Shown in pieces: positions 1 to 54,982 of a stretch of 54,982 nucleotides of DNA. The first letter of the stretch is position 1, and every line of letters starts with the position of its first letter. The notes under the pieces are model-generated. The model saw nothing but the letters and a program-made list of their open reading frames with translations, was not told where the DNA came from and did no database searches. This DNA is from an uncultured Alphaproteobacteria bacterium (GTDB lineage: Bacteria > Pseudomonadota > Alphaproteobacteria > HIMB59 > GCA-002718135). The translations under genes were made by a program, and so were the position numbers. Where the stretch lies: the NCBI GenBank assembly GCA_902518895.1, contig CABYHL010000006.1:1-54982 (forward strand), given 5' to 3'.

Positions 1-270
1 TTTTATATATAATCGAGATTCATCATAACTTTTTCTTCTTCTCACTAAAATCAGAACAATTTGTCTAATAATTATGGATATCAATAAAATGACAAAAATT
101 ACATCCGCCAATAAAAAAAATTGTAGTCTTCTTGGATCTTTTACTAGATCGTTATTTGGAAGCATTAAGTAGAATGTAATCGAAAAACTCAATATGATTA
201 AAAAGATTAAAAAATAAAAAGATAATCTTGAAAGATGAATAGATTTAAGTAATTTTGATAGGTTAAACAC
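1..270 (-). CDS. ntrY: NtrY-like sensor histidine kinase, N-terminal part (cut by window edge)
   Basis: Translating the minus strand from the GTG at 270 gives 90 residues running off the left edge. Two hydrophobic segments (about residues 16-35 and 52-74) are separated by a short loop with LPNNDLVKDP, and the second ends in a basic RRRK stretch followed by ESRLYIK. This matches the start of the NtrY family, where two or more membrane helices precede a HAMP linker beginning near SRLhxR. An in-frame TAA at 285-283 excludes a much earlier start, so GTG is the best choice. Nothing of the kinase core is visible. The gene is divergent from ispDF. In many Alphaproteobacteria ispDF lies near the ntr genes, which supports the call. 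Confidence 0.6.
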   Translation of the reverse strand, partial: MFNLSKLLKSIHLSRLSFYFLIFLIILSFSITFYLMLPNNDLVKDPRRLQFFLLADVIFVILLISIIIRQIVLILVRRRKSYDESRLYIK

Positions 271-311
271 TGTATACTTTAGTTAGTTTTTAAATAATGA
301 TAGTAAAACAA

Positions 312-317
312 TATAGT
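312..317 (+). promoter_or_regulatory. Candidate -10 element for ispDF
   Basis: TATAGT (five of six matches to TATAAT) ends 12 bases before the ispDF ATG, in the 59-base gap divergent from the NtrY-like gene. The -35 region is only TTTAAA-like. If it is used, the leader would be about five bases long. AT-rich sequence makes chance matches common. Confidence 0.25.
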
Positions 318-329
318 ATATAAATTAAA

Positions 330-1469
330 ATGATGAAAAATGCACTTGTAATTCTAGCTGGTGGAAAAGGAAAGAGATTTGGTCAAAAAATTCCAAAACA
401 ATTCTTAAAAATTGGGAATACAAATTTTTTAAATTATTTTATTTCAAATTTAGATTTATCTAACTTCGATATTATTAATATTTCAATAGATAAAAAATAT
501 CAAAAGACTTACTTTAATCATAAGGCTGTTTCTGAAAAAATAAAAATTACCTATTCAAAACCTGGGCTTACAAGACAAATTTCATCTTTTAATGCTTTAA
601 AAAATTTAAAAAAATATAAAATTAAAAATGTATTAATACATGATGCTGCACGTCCTTTATGTAGTAATAAATTAATTAAAAAAATTATATCCAAATTAGG
701 CAAAAATACTAATGCCATTCCATATGTTGAATATAATGACAGACAATTAATAAAGAAAAGTAAATTGGAAACAAAAGCAATTAACGTGCAAACACCCCAA
801 GGGTTTAATTATAATTTAATATTAAAAGAACATATCAAATATAAAAATTTTGAATTTAATGATGATGCAGGATTATTACAAAAATCAAAAATGAAAATAA
901 ATTTGATCAAAGGTGAGAAAAATAATATTAAAATTACTTACCCAGAAGATATTCAATTATTTAATTTATACAAAAAACCGATAACAAAATACGGTATTGG
1001 CTACGATATTCATCAAATTGATAAAAATACCAAAAATGGATTAAAATTAGGAGGTATTAAAATTCCTTTCTCTAAATTGATTGGTCATTCTGATGCAGAC
1101 GTTGTACTGCATGCAATTTGTGATAGCATTTTTGGAGCACTTTCTATGAGAGATATAGGTTATCACTTTCCAAACACAGATAAAAAGTGGAAAAATGCAG
1201 ATTCATCTAAGTTCATTATTTATTGTAGAAATAAACTCAAAGAAAAAGGTTATTCTGTAATCAATCTAGATATAAATATAATAGCTGAAAAACCTAGAAT
1301 AAATAAATATGTTTCAAAAATGATTAAAAATATTTCAACATTACTTCAAATTAAAAATACCTCTGTATCCATTAAAGCAACTACAAATGAAAAAATTGGT
1401 TTTATTGGTAGTGGTGAAGGAATTGCAGCCGAGTCAATAGTTCATATAACAGATGATAAAGTTAGCTAA
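330..1469 (+). CDS. ispDF: Bifunctional IspD/IspF enzyme of the MEP isoprenoid pathway
   Basis: This is a fusion of 2-C-methyl-D-erythritol 4-phosphate cytidylyltransferase (IspD, about residues 1-215) and 2-C-methyl-D-erythritol 2,4-cyclodiphosphate synthase (IspF, about 220-379), two non-consecutive steps of the MEP pathway. IspD shows the nucleotide-binding LAGGKGKRFG at 9-18, HDAARP near 104, and TPQGF. IspF shows GIGYDIHQ near 222, whose Asp and His bind metal, GHSDADVV near 251, and TTNEKIGFIGSGEGI near the end. At 379 residues it has the usual fusion length. ATG also occurs at 333. The 3' end overlaps pgpA by 17 bases. The fusion is typical of Alphaproteobacteria. Confidence 0.95.
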   Translation: MMKNALVILAGGKGKRFGQKIPKQFLKIGNTNFLNYFISNLDLSNFDIINISIDKKYQKTYFNHKAVSEKIKITYSKPGLTRQISSFNALKNLKKYKIKNVLIHDAARPLCSNKLIKKIISKLGKNTNAIPYVEYNDRQLIKKSKLETKAINVQTPQGFNYNLILKEHIKYKNFEFNDDAGLLQKSKMKINLIKGEKNNIKITYPEDIQLFNLYKKPITKYGIGYDIHQIDKNTKNGLKLGGIKIPFSKLIGHSDADVVLHAICDSIFGALSMRDIGYHFPNTDKKWKNADSSKFIIYCRNKLKEKGYSVINLDINIIAEKPRINKYVSKMIKNISTLLQIKNTSVSIKATTNEKIGFIGSGEGIAAESIVHITDDKVS

Positions 1470-1929
1470 TTTTTTTGTGTCTTTATCTTTTGCTGGATAT
1501 ATTAAATTAATACCATCAGGAACCTTCGCATCTTTTTTATCAATAATTATTTTATTTCCTATTGTTGAATACAAAATTATTTCTTTAGAAATATTTGTAG
1601 TTATTTTTTTTGTAATCTTTTTACTATCTTTATTTTTTATTAATAAATTCTCTTCACACACCCAATCACATGACTCAAAAATAATAGTTATTGATGAATT
1701 CTTAGGAGTATACTTAATTTTAATATTTTATGATCAAATTAAAATAATAAATCCTTATGTCACAATAATATTAATTTTTATTTTATTTCGTTTTTTTGAT
1801 ATATTAAAAATTTTTCCAGCCAACATAGTAGACACGAGACTTAAATCAGCTTTTGGTGTAATTCTTGATGATTTAATAGCAGGAATATATACAATAATAA
1901 TTCTTTATATTGTAAATGGTTATTATTAA
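1453..1929 (+). CDS. pgpA: Phosphatidylglycerophosphatase A
   Basis: PgpA dephosphorylates phosphatidylglycerophosphate to phosphatidylglycerol at the inner membrane. The 158-residue product is mostly hydrophobic with several membrane segments. It carries the family marks: a PSGTFASF turn near residue 22, IVIDEF near 78, FDILKIFPA near 115 and LDDLIAG near 137, the last two being the acidic motifs of the family. The ATG lies inside ispDF in another frame, and the stop overlaps the next gene by 14 bases. This suggests translational coupling of ispDF, pgpA and the cinA-like gene. Confidence 0.9.
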   Translation: MIKLANFFVSLSFAGYIKLIPSGTFASFLSIIILFPIVEYKIISLEIFVVIFFVIFLLSLFFINKFSSHTQSHDSKIIVIDEFLGVYLILIFYDQIKIINPYVTIILIFILFRFFDILKIFPANIVDTRLKSAFGVILDDLIAGIYTIIILYIVNGYY

Positions 1930-2380
1930 AAAAGTTATAGATAAATTAATAAAAAAAAATATCTCAATTTCAGTTGCTGAGTCATGCACAGGTGGGCTAA
2001 TAACAAACACTATCACCAAATATAGTGGAGTTTCAAAAATTTTCTCTTACGGGATTATTAGTTATTCTAATAAAGCTAAATCTAAATATTTATCTGTTTC
2101 AAAAAGTAATCTTTCTAAATTTGGAGCTGTAAGTAAAGAAGTAGCTGAGGATATGATAAATGGTCTGTACAAAAATGAAAAAACACAAATCTGCATTTCT
2201 ACAACTGGTATAGCAGGTCCTAATGGTGGGACAAAGTTAAAGCCAGTAGGATTAGTGTATATTGGAATTAAAGTTAATAAAAGTAATTATATTTTCAAGA
2301 AAATATACAAAGGAAAACGACTGGACATACAGAGAAAAACTAGAAATTTTATATTTAGCAAAATTAATCAATTAATCTAA
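1916..2380 (+). CDS. CinA C-terminal-domain protein, nicotinamide-nucleotide amidohydrolase type (PncC)
   Basis: A 154-residue stand-alone CinA C-terminal domain. Characterised relatives deamidate nicotinamide mononucleotide to nicotinate mononucleotide in NAD salvage. Motifs seen are AESCTGGL at about 21-28, a conserved GIISYSN, GAVSKEVAEDM, and STTGIAGPNGG near 96. The N-terminal MoeA-like half of long CinA proteins is absent, as is usual for the short alphaproteobacterial form. The start overlaps pgpA. The stop overlaps the convergent COQ10-like gene by nine bases. Confidence 0.88.
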   Translation: MVIIKKVIDKLIKKNISISVAESCTGGLITNTITKYSGVSKIFSYGIISYSNKAKSKYLSVSKSNLSKFGAVSKEVAEDMINGLYKNEKTQICISTTGIAGPNGGTKLKPVGLVYIGIKVNKSNYIFKKIYKGKRLDIQRKTRNFIFSKINQLI

Positions 2381-2809
2381 AATTTCATCAGCGCGAACTT
2401 TAAATGATTCAATCATTTTGTTTTCAATTAAAGGAAAAAAAGCTTCAGCGATTTTTTGATGAAAAAATCGTTTAAATTCAAATTCAACATTAAAATGAAT
2501 TCTTGTTTGATTTTTTTTTATTGATTCAAAAATCCAGTTAGTTTTAAGATCTTTTAAAGGCCCTTCAATATAAGTTGTACTTATTGAAAGTTTTTTTTTA
2601 TCAAAAGTGACGTGTGAACCAAAAGTTTGAGGCATGAAATATTTGTACCAAACAACCATATCTGCATAGATTTCTTTTTCACTCTTTGAATGTACTTTCA
2701 TTGCTGAACACCAAGGTATAAAATAAGGATAACTCTCAATATCTAAAACGATATTAAAAAGACCCTTTGCGTCATGATCGACTATCTCCTCCCTATTTGA
2801 TGATTTCAT
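2372..2809 (-). CDS. COQ10/RatA-type START-domain protein, probable ubiquinone-binding chaperone
   Basis: The 145-residue product has the COQ10 signature near the N-terminus: [13 protein letters not shown], then a beta-rich stretch including [13 protein letters not shown], and a C-terminal helix with [17 protein letters not shown]10-family START proteins bind ubiquinone and support its use in respiration; related RatA proteins are annotated as toxins. The chaperone role is inferred from the family. Its ATG overlaps the lipA stop as ATGA, so it is the last gene of the PDH-lipA series. Confidence 0.8.
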
Positions 2810-3741
2810 TGAATTGAATAAAGTTTATTTTTCCTATTTTCTTGCATGATTTTAAAATCATCAGAAGCATGATAACTTGAACGAGTTAGCGGTGATGATG
2901 CCACCATAAGAAATCCTTTTGCGTATGCCATTTTTTTATATTCATCAAATTCTTGAGGAGTAATAAATTTTTCTAGCTTAGCGTGTTTCGGTGTTGGAGG
3001 TAAGTATTGCCCTATTGTAATAAAATCAACATTAGCTGCTCTTAAATCATCCATTACCTGATATACTTCTTCTTTAGTTTCACCTAAACCAACCATTAGA
3101 CCTGATTTTGTAAATATACTTGGATTTTTTTCTTTAATTTGACTAAGTAAATTTAAACTTACAAAGTAACGTGAACCAGGACGAATTGATGGATATAATC
3201 TTGGCACTGTTTCTAAGTTATGATTGAAAACGTCAGGTAAATTTTTTGATAAAATATCTATAGCTTCAGGTTTATTTTTAAAGTCAGGAGTTAAAATTTC
3301 AATTGTGCAATTTGGATTTAAAGATTTAATTGAATCTATTACGTTGATAAAATGTAGTGCTCCACCATCTATTAGGTCGTCTCTGTCAACACTCGTTATT
3401 ACAACATGTTCTAAATTCAATTGCTTAACTGACTCAGCAATTCTTATAGCTTCACCGTGGTCAATATAATGAGGTTTGCCAGTTTTAATATTACAAAATG
3501 CGCAAGCTCTAGTACATATATCTCCGAGTATCATAAATGTTGCATGTTTTTTTTGCCAACATTCAGCTATATTTGGACATGCAGCTTCTTCACATACAGT
3601 TACAATTTTTTTATCTTTTAGGAGTTTATTTGTTTCTTTGAAAAATTTGGAAGTTGGTGCTTTTACTCTAATCCAACTTGGTTTTTTAGGAATTGGATTA
3701 GATTTATTTTTTACTTTTTCAGGATGACGTGGTCCACTCAT
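2806..3741 (-). CDS. lipA: Lipoyl synthase (radical SAM)
   Basis: LipA inserts two sulfurs into octanoyl groups carried by lipoyl domains. Both iron-sulfur sites are visible: the auxiliary cluster cysteines C50, C55 and C61 in [12 protein letters not shown], and the radical SAM cysteines C76, C80 and C83 in CTRACAFC. The C-terminal RSSYHA supplies the serine ligand known in the family. The 311-residue length is normal. It sits five bases downstream of pdhC. Its neighbours encode two lipoyl-bearing proteins, so this arrangement places cofactor synthesis beside its substrates. Confidence 0.96.
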
Positions 3742-3746
3742 GAACG

Positions 3747-4976
3747 TTAAATAACTTCCATATCCATGCTATTCAACCATATTTGGAAAGGATCTTCCAA
3801 AATATCGCTAAAATCTTTGAGTAATTTTGCCGCAACAGCACCATCTAATGATCTATGATCTGCTGAAATAGTAGATTTCATTGTATGCCCTATTTCAATA
3901 CTGCCAGAGTTAACAACAGGTTTTTCAATTATAGATCCAATTGCAATAATACTTGATTGTGGCGGATTAATAATTGCTTGAAATTCTGTGATTCCAAACA
4001 TGCCTAGGTTTGAGATAGTTATAGATCCTCCACTATATTCTTCTGGTAATAATTTATTTTGATTAGCTTTTTTTACTAATGATTTAATTTCTGTTGAAAT
4101 TTCAGCTAATCCTTTTGTATCGGCTTCTTTAACAATAGGTGTAATCAATCCTTCTTTTAACGCTACCGCTATAGCAATATCGATATTTTTATATTGATGA
4201 ATTTTACCATTCATCCAAGAAATATTTGTTTCTGGATTTTTCGCTATTGCCATTGCGCATGCTTTTACAATGAGATCATTAAACGAGATTTTGATATCAC
4301 TATTTGAATTTATTTTTTTTCTTAAATTTATTAGCTTATCCATTCGTGTTTCAATAGTAAGATAAAAATGTGGAACCTCATTTTTTGTTTGTGTTGTTCT
4401 TTCAGCAATTATTTTTCTAATACTAGATGGCTCAATTACAGAAATATTTTCATCATTGATATGAAGTTCAAAATTTTGAATATCTTTTTTTATTATCCTA
4501 CCATCAGGTCCAGATCCTTTTATAAGAGTTAGATCAATATTGTTATCTTTCGAAAATTTTTTAACAAACGGTGAAGCAAAATTAGTATTTTGTTTAGTGT
4601 TTAAATCTTTACTTCTTTCTATTATTTGACTTTTATCTATTTGAGTATTTACTTTAGGCCTTTCTGAAACTTCATTTTTTTCTTCACTGCTTACAGTTTG
4701 ATCTTTATCATTATAATCCTCTAATCTTTCATCTTTGCTACCATTGATTAGAGCAATGACAGAATTAACAGCAATTTGTTTATCTGGTGTTGTATCAATT
4801 AAATGTGTAATTTCTCCCTCATCAACTGCCTCAACTTCCATTGTTGCTTTATCTGTTTCAATTTCAGCTAATATATCTCCAGCTGAAACAGTATCACCAA
4901 TATTAACTAGCCATTTATTAATTACACCCTCTGACATTGTGGGTGATAATGCAGGCATTAAAACTTTAATGGCCAT
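3747..4976 (-). CDS. pdhC: Dihydrolipoyllysine acetyltransferase, E2 of pyruvate dehydrogenase
   Basis: E2 transfers acetyl from lipoamide to CoA and forms the core of the PDH complex. Domains in order are one lipoyl domain (about 1-76, lipoylated Lys43 in TDKATMEV), a charged linker, a peripheral-subunit-binding domain near 132-167 with [11 protein letters not shown], and a catalytic domain from about 180. The active-site motif DHRSLDG gives His374 and Asp378. Length is 409 residues. The ATG abuts the pdhB stop with no gap. Confidence 0.95.
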
Positions 4977-6356
4977 TTATTTTATATAACTTACTTTTTT
5001 TGCAGCATTTATAATATCATCAACTTGAGGAAGATATAATTTTTCTAAACTCAATGCGTATGGCATTGGAACATCCGCACTATTAACTTTTATCACTGGT
5101 GAATCTAAATAATCAAATGCATCCCTTTGAACAATATTTGCAATTTCAGAACCAACACTACCAAATGGCCAGGACTCTTCGACAGTAATTAGTCTATTAG
5201 TTTTTTTAACTGAATTTAAAATTGTTTCCGTATCCAAAGGTCGTAAAGTTTGTAAATCAATAATTTCTGCATCTAAATTGTATTCCTCTTTTAATCTTAA
5301 TGCCGCTTCTTTTGATTTCTGCAACATTATTGAATACGTTACAATCGTTAAATCTTTTCCTTCTTTTTCTATATTTGCTTTTCCAATTGGTATTGAGAAG
5401 TTAATGTCATTATTAACAGGACCTTTTAATCCATAAAGAATTTCATTTTCTAGAAAAATTACGGGATTTGGATCTGATATTGCAGATCTTAACAAACCTT
5501 TTGCGTTATAAGGAGTAGATGGCGCAATAACTTTTAAACCTGGCACTTGAGAATACCAGGAAGAAAAATCCTGACTATGTTGTGCAGCAACTTGGGCCGC
5601 GGCACCATTAGGTCCTCTGAAAACAATAGGGCAATTAATTTGTCCTCCAGACATGTAAAGTGTTTTTGCAGCTGAATTTATAATTTGATCAATTGCTTGC
5701 ATAGAAAAATTAAAAGTCATGAATTCTAAGATTGGTCTCAATCCCTTAAATGCTGCTCCAACTGCTAATCCGGTAAATCCATGTTCAGAAATAGGAGTAT
5801 CTAATACTCTTTCTTTGCCAAATTCTTGTAGAAGACCTTGCGTTACTTTATATGCACCTTGATACTCGGCAACTTCCTCTCCAAGTATGAAAACTTTATT
5901 ATCCTTTCTCATTTCTTCGGCCATTGTGTCTCTTAGTGCTTGGCGCATAGTAATTTCTTCTGAACTTAAATTTCTATCTTCTTCTATTTTAGGTGATGGT
6001 GTATCGATTATATCAGCTTTCTTATTCTCAATTTTTGTCTCAATATTTTTTTCAATTTTCTTTTCTTCAATCACTTTTTCAATGGGAACTTCTTTTTTTA
6101 CTTCAACTTTTTCATTTGGATCGCCAATAATCGCTATAGCTTTATTTACTGGAATATTGACTTCTCCTTCTTTAAATAAAAGATCAAGAACAACACCTTC
6201 ATCTACCGCCTCTACTTCCATTGTTGCTTTATCAGTTTCAATTTCTGCTATCAGATCACCAGCCTTAACAGTATCCCCTTTTTTAATTAACCACTTAGAC
6301 AGATTTCCTTCTGTCATTGTTGGAGATAATGCGGGCATTAAAATTTCTGTGCTCAT
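4977..6356 (-). CDS. pdhB: Pyruvate dehydrogenase E1 beta subunit with N-terminal lipoyl domain
   Basis: The beta subunit pairs with PdhA to decarboxylate pyruvate on thiamine diphosphate. Residues 1-76 form a lipoyl domain with Lys43 in TDKATMEV, nearly the same as in pdhC. A Glu/Lys/Ile-rich linker follows to about 130, then the E1-beta fold beginning [15 protein letters not shown]. Family motifs include [10 protein letters not shown] and [15 protein letters not shown]. At 459 residues it is about 130 longer than an ordinary E1 beta, which the lipoyl domain and linker explain. Such fusions are known in Alphaproteobacteria. Confidence 0.95.
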
Positions 6357-6359
6357 AAT

Positions 6360-7322
6360 TTATAGATAAACATCAGTATAAAGTTCGCTATCCTTCGGAA
6401 AAGGACTATTGGTTGCAAATTCAGCTGCATTTTTAATTTCTTCTAAAGTATCTTTATTAATTTTTTCAATTTCATCATTAGTTGCAATTTTTTTCTTTAA
6501 AATTTCAGCTTTAACTATTTCAATAGGATCGGTTTGCTTATAATTATCTAATTCTTCTTTTGTTCTATATTTTGCAGGATCTGACATTGAATGTCCTCTA
6601 TATCGATATGTTTGTACTTCAATAATATAAGGCCCATTCCCTTCTCTGACATACTTACCTGCTTTATCTGCTGCTTCTATAACTGAAAATACATTCATTC
6701 CATCCACCTTCTCACCAGGAATGCCAAATGCCTCACCTCTTTTATATAAATCTAATCCGGCCGCCGCTCTATCTACAGATGTACCCATTCCATATTTATT
6801 ATTTTCAATAATGTATAAAACAGGAAGCTTCCATAAAGCAGCTAGATTAAAAGCTTCAAAAACCTGTCCATTGTTCATTGCTCCATCACCAATATATGTT
6901 CTACATATATTTTTTTCTCCATTATATTTATGCGTGAATGCTATACCGGTTCCTATTGGTACTTGAGCTCCTACAATACCATGACCGCCATAAAAATTAT
7001 TTTCCTTAGAGAACATATGCATTGAACCACCCTTACCAGCAGAATAACCATCTTCTCTACCTGTCAATTCTGCCATAATACGTTTTGGATCTAATCCCCT
7101 TGCAATCATATGGCCATGATCTCTATAAGTTGTTACAACTGAGTCATTCTTATCTATTGTCATTAATATACCAACAACAACAGCTTCTTGACCAATATAC
7201 AGATGACAAAAACCACCGATTTTACCCATTCCGTAAAGCTGAGCTGCTCTTTCCTCAAATCTTCTAATCTTGAGCATAAAAGAGTACATTTTAATGTAAT
7301 CGGCTTTTTGAAGTTTCTTCAT
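6360..7322 (-). CDS. pdhA: Pyruvate dehydrogenase E1 alpha subunit
   Basis: The catalytic alpha subunit binds thiamine diphosphate. GDGAMNNGQ at 145-153 and ENNKYGMGTS at about 173-182 form the TPP/Mg site, and YRYRGHSMSDPAKYR is the phosphorylation-loop region of the family. Also seen are YIGQEA near 42 and GKGGSMHM near 97. The 320-residue length is normal for alphaproteobacterial PdhA. It starts the pdhA-pdhB-pdhC-lipA series and has its own well-formed promoter candidate just upstream. Confidence 0.96.
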   Translation of the reverse strand: MKKLQKADYIKMYSFMLKIRRFEERAAQLYGMGKIGGFCHLYIGQEAVVVGILMTIDKNDSVVTTYRDHGHMIARGLDPKRIMAELTGREDGYSAGKGGSMHMFSKENNFYGGHGIVGAQVPIGTGIAFTHKYNGEKNICRTYIGDGAMNNGQVFEAFNLAALWKLPVLYIIENNKYGMGTSVDRAAAGLDLYKRGEAFGIPGEKVDGMNVFSVIEAADKAGKYVREGNGPYIIEVQTYRYRGHSMSDPAKYRTKEELDNYKQTDPIEIVKAEILKKKIATNDEIEKINKDTLEEIKNAAEFATNSPFPKDSELYTDVYL

Positions 7323-7335
7323 ATGATAATCTTTA

Positions 7336-7362
7336 ATTATAATTAGGGTGATTTTTTGTCAA
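7336..7362 (-). promoter_or_regulatory. Promoter candidate for pdhA with two consensus hexamers
   Basis: On the minus strand TTGACA (7362-7357) is followed after 15 bases by TATAAT (7341-7336); both hexamers match the sigma-70 consensus exactly, though the spacer is two bases short. The -10 ends 13 bases before the pdhA ATG, predicting a leader of only about 5-8 bases and no room for a normal ribosome-binding site. Confidence 0.5.
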
Positions 7363-7372
7363 ATAAATCAAT

Positions 7373-7684
7373 CTATTCTATAATTATAACTGTTTCGTTT
7401 TCTGAAGTAAATCCTGTAACTTTCCTAAATGTCTCATCTAAATAGTCCAAATCTATAGTATTTGGTTGTAATCTTTTAATTCTATCTAGATAAAATTCAT
7501 TTTCCTTTTTTAAGGACATATATTGTTCATTGTATTGAGCATTAAGATTTTTAAGACTGAAATATTTCAGTAATCCCCTCTCACCATTTACAAGAAAATA
7601 AAGAAGATAAACAAATAGAAAAAAAGTAAACAAAAAAGACAAATAAAAATAAAATTTATTTTTTAAAACTAATGATTTGTTCAT
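7373..7684 (-). CDS. ftsB: FtsB/DivIC septum formation initiator
   Basis: A 103-residue bitopic membrane protein. It has a short basic cytoplasmic end, one membrane helix at about 11-32, the GERGLLKYF turn typical of FtsB, then a coiled coil (about 46-72) and a small acidic periplasmic tail. FtsB forms a complex with FtsL and FtsQ at the division site. Its position between eno and pdhA is the usual alphaproteobacterial place for this gene. A perfect TTGACA overlaps the eno stop upstream at 7723-7718, but the matching -10 is poor. Confidence 0.82.
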   Translation of the reverse strand: MNKSLVLKNKFYFYLSFLFTFFLFVYLLYFLVNGERGLLKYFSLKNLNAQYNEQYMSLKKENEFYLDRIKRLQPNTIDLDYLDETFRKVTGFTSENETVIIIE

Positions 7685-7693
7685 CTTCTATAT

Positions 7694-7723
7694 AAATAGC
7701 ATATTTAAGATGGAGACTGTCAA
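7694..7723 (-). promoter_or_regulatory. Weak promoter candidate between eno and ftsB
   Basis: TTGACA on the minus strand at 7723-7718 is an exact -35 consensus overlapping the TGA stop of eno. The best -10 options are CTATTT at 18 bases or TATTTA at 19 bases, both only partial matches. It could give ftsB separate transcription, but read-through from eno is equally possible. Confidence 0.25.
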
Positions 7724-9000
7724 TTATTATTTAAGATAGAAGATCCAGCATACTTTGCTTTACCTTGTAATGCTTCTTCAATTCTTAATAATTGATTATA
7801 TTTTGCCGTTCTATCTGTTCTAGATAAAGAACCTGTTTTAATTTGACCTGCTGAAACACCAACTGATAAATCAGCAATCGTCGTATCCTCAGTCTCACCA
7901 GAACGATGTGAAATTATAGTACTAAAATTATTTTCTTTTGCTAATTTAATCGACTCCAAAGTTTCTTTTAGGGTACCTATTTGATTTACTTTAACTAAAA
8001 TAGAATTTCCCGCACCCTCTGCAATTCCTTTTTGTAATCTTTTTTTATTTGTAACAAATAAATCATCACCAACTAACTGAACTTTTTTTCCTATTGTTGA
8101 TGTTAAGTTAGACCAACCATCCCAATCATCCTCTGACATTCCATCTTCAATAGAATAAATTGGATAAGCATTTACCAATTTCTCTAAATATTTTATCATC
8201 TCATCAGAAGACAAAATAATTTTTTCTCCTCGTAAATCATATTTATTATTTTTATAAAATTCAGTTGATGCTACATCAAGTGAAAGATAAATATCTTTTC
8301 CAGGTTTAAAACCTGCATCCTCCACTGATTTCAAAACTGTTTCTATGACTTCACTAGAACTATTTATGTTAGGAGCAAATCCACCTTCATCACCAACATT
8401 TGTGTTTAAGCCTTTTGATTTTAAAAGTGACTTTAATGAATGAAATATTTCGCAACCATATTGAAGTGCATCTGAAAAATTATTTGCACCTATAGGAGCT
8501 ACCATAAATTCTTGAATATCAACGTCGTTATCTGCATGTGATCCTCCATTAATAATGTTCATCATTGGAACTGGAAGACTCATTGTATGTTCTTTACCAA
8601 GAAAAGAATATAATTCATGACCTTCAGAAGCAGCTAAACATTTTGCAAAAGCTAAGCTTGCAGCAAGCGTTGCATTAGCACCTAAATTTGATTTATTTTC
8701 CGTACCATCTAGTTCTAATAAAAAATCATCAAAAGAAGAAATATCTTCAAATGATTTTCCTACTAGTTCGTTAGAAATTGTTTCATTGATATTTCCTACT
8801 GCTTTAAGAACTCCTTTACCTTTGTATTTGGATTTATCATTATCTCGCAATTCTAGAGCCTCATGCACTCCAGTAGATGCTCCACTTGGAACCGCAGCTC
8901 TTCCAAAGATAGAATTTTCAAACTCTATATCACATTCAACAGTAGGATTTCCTCTGCTATCTATTATTTGTCTTGCTTTTATATTCGTTATTTTAGGCAT
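7720..9000 (-). CDS. eno: Enolase
   Basis: Enolase converts 2-phosphoglycerate to phosphoenolpyruvate. The 426-residue product has the expected motifs: RGNPTVE near the start, [43 protein letters not shown] with a metal ligand, GDDLFVTN, the catalytic-lysine segment LVKVNQIGT, and SHRSGETED. It overlaps kdsA by eight bases. PEP made here is used by KdsA next door, and by PseI and pyruvate metabolism elsewhere in the window. Confidence 0.97.
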
Positions 9001-9823
9001 TGTTTTTCGCTATATCATCAAATTTTTTAAGTTGAACTAATAAATTTTTTAAATCCTTTATATTAATCATGTTTGGTCCATCGCTAGGAGCATTATCTGG
9101 ATCATTATGTGTTTCTAAAAATAAACCAGCTACACCAATAGATATAGCAGCTTTGCATAAAGAGGGGATATGTTCTCTTTGACCACCACTTTTATCACCT
9201 AATCCTCCTGGCTGTTGAACGGAATGAGTTGCATCAAAAATTACAGGGTATTCATATCTTTTCATAATATCTAAACCTTTAAAATCATTTACTAGGGTGT
9301 TGTAACCAAAAGATGTTCCTCTTTCAGTTATCATAATGTTTTTATTATTTGTACTTTCTATCTTGGTAAAAATATTTTTAACGTCAGTTGGTGATAAAAA
9401 TTGACCTTTTTTAACATTAATAATTTTATTTGTATTACCTGCGGATAATAATAAATCAGTTTGACGGCATAAAAAAGCAGGTATTTGGAGAATATCAATA
9501 ATACTATCTTGATTTAATTGATGACATTGATCTTCATTATGGACATCGGTTAGTATTGGTAAATTAAAATTAGTTTTAATTTTTTCAAATATTTTTAATG
9601 CGTCATCAAGTTTAATACCTCTGTCACTATTAATACTTGATCTATTGGCCTTATCAAAACTAGATTTAAAAATTAAACTAACACCAACATCATCACATAT
9701 TTTATGTAATTCCTCTGCAATCATCAATGAGTGACTTTCATTTTCTATTACGCATGGACCTGCAATTAAAACAAATGGAGAATTATTTGAGATAGAAAAA
9801 TTTTTTAGATTGATATTAATCAT
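8993..9823 (-). CDS. kdsA: 3-deoxy-8-phosphooctulonate synthase (Kdo8P synthase)
   Basis: KdsA condenses arabinose 5-phosphate with PEP to make Kdo 8-phosphate for the inner core of LPS. The 276-residue protein shows the family segments [10 protein letters not shown] near 19, [34 protein letters not shown] and [11 protein letters not shown]. It overlaps both neighbours, pyrG upstream and eno downstream, by eight bases each. The order pyrG-kdsA-eno is widespread in Proteobacteria and supplies CTP, Kdo8P and PEP for LPS synthesis. Confidence 0.96.
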
Positions 9824-11429
9824 TAATAGCAGCCTTTATAAATGATACAAAAAGTGGATGAGGATCTAATGGTCTTGATTTTAACTCTGGATGAAATTGA
9901 ACTCCTATAAACCATTTATGTTTTTTACTTTCAAGTACTTCAGGTAATAATCCATCTGGAGACATACCACTAAAATAATAACCTTTGTTTTCAAATTTAG
10001 ATAGAAATTTCTGATTTACTTCGTATCTATGCCTGTGTCTCTCACTGATTACTTTATTTTTATAAATTGAAAAAATTTTTGAATTTTTTTTCAAAATAGC
10101 TCTGTATGCTCCAAGACGCATCGTCCCACCTTTGTCACTATTTTTATCTCTTTTTTCAATCTTATTTTTATTTACCCATTCTGTCATTAATCCTACGACT
10201 GATTTAGTTGTTTCCTTGAATTCTGAAGAATGAGCATTTTTCATTTTTAATACATTTTGTGCTATTTCAATAACAGCTAACTGCATTCCAAGACATATTC
10301 CAAAAAAAGGAATATTGTTTTCTCTCGCATATTTGATGGCATTAATTTTACCATTAATACCACGAATACCAAAACCTCCTGGAATTAAAATTCCATCACA
10401 ACCTTTTAATTTTTTTATTAAACTAATGCTCTTTTCTTTTTCAGAATTAATCCATTGAATATCTACATCGGCAGAATTTTCTATTCCTCCATGTACCAAT
10501 GCTTCATTGAGTGATTTATAACTATCTTTAAGATTTGTGTATTTTCCAACTACTGCAATTTTTACTTTATGTTTTCTTTTTTTGATTTTTTTTTGAAGAT
10601 CGATCCAAGGCTTTAAATTTAATTTGTGATTATTTGGTTTATAACCCAATTGTTTTAGAAGAGCTTCATCCAAACCATATTTGGAATACAATGAAGGAAC
10701 TTCGTAAATAGATTTAGCATTCAATGCAGGAATTACGGATTCTTTTTTAACATTACAAAATAAAGATATTTTAGAAATTGAATCCTTGTCTATTGGTTGT
10801 TCAGATCTACACATAATGATATCTGGTTGAATACCAGCATTTAGTAGTTCCTTAACTGAATGTTGCGTAGGTTTCGTTTTTAATTCACCAGCTGAACTTA
10901 AATATGGAATATAAGTCATATGAATTAATGCTGATGAAATATTTTTATCATTTCTAATTTGTCGTATTGCTTCTAAGAATGGTAGAGATTCAATATCTCC
11001 AACTGTTCCTCCTATTTCATAAATTGCGATATCTTCATTTTTTAAATCGCTGTTTATAAAAGATTTTATTTCATTGGTAACATGAGGAATTACTTGAATT
11101 GTCGAACCAAGGTAATCTCCCTTTCTTTCTTTTAAAAGAACGTTAGAATAAATTTTACCTGACGATACACTATCTGATTGCTTGGCTGATTGATTTGTAA
11201 ATCTTTCGTAATGTCCAAGATCTAAATCTGTTTCAGCGCCATCATCTGTTACATATACTTCTCCATGCTGATATGGACTCATTGTTCCTGGATCAACATT
11301 TAAATAAGGATCCAACTTACGTATTCTAACTTTAAATTTTCTACTTTTAAGAAGTGTTGCTAGGGAAGCCGAGGCTATACCTTTTCCAAGAGATGATGCT
11401 ACTCCACCCGTAATAAAAACAAAATGCAT
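9816..11429 (-). CDS. pyrG: CTP synthase
   Basis: CTP synthase aminates UTP using glutamine-derived ammonia. The N-terminal synthetase half begins FITGGVASSLGKGIAS and includes KLDPYLNVDPGTMSP and YEIGGTVGDIES. The C-terminal class I glutaminase has Cys379 in FGICLGMQ and QFHPE near the end, with the RHRHRYEVN loop between. Length is 537 residues. A small perfect hairpin sits one base upstream of the start codon. CTP is also needed by PseF and IspDF in this window. Confidence 0.97.
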   Translation of the reverse strand: MHFVFITGGVASSLGKGIASASLATLLKSRKFKVRIRKLDPYLNVDPGTMSPYQHGEVYVTDDGAETDLDLGHYERFTNQSAKQSDSVSSGKIYSNVLLKERKGDYLGSTIQVIPHVTNEIKSFINSDLKNEDIAIYEIGGTVGDIESLPFLEAIRQIRNDKNISSALIHMTYIPYLSSAGELKTKPTQHSVKELLNAGIQPDIIMCRSEQPIDKDSISKISLFCNVKKESVIPALNAKSIYEVPSLYSKYGLDEALLKQLGYKPNNHKLNLKPWIDLQKKIKKRKHKVKIAVVGKYTNLKDSYKSLNEALVHGGIENSADVDIQWINSEKEKSISLIKKLKGCDGILIPGGFGIRGINGKINAIKYARENNIPFFGICLGMQLAVIEIAQNVLKMKNAHSSEFKETTKSVVGLMTEWVNKNKIEKRDKNSDKGGTMRLGAYRAILKKNSKIFSIYKNKVISERHRHRYEVNQKFLSKFENKGYYFSGMSPDGLLPEVLESKKHKWFIGVQFHPELKSRPLDPHPLFVSFIKAAIND

Positions 11430-11430
11430 T

Positions 11431-11442
11431 ACGGAATACCGT
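11431..11442. repeat. Short inverted repeat directly before the pyrG start
   Basis: ACGGAATACCGT forms a four-base-pair GC-rich stem with a four-base loop. It ends one base before the pyrG ATG (11429), where a ribosome-binding site would normally sit. There is no following T-run, so it does not look like a terminator. A role in pyrG translation is a guess. Confidence 0.35.
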
Positions 11443-11476
11443 GATACATAATAGAACTTGTTATAGCAAGATATTA

Positions 11477-11782
11477 TTAATTATTTTCTGGTATAGATGG
11501 TTCTTCAGAAGTTTCTTCAGTATTAATTGAAGGAAGTGACTCTAAAACATTACGATCTGAACCTATGGAAGCAGTAATTGTAAGAATAATACTCATTATC
11601 ATGAACAAACCAGCAGTTATTGCGGTTAATCTAGAAAGCAGGTTTGCAGTACCTCGCGCTGACATTAATCCAGTTGAAGTTCCCCCACCTAGACCCAAGC
11701 TATCGTTATCAGATCCTTGAAGTAATACTAATATAACCAAAGCAATCGCGAGTATTAGTTGGATTATTACTAGTGTAGTCAT
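11477..11782 (-). CDS. secG: Preprotein translocase subunit SecG
   Basis: A 101-residue membrane protein with two hydrophobic helices (about 3-21 and 53-73). They are joined by the family loop LLQGSDNDSLGLGGG followed by GTANLLSRLTAI, and the tail is acidic. SecG assists SecYEG during protein export. It lies between tpiA and pyrG, the standard alphaproteobacterial order. A leaderless-type promoter candidate overlaps the tpiA stop. Confidence 0.93.
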   Translation of the reverse strand: MTTLVIIQLILAIALVILVLLQGSDNDSLGLGGGTSTGLMSARGTANLLSRLTAITAGLFMIMSIILTITASIGSDRNVLESLPSINTEETSEEPSIPENN

Positions 11783-11789
11783 AATCGGC

Positions 11790-11817
11790 TTTATATTAAA
11801 TTGATTTTATTTATCAA
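11790..11817 (-). promoter_or_regulatory. Promoter candidate for secG
   Basis: Minus-strand TTGATA (11817-11812), overlapping the tpiA stop, is followed after 16 bases by TATAAA (11795-11790). The -10 ends only seven bases before the secG ATG, so initiation would fall at or next to the start codon and give a leaderless transcript. Confidence 0.4.
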
Positions 11818-12533
11818 GAAATAATTGTATTGAATTCATCAACTTTTAATGATGCTCCGCCAATTAAGCAGCCATCTACATGACTTAATTCATTAATTTC
11901 TTTTGAATTTGAAGACTTAACAGAGCCTCCATAAAGAACCTTAAAACTTTTAAATTTAGTATCAAAATTTTTAATCAATTCATGTACTTGGCTAATCTCA
12001 TCTAAGGTTGGTGTTAATCCAGTTCCTATTGCCCAAACTGGCTCATAGGCAATTAAGGTATTTTGATAAGTTGCTTCATTTGGAATACTATTTTTTATTT
12101 GTGTAGATAAAATTTCTTCAGTTAAGTTATTTTCTTTTTGCTCTAAAGTTTCACCAATACATATCACTGGTATAATATTTTCTTCAATAAGGTTTGAGCT
12201 TTTGAGATTAACATTATCATTCGTTTCAGCAAAGTATTGTCTTCGTTCAGAATGTCCTACCAAACAAAAATCTATATTATTATCCTTTAGCATTGAAGCA
12301 GATAATTCTCCGGTGTAGGCACCTTCTTTATAAGAGGAAACATCTTGTGCTCCACAAAATAAGTATTCATTATTTCCTTTTAATGATTTTAAATAAATTG
12401 AAGGTGAACAGATAATGGTACAATTATTAGAATTAAGTTTTAATTTTTCATAATAATCTTTTAAAAATGAAGAATTTCCATTTAATTTCCAATTTGCTAT
12501 AAAAATTGAGGAATATTTATCAAGAATTACCAT
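11814..12533 (-). CDS. tpiA: Triosephosphate isomerase
   Basis: TpiA interconverts dihydroxyacetone phosphate and glyceraldehyde 3-phosphate. The catalytic lysine is in ANWKLNGN near 14-21, the histidine in GHSERRQYFAE, the glutamate in AYEPVWAIGTG, and the phosphate-binding loop in YGGSVKSSN and GCLIGGASL. At 239 residues it is slightly shorter than the usual 250. It is the first gene of the minus-strand series and is divergent from the ppiD-like gene over 49 bases. Confidence 0.96.
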   Translation of the reverse strand: MVILDKYSSIFIANWKLNGNSSFLKDYYEKLKLNSNNCTIICSPSIYLKSLKGNNEYLFCGAQDVSSYKEGAYTGELSASMLKDNNIDFCLVGHSERRQYFAETNDNVNLKSSNLIEENIIPVICIGETLEQKENNLTEEILSTQIKNSIPNEATYQNTLIAYEPVWAIGTGLTPTLDEISQVHELIKNFDTKFKSFKVLYGGSVKSSNSKEINELSHVDGCLIGGASLKVDEFNTIIS

Positions 12534-12544
12534 AATTACTTTTA

Positions 12545-12571
12545 TTTATAGAAACTAATATTATAGAAGCA
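12545..12571 (-). promoter_or_regulatory. Promoter candidate for tpiA within the tpiA/ppiD divergent gap
   Basis: Minus-strand TTGCTT is followed after 16 bases by TATAAA (12550-12545), which ends 11 bases before the tpiA ATG. On the plus strand TATTAT at 12559-12564 is a candidate -10 for the ppiD-like gene, so the two promoters would overlap in this 49-base gap. Confidence 0.3.
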
Positions 12572-12582
12572 ATAGAAATTTT

Positions 12583-14403
12583 ATGAGAAACTTTAGAAAA
12601 TCATGGATTGGTATAGGATTAGCTATTCTTTTTGGAGCAAGCTTGTTTTTCTTTAGAGGACAAGAAAGATATTCAAATTTGTTTAATTCTGATAATTTTG
12701 TGGCTGATATTTCTGGCACACCTATTTCAACAACAAAATTTCTTAGATCAATGGATATGACTATTAACCAATTTTCTCAAATGATTGGAAGTAAATTAAC
12801 TGGTGATCAAATTAGAAACTTTCAAGTTCATCAAATTGCACTTCAAAATTTAGTCAATAGTGCTATCTTTGAAAATGAGTTTGATAAAATAAATTTTATT
12901 TTAGATGACACCACAATTGCGAAAGAAACAAAAAGAAATTTTCCAGACCTATATATTAATAATAAATTAGATGATGATATACTAAATACATTCTTAAGAA
13001 ATCAAGGTTTAAAAATTGAAGATTTAGTACAATTAATTAATTTTGAAACTAGATCGATTGTGTTTGATCAACTTTTCTTTCAAAAAAATTACCCATTAGA
13101 ATTACAAATAAATTTTAATAAGTATGATAACCAGAATAGAGACATAGAGTTGCTTAAAATACCTTACGATGAAATTAAACTTGAAAACTATAATAAAGAT
13201 CAAATTTCCAAAGATAATAATGAGCTATTAGATTATTTTAATAATAACTCTGATCAATATATGACAAAAGAAGAAAGAGATATTTCATATATATTAATAA
13301 GTAAAAGTGATTATAGAGATAATTTTTTACCCTCAGAAAATAGTCTTAATGAATATTACAACAACAATAAAAACTTATTTATTAATTTAGAAGAAAGAAG
13401 TTTTAAACAATTTAATTTTAAATCAAAAGAAGAAGCAGATGAATTTAAATTAAGTATATCTGGAAAAACTAATGAAGAGATTATTACATTTGCAGAAGAA
13501 AATAATATAATTTTCAATGAATTTAAAAATGTTGATAGAAATAAAGTTTTAGAACAACTTGCAAATGCAATATTTGAATTAGACAAAGGAAGTGTATCAG
13601 ATGTAGTCCAAACTACCTTGGCATATCATATAATTATTTTGGATGAAATTTTTCCAGAAAAAGAATTAAAATTTGATGAAGTTAAGAATGAAATAAATAA
13701 TACATTAATCAATTTTGAAGTAGATAATTACTTCAATGAATTAAAATCAAGCCTAGACCAACAAATACTTGATGGATTTTCAATTAATGAAATAGCAGAT
13801 CAAAATAATCTTAAATTAATCAATAAGAAAAAAATTTTAAACAATAATAACGAAGATGACCCTACTTTAAGTAACGTAATTTCATTTTCTTTTACACAAA
13901 ATAAAGATTTTGTTAGTGATTTAGTAGACATTGATAATGATACTTCTTTTATTGTAAACATAGATGACATATATCCATCAAAAATAGAGAGTATTGATAA
14001 TATCTTTGACAGTGTTTTAAATGATTTTATATTTACCAAAAAAACTGAACAGGCAGAAAATATTTTTGAAAATAATAGAGAGATCTTCACAAATATAAGT
14101 AAATTTTATGCATCAAATACTCAATATTTAACTTTATCTTTAAAGACTAATGATGAATTACCAATAGCTTTTAAACAAAAGATTTTTGAAACTGATATTG
14201 ATAAAGTTGCTTTTGGATCAGATGAAAATGCTGTTTATTTTGCTAATATTAAAAGTATAAAGATGCCTGAAGAAGGTGAAAATACTTCAAATATTAATTT
14301 AATAGGTGATTTGAAAACAGCATTTGGTAGTGAGATTATTAAGACAAAAGAAATTTCGTTCAATGATGAACTTATAAATGGTCTTTTATCTCAATATAAA
14401 TGA
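12583..14403 (+). CDS. PpiD/SurA-like peptidyl-prolyl isomerase, membrane-anchored
   Basis: A 606-residue protein with an N-terminal signal-anchor helix (about 9-25, WIGIGLAILFGASLFFF) after a short basic end, then a SurA-like chaperone region (about 35-165). A divergent parvulin-type region follows at about 240-370, including FELDKGSVSDVVQTTLAYHIIILDE. The architecture matches PpiD, a periplasmic folding factor near the Sec translocon. Isomerase activity is uncertain, since alphaproteobacterial members are often poorly conserved. The stop overlaps trpE as ATGA; a ppiD-like gene before trpE is a common alphaproteobacterial arrangement. Confidence 0.82.
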   Translation: MRNFRKSWIGIGLAILFGASLFFFRGQERYSNLFNSDNFVADISGTPISTTKFLRSMDMTINQFSQMIGSKLTGDQIRNFQVHQIALQNLVNSAIFENEFDKINFILDDTTIAKETKRNFPDLYINNKLDDDILNTFLRNQGLKIEDLVQLINFETRSIVFDQLFFQKNYPLELQINFNKYDNQNRDIELLKIPYDEIKLENYNKDQISKDNNELLDYFNNNSDQYMTKEERDISYILISKSDYRDNFLPSENSLNEYYNNNKNLFINLEERSFKQFNFKSKEEADEFKLSISGKTNEEIITFAEENNIIFNEFKNVDRNKVLEQLANAIFELDKGSVSDVVQTTLAYHIIILDEIFPEKELKFDEVKNEINNTLINFEVDNYFNELKSSLDQQILDGFSINEIADQNNLKLINKKKILNNNNEDDPTLSNVISFSFTQNKDFVSDLVDIDNDTSFIVNIDDIYPSKIESIDNIFDSVLNDFIFTKKTEQAENIFENNREIFTNISKFYASNTQYLTLSLKTNDELPIAFKQKIFETDIDKVAFGSDENAVYFANIKSIKMPEEGENTSNINLIGDLKTAFGSEIIKTKEISFNDELINGLLSQYK

Positions 14404-15878
14404 GTCTAGAAAAAAAAAATTTTATAAGTCAATATAACAAAGGCTTACCTCAGATATTAAAAAAAAATCTTATTGCTGATATTGAAACACCATTTTCATC
14501 ATTATTAAAAATTAGTAAATCGGAAAAATATTCCTTTCTATTAGAGTCAGTAGAGGGTGGGAGCAAAAGAGGGCGTTACTCATTACTTGGTTGTGATCCA
14601 GATTTAATTTGGACAGTTGAAAAAGGTAGTGCAAAAATTAAATATTTAGATCATAATTTTGATTACAACCTAGATCAAAAGCCAATTCATAGTCTTAAAG
14701 AACTTGTAAAAATTTCAAAATTTAAAAATAATGAAATTGACGTTCCTTTCCCAACACTAGTTGGATATCTAGGATATCCGATGATTCAATATATAGAAAA
14801 AATTAAACTAAGGAATAAGGACAATATAAATATACCTGATGCAATTTTAATCAGACCAAAAATTGTTGCAGTTTTTGATAATATTAAAGATATTATTTCA
14901 CTTATGACAGTTACGTATCCAAGTAAAAAAATCTCAGCAGAAAAAGCCTATAGAAAAAATAAATTACTTATTGATAAAACAATTAAAAAGTTAGAAAAAA
15001 GTATTTTAAAAACTGCGCAAAAGAAAAATAAAAATTCTAAATTAAAATTTAAATCAAATTTCAAAAAAGAACAATTTTATAAAATAGTAAATAAAGCAAA
15101 AGAATATATTAAAAATGGAGATATCTTCCAAGTTGTGCCTTCACAGAGATTTGAAACAAAATATAATTTAAAGGCAGTCAATCTTTATAGATCGTTAAGA
15201 CGACTAAATCCATCTCCTTATCTTGTAAATCTTAATTTCGATAAAATTGGCCTTGTTGCATCTAGCCCAGAATTAATGGTTCAATTAAGAAACAAAAAAG
15301 TTACGATAAGACCAATTGCTGGAACAAGAAAAAGAGGAAAAAATACCTCTGAAGACCTTTTTTTATCTAATGACTTACTGAATGATAAGAAAGAACTCGC
15401 AGAACACTTAATGCTTTTAGATTTAGGAAGGAACGATGTTGGTCGCGTTGCAAAAAAAGGAACAGTGAATGTTACTGAAAAGATGATTATAGAATACTAC
15501 TCTCATGTAATGCATATTGTTTCAAACGTTGAGGGAAAAATAGAAAATAATTTAGATGCTCTAGATGCTTTAATGGCTGGATTTCCAGCAGGTACAGTTT
15601 CTGGTGCGCCAAAAATAAGAGCGATGGAAATCATAGAGGAACTTGAAAATTTAAATAGAAGTTTTTATGCAGGTTGTATGGGTTATTTTGATTCTAATGG
15701 AGACATGGATACTTGTATTAGTTTGAGGACTGGGCTTGTAAAAGATAATAAATTATACATTCAGGCTGGTGCTGGAATAGTTTATGACTCGGTCCCAAAA
15801 AATGAACATCAAGAAATTTTGAATAAAGCTGGTGCTTTAATGGCAGCTGCAGAGGATTCATACAAATTCGATATATGA
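14400..15878 (+). CDS. trpE: Anthranilate synthase component I
   Basis: TrpE makes anthranilate from chorismate with ammonia supplied by TrpG. The 492-residue sequence has the tryptophan-binding LLESVEGG near 42, RGRYSLLG, GDIFQVVPSQRF, RPIAGTRKRG, LGRNDVGRVA, HIVSNVEG, GTVSGAPKIRAMEI and AGAGIVYDSVP, which together cover the chorismate site. LLES-type residues are those linked to feedback inhibition in the family. It begins a tight trpE-trpG-trpD-trpC series with overlaps of one to eight bases. A ten-base A run lies near the start (14410-14419). Confidence 0.96.
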   Translation: MSLEKKNFISQYNKGLPQILKKNLIADIETPFSSLLKISKSEKYSFLLESVEGGSKRGRYSLLGCDPDLIWTVEKGSAKIKYLDHNFDYNLDQKPIHSLKELVKISKFKNNEIDVPFPTLVGYLGYPMIQYIEKIKLRNKDNINIPDAILIRPKIVAVFDNIKDIISLMTVTYPSKKISAEKAYRKNKLLIDKTIKKLEKSILKTAQKKNKNSKLKFKSNFKKEQFYKIVNKAKEYIKNGDIFQVVPSQRFETKYNLKAVNLYRSLRRLNPSPYLVNLNFDKIGLVASSPELMVQLRNKKVTIRPIAGTRKRGKNTSEDLFLSNDLLNDKKELAEHLMLLDLGRNDVGRVAKKGTVNVTEKMIIEYYSHVMHIVSNVEGKIENNLDALDALMAGFPAGTVSGAPKIRAMEIIEELENLNRSFYAGCMGYFDSNGDMDTCISLRTGLVKDNKLYIQAGAGIVYDSVPKNEHQEILNKAGALMAAAEDSYKFDI

Positions 15879-16444
15879 TATTACTTATAGATAATTATGA
15901 TAGTTTTACTTACAATGTAAAACACTACTTGTTGGATTTAAATCAGAAGGTTGTTGTTTTTAGAAATGACAAAATTTCAATAAATAAAATTCATAAATTA
16001 AAACCTAAATCAATAGTTATTTCACCAGGTCCTTGCACACCAAATGAAGCTGGTATAAGTCTTAATATTGTTGCAGAATTATCAAAACAATTTCCTATAC
16101 TTGGTATTTGTTTAGGACATCAGACTATTGGCCAAGCTTTTGGAGGTAAAATCATTAAATGCAAAGAAATCATGCACGGAAAAGTTGATACAATTAATCA
16201 CTTTGGACACTCTATATTTAAAAATGTAGAAAGAAAATTTAAAGCTACTAGATATCATTCTCTAATAATTGATAAAAAAACTATGCCAAAAGATTTTTTA
16301 ATTACTGCTGAAACAAATAATAAGATTATAATGGGTATTGCACATAAAAAATTACCAATATTTGGTCTCCAATTTCATCCAGAAAGTATAGGTACTGATA
16401 TGGGTAAAATTATTTTAAAAAACTTTTTAAACTTAGCAAAATAA
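15875..16444 (+). CDS. trpG: Anthranilate synthase component II (glutamine amidotransferase)
   Basis: A 189-residue class I glutamine amidotransferase that feeds ammonia to TrpE. It starts LLIDNYDSFTYN, has SPGPCTPNEAGI, the nucleophile cysteine in LGICLGHQTIG, and the His/Glu pair in LQFHPES. The tryptophan context rather than p-aminobenzoate synthesis is set by position between trpE and trpD. Its ATG overlaps the trpE stop by four bases, and its last base is the first base of trpD. Confidence 0.93.
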   Translation: MILLIDNYDSFTYNVKHYLLDLNQKVVVFRNDKISINKIHKLKPKSIVISPGPCTPNEAGISLNIVAELSKQFPILGICLGHQTIGQAFGGKIIKCKEIMHGKVDTINHFGHSIFKNVERKFKATRYHSLIIDKKTMPKDFLITAETNNKIIMGIAHKKLPIFGLQFHPESIGTDMGKIILKNFLNLAK

Positions 16445-17445
16445 TGGATCAAACTTTAATATTAAATAAAATTCTCGAGCAAAAAAGTCTGAATATTCAA
16501 GAGAGTATGTACATATTTAATAAAATTATGAGTGGGGAATTAGATGATATTAAAATTACCTCAATACTAATTGGCTTAAAGCTAAAGGGTGAAACAAAAG
16601 AAGAAATTATCGGTGCAGCTAAAGTAATGAGAGAGAAATCTCTAAAAATAAACTCTCCGCAAAATACAATTGATACTTGTGGTACCGGTGGAGATATGAA
16701 AGACACATTAAACATATCAACAAGTGCCGCCATAGTTGCTGCAAGCGCTGGTGTTACAATAGCTAAGCATGGCAATCGCTCGGTTAGTTCAAAATCAGGC
16801 TCTGCAGATATGCTAGAAAAAATAGGTTATAAGATTACAGATAATGTAGAAGATTTACAAAACTCATTATCAAATAAAAATTTTTGCTTTTTATTTGCTC
16901 AAAATCATCATTCTGCCATGAAGAATGTTATTAACGTTCGTAAGAACTTAGCTACACGTACAATTTTTAACTTATTAGGTCCTCTTACAAATCCTGCTAA
17001 AGCAAGTAAACAGCTTCTAGGTGTCTATTCAAGAGATTTAGTTTCTATGCATTGCAATTGCTTAAAAGAACTAGGTTCTGAAAAAGCTATGGTTGTTCAC
17101 GGATTGGATGGTTTAGATGAAATAAGTTTATCCGATAATACTCTAATAAATGAATTGAAAGATGATAAAGTTCTGGAATATAGTTTTGATCCAAGAGACT
17201 ATGGTTATGATTTAATTAAATTAGAAGATATAAAAGGTGGAGATCCAGAATATAATGCAAATTGCTTTAATAAAATGATTAACGGTGATTTCAGAGAATT
17301 TCAAATGATTGTAGAAATAAATGCAGGAGCGGCAATATATTTATCTAATTTAAGAAATAATCTAAAAGATAGTTTTGAATTAGCAAAAAAAACAATTGAA
17401 GAAGGAATTACAAAAAATTTTGTAAACTCACTAATTAATGAGTAA
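16444..17445 (+). CDS. trpD: Anthranilate phosphoribosyltransferase
   Basis: TrpD joins anthranilate to phosphoribosyl pyrophosphate. The glycine-rich DTCGTGGDMKDTLNIST near 78, the KHGNRSVSSKSGSAD segment and LGPLTNPA are the PRPP- and anthranilate-binding motifs. The 333-residue length is normal. It is not fused to trpG, unlike in enteric bacteria. The 3' end overlaps trpC by eight bases. Confidence 0.95.
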   Translation: MDQTLILNKILEQKSLNIQESMYIFNKIMSGELDDIKITSILIGLKLKGETKEEIIGAAKVMREKSLKINSPQNTIDTCGTGGDMKDTLNISTSAAIVAASAGVTIAKHGNRSVSSKSGSADMLEKIGYKITDNVEDLQNSLSNKNFCFLFAQNHHSAMKNVINVRKNLATRTIFNLLGPLTNPAKASKQLLGVYSRDLVSMHCNCLKELGSEKAMVVHGLDGLDEISLSDNTLINELKDDKVLEYSFDPRDYGYDLIKLEDIKGGDPEYNANCFNKMINGDFREFQMIVEINAGAAIYLSNLRNNLKDSFELAKKTIEEGITKNFVNSLINE

Positions 17446-18238
17446 TATACTTCGAAAAATTTGCGAAGATAAATCTAAAGAATTAGAAGAAACAAAAAAA
17501 AGATGTTCTTTTAAAACATTAGAAAAATTAATTTCCTCAAAATTAGAGAAACGTGAATTTAAAAATGAATTAATTTCAGCTCAAAAAAATAAAACAAACT
17601 TCATAATCGGTGAAGTAAAAAAACAAAGTCCAAGCGCAGGTGAAATAATTTCAGATTACAAACCAGAAGACATTGCTATTTTATATGAAAGATCAGGTGT
17701 TAGAGCATTATCGATTTTAACAGAAAGTAAATATTTTTTAGGAAATATTGATCATTTATCTCTTGTTAAAAAAAGAACAAATTTACCAATCTTAAGAAAA
17801 GATTTTATAATTGATAAATATCAAATTTTAGAAAGTAAGATTTATCAAGCAGATTGTATATTATTAATTTTATCAATATTATCAGATGATCAGGCAATAG
17901 AATTTATCAATTATGCAAATGAATTAAAATTAGATTGTATTATAGAGGTTCATGATGAAGAGGAACTTAAAAGAGCAATCAAATTAGACTACCCTGTTAT
18001 TGGAATTAATAATAGAAACCTTAAAAATCTTGAAATTAATTTAAATAACTCAATAAATTTGAATAAAAATTTAACAAATGATTATATTTTAATTGCAGAG
18101 AGTGGAATTAAAAATTCTGATGATATAAAAAAATTTAATGCAACAGGGATATATAATTTTTTAATTGGAGAAAGTTTGTTAAAATCTAAAGACAAAGAAA
18201 AGAAAATTGGAGAATTACTTTTAAATGAGTCATATTAA
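17438..18238 (+). CDS. trpC: Indole-3-glycerol phosphate synthase
   Basis: TrpC closes the indole ring. Visible marks are IGEVKKQSPSAGEI with the catalytic lysine, LRKDFIID, IGINNRNL, and the phosphate site at IAESGI. At 266 residues it is a monofunctional TrpC without a TrpF domain. trpF, trpB and trpA are not in the window. It overlaps moaC by 14 bases. Confidence 0.95.
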   Translation: MSNILRKICEDKSKELEETKKRCSFKTLEKLISSKLEKREFKNELISAQKNKTNFIIGEVKKQSPSAGEIISDYKPEDIAILYERSGVRALSILTESKYFLGNIDHLSLVKKRTNLPILRKDFIIDKYQILESKIYQADCILLILSILSDDQAIEFINYANELKLDCIIEVHDEEELKRAIKLDYPVIGINNRNLKNLEINLNNSINLNKNLTNDYILIAESGIKNSDDIKKFNATGIYNFLIGESLLKSKDKEKKIGELLLNESY

Positions 18239-18680
18239 TAAAAAAGGAAATCCTTATGTAATTGACGTATCAAATAAAGATGTCACAGAAAGATTAGCAG
18301 TTGCTTCAGGTGAAATTAAATTTGATAAAGACACATATAGAAAAATAAAATCATTTGAGACAAAAAAAGGGTCCCTTGAAAAAACTGCTATAATTGCTGG
18401 TATAATGGGAGCAAAAGAAACTTCTAGATTGATACCACTTTGTCATAATATTCCAATCAATCATATAAATATTGAGGTTAAAAAAAATGACAAAAAATTT
18501 AGTCTTATTGTCGAAAGTACAGTTAAAACAAATGCAAATACTGGTGTGGAAATGGAGGCATTAACCGCCGTTACAATTAGCTGTCTAACAATTTATGACA
18601 TGTGTAAGTACTTAAATAAAAAAATTAAAATACAAAATATACATCTATTGTCAAAAACAGGTGGTAAATCTAATATTTAA
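18225..18680 (+). CDS. moaC: Cyclic pyranopterin monophosphate synthase
   Basis: MoaC acts after MoaA in molybdenum cofactor synthesis. The 151-residue protein shows GIMGAKETSRLIPLCHNI and NTGVEMEALTAVTISCLTIYDMCK, both diagnostic for the family and containing active-site residues. It overlaps trpC and lies 68 bases before lexA. In many Alphaproteobacteria moeA sits between moaC and lexA. Here it is missing, and no other molybdenum-cofactor gene is in the window. Confidence 0.94.
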   Translation: MSHINKKGNPYVIDVSNKDVTERLAVASGEIKFDKDTYRKIKSFETKKGSLEKTAIIAGIMGAKETSRLIPLCHNIPINHINIEVKKNDKKFSLIVESTVKTNANTGVEMEALTAVTISCLTIYDMCKYLNKKIKIQNIHLLSKTGGKSNI

Positions 18681-18709
18681 ATAACTGAAAAATATAGATT
18701 TTTATATTT

Positions 18710-18744
18710 GTTCTTGTTTTGATCTTAAAGAACATATATAGAAC
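18710..18744 (+). promoter_or_regulatory. LexA (SOS) operator, with overlapping promoter, before lexA
   Basis: GAAC-ATATATA-GAAC at 18730-18744 is an exact GAAC-N7-GAAC direct repeat, the alphaproteobacterial SOS box. A second, imperfect copy on the other strand sense, GTTC-N7-GATC, lies at 18710-18724. TATATA inside the spacer (18735-18740) and TTGTTT at 18714-18719 form a possible promoter with a 15-base spacer, so LexA binding would cover it. The box ends five bases before the lexA ATG. Confidence 0.8.
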
Positions 18745-18748
18745 GATA

Positions 18749-19375
18749 ATGCTTACTAAAAAACAAAAAGAGCTATACGATTATTTAAAAAATTACATTT
18801 CAAGTAATGAAATCTCCCCTTCTTTTGAGGAAATGAAAAGTGCGGTTAATCTAAAATCAAAGTCAGGTATTCATAGATTAATTACTAGTCTAGAAGAAAG
18901 AGGTTTTATTAAAAGATTAAAGCACAAAGCAAGAGCAATGGAAATAATAAATAAAGATAATATTGCTGATGAAAATTCTTTTTCGAATAGCATTAATATC
19001 CCATTAATTGGTGCAATAGCTGCAGGTGAAGCAATAGAAGCTATTGAAAATACTGATGAATTTGTTTCTGTACCCTCTTCGATGACATCACCAAATGCTA
19101 AATATTTTGGATTAAAAGTAAAAGGTCTATCTATGATAGATAAAGGAATATTTGACGGTGATATTGCTGTAATAAAAAAGACAAATAATGTTGAAAATGG
19201 AAAAATTGCAGCTGTTATTACACAAGATAACGAGGTTACTCTAAAAACTATTAAATTTGATCGAGACAAGGTCTTATTAATTCCTGCTAATCAAAATTTT
19301 CAGACAAAGGAGTATGAAGCAGGTGAAATTCAAGTCCAAGGGACTTTATCTGGTATTATAAGAAAATATAATTAA
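18749..19375 (+). CDS. lexA: LexA repressor
   Basis: LexA represses the SOS genes and cleaves itself when bound to RecA filaments. The N-terminal winged helix runs from MLTKKQKELYDYL through SGIHRLITSLEERGFIKRL. The cleavage site is the AlaGly at residues 91-92 in IGAIAAGEAIEA. The peptidase dyad serine is in GLSMIDKGI and the lysine in GKIAAVITQ. I chose ATG 18749 (208 residues) because an upstream TTG frame at 18719 would place the SOS operator inside the coding region. Autoregulation follows from that operator. Confidence 0.94.
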   Translation: MLTKKQKELYDYLKNYISSNEISPSFEEMKSAVNLKSKSGIHRLITSLEERGFIKRLKHKARAMEIINKDNIADENSFSNSINIPLIGAIAAGEAIEAIENTDEFVSVPSSMTSPNAKYFGLKVKGLSMIDKGIFDGDIAVIKKTNNVENGKIAAVITQDNEVTLKTIKFDRDKVLLIPANQNFQTKEYEAGEIQVQGTLSGIIRKYN

Positions 19376-19395
19376 TAGTTTATCTTAATTTTAAG

Positions 19396-20796
19396 ATGAC
19401 TATGTTAAAAACACGATTTGCACCCTCTCCTACTGGTAATCTACATCTTGGAGGTGCTAGAACTGCTTTAATTAATTATATTGTAAGTAAAAAATCAGCG
19501 TCATCTAAATTTTACTTGAGAATTGAAGATACAGATCATCAAAGATCAAAACAAGAATACACAGATAACATAACAAATTCTTTAAAATGGCTTGGACTTT
19601 ATTGGGATGAAGACATTCAAGTTCAGTCTAAAAGATTATCAAGACATCAAGATGTTGCTAAAGAGTTACTTCAAAAAAAGCGAGCATTTAAATGTGTATG
19701 TTCTGAAGAAAAAATTGCTCACCAAAGAAAATTAATTAGAGAAAATAAAAACTATTCTAAAAAAATATGTACTAAATGTAAAAATGATAATGATATTCAA
19801 AGTAGAGATGAAGGTTTTGTAGTTAGATTAGATGTACCAGATGAAGGTAATTTAAAGATTAAAGACACAATTCAAGGAGGTGTTACAGTAACAAATTTAG
19901 AGCTAGATGATTTTATTTTACTAAGAAAAGATCAATCCCCCACTTATATGTTATCCGTAGTAGTTGATGATCATGATTTAGGAGTCAATTACATTATTAG
20001 AGGTGATGATCATTTTATTAATACTTTTAGACAATACTACATATATAAATTTATGAATTGGGATTTACCTCAGTATGCTCATATTCCTCTTATTCATGGA
20101 GAAGATGGAACAAAATTATCAAAAAGACATGGGGCAGTTAATATTTTAGATTTGAAAAATAATGGATATTTAAAAGAAGCTATTATTAATAATCTTATAC
20201 TTTTAGGTTGGTCAAATAACAAAGAGAAGTCAGAAATTATAGAATTAGATGAAATAATTGAAAATTTTGAAATATCAAATTTATCTAAATCATCTAGTAT
20301 ATTTAGTTTTGATAAATTAGATTTTTTTAATAATTTTTATTTAAGAAAAGAAAACGGAATAGAAGAGTTCGTGAATTTTTGTAAAAGTGATGTTGAATTA
20401 AATAAATATCTCCAAAAAGATGAGACAAAAATGAAAAATATTTTTAATGTTTATAAAAAAGATATGAAAAAACTAAGTGATTTGAATGATACAATTAAAG
20501 TTTATTTTGATGAAAATTATAAAATAAATAAGACAGAAAAACTGACCTCAGAATTTGGTATTATTTTTAAAGAATTTTTAAATTTAATTAGAGAAATAAA
20601 TGATTGGAATAGAGATAGTATTCAAAATGTCATTAATAATTTTTTAAAAAATAATAAAATTAAATTCCCAGTTTTAGGTAAACCAGTTAGATTTTTATTA
20701 ATAAATTCCTATCAAGGGCCTTCAATTTCTGATATTTTTGTAATATTAGGTAAAAAAGATACTATTGATAGATTAAATCAATATAGAGATGATTAA
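19396..20796 (+). CDS. gltX: Glutamyl-tRNA synthetase
   Basis: A class I aminoacyl-tRNA synthetase charging tRNA-Glu. The HIGH-type motif is in [16 protein letters not shown] and the KMSKS-type motif is KLSKRHGA. A cysteine set (CVC near 102 and CTKC near 126) suggests a zinc site. Length is 466 residues. ATG occurs at 19396 and 19402; the second is equally plausible. It follows lexA by 20 bases and precedes gltA by two, so it may be read through from lexA. Alphaproteobacteria often carry two GltX copies, and this one alone cannot settle which type it is. Confidence 0.95.
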
Positions 20797-20798
20797 AT

Positions 20799-22157
20799 AT
20801 GGCTGATTACGAAGATAAAAAAGTTAATGATAAACAGTTTACTCTATTCAACAATGAGAGTGGTAAATCGTATCAAATTCCACTTATTGAAAGTAAAGAT
20901 GGTCCAAATGTTTTGGATATTCGTAAACTTTATCAAGAAACAGGTTTATTTACTTTTGATCCAGGTTTTACTTCAACTGCATCATGTGAGTCAGGAATAA
21001 CTTACATAGACGGTGAAAAGGGAATTTTACGTCATAGGGGATATGATATTCATGATTTAGCCTCAAAAAGTGAATTTCTTGAAGTTTGTTATCTTTTACT
21101 ACACGGTGAATTACCCTCTCCTGAAGACAAGCAGAAATTTAAAGATGTAATAACCAATCATACAATGTTGCATGAGCAACTAGTAAATTTATACAGAGGT
21201 TTTCGTAGAGACGCACACCCCATGGCAATTATGGTAGGTGTTGTTGGTGCACTTTCGGCCTTTTATCATGACAGTACTGATTTTTCAGACATTAATCAAA
21301 GAATGATTGCCTGTCACAGATTAATAGCAAAAATTCCCACAATAGGTGCAATGGCTTATAAATATTCTATTGGTCAACCATTTGTTTATCCAAGAAATGA
21401 TCTTTCTTATGCTGAAAATTTTTTATACATGACATTTTCTGTGCCGTCAGAAGATTACAAGGTGAGTCCAAAAATTGTTAGAGCAATGGATAGATTTTTT
21501 ACGTTACATGCTGATCATGAACAAAATGCATCCACTTCAACAGTAAGATTGGCAGGTTCATCTGGTGCAAATCCTTTTGCCTGTATTGCTGCTGGTATTG
21601 CATCTTTATGGGGACCAGCTCATGGTGGAGCTAATGAAGCGGTAATTAAAATGTTAGAAGAGATCGGGGATGTATCAAATATACAAAAATTTATAGATAA
21701 AGCTAAAGATAAAAATGACTCTTTTAGATTAATGGGTTTTGGGCATAGAGTTTATAAAAACTATGATCCCAGAGCCACTGTGATGAAAGAAAGCGCGCAT
21801 GAGGTTTTAGAAGAGTTAAATATGCAAGATGATCCATTACTTAAAATTGCAATTGAATTAGAAAAAATAGCTCTGAAAGATGAATATTTTATTAGTAAAA
21901 AATTATTCCCAAATGTAGACTTCTATTCAGGTATAATTCTAAAAGCATTAGGTTTCCCAACAAGCATGTTTACAGTGCTATTTGCAATAGGAAGAACTGT
22001 AGGATGGATATCACAATGGAAAGAAATGATAGAAGATCCTATTAATAAAATTGGCAGACCTCGTCAATTATACACTGGTTATAAAGCTAGGCCTTATCAA
22101 GTTGAATCTTCAAGAGAAAAAAAATCAATTTTTAATTGGCTTTGGAAGAAGGATTAA
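20799..22157 (+). CDS. gltA: Citrate synthase
   Basis: Citrate synthase joins oxaloacetate and acetyl-CoA to start the TCA cycle. The 452-residue length and N-terminal extension fit the hexameric Gram-negative type. Active-site regions seen are [24 protein letters not shown] and the aspartate in FPNVDFYSG. It consumes the acetyl-CoA made by the PDH complex encoded earlier in the window. The 3' end overlaps the convergent lpxB by 26 bases. Confidence 0.97.
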
Positions 22158-23259
22158 TTAACTTATTTATACGATTAACACACACATCATAAGGGCTAAA
22201 ATCATTAACAATTTCTTTAAGATACATATTAATTGAATTAATTTGAGTTTCTTGTTTTTTTTTATCATTAAACAAATTTAGAAAAATATTTAATAACTTT
22301 TTTTCATTTAAATTTGAGTTTACAACTTCTGGAATAATCATTTGATTGCTTATAATATTTATAAGATTTGCATATTTAACTCTTACAAAAGGCTTGATTA
22401 AAATTTCTGTGAAATAATTAAGTTTATAGATTACTATTTGAGGAATATTCCTTTTTGCAATTTCTAAAGAGGCAGTACCAGAGCAAGTTATACTTATGTA
22501 AACATCTTTATAATATTCATCAAATTTACTTATATCAGTTGAGATTATAGTCTCAGTTTTCCATTGCTTAGTATTTTCTTTAATTAAAGCAGTAAGATGA
22601 GGCAGGGTTGGAATAAATATTTTATAATTTAGATTATTCTTAGATATATATTTTTCAATATAACTGAAATATTTTATAAGTTTTAATATTTCATTTTGTC
22701 TACTACCTGGTAAAAAAGAAAGGTACTTATATTTTCCTTTATTCTCTCTTTTTTTTATATGAAAAATTGGATGTCCAATAAAAGTTTTATTAAGATTGTT
22801 AAAATTGAAATATTTTTTTTCAAAATTAAACAATAGAAAAATTTCATCAAATATATTTGCAAATTTCCTTGCTCTATATGATCTCCAAGCCCAAACTGTT
22901 GGAGCAACTACATGTATTATTTTATTCTTATAATTTGATTTTCTTAATTGGTTTGCAAGATTATAATTAAAATCTGGTGAATCTATAGTTAAAACTAAAT
23001 CATAATCATTTTTAATAATATAGTTTTTTAATCTTTTTATCATTTTTATATATTTTGAAATTGAAAGTATTATTTCAAATAGTCCTATAGATTTAAATTC
23101 TGATAAATCATAAATTTTATTAGAAATATATCTTTCAGATTGTTTGCCACAAACTCCATCAAATTGGTATTTATCTATATTCATTCTTGATAAAATATTT
23201 GAGCAAATATTTTCACCAGATTGTTCCGTACAACAAACAAAAATTTTTATTTTTTTCAA
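22132..23259 (-). CDS. lpxB: Lipid-A-disaccharide synthase
   Basis: LpxB joins lipid X and UDP-diacylglucosamine at the inner membrane. The 375-residue GT-B protein has [11 protein letters not shown] near the start, [35 protein letters not shown] and [23 protein letters not shown], all family segments. Start is TTG at 23259, overlapping the lpxI stop (TTGA). No ATG lies near enough to retain the first strand. The last gene of the fabZ-lpxA-lpxI-lpxB series. Confidence 0.93.
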
Positions 23260-24068
23260 TTTAGATCGACTGATGAGATAAATAAATTATTTTGATTAGC
23301 ATAATCAATAATTTTTTTCTTATCTAAAATTAAACACTTATTTTTTTGCAAAAATATACCTTCATAATTATATTTTTTTAAATTTTTCATTGTATCTAAA
23401 CCAATTAAAGGAATGTCAATTAAATTACTCTGGTTTTGTTTTGAAAATTTAAATAATACACCGTTATCATTTTTTCTTTTATATTCTTTACATCTTTTTA
23501 ACAATTCATCTGTTCCTTCTATAGCTTCTAATCCTAAAACTAATTGATTTTGAATTATCATAGCCTGACCAACATCTAATTTCTTATAAATTTGATATAT
23601 TGATTCTGCTTTTTTTAAATTTAGAATTGCATTTTTAGAAGGCTTGAATTTTGTTAAATTTATTTCAGTTGAAAATAATTCCTTGCAATATTTTGTCCAA
23701 TTAAAAAAAATATATCCTTTAGATTCAAAGTATTTTTTCAAACTCATTAAAAGATTATTGTCACCTTTTTTTTCTAATAGAAGACTTTTAGCAAGTAACA
23801 ATGTCGGTAAATCAAAACCTAAATCTTTAATACCAGGTCTTTTTATACTTCCTGCAAATATTATATGTTTTATTTTATTTGAATTTAAAACTTTAAAAAT
23901 TTTTTTTACTGATAAAATATCTAAATCCACAACATGATGGTTGTTATAAAATTTATTATTTTTATTATTTAAAGATAAGAATGTAACATCATAATTTTTA
24001 CTTAATAATGCTTTTCCAATATAAAGAGGTAAATTACCATCCCCAGCAATTATTCCTATTTTAGTCAT
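23256..24068 (-). CDS. lpxI: UDP-2,3-diacylglucosamine pyrophosphatase LpxI
   Basis: LpxI hydrolyses UDP-2,3-diacylglucosamine to lipid X; it replaces LpxH in many Alphaproteobacteria. The 270-residue protein starts KIGIIAGDGNLPLYIG and has FAGSIKRPGIKDLGFD, DVGQAMIIQNQLVLGLEAIEGTD and GLDTMKNL, all family motifs. ATG at 24068 is preferred over the TTG two codons earlier because it fits the usual start and overlaps the lpxA stop. It stands between its pathway neighbours lpxA and lpxB. Confidence 0.93.
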   Translation of the reverse strand: MTKIGIIAGDGNLPLYIGKALLSKNYDVTFLSLNNKNNKFYNNHHVVDLDILSVKKIFKVLNSNKIKHIIFAGSIKRPGIKDLGFDLPTLLLAKSLLLEKKGDNNLLMSLKKYFESKGYIFFNWTKYCKELFSTEINLTKFKPSKNAILNLKKAESIYQIYKKLDVGQAMIIQNQLVLGLEAIEGTDELLKRCKEYKRKNDNGVLFKFSKQNQSNLIDIPLIGLDTMKNLKKYNYEGIFLQKNKCLILDKKKIIDYANQNNLFISSVDLN

Positions 24069-24846
24069 TTTCAAAAGTGGTAATGCCTCTTTTTGAATTT
24101 GAGTTCAGAAATTCAATTACTTCCTTAATTTCTAAAATTTCTGAACTTTCAACAAAATTATTTTTAATATTATTCTCAATTGTATCATTTTTATCAAAAA
24201 TTATATTTATTAGATTTTTAATTTCATTAATTTCATTAGAGGTTAAGCCTTTTCTTTTTAAACCAATGAGGTTTAAGCTTTTCAGATTTTCTCTTATTCC
24301 TGTATACAAACCATATGGTATGATATCTTTTTCAACACCACTCATACCACCAATCATTGCGTATTTTCCTATTCTAACAAATTGATGAATTGCCGAATTA
24401 CCTCCTAAAATTACATTATGATCAATCTCTACATGCCCAGCAAGAGTTGCATTATTTGCTAAAATAACATTTGATTTAATAATACAATCATGTGCAATAT
24501 GAGAGCCAACCATAAACAAACAATTATCTGAGATTAATGTATTTAAACCTCCTCCAGATGTTCCTGGATTAACGGTAACATTTTCTCTAAATCTATTATT
24601 ACTTCCAATTTTAATAAAAGATTTTTCATTATTATATTTTAAGTCTTGAGGATCTGATCCAATGGAACAAAATGGATAAAAAATATTATTATCTTCAATA
24701 TTAGTGTTACCTGTAATTGAAACATGTGAAATTAAATTATTATTTTTTCCAATGTTAACTCCATCACCAATTACACAAAATGGTCCAATATTAGACGTTT
24801 CATGAATTGTTGCATTATTTGAAATAACAGCGGAGGAATGTATCAT
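24061..24846 (-). CDS. lpxA: UDP-N-acetylglucosamine O-acyltransferase
   Basis: LpxA adds the first 3-hydroxyacyl chain to UDP-GlcNAc. The sequence is a left-handed beta helix of hexapeptide repeats (about residues 1-180) with the catalytic histidine in SAIHQFVRIG, preceded by GSHIAHDCII, and followed by a helical C-terminus. I chose ATG 24846 (261 residues); an upstream TTG would add eight residues without homology. It lies 59 bases after fabZ. Confidence 0.95.
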   Translation of the reverse strand: MIHSSAVISNNATIHETSNIGPFCVIGDGVNIGKNNNLISHVSITGNTNIEDNNIFYPFCSIGSDPQDLKYNNEKSFIKIGSNNRFRENVTVNPGTSGGGLNTLISDNCLFMVGSHIAHDCIIKSNVILANNATLAGHVEIDHNVILGGNSAIHQFVRIGKYAMIGGMSGVEKDIIPYGLYTGIRENLKSLNLIGLKRKGLTSNEINEIKNLINIIFDKNDTIENNIKNNFVESSEILEIKEVIEFLNSNSKRGITTFEND

Positions 24847-24905
24847 GTTTTTATTTTTATAAATCAACAATATAAAGCATAAAAGAAATAAAATATTACT
24901 AATTA

Positions 24906-25340
24906 TTACTTATAGGTAATCATTGCAGAAAATTCAGCTTCACTAACTTTCACATTATCCTTAAAACAAATTCCTTCAAATTTATAGACATCTCTAACAC
25001 TATTCAAAAATTTTACTTCAAAAATAACTTCCTCATTTGGCAAAACTGGTTTTCTAAATTTAGCTTTATTTACACTCATAAATAAAACAGATTTTTCTTT
25101 AAAATCTCTTAGTTTATATGAAACAACAATACCAGCTGTTTGAGCCATTGCTTCAATAATAATAACTCCTGGAACTATAGGGTTATCTGGGAAATGTCCT
25201 TTAAAGAAGTATTCGTTTTCAGAGAAAAATTTTTTAGATTTACCATGTTCTCCAGGAACAATTATTTTACATTTATCTACAAACAAAAAAGGTGACCTAT
25301 GAGGTATCAATTTTATAATATCTTCTTTACTTAAATTCAT
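24906..25340 (-). CDS. fabZ: 3-hydroxyacyl-ACP dehydratase FabZ
   Basis: FabZ dehydrates 3-hydroxyacyl-ACP in fatty acid elongation and shares its substrate with LpxA. The hot-dog active-site helix GHFPDNPIVPGVIIIEAMAQ is complete (residues 49-68), with His and Glu present. LIPHRSPFLFVD opens the protein. Length is 144. It is the first gene of its operon here: the usual upstream partners lpxD and bamA are absent, and the glycan island begins 62 bases away. Confidence 0.95.
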   Translation of the reverse strand: MNLSKEDIIKLIPHRSPFLFVDKCKIIVPGEHGKSKKFFSENEYFFKGHFPDNPIVPGVIIIEAMAQTAGIVVSYKLRDFKEKSVLFMSVNKAKFRKPVLPNEEVIFEVKFLNSVRDVYKFEGICFKDNVKVSEAEFSAMITYK

Positions 25341-25402
25341 TATTTATAATTTAGTATATCTATTTTTATTATTTATTATTATGTTAAAATATACAATATA
25401 TA

Positions 25403-25972
25403 ATGAGAATTAAAAATAGTAATAGATATAAAATTATAGATCAATTTGATGAAATAATCATATTTTCATACAAGAAATTTAGTGATTATAGAGGTAATTT
25501 TTATGAAATATATAAAAATAGTGAAATTAATTTTTTAAATATTAATTTCAAAATAAAACAAATAAATAGTTCATTGTCTAAAAAAAATGTAGTTAGAGGT
25601 CTTCATTTACAAGTTAAACCAAAAATGTCTAAAATTATGAGATTGATTAAAGGTAAAGCAATATTTTTTGCTTTTGATGTTTCTAAAAATAATAAAAAAA
25701 ATAAAATACACTCTAAACTAGTGAATGAAAATGATCTTGTACATATCTGGGCTCCTTATTATTATGCTAGAGGTTTTTTATCATTATCAAATAATACTAT
25801 TATTGAATATTTATGTGATGCAGAATACAACCCCTTAAATGAACATACTATAAATATTTTTGACAATGATATTAATCATGGCTTAAAAAATAAAAAATAT
25901 ATTTTATCGAATAAAGATTTAAATGCACAAAGTATCAAACAATTTAGAGAAAAGAATATAATAAGAATTTAA
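25403..25972 (+). CDS. dTDP-4-dehydrorhamnose 3,5-epimerase (RmlC) family protein
   Basis: A 189-residue cupin of the RmlC family. It shows DYRGNFYEIYK, the RGLHLQ motif with the active-site His68, IWAPYYYARGFLSLS, and EYLCDAEYNPLNEHTI. RmlC epimerises dTDP-4-keto-6-deoxyglucose. Two positions differ from the usual family pattern: AHGF is ARGF here (Arg123) and RGLHYQ is RGLHLQ. A changed substrate or single-carbon epimerisation is possible. The rmlA and rmlB homologues are 24 kb away and no rmlD is visible. It opens the island, divergent from fabZ. Confidence 0.75.
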   Translation: MRIKNSNRYKIIDQFDEIIIFSYKKFSDYRGNFYEIYKNSEINFLNINFKIKQINSSLSKKNVVRGLHLQVKPKMSKIMRLIKGKAIFFAFDVSKNNKKNKIHSKLVNENDLVHIWAPYYYARGFLSLSNNTIIEYLCDAEYNPLNEHTINIFDNDINHGLKNKKYILSNKDLNAQSIKQFREKNIIRI

Positions 25973-27195
25973 ATTAAATAAGTTTTAATTTTGTTTGGAA
26001 AAGGTCTTATTATTTTACCTTTAAAACCATTTTTTTTTAATGAATTAATAATTTCTTTTTCAAAATTCCATGCAAGAAGAACAATTATATCTGGTTTTGT
26101 TTTTAAACCATCCTTCAAACTTACAATTGGAATAGAATTTTTTGGAGTAAATTTTTTATGTTTTAATGGGTTATTATCAATAATTAATTTAATATTACTA
26201 ACTGAAATATCACAAAAATTTATAAATGTTTGAGCTCTAGCTGAAGCACCGTAACCAATAATTTTTTTTGATTTATAATTGTTTAAAATTTTTAAAAAAT
26301 TTATCTTATGATCAATGACATCCTTTTCAAATTTTTTCCATTTTGTAATTTTATTTACACCAATTTTTTTTTCTAAATTTATTTGTTTATAATAATTAGT
26401 AGATTTTAATTTATTTTTATTTTTAGAAAAACATACACATAAAGATCCCCCATTCATAGGAGATGTAAAAACATCAAAGATATATAAATTATAAATAGAT
26501 AGTAATTTATTTATAGATAGAAGAGAGAAATAATTTAGATGTTCATGATATATTGAATCATATTGTAATTTATTTAATATTGTATGTGCTGAATGAAATT
26601 CAATAAAGCCATATCCATAGTTATCTAGTATATTTTTAATTCCTTCCATAACTGAATGCAAATCAGAAACATGTGGGATAACATTTCTTGCAAAGATTAC
26701 TTTAGCTTTTCCATATTTTTTTTTTATTCTAATAGAAGTTTTTAGATCCCAAAAACTATTAATTGTATTAATATTATTTTTATTAGCTTCATTTGTTAAA
26801 TTTTTTGCAGGATCTACACCTAATACGTTCAAATACTTTTTCTTAATTAAACTATTTAAAAAAGTACCATCATTAGATCCAACCTCTATAATTAAATCTT
26901 TATAATTAGATTTTGAAATATTAATTATTTTCTTTAAAAATATATTGGCGTATTTTTGGACTAATTCAGAAGTTCCAGTCACCCAAAAATAATTTTTAAA
27001 TAATAAATCTTTATTAACAGTCTCACTTATTTGAATATTAGAACAACATTTACAATAAAATAAAGTTAATGGATATTTTGTTATTTTATTTGATATTTTT
27101 TTTTTAAACAAGTTAGGTGGTGGATGCAAACCAAGATCAAGAATTTTTACTAGTTGATTTTTTTTTGTAATCCTACAATTAAGATCTTTTTTCAT
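25969..27195 (-). CDS. Sugar C-methyltransferase family protein (zinc-binding, SAM-dependent)
   Basis: The 408-residue protein has the three-part plan of NDP-hexose C-methyltransferases such as TylC3. An N-terminal zinc domain carries Cys residues (CRIT near 6 and YCKCC near 48-52). A SAM-binding fold has IEVGSNDGTFLN, and a C-terminal domain has GYGASARAQTFINF. YHEHLNYFSL is the conserved catalytic-region segment of the family. Such enzymes place a methyl on a ring carbon of a keto-deoxysugar, giving branched-chain sugars. The substrate is unknown. Its 3' end overlaps the RmlC-like gene by four bases. Confidence 0.8.
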   Translation of the reverse strand: MKKDLNCRITKKNQLVKILDLGLHPPPNLFKKKISNKITKYPLTLFYCKCCSNIQISETVNKDLLFKNYFWVTGTSELVQKYANIFLKKIINISKSNYKDLIIEVGSNDGTFLNSLIKKKYLNVLGVDPAKNLTNEANKNNINTINSFWDLKTSIRIKKKYGKAKVIFARNVIPHVSDLHSVMEGIKNILDNYGYGFIEFHSAHTILNKLQYDSIYHEHLNYFSLLSINKLLSIYNLYIFDVFTSPMNGGSLCVCFSKNKNKLKSTNYYKQINLEKKIGVNKITKWKKFEKDVIDHKINFLKILNNYKSKKIIGYGASARAQTFINFCDISVSNIKLIIDNNPLKHKKFTPKNSIPIVSLKDGLKTKPDIIVLLAWNFEKEIINSLKKNGFKGKIIRPFPNKIKTYLI

Positions 27196-27211
27196 AAAAT
27201 TTAATATATAT

Positions 27212-28204
27212 TTAATAATTATAATAATTTTTAAACCATTTGATAAAATTTTTTATTCCATCTTCAATTTGAATTTTTGGTTTAAACATAATTTTCTTAT
27301 TTATTTTTGTTATTTTTGCATGGGTTTTAAAAATATCACCTTTTTGAAGAGCTAAATAATTTTTTTTAGATTTTTTATCTAAAGTTTTTTCAATAAGTTT
27401 AATAAAATGGGATAATTTTTTTGGATTATTGCTGCCAATATTAAATATATTGTAAGGTATCTTCTTTTTACTAGGCTTTGTTATCAATTTAGAAATTGCT
27501 ACTACAACATCATCAATATATGTAAAATCTCTAATATGATTACCATTATTATATATATCAATCTTTTTATTATTAAGAATTTTTTCAGTAAATTTAAATA
27601 ACGACATATCGGGTCTACCAAATGGGCCATAGACTGTAAAAAACCTCAAACCTGTAACAGGTAAGTTATAAACACTTGCATAACTGTATGAAATTATTTC
27701 ATTACTTTTTTTAGTTGCTCCATAAAAATTTATTGGTTTACTAGTACTAAGATTTTCATCAAGAGGATATTTATTTGATGAGCCATATACCGAGCTAGAA
27801 GATGCATAGATAAAATGTTTAATTTTATTTAATCTAGATAATTCAATCATATTAAAAAAACCTAGCATATTACTTTGAAAGTATATGTCTGGATTGGAGA
27901 TTGAATATCTTACTCCAGCTTGTGCAGCAAGATGTATTACAAATTCAATTTTGTTTTTATCAAATATTTTTTTAAGATCATTCAATTTACTAATATCTAT
28001 TTTATTAAAAAGAAAATTATTAAATTTTTTTAAATTTTTTAATCTATTTTTTTTTAATTGAACATCATAGTAATTATTTAGATTATCTAATCCATAGATA
28101 TAAATTCTTTTATTTTTCAATAAATGATAGCATAAATGATAGCCTATAAAACCAGCACATCCAGTGATTAATATATTTAATGTATTTTTATTTTTAGATT
28201 TCAT
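27212..28204 (-). CDS. UDP-glucuronate 4-epimerase-like SDR
   Basis: An extended SDR of 330 residues. It has the NAD-binding GCAGFIGYHL, the GLDNLNNYYD segment that is distinctive for UDP-glucuronate 4-epimerases, AAQAGVRYSI, YGATKKSNE (the Tyr-x3-Lys catalytic pair) and RFFTVYGPFGRPDMS. The likely reaction is UDP-GlcA to UDP-GalA. It is co-oriented with the C-methyltransferase after a 16-base gap. Its start codon lies within one arm of the 14-base inverted repeat described nearby. Confidence 0.82.
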   Translation of the reverse strand: MKSKNKNTLNILITGCAGFIGYHLCYHLLKNKRIYIYGLDNLNNYYDVQLKKNRLKNLKKFNNFLFNKIDISKLNDLKKIFDKNKIEFVIHLAAQAGVRYSISNPDIYFQSNMLGFFNMIELSRLNKIKHFIYASSSSVYGSSNKYPLDENLSTSKPINFYGATKKSNEIISYSYASVYNLPVTGLRFFTVYGPFGRPDMSLFKFTEKILNNKKIDIYNNGNHIRDFTYIDDVVVAISKLITKPSKKKIPYNIFNIGSNNPKKLSHFIKLIEKTLDKKSKKNYLALQKGDIFKTHAKITKINKKIMFKPKIQIEDGIKNFIKWFKNYYNY

Positions 28205-28305
28205 AGACTAATTTTAAAGATGTTTATTTTTTTATCATTTAAGATAATATATTACAATTAAGTATTACTAATTTTAATATGCAATTTAAAGAAAATTAGT
28301 CTATG
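28202..28305. repeat. 14-base perfect inverted repeat bracketing a divergent gap
   Basis: CATAGACTAATTTT at 28202-28215 is repeated as its reverse complement at 28292-28305, with 76 bases between. The left arm contains the start codon of the UDP-glucuronate-epimerase-like gene and its upstream bases. The right arm lies 14 bases before the FkbM gene. No open frame uses the ATG in the right arm, since it meets a stop after six codons. It may be a recombination seam or a paired regulatory site. Confidence 0.6.
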
Positions 28306-28319
28306 TACTCTGAAATAAA

Positions 28320-29192
28320 ATGATTAAAAGATTTTCGTATTTTTTATATAAAATATTAACTTTGCTAGATAAAGGTTTTCATTTTTTAACTAAAAGAAGT
28401 ATTTTAATTTATTTTAAAGAATTTTTTTTGAAAGATTCGTATAAAAATATAAATATATTAGATAAAAAAATTAATTTTTTTACACCTAATGAAATTACAG
28501 AATGGAGAGTTAAAACTTTTTTTACTAAAGAACCTGAAACAATTGAATGGATAGATGGTTTCAAAAATAAAAAAAATCTTATTTTTTGGGATATTGGAGC
28601 AAATGTAGGACTTTATTCAATATATAATGCGCTCAAAAATACTAATTCAACAACAATCTCGTTTGAACCCTCTAGCTCGAACTTAAGAGTCCTGACAAGA
28701 AATATATCAATAAATAATCTAGAAAATAAAATTAAAGTTTTTCCATTACCACTTACAAATAAGAAAAATAAATTTTTAATAATGAAAGAAAGAGATTTTG
28801 TAGAAGGTGGGGCGTTAAATTCTTTTGGAGAAGATTTTGATTTCGAAGGTAAAAGTTTCACAGGTAATATGAAATATAGTTTAATAGGTACAACAATAGA
28901 CTATCTAATTGAAAAAAATATACTTGAAATTCCTGACCATATAAAGATTGATGTTGACGGTATAGAGCATTTAATTTTAGATGGGGGAAAAAAGATTTTA
29001 AAAAATAAGAAAATTATAAGCTTGTCTATAGAAATTAACGAAAATTTTAAAGAACAATTTAGTAAAGTAATGGACATAATGCACGAATGTGGTTTTAGAA
29101 AACTTCATAAAAAACATAACTCAGAAACCAAAGAAGTATATTTTAAAGGTAGTAAATTTAATCAAAGTTATAATTATATTTTTATAAGATAA
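28320..29192 (+). CDS. FkbM-family SAM-dependent methyltransferase
   Basis: A 290-residue protein with an N-terminal extension of about 90 residues and an FkbM domain. FWDIGANVGLYSIY is the SAM-binding motif I, SFEPSSSNLRVLTRNI motif II, and HIKIDVDGIEHLILDGG the conserved post-motif. Family members methylate hydroxyl groups on sugars or polyketides; O-methylation of a glycan residue is the best guess here. It is a single plus-strand gene between two minus-strand groups and ends five bases before the convergent HAD gene. Confidence 0.85.
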   Translation: MIKRFSYFLYKILTLLDKGFHFLTKRSILIYFKEFFLKDSYKNINILDKKINFFTPNEITEWRVKTFFTKEPETIEWIDGFKNKKNLIFWDIGANVGLYSIYNALKNTNSTTISFEPSSSNLRVLTRNISINNLENKIKVFPLPLTNKKNKFLIMKERDFVEGGALNSFGEDFDFEGKSFTGNMKYSLIGTTIDYLIEKNILEIPDHIKIDVDGIEHLILDGGKKILKNKKIISLSIEINENFKEQFSKVMDIMHECGFRKLHKKHNSETKEVYFKGSKFNQSYNYIFIR

Positions 29193-29197
29193 AATAT

Positions 29198-29851
29198 TTA
29201 TATATAATTATTTAATTTTTTATTAAAATCACAAAAATTTTTAATATAAAATATTTTATTTTTAAAATTTGATACCTTATTATATTTATTTTTGAAAAGT
29301 ATAAATTTTATATTGTTATTATTTGAAGTTTTATAATCTATTTCAGAATCTCCGATAAAAAAGATATTTTTTTTATTAAAATTTTTATTTTTAATTATTT
29401 TTTTAATATGATTATTTTTATTCAAAGGAGATCCATAAATTTTGATAAAATATTTTTCTAAACAAAAAATTTTAATAATTTTTTTAATTTCTTTTGTTGG
29501 TGTACCAGTGGATATATAAAAATAATATTTTTTATGATTTCTTTTTAAAAAGTTTTTAAGACATCTAGATAAAGGCATTGAAACTATTTTATTCAAAACA
29601 ATTTCTCCAAAAGTTTCAGATAATTTTTTTAATTTATTTTTATTAAGATTTATATCAAAAAAAAATTTATGTAATATTTTAAATTTTTCAAATCTTGACA
29701 TACCTAAATTTTTTTTATGGAAATTTTCAATATATTTTAATTGGTCATTATTTAAACCTAATTTTTTATAAACTTTTATGAATGCTAATGTTTTAATTTG
29801 GTTTGATTGGACAAAGACACCGTCAAAATCAAAAATAATAATCTTTTTCAT
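29198..29851 (-). CDS. HAD-superfamily phosphatase
   Basis: A 217-residue HAD hydrolase with motif I FDFDGVFV (nucleophile Asp8 and Asp10), motif II YISTGTP, and motif IV FIGDSEIDYKTS, plus a helical cap between. Its size and motifs fit a small-molecule phosphatase of the phosphoglycolate-phosphatase type, perhaps acting on a sugar phosphate for the adjacent epimerase. The substrate is not readable. It is the last gene of the seven-gene operon beginning at 37922 and overlaps its neighbour by one base. Lys and Ile are extremely frequent, as elsewhere in the island. Confidence 0.8.
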   Translation of the reverse strand: MKKIIIFDFDGVFVQSNQIKTLAFIKVYKKLGLNNDQLKYIENFHKKNLGMSRFEKFKILHKFFFDINLNKNKLKKLSETFGEIVLNKIVSMPLSRCLKNFLKRNHKKYYFYISTGTPTKEIKKIIKIFCLEKYFIKIYGSPLNKNNHIKKIIKNKNFNKKNIFFIGDSEIDYKTSNNNNIKFILFKNKYNKVSNFKNKIFYIKNFCDFNKKLNNYI

Positions 29852-30741
29852 TAATTATTTTTTATATACTTTATACAATCAAGAAGACCTTCTCCTAAAT
29901 CAACAAAATCTTCAGGAATTATTTGTTTAGCAACTTTTTCATTATATGAATAAGGAGTTATTTCATAATGATCAGAATTTTTCTTTTTCTTATAAATTAT
30001 TTTAATTTCATTATTAAAAATTTCACTAATCATAGTTAATAAATCTTTTATTTTTATCTGATCAATTCCTTTTATTATTATAAAATCATTTTTATATTTT
30101 TCTTCATTAATTACTTTAAAACATAAATTTACGGCGTCATTTATATGGATATAATTTCTTATTTCATTGCCATCTCCATATCTTATTATTTTTTTGTTTT
30201 TAATTGCATCTTTTAAGATATTATTTATCCAATTAAATTTATTAGCGCCTGGTCCATAAATTGAACCAAATCTTAATATTGAAAAGTTAATTTTTTTAGT
30301 TTTAGAATATTCTTCTATAATTTTTTCACAACATAGCTTACTAATTTTATAAAAACCACCTTTTTGACTATAAATGTAAATTGAACTTGCAAAAATAAAC
30401 CTTTTAAGTTTTTTTGAATTAGAAAGTAAATCAAGTATATTTGATGTACCTAGGATATTATTTTTTATACATTCAAGTGGATTAGAATTACTTTCTTCAA
30501 TATCTGCCATCCCCGCAAAGTGGTATACATAATCTATTTTGTTAATGATTGTTTTTAAATTATTAGTTTTAATTAAATCACCTTTTATATATTCTTGGTT
30601 TAAATTTATTTTTTTTGGTTTTAACTTATCATAAATAATTACTTTATAACCTTTTGAAGAAAGGTGATTGGATAATTTATTACCAAGAAACCCTGAGCCA
30701 CCAGTAACTAAAAAAGTGATGTTATTATTTTTAATAGTCAT
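29851..30741 (-). CDS. NAD-dependent epimerase/dehydratase (extended SDR)
   Basis: The 296-residue protein has GGSGFLGNKLSNHL for NAD binding, YHFAGMADIEES, the catalytic YKISK (Tyr-x3-Lys), RFGSIYGPGANKFNWI and GNEIRNYIHINDAV. It belongs with nucleotide-sugar 4-epimerases and reductases but I cannot name the sugar. It lies one base after the first LIC12162-family gene and overlaps the HAD phosphatase by one base, so all three are probably one transcript. Confidence 0.82.
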   Translation of the reverse strand: MTIKNNNITFLVTGGSGFLGNKLSNHLSSKGYKVIIYDKLKPKKINLNQEYIKGDLIKTNNLKTIINKIDYVYHFAGMADIEESNSNPLECIKNNILGTSNILDLLSNSKKLKRFIFASSIYIYSQKGGFYKISKLCCEKIIEEYSKTKKINFSILRFGSIYGPGANKFNWINNILKDAIKNKKIIRYGDGNEIRNYIHINDAVNLCFKVINEEKYKNDFIIIKGIDQIKIKDLLTMISEIFNNEIKIIYKKKKNSDHYEITPYSYNEKVAKQIIPEDFVDLGEGLLDCIKYIKNN

Positions 30742-30742
30742 A

Positions 30743-32473
30743 TTAATTATCTATAATATTTGTTAATTCCATAAAAGGTTTATTAATTTTTTTAGCATAT
30801 TTTTGACAAAAGATATTTTTGATATTTTGAGTTTTTTCAGAAAACCACCAAATATCAATATTTTTATGAATCTTATTAATTTTTTTTGCTGCCTCAATGG
30901 GATTATAAAATAATATTTCTGCATCTATTAACATTTTAAAATCATCTTCATTTTCATAATTATTTTTCCAATATTCTTTTTTATAAAAAATTATTGTAGG
31001 TATATTATGATACATGGATTCTAGCATAGTTGTTTGATTATATGTGCAAATACACAATGAAGAATTAAATAATTGATCAAAATAATTACTTTCGATATCA
31101 ATTTTAATTTCAGGAAATTTATCTTGTATTCTTTCTTTCCAAAACCATCCTCTATTATCGCCTTTTGTTTTAATAATGAGATTATTAAATATATTTTTAT
31201 TTATATTTGATAGAAATTTGAGTAAATCATTGATACTATTTTCAACTTGTGGACCTTGTGGTATGCTATGTAATGTGTAAGAGTATCTTGGCAACCCAAG
31301 AGTGGGAATAAAAATATGTCCATTTTTGTTATATTTATATTTTTTATTATAAATTTTCAAAAAACCTAAATTTACAATTTTTTTATTATCACTTTCCCAT
31401 CCCCAATTTATAAATTTATCACATACACTTAACTCATGCTGTTGATTAAAAAATATTTTAGAAATACCATATCCACCTCCATGCTGATAAATAATTAAAT
31501 TTGATCTATTATTTTCTTTCTGAAAAGCTGTCCAAAACATGAATGAATCATCAGATCTTATACCTAATGCAGATGTAAAAATTTTTTCAACTTTAAAAGT
31601 ATTCAATATTTTTAATCTCTTTTTCATAATTTTAAAACCTTCCAAATAAATTGTGGGGATTAAATTTATAATCAGTTTATTTAAACATTCTTCAAATTCA
31701 TTTTTATAAGATTGAAATTTTATTTTGTTTCTGATTTTTGGATCAAAATTTATATCCAAATTAATCTTATCAAAATTGTATAATAATTTAAAATTAGAAT
31801 CTTCATTAATTAATTTTTTTTCAATAGTTTTATCAATTGATGATTTATAAACCATCCTTTTATAATTTTTTTTAAATTTAAATAAATAGATTAAATCTAA
31901 AATATTTATTAATTTTGTTTTAATACTTTGAATATAATTTCTTTTGTTATTATCAGAATGTGGATCTTCTATTATTTCATATTCAATATTTGAGTAATGC
32001 TTAATAATAATTGAAAAAATATAATGATTAAATTTATCAGTAGTCATTAATTTATGAAAATCTAATAAATTTTTTGGTATGATTGATTCTAATTTATAAT
32101 TTATTATTTTAGTTTGAGAATTATTAAATTTTTTTTCAAATATTTTTATATTTTCATATCTATCAAAAATAATACTTATAAACCATCCCAGCCAAGGACC
32201 TAAAATAATTTCCCAGAAATTTTGGGAATAATCAGTATTATTGTAAGTATTTAGAATTTTAGATAGATCTCTAATTTTTAATTTATATACTTTATCTAAA
32301 TATTTAGTGTCTCTCTCAAATTTAGATATATCATCCCAGTGATATGCAAGATAATTGTTTACTTTGTTTTTTTTAACATAGTTAACACACCATTTACCAA
32401 GATAATAATTATTTTTTTTGTATAAGTTAATTTGATCGAAAGTAGTGACAAGATTAATTTTTTTTAGAGACAT
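30743..32473 (-). CDS. LIC12162-family putative transferase, copy 1
   Basis: A 576-residue member of the LIC12162 transferase family, named after a Leptospira protein from a surface-polysaccharide region. Seen near the N-terminus are GKWCVNY, YHWDDISKF and ILGPWLGWFISIIFDRYE, which recall the family pattern. At 329-336 lies YQHGGGYG, followed by HELSVCDKFINWGW, a GT-B-like donor-binding segment. The C-terminus has IWWFSE. Activity has not been shown for the family as far as I know; transfer of a sugar in glycan assembly is an inference. It is a diverged paralogue of the gene at 33758-35542. Confidence 0.75.
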   Translation of the reverse strand: MSLKKINLVTTFDQINLYKKNNYYLGKWCVNYVKKNKVNNYLAYHWDDISKFERDTKYLDKVYKLKIRDLSKILNTYNNTDYSQNFWEIILGPWLGWFISIIFDRYENIKIFEKKFNNSQTKIINYKLESIIPKNLLDFHKLMTTDKFNHYIFSIIIKHYSNIEYEIIEDPHSDNNKRNYIQSIKTKLINILDLIYLFKFKKNYKRMVYKSSIDKTIEKKLINEDSNFKLLYNFDKINLDINFDPKIRNKIKFQSYKNEFEECLNKLIINLIPTIYLEGFKIMKKRLKILNTFKVEKIFTSALGIRSDDSFMFWTAFQKENNRSNLIIYQHGGGYGISKIFFNQQHELSVCDKFINWGWESDNKKIVNLGFLKIYNKKYKYNKNGHIFIPTLGLPRYSYTLHSIPQGPQVENSINDLLKFLSNINKNIFNNLIIKTKGDNRGWFWKERIQDKFPEIKIDIESNYFDQLFNSSLCICTYNQTTMLESMYHNIPTIIFYKKEYWKNNYENEDDFKMLIDAEILFYNPIEAAKKINKIHKNIDIWWFSEKTQNIKNIFCQKYAKKINKPFMELTNIIDN

Positions 32474-33765
32474 TAATAAATTAAATTATTCTTTAATAGA
32501 ATTTTGTATATTTTATTAATTTCATCAATATTAACTTTTATTTTTTTACTAATATGAAATAAATTGTTTTTACCATCACTATATTGTAAAAAATTTAAAA
32601 TTCTTTTAGAAAAAACATTAATTGATTTGTCACTAATTTTTGGGTAAAGATTTTTTTTTCCTAATTTTGGTTCACAAAAAGTTTTAGTAATAGGAATAAT
32701 TGATTTATCTATGTTTAGTAAAACTTTTTTAAGTAAATACATACTTTCATTTATTCCCTTCAAAGAAATATATTCAAAATTATCATCACTGGTGTGATAT
32801 TCTTTATATTTTCCATAAAGCGATCTTGTAACCGTCGCTATTGGTAGATCAATTCCAAATGAATTATATTGTCTTTCATCACTACGTATTTCATTAAACG
32901 AATATTCATTATATTTAATATTTAATTCTTTATAAGTCTCTTTTAAAACTTTGTCTGAAATAGTGTTATTATATTTTGAAAATATACATGAATAATTTTT
33001 GGTATCTCCTAAACATGTTAAATTATATCCAGCAATTACATTTTTTTTTAATTTTTTAATATTTTTATGGATATAAGCTATTGAACCAATAGTTTCAGGA
33101 ATAAATAAAAATCTCATAGAATAATTATTATTCTTTTTTTTAAAAAAGTTTATTAATGACATAGAAATTATAGGACCTGACAATTCATTATTAGCCATTT
33201 GTGGATGGCAGATATATGTTGATATTAAAATTTCTTTTTTGGATTTTCCTTTTATATAATATTCTGCATAGTGCATTCTTCCATTTTTATTGAAATTACT
33301 ATCAATACAAACTTCAAAAAAATCGTTTTTATTATATTTTTTAATTATATTATCCTTTTCATAATCTGAAATACAGAATCCCCAATAATTTTTATAGTAG
33401 GATGTAACATAAGGAATTACATCAGGTTGATTTTTAAGAGTGTGTAAGTGAGCAACTAGTTTATCTCTTCTAATTTTTTTCCTAATTGGAATAGAGTAAC
33501 CAACTAAATGTAAGTTATTGTTATTAAAATCTATAATTTTTTTCTTAAATTTATCGATAACATATGCTTTTTTTACATTCCATTCTTTTGGTATTTCCCA
33601 ATTGTATACTTTTTGTGTAGATTTAAATGATTTAATTTTTAAATTTGTTTCAATTTTTTTAAAGATTTTTAAAGTTTCTTTGTTTCCATTGCCTGTCAAA
33701 CTTCTATTAATTCTAAAAAGTCTATTTTTAGCTAAATTATACAAAAAAGATGTGTGGTTATTCAT
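32473..33765 (-). CDS. DUF4910 aminopeptidase-like protein with winged-helix tail
   Basis: This 430-residue protein opens NRLFRINRSLTGNGN, as DUF4910 proteins do. It contains an insert (DUF2172-like, about 50-170) and a metallopeptidase-type core. Candidate metal or catalytic residues are His187 in STYICHPQMANNELSG, Glu224 in FIPETIGSIAY, Asp296/Glu297 in SDERQYNS and His324 in EYHTSDDNFEYIS. A C-terminal winged helix covers about 365-430. Relatives occur in surface-polysaccharide clusters and may be amidases or deacylases rather than peptidases. It is sandwiched between two paralogous LIC12162 genes, overlapping them by one and eight bases. Confidence 0.78.
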   Translation of the reverse strand: MNNHTSFLYNLAKNRLFRINRSLTGNGNKETLKIFKKIETNLKIKSFKSTQKVYNWEIPKEWNVKKAYVIDKFKKKIIDFNNNNLHLVGYSIPIRKKIRRDKLVAHLHTLKNQPDVIPYVTSYYKNYWGFCISDYEKDNIIKKYNKNDFFEVCIDSNFNKNGRMHYAEYYIKGKSKKEILISTYICHPQMANNELSGPIISMSLINFFKKKNNNYSMRFLFIPETIGSIAYIHKNIKKLKKNVIAGYNLTCLGDTKNYSCIFSKYNNTISDKVLKETYKELNIKYNEYSFNEIRSDERQYNSFGIDLPIATVTRSLYGKYKEYHTSDDNFEYISLKGINESMYLLKKVLLNIDKSIIPITKTFCEPKLGKKNLYPKISDKSINVFSKRILNFLQYSDGKNNLFHISKKIKVNIDEINKIYKILLKNNLIY

Positions 33766-35542
33766 TATGTAAAATTTTCTTTAAATATTTCTCAGGATTA
33801 TGCAATTTTTTACTGAATCTATTCATAAAGAATATTCTATTTTTTTGGACTATTTTTGAATACCACCATTTATCAATATTATTCCAATTATTATTTATAA
33901 AATCTGTTGCTTCTTCAATATTTGAAAAACAAATATTGGCTTCTAATAGTTTATCGTAATATTTCATTGAAAAATATCTTACTGGTTCAAGAGAGAAGTT
34001 ATGAATCATGATCACAGGTATATTAAAATTTAAACATTCAAGAAATGGGGTTCCATCATGATCTACTATTACTAATTTTGATTGTTTATAATGGTAATTT
34101 ATATTTGGATTTAGTGCAAAGTTAATCTTAGGAAATGCATCTTTCCACCTTTCCTTTTCACAAGCCCAATCATAATATCCTGGGCTAGGTCTAAGCAGAA
34201 AGTTTTTTTTTATTTCAGGTGTAAATTTTTGGTAAATTTTTTTTGAATTTTCATGATATGTCAGCCATTGAGAAGATGATATATTGGAAAATAAATATTT
34301 AAAATATTTTCCAGTAGTGAATGTAACTAATAGTAATTTTTCTTTTTTATTTCTAATTAATTTTTTATTATAATTCTTAATATTACCAAATTTAATTATC
34401 TTATTTTTAAATCTTTTATTTGTCCATCCCCAAGAAAAATAATAATCTGATATTTTAAGTTCATGGTTTTCAAATGAATTTACTTTCATTGTTCCATATG
34501 ATGCCCCATGTTGGCATATAACTAGTTTTGTGCCATTCATCTGACATTTTGCTGCCCAATGTTTAAAATTTTCAGATATTACATGTGCTGTAGAAGTAAA
34601 TATGATTTTTGGATACGTAGTTAAGTTATTTTTTTTTAAATAATTATCAAAAAAATGATAATCTTCTATAAAACTATTTGGTATTAATTTTGGTACTATT
34701 TTTGAACAAAAATTTAAAAAATCGTCTTTATCTTTTAAATTAAAAATTAATTTATCTCTTATAATATTATTATTTTTACTTCCTGAATGAGTTTCAATAG
34801 GAAATTGTCTGTTTATATAAATCTGCCAAAAACTTAATCCAATTTTTAATTCAGTTATTAAATCAAAACTAGAATTTATAAAAATAATTTTTGGTGTTGA
34901 AAAGAAATTTATAATAATTTTTTTAAAAATTTTTTTTAAATTTTTAATTATTCCTGTTCTTTTTTTATTAGATAGATTTGAAATAACTGCAAATTTTCTT
35001 CTAATTGTATAGTTTTTATTATATTTTTTTCTTTCAAATTTTAAATCTTTAAATTTTAAAATTTCTGAAAAAATATAATGATTCCAAATATCATTAGTTG
35101 AACACCCTTGCTTAAAGTGCTGGCTATTAAATGGTATCATTTCATTATGATCAATATTTAAACAATAAGAATTAACTATATGATATTTTTTGTAAGCTAA
35201 GTTAACTATTTCCCATCTGTCAAATAATAAAGAAATAAAGCTATGAAGCCATGGATTCAATAATATTCTCCAATATTGAATTGGATAATTCTTATCATGT
35301 ATTAAATTGAGTTTAGATGAAATTTTTACTAAAATTTCCTCATAAATTTTATCTATATAGATAGAGTCTTTGAAAAATTTGTTTTTATTATCCCAATGAT
35401 AATCAATTATTTTATAATTAATATTTTTAAGACGATTATCTTTATAATTTATGCACCAATTACCAGCAAATAAATTTGTATGATCTTTGTTATAACTCCA
35501 GCTTTCTTCTAAAGAAGTTGAGGAAAATACAAATTTTTCCAT
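33758..35542 (-). CDS. LIC12162-family putative transferase, copy 2
   Basis: The 594-residue protein shares with copy 1 GNWCINY, YHWDNKNKF, LNPWLHSFISLLFDRWE, the CQHGASYG segment (343-350) followed by HELKISDYYFSWGW, and a WWYSK near the C-terminus. Overall identity looks low, so the duplication is old or the two were acquired separately. By analogy with GT-B glycosyltransferases the His-Gly loop would contact a nucleotide donor. It lies five bases after the unrecognised gene and overlaps the DUF4910 gene by eight bases. Confidence 0.75.
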   Translation of the reverse strand: MEKFVFSSTSLEESWSYNKDHTNLFAGNWCINYKDNRLKNINYKIIDYHWDNKNKFFKDSIYIDKIYEEILVKISSKLNLIHDKNYPIQYWRILLNPWLHSFISLLFDRWEIVNLAYKKYHIVNSYCLNIDHNEMIPFNSQHFKQGCSTNDIWNHYIFSEILKFKDLKFERKKYNKNYTIRRKFAVISNLSNKKRTGIIKNLKKIFKKIIINFFSTPKIIFINSSFDLITELKIGLSFWQIYINRQFPIETHSGSKNNNIIRDKLIFNLKDKDDFLNFCSKIVPKLIPNSFIEDYHFFDNYLKKNNLTTYPKIIFTSTAHVISENFKHWAAKCQMNGTKLVICQHGASYGTMKVNSFENHELKISDYYFSWGWTNKRFKNKIIKFGNIKNYNKKLIRNKKEKLLLVTFTTGKYFKYLFSNISSSQWLTYHENSKKIYQKFTPEIKKNFLLRPSPGYYDWACEKERWKDAFPKINFALNPNINYHYKQSKLVIVDHDGTPFLECLNFNIPVIMIHNFSLEPVRYFSMKYYDKLLEANICFSNIEEATDFINNNWNNIDKWWYSKIVQKNRIFFMNRFSKKLHNPEKYLKKILHNE

Positions 35543-35547
35543 TAATT

Positions 35548-37179
35548 CTAGAAAGAATGATCAGCAGAAACTGCTCCAAATTTAGAAATATGAAGATGAT
35601 TACAAATAAAATTAGAATTTTTTACTTTTATTATGTACCAAATAATTTCACTATTTTTTTGTTTAATTAATGAATTATGTGTTTTCAATAAATTGTTTAT
35701 ATTTAAGTTTATAGAATTAGGTGAGATACTATTGAAATTTTTATTAATCAAAAGTTTATCATTGCTATAAATTTTTAAGTTAAAATTACCTTTCTCATTA
35801 TCATCAATCTGTCTATTATAATGAGTTAACATGATATAAGACTCAAATCCATCACCAATAATCAATGGCCCCCAAAATGTTGTTTTATTTATATTCTTTT
35901 CAAAATTTAATAACATTGAAGAGCTGATGTTGCTACCCAATCGATTATTTCTATAATTCATTCCAAAAGTAAAACGAGAAGGGTATTTTTTGTTTATAGA
36001 TTTAAAGTTTAAGCAATAACTTTTATTAAGTCTTTCATTTTCTTTGAGATAGCTATTTATATTTATAGTTTTAGATGTTTTCTCTTCTCTCTTTAATTCA
36101 AATATATTTTTAATTGTTTTTCTTTTTTTTGTTTTATTATCAGTAATTTCTAAATCAGCACTAAGCTTAGTTTTACTATAAATTGGATAAAATACTAAAT
36201 CCAAGTTAGTATTTTTAACAATATTAAATGGCAAGTAACATTTGTATGTTTTTTTATTTTTTAAATCATAATTTAGATAGTCTTTTGTTTTAGAACAATC
36301 ATAATATGAATGTGTAACAGAGGAAAATTTTAAATCAGTTGAATAAGTTCCAACCATGATTCTATTAAAAACATTTTTAGTAGGTGAAATAACTTTGCAA
36401 AAACCTTTTTTACCCAACAAAAAATTTATGGATATATATTTTCTTATATCTAAATAAATAACTTGATATTTATTTAAATAATTTAAGGTAACTGATTTTT
36501 TAATTTTATTACCTTTGTTATTTATTATTAAAATTTCAATTTTATTTTTTTTTAGATCTAGTGGACCATTTATAAAAGTCAAAAAGCTAAAATGTGATTT
36601 ATCATAATAGATATCAAATCCTGTTTGAAGATCATTTAAACTATTATTGGTTAAAGAGTCAGTAATATTATTAAAAGTTCTTTGATTAGAATGCACTGAG
36701 GAATAGCCATTTTTAGTTTCATAAAAAACTTGTAAAGCTGGAAAAGAATATTTTAGATCTTTAGTTGAAAAAAATTCAAATTCAAAAGTTCCTTTATAAT
36801 TAAAAATTTTTAATCTTGTTAATATTTTTTTTAGATCAAATATGTAAGAAAAGTCTATAATTTGAATATGATCTCTGAATATAGTTATACCTAACTCATC
36901 TCTTATTGTATAAAGTAGTCCAATATCATTATTTTTATTCTTAAGTTTCCAATAATTTAAAAAACTAATCTTAGAGTTAATATTTTTATTATACTCTACA
37001 TAAAATATAGCTGAAGCCTTAAAAGTTGGGGTATAATTTAAATTTTTATAATCACCTCTTTTTGCTAATTCAAAAATTAAAGATGAATTTTTATATGAAT
37101 TTATTTTTTTTTTGATTACGTTTTTTAAAATGATTTTTTTTTTATATTTCTTAGCTGTGCCTGTGAGATCTAATGTCAT
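35548..37179 (-). CDS. Unrecognised 543-residue protein, beta-rich, in glycan operon
   Basis: I do not recognise this protein. There is no signal peptide or membrane helix. The pattern of alternating polar and hydrophobic residues with many aromatic and Asn positions suggests beta sandwiches. Distinct stretches are FLNYWKLKNKNNDIGLLYTI (about 70-90), SVHSNQRTFN (about 160), TFWGPLIIGDGFESYIML (about 440), and the very C-terminus ISKFGAVSADHSF. It lies 14 bases after the TylF-like methyltransferase and five before a LIC12162 gene, so it is surely co-expressed with them. A glycan-binding or glycan-modifying role is a guess from context. Confidence 0.6.
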   Translation of the reverse strand: MTLDLTGTAKKYKKKIILKNVIKKKINSYKNSSLIFELAKRGDYKNLNYTPTFKASAIFYVEYNKNINSKISFLNYWKLKNKNNDIGLLYTIRDELGITIFRDHIQIIDFSYIFDLKKILTRLKIFNYKGTFEFEFFSTKDLKYSFPALQVFYETKNGYSSVHSNQRTFNNITDSLTNNSLNDLQTGFDIYYDKSHFSFLTFINGPLDLKKNKIEILIINNKGNKIKKSVTLNYLNKYQVIYLDIRKYISINFLLGKKGFCKVISPTKNVFNRIMVGTYSTDLKFSSVTHSYYDCSKTKDYLNYDLKNKKTYKCYLPFNIVKNTNLDLVFYPIYSKTKLSADLEITDNKTKKRKTIKNIFELKREEKTSKTININSYLKENERLNKSYCLNFKSINKKYPSRFTFGMNYRNNRLGSNISSSMLLNFEKNINKTTFWGPLIIGDGFESYIMLTHYNRQIDDNEKGNFNLKIYSNDKLLINKNFNSISPNSINLNINNLLKTHNSLIKQKNSEIIWYIIKVKNSNFICNHLHISKFGAVSADHSF

Positions 37180-37193
37180 AAAGTCAGTTTTTC

Positions 37194-37922
37194 CTATTCC
37201 TTAATAATATAAGCTGAAGGTGTAATTGCCCACGAAATAGTTTTTATTTTAATATTTTGGTTACTAAAATATTCATCAACAGCATTAGATTCTCCATAAG
37301 TTCTTAATGCATATTCATCAAGTACGATTATCCCGCCTTTGGTAACTAATGGATATAAATTTTTAAGCGCATGTAAAGTGCCTTCATAATTATCAACATC
37401 TAAAATCAACATAGATATTCTAAAACCTAAGTTATTTTTTACATAATTTTTTGTAGATATTTTTACATCCCCAGCAATTAAATCTACATTTTCAAGTCCT
37501 ACCTTTTTTAAATTTTGTAAAATAGTTTTTGGATCAGATCCAAAAACTGAAGAATCAAGGTGTTCATCAATTGTATCATTATCAATTTTATATTTTGATG
37601 AATGTTTCTTTTTTTGACCAAAAAAATCAAATCCAATCACCCTTTGTATAGAGTGAGGTTTAAAAATTTGTAGAAGTTTAGAGTATAAGTATACTCCACT
37701 TCCACTATGAACTCCACATTCGACAATATCTCCTGGAATTTCCATTATCATTTTGAATAATTCATACTTTGTTAAAATTTTTTGTAATCTATCAACCTCA
37801 GAGTTTGCTAGAAAACTATCATATGATTTCATACTTTGCTCTGATGATGGTTTCGCGAAACCTTTTTTAATAGCTAAAGTATCATTAATATCTTCTTTGA
37901 TTTGTTTATTTTTTTTAAGCAT
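37194..37922 (-). CDS. TylF/MycF-family O-methyltransferase
   Basis: A 242-residue metal-dependent SAM methyltransferase of the macrocin O-methyltransferase type. DIVECGVHSGSGVYLYSK is the SAM-binding motif, VIGFDFFGQ follows, and MLILDVDNYEGTLHALKNLYP with KGGIIVLDEYALRTYGES carry the acidic metal-binding residues and the family's C-terminal motif. TylF-type enzymes methylate sugar hydroxyls. It is the first gene of the seven-gene minus-strand operon that ends at 29198. Confidence 0.85.
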   Translation of the reverse strand: MLKKNKQIKEDINDTLAIKKGFAKPSSEQSMKSYDSFLANSEVDRLQKILTKYELFKMIMEIPGDIVECGVHSGSGVYLYSKLLQIFKPHSIQRVIGFDFFGQKKKHSSKYKIDNDTIDEHLDSSVFGSDPKTILQNLKKVGLENVDLIAGDVKISTKNYVKNNLGFRISMLILDVDNYEGTLHALKNLYPLVTKGGIIVLDEYALRTYGESNAVDEYFSNQNIKIKTISWAITPSAYIIKE

Positions 37923-38090
37923 TTTTGATTTGAGTAAATATTTTTAATATATTATATCAAATTTACAAGTAAAACAAACGTATATTAATTTAAACATTCA
38001 AAATAGATAAATATTAAAGTTTATACAATTTGTTTTTTGGTATTTTATAAATTAAAAATAACTATATATAAATGTAACCTAACAAATTTT
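37923..38090. promoter_or_regulatory. Divergent gap between the TylF operon and pseB, with promoter candidate
   Basis: This 168-base gap is the longest in the window and extremely AT-rich. On the minus strand an exact TATAAT (37956-37951) lies 28 bases before the TylF-like start; the -35 is only TTTGTT/GTTTGT-like. On the plus side TATATA-type sequences precede pseB but none is convincing. I see no hairpin terminator or tRNA here. Confidence 0.35.
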
Positions 38091-39089
38091 ATGCTCAAAA
38101 ATAAATCAATATTAGTAACTGGTGGAACAGGTTCTTTTGGAAAAAGATTTATTTCAAAAATTATTAAATTTAAACCAAAAAAAATAATAATTTATAGCAG
38201 AGATGAAATGAAACAGTATGATCTCCAAAAAGAATGGCCAGTAACTGATAAAAATCCTTTTAGATACTTCATAGGTGATATTAGAGATATTGAAAGATTA
38301 AAAATTGCAATGGAAAATGTTGATTATGTAATACATGCTGCAGCACTTAAGCATGTACCTTTAGCAGAATACAACCCTTTCGAGGCTATAAAAACAAATA
38401 TTATTGGTGCACAGAATGTAATAGATGCTGCATTACATAACAACGTAAAAAAGATAATTGCTTTAAGTACAGATAAAGCTGCAGCTCCAATCAATCTTTA
38501 TGGCGCAACTAAGCTAGCATCTGATAAACTCTTTATAGCGGCAAATAATTATAGAGGTAATAAAAAGATAAAATTTTCAGTTGTAAGATATGGTAATGTG
38601 CTTGGAAGTAGAGGGTCAGTTATACCTTTCTTTCTTAGTTTAAAAAATAAAGATTATTTTCCAGTTACAGATAAAAGAATGACTAGGTTTAACATAACTT
38701 TAGATCAGGGAGTTGATTTTGTTATTTCTAGTTTATATAAAATGTGGGGTGGTGAAATATTTGTCCCTAAAATACCTTCATATAAAATTACTGACATATT
38801 AAGAGCTATAAATAGTAAAGCAAAAATAAAAAATATAGGAATAAGACCAGGGGAAAAACTTCATGAATATATGATAACCAAAGATGATTCAATAAATACT
38901 GTTGAGTTTAAAAAGTATTTTGTTATTTTACCGCCATCTAAATTATGGAATGTAAATAAATTTTTAAAAAAAGATATTAAAGATATAGGTAAATTTAAAA
39001 AATATGGATTTGAATATAATAGCCTAGATAACAAACAATTTTTATCAGTGGAAATATTAAAAAAACTTATTAAAGAGATAGATAAGTGA
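38091..39089 (+). CDS. pseB: UDP-N-acetylglucosamine 4,6-dehydratase (inverting)
   Basis: PseB starts pseudaminic acid synthesis by dehydrating and C5-epimerising UDP-GlcNAc. The sequence begins MLKNKSILVTGGTGSFGKRF, then YSRDEMKQYDLQ, RYFIGDIRD, AALKHVPLAEYNPFEAI, LSTDKAAAPINLYGATKL with the catalytic Asp-Lys and Tyr-x3-Lys, and RYGNVLGSRGSVIPFF. All are typical of the inverting enzyme. I chose ATG 38091 (332 residues) over an upstream TTG at 38037 because the conserved start matches. Its TGA overlaps the GTG start of pseC. Confidence 0.93.
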   Translation: MLKNKSILVTGGTGSFGKRFISKIIKFKPKKIIIYSRDEMKQYDLQKEWPVTDKNPFRYFIGDIRDIERLKIAMENVDYVIHAAALKHVPLAEYNPFEAIKTNIIGAQNVIDAALHNNVKKIIALSTDKAAAPINLYGATKLASDKLFIAANNYRGNKKIKFSVVRYGNVLGSRGSVIPFFLSLKNKDYFPVTDKRMTRFNITLDQGVDFVISSLYKMWGGEIFVPKIPSYKITDILRAINSKAKIKNIGIRPGEKLHEYMITKDDSINTVEFKKYFVILPPSKLWNVNKFLKKDIKDIGKFKKYGFEYNSLDNKQFLSVEILKKLIKEIDK

Positions 39090-40234
39090 ACATAATCAAT
39101 TACACAAAACAATATTTAGATAAAGAAGATAAAAAAATTATTTTAGAAGTTTTAAACTCAAGTAACTTAACTCAAGGTAAATATGTTAATAGGTTTGAAA
39201 ATAACCTAAAAAAATATTTCAATTCAAAATTTTGTACTGCAGTATCTAGTGGTACAGCAGGATTACATTTAGTAAGCAAAGCTCTTGGTTGGGATAATAA
39301 AGATTACATTGTCACAACACCAATTACCTTTATAGCGTCAGCAAATTCAATTGAATACTCAAATGCAAATACTTTGCTATGCGATATTGAAGATAAATAT
39401 AACACAATAGACCCAAATAAATTAGAGGATCTAATTAAAAAAAATATTAAAAAAAATAGAAAAATTCGTGCAATTATTGCAGTAGATTATGGAGGAATGT
39501 TATGCGATTGGAGTGCGCTAAAATTTATTTCTAATAAATACAATATTATTTTAATTAATGATAATTGTCATGCTCTTGGGTCTAGATATAATAATAATAA
39601 AAGTTATGCGCTTAATTATGCACATATAGTTGTTCAAAGTTTTCATCCTGCAAAAAATATTACCACTGGAGAAGGTGGTGCGGTTTTGACAAATATTAAA
39701 AAAATAAATGATAAAATTAGATCTTTTAGAACTCACGGTATAGATTATTTAAAAAAAAGAAAATATAATTGGGACTATTCTATAAGTGAAATTGGATACA
39801 ATTATAGGATTACAGATATCCAATGTGCATTAGGTATAAGTCAATTAAAAAAAATTAATAAATTTACAAAAAAGAGAAATGAAATAGCAAAAATTTATAA
39901 TAAGAAAATTAATAATGAATTAATCAAGACCCCTTTTTCTAAAAAAAAGGTTTATAATTCTTTTAACCTATATCCTATAAAAATAAATTTTAAAAAAACT
40001 AAAATTAATAAATTAGAAATGTATAATTTATTTAAAAAAAACAAAATAAACTTACAAGTTCACTATAAACCAATTCATTTTTATGAATATTATAAAAAAA
40101 AATATAATTTTAGTGAAAATTCTTTTCCAATATCAAAAAAATTCTATGATAGTGTTTTTTCATTTCCAATATACTATGATTTATCAAGTAATAATCAAAA
40201 TAGAGTCATTAATATATTAAATAAAATTATTTAA
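39086..40234 (+). CDS. pseC: UDP-4-amino-4,6-dideoxy-N-acetyl-beta-L-altrosamine transaminase
   Basis: PseC is the PLP-dependent aminotransferase of step two. The 382-residue DegT/DnrJ-type sequence has SSGTAGLHLVSKAL near 54, TTPITFIASANS, DNCHALGS, and the PLP lysine Lys190 in SFHPAKNITTGEGGA, then RSFRTHG and YNYRITDIQCALG. It starts with GTG overlapping the pseB stop. The 3' end overlaps the convergent pseF by 18 bases. Confidence 0.93.
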   Translation: MNIINYTKQYLDKEDKKIILEVLNSSNLTQGKYVNRFENNLKKYFNSKFCTAVSSGTAGLHLVSKALGWDNKDYIVTTPITFIASANSIEYSNANTLLCDIEDKYNTIDPNKLEDLIKKNIKKNRKIRAIIAVDYGGMLCDWSALKFISNKYNIILINDNCHALGSRYNNNKSYALNYAHIVVQSFHPAKNITTGEGGAVLTNIKKINDKIRSFRTHGIDYLKKRKYNWDYSISEIGYNYRITDIQCALGISQLKKINKFTKKRNEIAKIYNKKINNELIKTPFSKKKVYNSFNLYPIKINFKKTKINKLEMYNLFKKNKINLQVHYKPIHFYEYYKKKYNFSENSFPISKKFYDSVFSFPIYYDLSSNNQNRVINILNKII

Positions 40235-40903
40235 ATTAATTTTTTTTATATATTTCAGATCACTGTGATTATCTAAATCAAATACCTCATCTTTTTCGAG
40301 TATTATTGGAATTGAATTGTTTGAAATTGGTTCTATCTCGTTTTCAAAAGCTGTAGATCTTCCAAAATAAAATTGGCCCGCATCATGATAATATTTTTGA
40401 AAATCTTGAGTTCTTTTTTTTATATTATCTGGCCACGTGGTCTTAATGATATTATTTTTAAATGTAAAAGCTCTCTGAATAGGATGATTATACTCTGTGA
40501 TTGTTATTACATATGATTTTTTTTTATTTTTATTTAATAGTTGAAATGCTCTTCTAACATAATTTACATTTAATAATAATGATGTGGGATAAACACAGCA
40601 TACATATTTAAAATGAATATTTTTTTTCTTATACCAATATATAGCATGTTTAACTACTTTACTTGCTCTAGTATTATCATCGGATAAATTTTTAGGTCTA
40701 AGAAAAGGAGTTTGAGCTCCATATCGGTTTGAGATATCAATAATTTTTGATGAATCTGTTGAAACAATAATTTTATCAAATATCTTACATTTAATTAGTT
40801 TTTTTATAACATAATAAATTATTGGCTTATTATTAACTTTAATTATATTCTTGTTTTTTATTCTTTTACTTCCAATTCTTGCAGGAATAATTGCTAAATT
40901 CAT
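40217..40903 (-). CDS. pseF: Pseudaminic acid cytidylyltransferase
   Basis: PseF activates Pse to CMP-Pse, the last step. The 228-residue protein opens MNLAIIPARIGSKRIKNKN, the CTP-binding motif of CMP-sialate synthetase relatives, and continues VSTDSSKIIDIS, FLRPKNLSDDNTRASKVV and YHDAGQFYFGR. The ATG at 40903 overlaps the upstream stop as ATGA, which decides the start against a TTG seven codons earlier. It is the last gene of the leftward Pse operon. Confidence 0.92.
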   Translation of the reverse strand: MNLAIIPARIGSKRIKNKNIIKVNNKPIIYYVIKKLIKCKIFDKIIVSTDSSKIIDISNRYGAQTPFLRPKNLSDDNTRASKVVKHAIYWYKKKNIHFKYVCCVYPTSLLLNVNYVRRAFQLLNKNKKKSYVITITEYNHPIQRAFTFKNNIIKTTWPDNIKKRTQDFQKYYHDAGQFYFGRSTAFENEIEPISNNSIPIILEKDEVFDLDNHSDLKYIKKINLNNFI

Positions 40904-41505
40904 AATTTTTTTAACAAAAACCAAGTAAGGTTATCTTGAGGATATTTGTAATCATTCTTATATAAAAAACCATAATCAACTAAATTTAAATTGTAATCGT
41001 TAAGCATTTCGCCTGCAAAATCTCTTTTGAAAAGTTTATTTTTGAATTTTCTATAATTAATTTTTATAGGAGTTGGGTTAAAATATTCTACAAGTAATAT
41101 ATATTTATTAGAAAGTTCATAAATTTGTTTATAATATTTTTTTAATTCATGCGGATCTATATGAATTAAAACCCCTTTAGTAAAAACTAAATCATATCTT
41201 TTGCTACTCTTAAAATTTTTGAATGTTCCTAAATAATTTTTTGATATTTTCTTTTTATTAAGAATTTCAATAGATTTTTTGTTAATATCAATACCATATA
41301 GTTTAATTTTAGGCGCAATTTTGTTAATAGCTTGCAAATTCAAACCAATATTACAACCTACTTCAAAGACACTATCAATTTTTAAAAAATATTTTTTTAG
41401 TTTTTTAAAGAAAGCTATATTGGAATTTAATATGTTTTCATCATTATTTCTGGATATATAATTATTTCCAAAATTACCCTTCCAAAACTTTTCTTGCTCA
41501 TTCAT
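40900..41505 (-). CDS. Pseudaminic acid biosynthesis-associated methylase
   Basis: A 201-residue class I SAM methyltransferase starting MNEQEKFWKGNFGNNYISRN, the opening of the Pse-associated methylase family. It has FEVGCNIGLNLQAI for SAM binding, FTKGVLIHIDP, and the C-terminal RDFAGEMLNDY and DNLTWFLL. The family is defined by its place in Pse clusters; the methylated position is not known to me. It overlaps pseF by four bases and follows the amidotransferase after one base. Confidence 0.85.
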   Translation of the reverse strand: MNEQEKFWKGNFGNNYISRNNDENILNSNIAFFKKLKKYFLKIDSVFEVGCNIGLNLQAINKIAPKIKLYGIDINKKSIEILNKKKISKNYLGTFKNFKSSKRYDLVFTKGVLIHIDPHELKKYYKQIYELSNKYILLVEYFNPTPIKINYRKFKNKLFKRDFAGEMLNDYNLNLVDYGFLYKNDYKYPQDNLTWFLLKKL

Positions 41506-41506
41506 T

Positions 41507-42640
41507 TTATGATCTTTTTAATTTGAGTATCCACTCTTTTTTATTATTTAAATAAAAAATTTCTTTGTTAACAAAATTATCTATTATACTATTGTATTCT
41601 TCTAGAGATATATTTAAGTAATTACAGAACTTTGTAATATTTTTTGGATTAACTTTCCCATCAATTTTTCTTACTATTTTTAATGCTTCTTGTCTTGAAA
41701 TTAATTTTTCTCTAATCATAATATTAAGTTGATCTGTAGCTCTACCATAGCCATATTTTAAATACTTTATAGACTCTCTTATATCAATAAACTCCATATC
41801 ACAATTTTCTTCTGTCATAAAAGACCCGTATTGTGGCTTCTCAAGACTCTTCCAACCATATTTTTTTTTAACAAATTTAGTATGCTCTACTGGTGTCCAT
41901 TTAAAAAAGTGTCCATAAAAAATTGCTTTAATATTATTTTTTTCTATTAATTCATCATCTGGATAAAATAGAATTTTAATATCATCTTTTTTTGTATCTT
42001 CATCAATCATATCTTCTTCTCTGTACCCTCTCATACCTCCAAATTCTTGGCGCCATCTTTTGTTCATAACCATATTATCTCTAGAATATTTAGGACCCCC
42101 ATATTCAAAAATTGGATTTTCACCATATATAATCAGTGGAATTTTAAACTTTACAGCTATATGAATTGGTATCGTAAATATGCCTACATGATTAACCCAG
42201 TAAGGATCGCCTACAGTTTCAAAACCTTTATAAACAAATTTTTTTACTATATTTGGATTCAAAGTAAAATGTATATGGTCTACGCCAATTGATTTTAAAA
42301 CCTCCAAGTTATGAGTACCTATATCTGATTGATCAAATTGATCAAAGGTAACTGCTAAAACTCTTAATCCATGAATTACCTTCATAGCATGAGTTTGCCA
42401 CGTACTATCCTTGCCACCACTTACGGGAACAATACAATCATATTCTCTGAATTTAGTGGATTGAAGTGTTTCTTGAATAATTTGATTAAATTCTTTTGAT
42501 CTTTCATCCCAATTTAAATCACTTTGGCTATTTAAATGTTTTCTTTTAGCAGAGTTACAAGCATCACAAATATCATCTTTATCAAAATAAATATCAGGTT
42601 TAGTATTCGGGAATAAACAATTTTTACAATATTTAATCAT
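41507..42640 (-). CDS. N-acetyl sugar amidotransferase (WbpG/PseA type)
   Basis: A 377-residue PP-loop ATP pyrophosphatase. Four cysteines (C5, C8, C25, C28) look like a zinc site, and the ATP motif SGGKDS lies at 74-79. Later segments EYGGPKYSRDN, FGGMRGYREEDMID and YGRATDQLNIMIRE fit the family that turns an N-acetyl group into an acetamidino group on nonulosonic or mannuronic acid precursors. WbpG in Pseudomonas works with HisH- and HisF-like partners, and both are encoded directly upstream here. The gene overlaps the HisF-like gene as ATGA. Confidence 0.88.
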   Translation of the reverse strand: MIKYCKNCLFPNTKPDIYFDKDDICDACNSAKRKHLNSQSDLNWDERSKEFNQIIQETLQSTKFREYDCIVPVSGGKDSTWQTHAMKVIHGLRVLAVTFDQFDQSDIGTHNLEVLKSIGVDHIHFTLNPNIVKKFVYKGFETVGDPYWVNHVGIFTIPIHIAVKFKIPLIIYGENPIFEYGGPKYSRDNMVMNKRWRQEFGGMRGYREEDMIDEDTKKDDIKILFYPDDELIEKNNIKAIFYGHFFKWTPVEHTKFVKKKYGWKSLEKPQYGSFMTEENCDMEFIDIRESIKYLKYGYGRATDQLNIMIREKLISRQEALKIVRKIDGKVNPKNITKFCNYLNISLEEYNSIIDNFVNKEIFYLNNKKEWILKLKRS

Positions 42641-43386
42641 TTCATTCTTATAGATATTTTATTATTTTTTAAATATTCTTTTATTGAAATAATTGTTTCA
42701 CCAATCCAAAAAAAAATACTGCCTGCAGCTACAGCTTCTGCACCTGCATTAAATGCTTTTAAAAAATCTTCTTTTGATCCACAGCCACCCATAGTAATTA
42801 CTGGCACATTACTAATTTTAGTAATAATTTCAATAAAGTTAATATCAAATCCTTTCATCGTACCGTCCAAATCGACAAAATTAATTAAAACTTCACCTGC
42901 GCCTAATTTTTCAATTTCTTTTATTTCAATTAATGGGTCTAGTGGATTTTTATTTTCCAAATTTTTAATCATAAACGGTATATTATTTTTTCTAATAATA
43001 TCCATACAAACAACAACTGATTGATTGCCAAAATATTTTGCAATTTGTTCAATAACTTTTCTATTTTCAAAATAAGACGTTTTAATTACTATTTTATCCG
43101 CCCCACTTTCAAATAGTCTTTTTGCATTATCTAAATTTCTAATTCCACCTCCAACAGTTAGAGGCATATTGCAAAATTTACTTATTTCATAAATATTAGA
43201 ATAGTTTATTTTATTATTATCATAAGCATCAATATCTAAAATAAACATTTCATCTGCAAATCTTTTTGAAAAAACTTTTGTTGTAGATACAAAATCTCCT
43301 ACAATTCTATGTTCATCAAATTGAATTGATTTTACTATTGAACTTCCCTTAATAAGTAATGCTGGGATTATTCTTTTTTTTAACAT
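42637..43386 (-). CDS. HisF-like ammonia-transfer subunit for sugar amidotransferase
   Basis: A 249-residue (beta/alpha)8 barrel of the HisF family, with LTVGGGIRNLDNAKRLFESGADKI and VITMGGCGSKEDF for phosphate binding. Canonical HisF opens with IIPCLDVKDGRVVKG, whose Asp11 is catalytic. Here the segment is IIPALLIKGSSIVKS with Leu11. The second catalytic Asp, in VVVCMDI, is kept. Loss of Asp11 argues against cyclase activity in histidine synthesis. It supports a role channelling ammonia to the amidotransferase whose gene it overlaps. Confidence 0.87.
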   Translation of the reverse strand: MLKKRIIPALLIKGSSIVKSIQFDEHRIVGDFVSTTKVFSKRFADEMFILDIDAYDNNKINYSNIYEISKFCNMPLTVGGGIRNLDNAKRLFESGADKIVIKTSYFENRKVIEQIAKYFGNQSVVVCMDIIRKNNIPFMIKNLENKNPLDPLIEIKEIEKLGAGEVLINFVDLDGTMKGFDINFIEIITKISNVPVITMGGCGSKEDFLKAFNAGAEAVAAGSIFFWIGETIISIKEYLKNNKISIRMK

Positions 43387-43387
43387 T

Positions 43388-44008
43388 TTATAAATTATAA
43401 AAATTTTTTAATAACTTTAACCCAGGTTCTTGACTTTTTTCTGGATGAAATTGAAAACCGTAAATTTTGTTTTTCTGTATTGCGCCAATATAATTTTCAC
43501 CTGAATAATTAAAATTCATTGTTTTAGCCTGTCGATCATTTACATTTATTGAATAACTATGAACAAAATAATAATTTGACTCTATATCAATAGAATTAAA
43601 TAAATTTATGTTAATTTTTTTTTCAAAATTATTCCAACCTACGTGAGGAAGTTTTATTTTCCTATTTTTATCCATTTTATCAACAGTTCCTGTAATAAGA
43701 TCTAAACCTTTTGTAGCTTGAAATTCATATCCTTGAGACATAAGTAATTGCATTCCAACACAAATACCCAATAAATATCCTCCTTTTTTAATATGATTCT
43801 TAATTAGCTTAGTAAAACCAAAAGAATTTAAATTACTCATAGCAGAAGGAAAGGAGCCCACTCCAATTAAAACAATTTTATTAAATTTTTCTATTTCATC
43901 AGGATTATCAGAAACATAGGTATCAATGTTAATCAGATTAAAGCCATTTTTTATAGATATAATATTTCCAATTTTATAATCGATTATAGCAATGGTCTCT
44001 TTATTCAT
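43388..44008 (-). CDS. HisH-like glutaminase for sugar amidotransferase
   Basis: A 206-residue class I glutaminase with Cys83 in LLGICVGMQLL and His188/Glu190 in FQFHPEKS; GVGSFPSAM and LPHVGWNNF are HisH-family segments. Its HisF partner follows after one base, then the PP-loop amidotransferase. No other histidine gene is present, so the trio most likely makes an acetamidino group on the pseudaminic acid. First gene of the five-gene leftward operon hisH-like, hisF-like, amidotransferase, methylase, pseF. Confidence 0.87.
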   Translation of the reverse strand: MNKETIAIIDYKIGNIISIKNGFNLINIDTYVSDNPDEIEKFNKIVLIGVGSFPSAMSNLNSFGFTKLIKNHIKKGGYLLGICVGMQLLMSQGYEFQATKGLDLITGTVDKMDKNRKIKLPHVGWNNFEKKININLFNSIDIESNYYFVHSYSINVNDRQAKTMNFNYSGENYIGAIQKNKIYGFQFHPEKSQEPGLKLLKNFYNL

Positions 44009-44042
44009 TATTCCAATGTTATTAAAAATGATAATTATTTAT

Positions 44043-44081
44043 ATTATAAATCTTAAATTTATTTATAAAAAAATCTATAAT
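44043..44081. promoter_or_regulatory. Back-to-back -10 candidates controlling the Pse operons
   Basis: In the 111-base divergent gap, exact TATAAT hexamers occur on both strands: 44076-44081 on plus, 38 bases before pseH, and 44048-44043 on minus, 34 bases before the HisH-like gene. Recognisable -35 elements are lacking (TTAAAT on the plus side). The arrangement would let a single site control both arms. Confidence 0.35.
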
Positions 44082-44119
44082 AAATAAGAGGTATTTAGTA
44101 AAAGTTAATAATAAAATAA

Positions 44120-44572
44120 ATGTATATTTTAAGAAAAGCTAATTTCAAAGATAATTTAGATATATTTAATTGGAGAAATGATGAAACTTCCAGAAAAATG
44201 TTTTTTAATACAAAGAAAATTAAATGGAAAGAACACTGTATTTGGTTTGAAAGCAATTTAAATAATAATAAAAAATGCCTATTAATTTGTAGTAGGAAAA
44301 ATAATTTTAAAGTTGCAATTATAAGATTCGATTTATTAAAATATAAAGCAAAAATTTCAGTAAATTTGAATCCATCTATGCGTGGAAAAGGTCATGCAGT
44401 AAATTGTTTGAATTTATCTTTAGAATACCTTAAAAATTTTTATCCAAATATAAAAAGTATTATAGCTGAAATCAAATCTAATAATATTGTGAGTATAAAA
44501 ACTTTTGAAAAAATTGGATTTATATTTGTTAAATCCAAAGAAAATATTTTGCACTATGAAAAGAAATTATGA
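44120..44572 (+). CDS. pseH: UDP-4-amino-4,6-dideoxy-N-acetyl-beta-L-altrosamine N-acetyltransferase (GNAT)
   Basis: A 150-residue GNAT acetyltransferase. It opens YILRKANFKDNLDIFNWRND, with FNTKKIKWKEHCIWFES typical of PseH-like GNATs and the acetyl-CoA loop MRGKGHA near 92. PseH acetylates the 4-amino group made by PseC. Weak general similarity to RimJ-type enzymes exists, but the four-base overlap with pseG decides the assignment. Confidence 0.85.
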   Translation: MYILRKANFKDNLDIFNWRNDETSRKMFFNTKKIKWKEHCIWFESNLNNNKKCLLICSRKNNFKVAIIRFDLLKYKAKISVNLNPSMRGKGHAVNCLNLSLEYLKNFYPNIKSIIAEIKSNNIVSIKTFEKIGFIFVKSKENILHYEKKL

Positions 44573-45651
44573 CAACTAACTTTGTTTTTAGAGTAGATTC
44601 CTCTATTAATATAGGATCAGGTCATGTTAGCAGGTGTATAAATTATGCTTTGTATCTTAAGAAACTTGGTAATAATGTAAGTTTTGTATGTAGAGAGTTA
44701 AATGGAAATATTATACATAAAATAAAGTTAAATAAAATTAAAGTCCACATTCTAAATTTAAGACAAAATAATAAATTAAAAAAAAAAAGAAATTATAATA
44801 AATTTTTAGGAGATACCTTAAAAAATGATCTCGAGGATACAATATCAGTTATCAAAAGGTTTGATAAAGTAGATTTACTGATAATTGATCACTATTGGAT
44901 AAATTATAGTTGGCAAAAATTAATAAAAAATTATGTTAATAAAATATTAGTAATAGAAGACCTGTATAATAGAAAGCATTACTGTGATTTCCTTTTAAAT
45001 TATAATAACTTTAGTAACGCAAAAAAAATCTATTCAAAATTAAATAATAAAAATACTAGACTTCTTCTCGGTCCAAAATATTTATTACTACCTAAAGATT
45101 ACTATTCAAATTATAATAGAATTGATCTCAATAAAATAAAAATTTTTATTTTTTTTGGGCACTCTGACAATAATAATTTAACTATTAAAGTTTTAAGGTA
45201 TTTAATAAATATTAAAAATTTTAATTTTTTTTACAATATTGCAATTGGTGAAGAATCAAGAAAATTAAAATTAATAAAAAAACTTTTTGGTAAAAGCAAA
45301 AATTACAAAATATTTGTGCAAACAAAAAATATTAAAAAAGTTTTATTGAATAGTCACTTAGCAGTTGGATCTGGTGGATTTAATTCTTTTGAAAGAATTA
45401 GATTATGTGTTCCGTCAATTGTAATCAGTAATGCAGCAAACCAAAATTGGGTATGTAAATTTTTATCTAATAAAAAATTAATAGAATATTTAGGTAATGA
45501 AAAATCTATTAACAAATCTGTATTTGAAAATAAAATTAAAGAATTAATTTATAATTATGATAATAAAATTAATATATTATTAAAAAAACAATATTTATTT
45601 CCAAAGGAATCAATGGATAATTTACATAAAAAAATTATGAAATATATTTAA
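44569..45651 (+). CDS. pseG: UDP-2,4-diacetamido-2,4,6-trideoxy-beta-L-altropyranose hydrolase
   Basis: PseG removes UDP from the diacetamido sugar before condensation. The 360-residue GT-B-like protein opens FVFRVDSSINIGSGHVSRCINYA, with the Gly-His loop carrying the catalytic histidine, then IIDHYWINYSW and VGSGGFNSFERIRLCVPSIVI, the UDP-binding C-terminal motif. An uninterrupted run of 11 A bases (44778-44788) lies within the coding region. The frame is intact here. Confidence 0.9.
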   Translation: MTTNFVFRVDSSINIGSGHVSRCINYALYLKKLGNNVSFVCRELNGNIIHKIKLNKIKVHILNLRQNNKLKKKRNYNKFLGDTLKNDLEDTISVIKRFDKVDLLIIDHYWINYSWQKLIKNYVNKILVIEDLYNRKHYCDFLLNYNNFSNAKKIYSKLNNKNTRLLLGPKYLLLPKDYYSNYNRIDLNKIKIFIFFGHSDNNNLTIKVLRYLINIKNFNFFYNIAIGEESRKLKLIKKLFGKSKNYKIFVQTKNIKKVLLNSHLAVGSGGFNSFERIRLCVPSIVISNAANQNWVCKFLSNKKLIEYLGNEKSINKSVFENKIKELIYNYDNKINILLKKQYLFPKESMDNLHKKIMKYI

Positions 45652-45743
45652 ATTTATAGAATTAAAAATATCTTTTGTATTATCAGATATTAAACTTTAA
45701 TGTTAATAATTATTAGCTTATAAATAATACAAGTTTAAGTTTT

Positions 45744-46427
45744 ATGAAAGTTTTAGTTGTAGTAGCTCACCCTGATGATGAAGTTCTTGGTTGTGGAGGA
45801 ACAATAGCAAAATATTCAAAAAATGGACATAAAGTAAATATAGTTATTGTCTCTGAAGGTTTAACTTCTAGAGATAATGAAAGAAATTTAAATAAAAGAT
45901 TATTACAATTAAATTCTTTAAAAAAACAATCTAAAGAAGCTTCTCAAATTTTAGGCGCTAATTCAATTGAATTTCTAAGTTTACCAGATAACAGACTAGA
46001 TAGCTTAGATTTAATTGAAATTGTAAAAAAAATTGAAAAAATAGTTTTTAAATTTAAACCTCAAGAGATTTTTACTCATCATTATGGTGATCTAAATATT
46101 GATCATAGAATAGTACACCAAGCTGTTATGACAGCTGCAAGACCTCACTCTGCAGATTTTGTAAAAAAAATAATAACATTTGAAAATCCATCTAGTACCG
46201 AATTTCAATCTTTAAGTTTTAACAGTTATTTTAAACCAAATTATTTTCAAGATATTGAAAATTTTTTACCATTAAAGGTAAAAGCGCTAAAAAAATATAA
46301 ATCAGAAATTAGACAATGGCCTCATTCTAGATCAACTAAGTTTTTAGAAATATTAGCAAAATACAGAGGATCAATATCAGGTTTGAAATTAGCTGAGGCA
46401 TTTTTTATTGAAAGATTTATTAATTAA
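45744..46427 (+). CDS. PIG-L (LmbE) family N-deacetylase in the Pse locus
   Basis: A 227-residue PIG-L deacetylase. The zinc and catalytic motif AHPDDE is at 8-13, and the second zinc site is in HHYGDLNIDHRIVHQAV. VSEGLTSRD and MTAARP are other family segments. PIG-L enzymes remove N-acetyl groups from amino sugars. It lies 92 bases after pseG and 17 before a formyltransferase, so removing one acetyl from a Pse precursor before re-acylation is a reasonable inference. Some nonulosonate clusters carry PIG-L genes. Confidence 0.87.
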   Translation: MKVLVVVAHPDDEVLGCGGTIAKYSKNGHKVNIVIVSEGLTSRDNERNLNKRLLQLNSLKKQSKEASQILGANSIEFLSLPDNRLDSLDLIEIVKKIEKIVFKFKPQEIFTHHYGDLNIDHRIVHQAVMTAARPHSADFVKKIITFENPSSTEFQSLSFNSYFKPNYFQDIENFLPLKVKALKKYKSEIRQWPHSRSTKFLEILAKYRGSISGLKLAEAFFIERFIN

Positions 46428-46444
46428 ATGATGTAGAGATCTAT

Positions 46445-47122
46445 TTGGATAATATTATTTTACTAACCAACAAAATATATGGGGAAAGCATATTTGAAGA
46501 TCTTATAAAATCTAATTTGCCTTATAAATTTGTACTCATAAAAAATAAAAATAAATTTACTCTAAAAAAAATACAGAAACTCAAACCAAAATATATTTTT
46601 ATTCCTTTTTGGTCTTCAATTATAAGTAGAAGTATTTATTCAAATTATACTTGTATTAATTTTCATATTAGTGATTTGCCTTTTGGAAGAGGTGGTAGTC
46701 CTTTACAAAATTTGATAATTAAGAATTTTTCAAAAACAAAAATTTCAGCATTTAAATGTAATGACATATTAGATGGAGGAGATATATATTTAAAAAAAAA
46801 TTTAAATCTTAAAGGATCTGCAGAAAAAATTTTTAGAAATTCATCTAAAATTATATTTGAAATGATCTGTGAAATTTTAAAAAAAAATATACTACCTAAA
46901 CCTCAAAAAGGTAAAGTTTTTAAATTTAAAAGAAGAGAGCCTAATCAAAGTAATTTAAAAAATATTAAAGATTTAAAAATCATGTATAACATGATTAGAA
47001 TGTTAGATGCTGAAGAGTATCCTAAATCTTATTTGGAAACTAAACATTTTAAATTTGAATTAACTAATGCAAAATTGTATAAAAAAGAATTAATAGCTTC
47101 AGTAAAAATAAAAAAAAAATGA
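46445..47122 (+). CDS. Formyltransferase-family protein in the Pse locus
   Basis: A 225-residue protein of the Fmt/PurN-like fold. The catalytic triad is visible as Asn72, His74 in INFHISDLPFGRGGSPL, and Asp110 in LDGGDIY. Such enzymes use N10-formyltetrahydrofolate to formylate an amino group, as on 4-amino-4,6-dideoxy sugars. The start is TTG at 46445 with AGAG 7 bases upstream; no ATG fits the frame. The stop overlaps pseI by four bases. Coupled with the deacetylase, it suggests an N-formylated Pse derivative. Confidence 0.85.
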   Translation: MDNIILLTNKIYGESIFEDLIKSNLPYKFVLIKNKNKFTLKKIQKLKPKYIFIPFWSSIISRSIYSNYTCINFHISDLPFGRGGSPLQNLIIKNFSKTKISAFKCNDILDGGDIYLKKNLNLKGSAEKIFRNSSKIIFEMICEILKKNILPKPQKGKVFKFKRREPNQSNLKNIKDLKIMYNMIRMLDAEEYPKSYLETKHFKFELTNAKLYKKELIASVKIKKK

Positions 47123-48159
47123 AAATAGAAGATATAAATATAGGTTTAGATCACCCGCCTGTAATAATTGCAGAAATGTCTGGTAATCATAATAATTCAT
47201 TAGAAAAAGCATTAGAGTTAGTTGAAATTGCGGCTAAAAGTGGGGCAAATATATTAAAACTTCAAACTTACAAACCAGAAACAATGACCATAAATTGTAA
47301 AAATAAATATTTCCAAATTAAAGATAAAAAAAGCCCTTGGTATGGGAGATATTTATTCGAATTATATCAAGAAGCAAATACTCCATGGGAATGGCATAAA
47401 GAAATAATATTTCAAGCCAAAAAATTAGGTTTAATAACCATAAGCACTCCTTTTGATGAAACGTCAGTTGATTTTTTAGAAGATCTTGGAGTGCCAGCTT
47501 TTAAGATTGCTTCATTTGAAAATAATGATTTTAATTTAATAAAGAAAATTTGTAATAAAAATAAACCTATAATTTTGTCTACTGGTTTATTAAGTTTATC
47601 AAAATTATCTGAAGTTTATGAGTTTTTAAAAATTAATTTACGTGATAATTTTGCATTATTAAAATGCACTAGTAATTATCCATCTGATCCAAAAGATAGC
47701 AACATATTAACAATCCCAAATATGAGAAAATTATTTTCTTGTGAAATTGGACTTTCTGATCACACTCTTGGGATTGGAGTGCCTATTGCATCTGTCGCAT
47801 TAGGAGCAAGTATAATAGAGAAACATTTTATTAAATCTAGAAAATTAGGTGGGCCAGACGCTTCTTTTTCTTTAGAGCCAAATGAATTAAAAGATTTAGT
47901 TACGCAATCGAACATTGCATGGAAATCACTAGGAAAAATAAATTATTCTATAACTAATAACGAAGCAAATTCTCTTCAATTTAAAAGATCCATATTTATA
48001 ACTGAAGATATAAATAAAAATGAATTATTAACAAAAAAAAATTTAAGAATTATAAGACCAGGCCATGGTTTAGACCCAAAGTACTTTGACATTATACTCG
48101 GAAAGAGAGTAAAAAAATCTGTGAAAAAAGGAACTCCTTTTTCTTGGAGTTTAATTTAA
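47119..48159 (+). CDS. pseI: Pseudaminic acid synthase
   Basis: PseI condenses the 6-deoxy-AltdiNAc with PEP to give Pse. The NeuB-like barrel (about 1-280) shows IAEMSGNHNNSLEKAL, LQTYKPETMTI, STPFDETSVDFLEDLGVPAFKI and SDHTLGIGVPIA. A C-terminal SAF antifreeze-like domain (about 285-346) has FKRSIFITEDI and IRPGHGLDP. The HNNS/PETMT pattern favours PseI over NeuB or LegI. Length is 346. Two further residues of substrate preference cannot be judged. Confidence 0.92.
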   Translation: MKIEDINIGLDHPPVIIAEMSGNHNNSLEKALELVEIAAKSGANILKLQTYKPETMTINCKNKYFQIKDKKSPWYGRYLFELYQEANTPWEWHKEIIFQAKKLGLITISTPFDETSVDFLEDLGVPAFKIASFENNDFNLIKKICNKNKPIILSTGLLSLSKLSEVYEFLKINLRDNFALLKCTSNYPSDPKDSNILTIPNMRKLFSCEIGLSDHTLGIGVPIASVALGASIIEKHFIKSRKLGGPDASFSLEPNELKDLVTQSNIAWKSLGKINYSITNNEANSLQFKRSIFITEDINKNELLTKKNLRIIRPGHGLDPKYFDIILGKRVKKSVKKGTPFSWSLI

Positions 48160-48165
48160 AAAAAA

Positions 48166-49944
48166 TTATAGATTTATTAGATCTTTATATTTCAATTCAT
48201 TTGATATTTGATTATTTTCAATTTTAAAAATTTTATCACAATTTTTTAAAATACTAAATTTATGAGAAATAATAATAATTGTTTTTTGTTTTCTAAATTT
48301 ATTTAATTCATTTATAATTTCTTTTTCAGTTTCATTGTCAAGAGCACTAGTTGATTCATCTAAAACTAATATATCTCTATCAAAATAAAAAGATCGGGCT
48401 AATGATATTCTTTGCTTCTGGCCTCCAGATAACTTCACACCGTTTTCTCCAATAATTGTATCTTCATTGTCAGGTAAACCCTTTACATAATTAAAAATAT
48501 TAGATTGTTTCATGGAAGTGCTTATTTTATTATCTTCAATATTATTATCATTTATGCCAATAGCTATATTTTTTTTAATTGAAGTATTAAGTAGATTAGA
48601 ATTTTGAGGAAGATATGCAAATAATTCTTTATAAAATAATTCGTTAACACTTTTATTATTTATTAAAATTTTTCCTTTAGTTGGTTTTAATAAACCAAGT
48701 ATAATATCAATTAAAGTTGTTTTACCTGAGCCTGAAGATCCAATGATTCCAATAGTTTCATTTTTATTTATAGACAGATTTATATTTTTAAGGATATAAT
48801 TATTATTTTCCTCATATTTATAGTAAATATTTTTAAGTTTTAAATTTTCAAAATTAATTTTCTCTTTTTGGTTATTATCTTCTTCACTTTTAAATTCATT
48901 AAAATTATAATTAGAAAAATCTTTGTGTAGGATTGAAATTGCATTTTTGCCATAACTTAACTGACTTAATGATAAAATAAATTGATTAACTATTGGTAGC
49001 AATCTCAATGCAGCTAGAGAAAATATAGTAATAATAGGAACTATATTTTCTAAATCATATTCTAACATTATCATTATAACAACAGTGGATATTAAAAAAA
49101 AAACTATTATTAGCTCTAAAATATATCTGGGTGAAGTAGAAATAACTAAAAATTTTGTATTATTATTAGCAATTTTTTTTGCACCATTAATTATTAAGTT
49201 ATAAAAGTAATTTTGGTATCCAAAAAGTTTGTTTTCTTTAAAAGTACTGAAAAATTCTCTAACTCCCTGCATCATTTCTCTATCACCTTCGTTTGCATTT
49301 CTTCCATATAATTTTATTTTTTCAAGAAATGTGACTCTGTATATTAATATTAATAAATAAAATAAAATTGCTAATATCGACAAAATTAAAAAGTTATGTA
49401 ATGCAAGATAAATAATTATAATAATTCCAATAATTGCATCACTAAGAATTTTTAATATAGATTTAAGTACTGCGCCATATACATTTAGGTAAGCTCCAAT
49501 AGAAGTTAAATATAGTGAAGAGTCGTTCTTTATATAATCTTCATATTCCATATTTTGGTAACCTTTTAAAAGTTTTTCTCTTAGATATATTTCTCTTTGA
49601 TAAGAAAAGTTTGTAATCTTGTAATTTATGAAAATTATGATTATAGATTTAAAAAGAAATACTAAAAAAATAATAACGCCTATAACAATAAGTATATTTT
49701 CCTTTGTTAAATTCAATTTTAAAAAATTAATTAAATAAATAATATTATTATTAAATATTAATTTGTCAGAAATTATCAAGGTTGTATAAAAACCAATTAG
49801 TCCTAGTCCCGCTAAATCTAAAAAGGATGAAATTAATGTTAATGATAAAATTGTTATATATTTAGTAAACTTAATATTAGTTAAATCATAAATTTTTTTT
49901 ATATATTTTTTATTACTTAATTTAGAAAAATTTTCATCACTCAT
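48166..49944 (-). CDS. ABC transporter with fused permease and ATPase (MsbA/PglK-like)
   Basis: A 592-residue half-transporter. About six membrane helices lie in residues 20-330. The ATPase follows with Walker A GSSGSGKTT, signature LSGGQKQRISLARS, Walker B ILVLDESTSALD and the switch histidine in IIISHKFS. Similar fused transporters flip lipid-linked oligosaccharides (PglK) or lipid A (MsbA). Its place beside glycan genes and its overlap with rmlA suggest it exports the product of the island. It acts as a dimer at the inner membrane. Confidence 0.88.
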   Translation of the reverse strand: MSDENFSKLSNKKYIKKIYDLTNIKFTKYITILSLTLISSFLDLAGLGLIGFYTTLIISDKLIFNNNIIYLINFLKLNLTKENILIVIGVIIFLVFLFKSIIIIFINYKITNFSYQREIYLREKLLKGYQNMEYEDYIKNDSSLYLTSIGAYLNVYGAVLKSILKILSDAIIGIIIIIYLALHNFLILSILAILFYLLILIYRVTFLEKIKLYGRNANEGDREMMQGVREFFSTFKENKLFGYQNYFYNLIINGAKKIANNNTKFLVISTSPRYILELIIVFFLISTVVIMIMLEYDLENIVPIITIFSLAALRLLPIVNQFILSLSQLSYGKNAISILHKDFSNYNFNEFKSEEDNNQKEKINFENLKLKNIYYKYEENNNYILKNINLSINKNETIGIIGSSGSGKTTLIDIILGLLKPTKGKILINNKSVNELFYKELFAYLPQNSNLLNTSIKKNIAIGINDNNIEDNKISTSMKQSNIFNYVKGLPDNEDTIIGENGVKLSGGQKQRISLARSFYFDRDILVLDESTSALDNETEKEIINELNKFRKQKTIIIISHKFSILKNCDKIFKIENNQISNELKYKDLINL

Positions 49945-50822
49945 ATTTTTTTTAACAAATCTTTGATATAATATGTATAATTATTTTGCGGATATTTGCT
50001 TATTAATTTAGTCAAACTTTTTTTATTTATAAAACCATTTCTAAAAACTACTTCTTCTATACAACCTATTTTTTCTTTTTGCCTATTTTCAATAATTTTT
50101 ATAAAATTACTAGCCTCTAGTACATTATCTGGATTTCCTGCATCTATCCAAGCATAACCTCTACCTAAATTTGCTGCTTTAAGTTTATTTAACTTTAAAT
50201 ATTTTCTATTAATCTCAGATATTTCAAGTTCATTACGTTTAGAAGGTTTAAGTTTTTTTGCATACTTTATAACATTACTATCAAAAATATATAGGCCAGT
50301 AATAATATTATCAGAGTTTGGATTTTTTGGTTTCTCCTTAATTGATTTAATTATATTATTTTTACCAAATTCAATCACTCCAAACTGACTTGGATTTTGA
50401 ACTTTATAAGTAAAAATTGTTGCTCCAATATTTTCTCTTATTGAAGAAAGAATTTTTTCTTTAAGACCTTGACCATAAAATATATTATCGCCCAGTATCA
50501 ACATAGTAGAAGAGTTATGAATAAAATCTTCTGCAATTAAAAATGCTTCGGCTATACCATTTGGCTTTAATTGAGCTTTATAGCTAATTTTTACTCCTAA
50601 TTTGCTCCCATCACCTAATAAATTTTTAAATGCTTTTTCATCCCTTGGGTCATGAATAATTAATATATCCTTAATTTTTGCTAATAATAATATTGATAAT
50701 GGATAATAAATAAGTGGTTTATCATAAATAGTAATAAGTTGTTTAGATGTACCTAATGTTAATGGAAATAACCTAGTCCCTTTACCACCAGCCAATATTA
50801 TGCCTTTTATTTTTTTTTTCAT
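49941..50822 (-). CDS. rmlA: Glucose-1-phosphate thymidylyltransferase
   Basis: RmlA forms dTDP-glucose. The 293-residue sequence opens GIILAGGKGTRLFPLTLGTSK and has PLIYYPLSILLLAKI, LGDGSKLGVKISY, LILGDNIFYGQGL, ITGLYIFD and GYAWIDAGNPDNVLEAS, all expected. It overlaps both the ABC transporter downstream and rmlB upstream by four bases (ATGA), which makes a tight rmlB-rmlA-ABC unit. Confidence 0.95.
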   Translation of the reverse strand: MKKKIKGIILAGGKGTRLFPLTLGTSKQLITIYDKPLIYYPLSILLLAKIKDILIIHDPRDEKAFKNLLGDGSKLGVKISYKAQLKPNGIAEAFLIAEDFIHNSSTMLILGDNIFYGQGLKEKILSSIRENIGATIFTYKVQNPSQFGVIEFGKNNIIKSIKEKPKNPNSDNIITGLYIFDSNVIKYAKKLKPSKRNELEISEINRKYLKLNKLKAANLGRGYAWIDAGNPDNVLEASNFIKIIENRQKEKIGCIEEVVFRNGFINKKSLTKLISKYPQNNYTYYIKDLLKKI

Positions 50823-51829
50823 AAATTAATCTTACAATTTAGATACCAGTTAATAGTTTTTTTTATTCCAGTATCAAAGTTTACTTTAGGTTTCCAATTG
50901 AGCTTATTCATAATTTTTTTTGAATTAAGAGAATATCTATAGTCGTGCCCTGGTCTATCCTTTACAAACTGAATTAATTCAGAAAATTTTTTGATATCAT
51001 TATTTTTTTTTATAATTTTTTTATCAAGATAATTACAAATTTTTTTTGTAATTACAATATTTTGTAATTCATTTTTACCACCAATATTAAATGTTTCATT
51101 TCTGTATTTGCTTGATAAAATTTTTTTTATTGCACTAATGTGATCATCAACATATATCCAATTACGAATTTGATCTCCTTTACCATAAATAGATATTTTT
51201 TTATTTGTAATAATTTTATTTATGATATTTGGAATTAATTTTTCTTTATTTTGATATGGTCCGTAATTATTACCGCAATTAGAAATTAAGTATGGTAATT
51301 TATAAGTTCTGCCCCATGCTCTAACAAGATGATCGGAGCTGGCTTTAGTTGCTGAATATGGAGAACTTGGAAGGTAAGGAGAATTTTCAGAAAAAGATTG
51401 ATCATTTTTTTTTAAATCTCCATAAACCTCATCTGTAGAAATATGATAAAAAACGAATGTTTTTTTTAATTTGTTACTTAGATTATTATAATATTTAAGT
51501 GAACATTCTAATAGATTAAAAGTTCCAAGTATATTAGTTTCTATAAATTGTTTTGAACTTGTTATGGAATTATCTACATGTGTTTCAGCAGCTAGATTTA
51601 AAATTTTATTAGGCTTATGATAATTAATTAATTTTAATATTGAATTTTTATTATTAATATCAGTTTTATTAAAAATAATTTTTTTTCTTTTTGCTAGCTC
51701 TTTTATTTCTTTTTTATTACTGGCATATGTCAGTTTATCTAAAACTATTATTTTATGATTAGACTTAATTAAATCTTTTACTAAATTAATTCCAATAAAA
51801 CCAGCACCTCCAGTGATAAGTAATTTCAT
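50819..51829 (-). CDS. rmlB: dTDP-glucose 4,6-dehydratase
   Basis: RmlB turns dTDP-glucose into dTDP-4-keto-6-deoxyglucose. The 336-residue SDR shows GGAGFIGINLVKDL, LAAETHVDNSI, HISTDEVYGDL with the catalytic Asp-Glu, YSATKASSDHLVRAWGRTY, and DRPGHDYRY, the family's end motif. It abuts the mmsA stop with no gap. No rmlD lies in the window, so the final sugar may not be rhamnose. Confidence 0.95.
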   Translation of the reverse strand: MKLLITGGAGFIGINLVKDLIKSNHKIIVLDKLTYASNKKEIKELAKRKKIIFNKTDINNKNSILKLINYHKPNKILNLAAETHVDNSITSSKQFIETNILGTFNLLECSLKYYNNLSNKLKKTFVFYHISTDEVYGDLKKNDQSFSENSPYLPSSPYSATKASSDHLVRAWGRTYKLPYLISNCGNNYGPYQNKEKLIPNIINKIITNKKISIYGKGDQIRNWIYVDDHISAIKKILSSKYRNETFNIGGKNELQNIVITKKICNYLDKKIIKKNNDIKKFSELIQFVKDRPGHDYRYSLNSKKIMNKLNWKPKVNFDTGIKKTINWYLNCKINL

Positions 51830-53317
51830 TTAGTTTGTAGGCATTTTAAATTCAGGTCCAGAATTTATACTTTTAGGCCACCTAGATGTTATAGTTTTAA
51901 GTTTTGTATAAAAATGCACACCTTCCATTCCGTGCATTGCATGATCACCAAATAATGAATTTTTCCATCCTCCAAAACTATGAAATGCCATTGGAACTGG
52001 AATAGGAACATTTACCCCAACCATTCCGATTTTACTATTAGTTGTGAAGTGTCTAGAAATTTCACCGTCAGAAGTATAAATACTTGTTCCATTTCCAAAC
52101 TCGTGATCATTAACAAGCTTTAAAGCTTCATCATATGATTTGGCCCTTACTACGGACAATACTGGACCAAAAATTTCCTCTTTATAGATTTTCATTTGAT
52201 TATTAACATTATCGAATAAGGTAGGGCCAATAAAATAACCATTTTCATAACCTTGAATTTTAATATTTCTACCATCTAGCAACAAATGAGCACCTTCTTT
52301 TTCTCCTGTATCAATATAGTTTAGAATTTTTTCTTTATGCTCTTTAGATATTACTGGACCCATTTCAGAGGAAGAGTCAGTCCAAGGCGCAACTTTAAGA
52401 GTTTGAGCTTTATTAGATATTTTGTCAACAAGACTATCTGCAATTTCACCAACAGCTACAGCCACAGATACTGCCATACATCTTTCACCTGCTGATCCAT
52501 AGGCTGCACCTATGATTCCATCAACAGCCTGATCTAAATTTGCATCAGGCATTACGACAAGATGATTTTTTGCACCTCCTAGGGCTTGTACTCTTTTTCC
52601 ATTTAAAGCTGATTTTTCATATACATATTTAGCAATAGGTGTTGAGCCAACAAAACTAACTGAACTGATGGAACTTTCGTCTAAAATCATATTTACAATA
52701 TCTTTATCACCATTAATTACATTGAATACTCCATCAGGTAAACCAGCCTCCGAAAATAATTCTGCTAATTTAATACTGCAGGATGGATCTTTTTCAGAAG
52801 GTTTTAAAATAAACGAGTTACCACAAGCAATAGATATAGGATACATCCACATTGGAACCATTGCTGGAAAATTAAAAGGGGTAATTCCAGCAGTTATGCC
52901 TAAAGGCTGCCTTATTGACCATGAATCAATATTAGTTCCAACATTTTGAGAAAATTCACCTTTAAGTAAATGCGGTATGCCTGTAGCAAATTCAACTACT
53001 TCCATACCTCTAATTACAGAACCTTTAGCATCTTCAAGTGTTTTTCCATGTTCTTCCGAAACAATAGTAGCAAGAGTTTCAATATTTTTTTCCAAAATTT
53101 CTTTGTATTTTGATATTATTCTAGATCTTTTTAGGGGTGTAAATTCAGACCATGCTAAAAAAGCTTTTTTAGAACTGTTTAAAGTACGTTCAAAATCTTC
53201 TGTTGATGATAAAACAACATTACCAATTTTTTCTCCTTTTGAAGGATCATTTATATCAAGAAAATTTTTTGAATAGCATATTGATGATCCGTCAATATAA
53301 TTTTTTACTGTTTTCAT
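51830..53317 (-). CDS. mmsA: Methylmalonate-semialdehyde dehydrogenase (CoA-acylating)
   Basis: MmsA oxidises methylmalonate semialdehyde, or malonate semialdehyde, to propionyl- or acetyl-CoA in valine, beta-alanine and inositol breakdown. The 495-residue aldehyde dehydrogenase shows GITPFNFPAMVPMWMYPIS, VGSTPIAKYVYE, GGAKNHLVVMPDA, the nucleophile Cys in GSAGERCMAVS and NPYGNG-type EFGNGTSIY. Its location between glycan genes is odd: rmlB abuts its 3' end, and its 5' end lies inside the LAB_N gene by 26 bases. Functional linkage to the glycan is not evident. Confidence 0.93.
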   Translation of the reverse strand: MKTVKNYIDGSSICYSKNFLDINDPSKGEKIGNVVLSSTEDFERTLNSSKKAFLAWSEFTPLKRSRIISKYKEILEKNIETLATIVSEEHGKTLEDAKGSVIRGMEVVEFATGIPHLLKGEFSQNVGTNIDSWSIRQPLGITAGITPFNFPAMVPMWMYPISIACGNSFILKPSEKDPSCSIKLAELFSEAGLPDGVFNVINGDKDIVNMILDESSISSVSFVGSTPIAKYVYEKSALNGKRVQALGGAKNHLVVMPDANLDQAVDGIIGAAYGSAGERCMAVSVAVAVGEIADSLVDKISNKAQTLKVAPWTDSSSEMGPVISKEHKEKILNYIDTGEKEGAHLLLDGRNIKIQGYENGYFIGPTLFDNVNNQMKIYKEEIFGPVLSVVRAKSYDEALKLVNDHEFGNGTSIYTSDGEISRHFTTNSKIGMVGVNVPIPVPMAFHSFGGWKNSLFGDHAMHGMEGVHFYTKLKTITSRWPKSINSGPEFKMPTN

Positions 53318-53615
53318 TGGTATTCTTATATATTAAAAACAGATTTCTTGAATAAATAATTATACCAATAGCTTGTGCAAGCATAAAAGGGAAACTTCCA
53401 ATATGGTGTGCATATACTAGTGTAATTAAACCGCCTAAAAGACTACACCACCAAAATCCTATTGGAATTATACTTGTTTTTAATTTTTCTGTATAAAACC
53501 ATTGTATAACCCATCTACTGAAAAAAATTAATTGACCTAAGGTTCCAAAAGATACCCATAGTAATTCACTTAATGAAAGGTTATACAAACCTATTGAACC
53601 TAATATATAATTCAT
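53292..53615 (-). CDS. Stand-alone LAB_N membrane protein
   Basis: A 107-residue membrane protein matching the N-terminal domain found on some lipid-A-disaccharide synthases (LAB_N). Three or four helices are visible, with FFSRWVIQWFYTEKLK and IPIGFWWCSLLGG as the family core. A complete lpxB lies at 22132-23259, so this is not a broken lpxB. LAB_N proteins are often coupled with family 2 glycosyltransferases, as here, and may help move a lipid-linked sugar. It overlaps the glycosyltransferase by four bases. Confidence 0.85.
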   Translation of the reverse strand: MNYILGSIGLYNLSLSELLWVSFGTLGQLIFFSRWVIQWFYTEKLKTSIIPIGFWWCSLLGGLITLVYAHHIGSFPFMLAQAIGIIIYSRNLFLIYKNTNENSKKLY

Positions 53616-54307
53616 TGATTTTTAATTTTATTAATCATAATTTTTACTTTTATCATATCTCTAATCCCATGTATTAATCTTTTTAAAGTACCATATTTTG
53701 AAAGACCATGTAACCTTCGCCTGTGATTAACATTAACAAAAAAAGTATCATAACCTGATCCACTGTAAAGTGCAGGAAGAAATCTATGCATGCCATCAAA
53801 AAAATCAAAATTTAAAAATACTTTTTTTTTGAAAACTTTTAATGAACACCCCGTATCTAAACAATTATCATTTAGAATTTTAGATCTTATATAATTGGCT
53901 ATCTTAGATGAAAAAATTTTAATTATACTATCTTTCCTTTTTTCTCTTATTCCACCCACTAAATAATAGTTATTAGAATTCGTATAAATTTCAATTAATT
54001 TTGGAATATCTGCAGGATCATTTTGACCATCACCATCAATAGAAATTATGTTTTCATACTTTGATTTTGTTATGCCGTAATACAATGAAAAACTCTGACC
54101 TTTATTTGTGTTATTTCTATGTAAAATTATTTTATTTAAAAGATTATTTCTTAGCAAGTTTTCTCGTAGATCATCTGTACTACAATCATCAATTAAAATA
54201 ATCTCATAGGGAAAATTTAAATTATCTAAATTAAAAATTATTTCATTAATTAAAGAAACTATATTTTTGCTTTCATTATAAATTGGAATTATTATTGAAA
54301 AATTCAT
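53612..54307 (-). CDS. Family 2 glycosyltransferase, dolichol-phosphate-mannose-synthase type
   Basis: A 231-residue GT2 enzyme. It begins FSIIIPIYNESKNIVSLINE, then EIILIDDCSTDDLREN, and the metal-binding region SIDGDGQNDPADIPKLIEIY. NRRRLHGLSKYGTLKRL-type NHRRRLHGLSKYG closes the domain. No membrane helices follow, unlike ArnC or GtrB. The likely acceptor is a polyprenyl phosphate, with the neighbouring LAB_N protein as membrane partner. Divergent from the partial formyltransferase. Confidence 0.87.
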   Translation of the reverse strand: MNFSIIIPIYNESKNIVSLINEIIFNLDNLNFPYEIILIDDCSTDDLRENLLRNNLLNKIILHRNNTNKGQSFSLYYGITKSKYENIISIDGDGQNDPADIPKLIEIYTNSNNYYLVGGIREKRKDSIIKIFSSKIANYIRSKILNDNCLDTGCSLKVFKKKVFLNFDFFDGMHRFLPALYSGSGYDTFFVNVNHRRRLHGLSKYGTLKRLIHGIRDMIKVKIMINKIKNQ

Positions 54308-54368
54308 CTCTATTAGGATATTATATTTATTTTATATTAAATATACTTTATTTAAAGCCTTACAATAT

Positions 54369-54982
54369 ATGAAAATTTTAAATTTATCTGGAAATCATTT
54401 ACGACATTTGTATTTTCATGAAAAAATAATTTCAAATTTTGATACCTGTGGAATTTTAATCTATGAAAGGGAAGAGGCCTTACCAGAACCTCCAAAAGGT
54501 ACATCTGTATCAGATAAGTTTTTATTTTATAAACATTTTAAAGAAAGAGATATAGCTGAAAAAAAGTATTTTAAAAGAATAACTAATACTAAATTTTATC
54601 AACTAAAAAATCATTTTGTATTTAATGATAATAAATTTAAAGAAGATAAAAATTTAATAAATATTTTGAAAGAAACTCAGCCAGATGTGGTTATTTCTTT
54701 TGGTATTCCAATTTTGTCTAAAAATATTTTAAATAAAATGCCAGATTTAAAGTTTAATTTCCACTTGGGATTGTCTCCTTGGTATAGGGGGGCTGCAACT
54801 ATGTTTTGGCCTTTCTATAATATGGAGCCTAATTTAGCTGGAATTACAATTCATAAAATCATTTCGAAAGTAGATGCTGGAGATATTTTGCATCAATCAG
54901 TTCCTTTTCTGTCTAAAAATGATGGCATTCATGATGTATCGTGTAAAGCAATAATTAAAGCAACAAATGAATTTATTAAAAT
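54369..54982 (+). CDS. Formyltransferase-family protein, 5' part (cut by window edge)
   Basis: Translation from ATG 54369 gives 204 complete codons running off the right edge. The fold fits Fmt/PurN-like formyltransferases: PDVVISFGIPILSKNIL, then Asn130 and His132 in FNFHLGLSPWYRGAAT, and Asp169 in KVDAGDIL. These match the catalytic triad. An N-terminal segment of about 100 residues has no clear Rossmann glycine motif. It is divergent from the glycosyltransferase over 61 bases. It is a second formyltransferase gene besides the one at 46445. Confidence 0.8.
   Translation, partial: MKILNLSGNHLRHLYFHEKIISNFDTCGILIYEREEALPEPPKGTSVSDKFLFYKHFKERDIAEKKYFKRITNTKFYQLKNHFVFNDNKFKEDKNLINILKETQPDVVISFGIPILSKNILNKMPDLKFNFHLGLSPWYRGAATMFWPFYNMEPNLAGITIHKIISKVDAGDILHQSVPFLSKNDGIHDVSCKAIIKATNEFIK

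Follow-up and report, generated by a model that had tools for sequence, protein, structure and literature searches.

In the window (the whole 54,982-nucleotide stretch of DNA analysed here), genes for a PIG-L-type deacetylase and a formyltransferase, hereafter FT1, lie within a pseudaminic acid (Pse) gene cluster, and together they probably constitute an acyl-exchange branch of the Pse pathway. PIG-L would remove the N-acetyl group at C2 of the altrose precursor, the future N5 of Pse, and FT1 would place a formyl group there. Our analysis establishes the gene identities, the catalytic His/Asp and Zn residues, the coupling of the two genes with one another and with PseI, and a predicted fold for FT1.

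Gene content of the cluster

The cluster begins on the + strand with pseB (38037..39089), encoding the inverting UDP-GlcNAc 4,6-dehydratase (TIGR03589, 497.6 bits, cut-off 407.8), and pseC (39086..40234), encoding the UDP-4-keto aminotransferase (PF01041; TIGR03588, 386 bits, cut-off 423.5). On the - strand are pseF (40217..40924), for the CMP-pseudaminic acid synthetase (TIGR03584, 252 bits, cut-off 205.7), a PseA/WbuX-type N-acetyl sugar amidotransferase (41507..42640; TIGR03573, 325.7 bits, cut-off 203.2), its HisF-like partner (42637..43386; PF00977, 173.7 bits) and its HisH-like glutamine amidotransferase partner (43388..44008; PF00117, 61 bits), with a methyltransferase gene among them. 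Five + strand genes complete the set between 44120 and 48159: a pseH-like GNAT, the predicted N4-acetyltransferase (44120..44572; PF13302); pseG, the UDP-sugar hydrolase (44569..45651; TIGR03590, 229.6 bits, cut-off 153.6); the PIG-L N-deacetylase, predicted to free the C2 amine (45744..46427); FT1, predicted to N-formylate that amine (46445..47122, TTG start; PF21553, 60.3 bits, cut-off 27; PF00551, 28.3 bits, cut-off 26.1); and pseI, the pseudaminic acid synthase (47119..48159; TIGR03586, 445 bits, cut-off 340). Open reading frames and family scores thus agree with the order given in the first-pass annotation, as does the four-base overlap (ATGA) of FT1 and pseI. A second four-base overlap joins the pseH-like gene to pseG, and 17 bases separate PIG-L from FT1.

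PseB, PseF, PseG and PseI all score above their NCBIfam cut-offs in the window profile scan; PseC (narrowly) and the PseH-like protein fall below theirs, and each belongs to the expected fold family and sits where expected. The window holds a complete Pse set, as family members or near members. Judged by its score, which reaches 50 bits against a TIGR03585 cut-off of 93.1, the protein at the PseH position is a divergent GNAT, whose substrate is less certain than those of the other steps. GC content is ~19-27% through the sugar island, and the genome carrying the window, probably that of a SAR11-type alphaproteobacterium, is 1.27 Mb.

The deacetylase

PIG-L scores 106.5 bits against PF02585 (cut-off 28.2) and keeps the zinc and base residues (AHPDDE, D-N-DH), the AHPDDE motif reported in the earlier reading being residues 8-13. 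In an alignment of 31 homologues, His9, Asp11, Asp12 and His121, the zinc ligands and base, are invariant, and 72 of the 75 PIG-L copies found at FT1 loci retain complete active-site motifs. Among solved structures, diacetylchitobiose deacetylases and BshB-like enzymes are its closest relatives. Characterised PIG-L enzymes take off C2 N-acetyl groups and often use C1-substituted sugars. We predict that this protein is an N-deacetylase acting on a Pse intermediate.

The formyltransferase

By sequence, FT1 is closest to PDB entry 1zgh (43% identity, E = 9e-56, 348 bits). An alignment-based model of FT1 (pLDDT 96.9) matches 1zgh over its full length (Z = 31.8, rmsd 1.2 Å over 225 residues); after 1zgh the closest structures are the formyl-THF enzymes HypX, Fmt, FDH and ArnA, and the many formyltransferase structures matched, with Z of 17-32, place the model in the Formyl_trans_N fold. 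The three residues named in the first-pass annotation, Asn72, His74 and Asp110, are all present in the window protein. His74 and Asp110 are invariant in the FT1 family, but of 79 fetched homologues 63 have Val at position 72, nine have Ile and one has Asn, with Cys also seen, so that the Asn-x-His...Asp triad is no family hallmark. Asn72 was therefore dropped as catalytic evidence, which leaves His74 and Asp110 as the residues that argue for catalysis. The Asn is also missing from a second formyltransferase family, FT2. Because nearly all FT1 members lack the canonical Asn, the usual mechanism of formyl transfer cannot be taken for granted.

Two identities for FT1 were rejected. It is not Fmt (TIGR00460, 39 bits against a cut-off of 201.5), for which there is a separate Fmt-like gene on contig C19 (PF00551, 145 bits), and it is not a PseJ orthologue, with 22.7 bits to PseJ compared with 348 to 1zgh. 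In a genome that we took as Clostridium thermocellum (100% identity to 1zgh), the FT1 gene adjoins PIG-L and pseG, with pseI, pseF, pseB and pseC around them. Based on this Pse-cluster neighbourhood and the family scores, the name 'methionyl-tRNA formyltransferase' given to 1zgh is probably wrong and the Pfam model PF21553 is probably misnamed.

Recurrence of the cassette

Scanning genome contigs with the FT1 alignment gave 326 relatives. For the best 80 of these and one cyanobacterium plasmid, 81 loci from 20 named phyla that include archaeal ones, we made our own annotation profiles. The profiles were trained on the same loci they scanned, so that weak GNATs are called as present only approximately. 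These loci were picked by FT1 similarity alone and still yielded the same PIG-L subfamily in 75 of 81 and PseI in 76 of 81, and thus the co-occurrence of FT1, PIG-L and PseI exceeds chance. PIG-L almost always overlaps or directly adjoins FT1, and otherwise mostly only pseI lies between them. At all six loci without PIG-L, FT1 is within ~1.5 kb of a contig end; the FT1 loci without PseI are also at contig ends. Distances among FT1 proteins correlate with those among PIG-L proteins (r = 0.64, the top value for FT1). Both the recurrence with PseI across phyla and this correlation support the original assignment of the pair to the Pse pathway rather than to lipid or core-sugar tailoring.

The pair is nevertheless a minority accessory: in a Bacteroidota sample of 247 genomes, PseI is above cut-off in 36, whereas FT1 occurs only in the centre genome, whose locus was known beforehand as an FT1 carrier, and as one weak match. 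Among 101 relatives of the window, six have PseI above cut-off and two of those six have FT1. In the FT1 tree the window protein groups with one other alphaproteobacterium within a Bacteroidota-dominated set (98/85), a placement compatible with horizontal transfer. About 16 changes of the FT1 label are needed on the PseI tree, which indicates that the cassette is gained or lost repeatedly, and no PseI clade dedicated to the cassette was found. From the same scatter, PseI seems tolerant. FT1 had no match in phages, and none was confirmed in viral contigs.

Which nitrogen is exchanged

In the altrose precursor, the C2 nitrogen bears an acetyl group from UDP-GlcNAc, and the C4 nitrogen is put in free by PseC and acylated afterwards. 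For a different C4 acyl group another transferase suffices, whereas a different C2 acyl group needs a deacetylase first. The presence of a deacetylase thus argues for the C2 nitrogen, which is N5 in the finished Pse. The 81 loci bear on the same question. Near FT1 the PseH-type GNAT and FT2 tend to exclude each other: 47 loci have the GNAT only and 12 FT2 only, against 3 with both and 19 with neither (p = 4e-4 by Fisher's test, for loci that are not phylogenetically independent). PIG-L and FT1 are retained whichever N4 enzyme, GNAT or FT2, is nearby, and this independence of the mode of N4 acylation again points to N2. The first-pass annotation named no particular nitrogen; taken together, the comparative evidence favours the C2 nitrogen, the future N5.

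Several loci fit this partition poorly. The 19 where a GNAT and FT2 both went undetected around FT1 are one such group. Fusions of PseG, GNAT and FT2 in archaea and in one genome of the window's genus break strict mutual exclusion of GNAT and FT2, and the archaeal clusters with this fusion, which have no PIG-L nearby, defy a simple N4-acetyl-or-formyl rule for FT2. Together with a fusion of PIG-L to a PseH-like GNAT at locus L050, the triple fusions tie these activities to one pathway.

A second comparative observation in favour of C2 comes from the Bacteroidota sample, where the same PIG-L subfamily also lies beside nonulosonic acid (NulO) synthases without FT1, with other acylating genes nearby: carbamoyltransferases (L173), ATP-grasp proteins (L175, L178), hexapeptide transferases (L176, L177) and a second-GNAT-like protein without a Pfam match (L174). 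A Pfam GNAT is near PIG-L in a Leg-type cluster (L181), and in two further Leg-type clusters (L179, L180) a different formyltransferase, FT3, is directly beside PIG-L. The haloarchaeal loci examined carry this other formyltransferase family mostly outside NulO clusters and once inside, where FT3 and PIG-L accompany a NeuB/PseI-type synthase, pseB and pseC (L135). One reading of this variety, for which we would give slightly less than even odds, is that PIG-L belongs to a general N5 acyl-swap module of NulOs, in which the conserved deacetylase frees the GlcNAc-derived amine and the partner (formyltransferase, GNAT, carbamoyltransferase, ATP-grasp ligase or hexapeptide transferase) is interchangeable. 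If so, many bacteria and archaea would plug different N5 groups into the Pse and Leg pathways.

Proposed pathway and alternatives

In the route that we propose, PseB, PseC and the PseH-type GNAT would produce UDP-2,4-diacetamido-2,4,6-trideoxy-altrose, PIG-L would hydrolyse the C2 N-acetyl group derived from UDP-GlcNAc, and FT1 would formylate the freed amine with N10-formyl-THF as the donor. PseI would then yield a Pse formylated on N5 and acetylated on N7, and PseA, HisH and HisF may turn the remaining acetamido group into acetamidino. What we infer here are the two reactions, the donor of the formyl group, N5 as its site and the timing with respect to PseG; a search for biochemistry or glycan data found none for any carrier examined.

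The first-pass annotation had the acetyl-to-formyl swap take place before PseI, on the free sugar released by PseG. An exchange is indeed the simplest joint function of the two enzymes, but its assignment to the free sugar does not follow from a variable gene order. The order around PseG and PseI differs among loci, and the same chemistry may take place ahead of PseG, with the UDP-sugar as substrate, or once PseI has acted, with Pse or CMP-Pse, a version compatible with the main reading that has a little under an even chance of being right. The use of C1-substituted sugars by many PIG-L enzymes would suit it, as would the L050 fusion of PIG-L to a PseH-like GNAT, a UDP-stage enzyme. FT1 or PIG-L is most often immediately beside PseI or PseG, which counts against this version, though position is no proof of order. 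An exchange at the C4 nitrogen (N7 of Pse) would change the product itself: FT1 could formylate N4, PIG-L could remove the acetyl group that the GNAT adds, or N2 could be re-acylated after PIG-L by this divergent GNAT. The GNAT does lie far under the PseH cut-off, its fusion to PIG-L would suit action on the PIG-L product, and the PseG-GNAT-FT2 fusions show that GNAT and formyltransferase can coexist. Adding and then stripping an N4 acetyl group would be wasteful, however, when a formyltransferase on the PseC product, such as PseJ, would do; characterised PIG-L enzymes act at C2, and PIG-L and FT1 are kept where FT2 seems to substitute for the GNAT. The structure of a natural N7-formyl Pse has been proven (PMC6222762), yet on balance we consider exchange at C4 unlikely.

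Other explanations question the chemistry or the pathway. FT1 might transfer something other than formyl, might be a hydrolase or might have a structural role beside PIG-L, as could be suggested by the Val, Ile or Cys that almost every member has in place of Asn; the invariant His and Asp, a fold spanning the whole formyl-THF domain, and the pairing of distant formyltransferases (FT3) with PIG-L in Leg clusters, which suggests that formyl is wanted, make this improbable. Slimmer still is the prospect that the pair modifies another amino sugar in this surface glycan and only happens to lie among Pse genes. PIG-L is paired with a formyltransferase at haloarchaeal loci and at the Bacteroidota loci L189 and L190, all without a NulO synthase, but those pairs use FT3, and FT1 accompanies PseI across many taxa and gene orders, with exceptions at contig ends. 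Removal of the C2 acetyl by PIG-L and its replacement by formyl through FT1 thus remains our preferred reading.

Significance

The proposed pathway offers a testable function for a formyltransferase family that PDB 1zgh, the Pfam model PF21553 and annotated genomes list as methionyl-tRNA formyltransferase. Possibly the same family includes a gene of Campylobacter coli clade 2, which was taken for a translation enzyme in a 2025 paper (PMC12102941). Formylated Pse, 14.016 Da lighter than the usual form, is predicted in hundreds of species from many phyla; such a residue would escape searches limited to diacetyl forms. The prediction bears on glycan mass searches, on phage and immune recognition and on gene-based prediction of surface sugars.

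Comparison with known systems

Every step of the canonical Pse pathway of Helicobacter and Campylobacter (PseB, C, H, G, I and F) is represented in the window, which differs in its two added enzymes, in a PseH-like protein under the cut-off and in a product predicted to carry one formyl group. PseJ formylates the PseC product directly. Likewise a formyltransferase named for the Pse pathway (PDB 6ci2, 6ci4, 6ci5, 6edk), PseJ differs from FT1, which has only a distant match to it and is accompanied by a deacetylase and a PseH-like gene. The protein of PDB 1zgh, from C. thermocellum, shares the family and fold of FT1, and so does its gene the company of PIG-L and pseG as direct neighbours and of pseI a little further off.

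As the first-pass annotation stated, N-formyl NulOs are known chemically; the formyl group can be on C5 or C7 (PMC6388019). The 5-N-formyl-legionaminic acid of Halorubrum sp. PV6 shares with our prediction the N5 formyl group of a NulO and a formyltransferase gene in the cluster, and differs in being legionaminic and archaeal; the published cluster names no deacetylase, a point that fits our scheme poorly (PMC6137143). The pilin glycan of P. aeruginosa 1244 likewise contains Pse with a formyl group and a non-acetyl N5 acyl group, but there the formyl is on N7 rather than N5, which bears hydroxybutyryl (PMC6222762); this too fits our scheme poorly. The annotation also knew of no description of this exact gene arrangement. 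In the open-access literature (subscription papers were outside the search) we found no paper on a PIG-L and formyltransferase pair in NulO synthesis, and 'formyl' and 'deacetyl' are absent from the main text of two surveys, one from 2026 on Pse clusters in Clostridium and one on NulO clusters in Vibrionaceae; the cassette itself, however, is widespread, with its 326 FT1 relatives in genome contigs. Set beside these systems, in which N-formyl NulOs are already known, what appears new is the predicted deacetylate-then-formylate cassette.

Additional genes of the window

The cassette, a PIG-L N-deacetylase gene and an FT1 (1zgh-family) formyltransferase gene within the Pse cluster, is adjoined by PseA/WbuX, HisF-like and HisH-like genes (window 41507-44008, minus strand), from which we predict an acetamidino group on the leftover acetamido nitrogen. 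The final Pse residue could therefore have a mass of 301.127 Da; alternatively, if the PseA/WbuX-type enzyme tolerates formyl as a substrate group, it could be a formamidino form. A further formyltransferase, distinct from FT1 and truncated by the contig end (54369-54982, plus strand), has the canonical Asn (FNFHLGLSPWYRG) and is outside the Pse set. The sugar island encodes three large proteins of 576, 594 and 543 aa (30743-32473, 33758-35542 and 35548-37179, minus strand), none with a Pfam match at E 1e-6.

Related gene arrangements

PseG, a PseH-like GNAT and FT2, a second formyltransferase family, are joined in single polypeptides at L129:7229-9466, L130:8673-10901 and L131:7499-9637, with GNAT and FT2 coexisting; the archaeal fusions have no PIG-L nearby, and a genome in the genus of the window has such a fusion with PIG-L. 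An Omnitrophota contig carries a PIG-L/PseH-like GNAT fusion in one open frame of 376 residues (L050:3431-4558). In another Pse cluster, two carbamoyltransferase genes (L173:4933-6663 and 8679-10466) lie on either side of PseI and PIG-L, suggesting carbamoylated Pse. In haloarchaeal loci L191-L195, a third family, FT3, adjoins PIG-L directly without a NulO synthase, and other amino sugars may thus be targets of the deacetylate-and-formylate pair.

The Pse cluster of Campylobacter coli C8C3 (L095) contains the cassette plus an extra FT2, whose match reads through one TGA. The clade 2 'methionyl-tRNA formyltransferase' taken as a translation gene in a 2025 paper (PMC12102941) may be the formyltransferase of this C. 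coli cassette.
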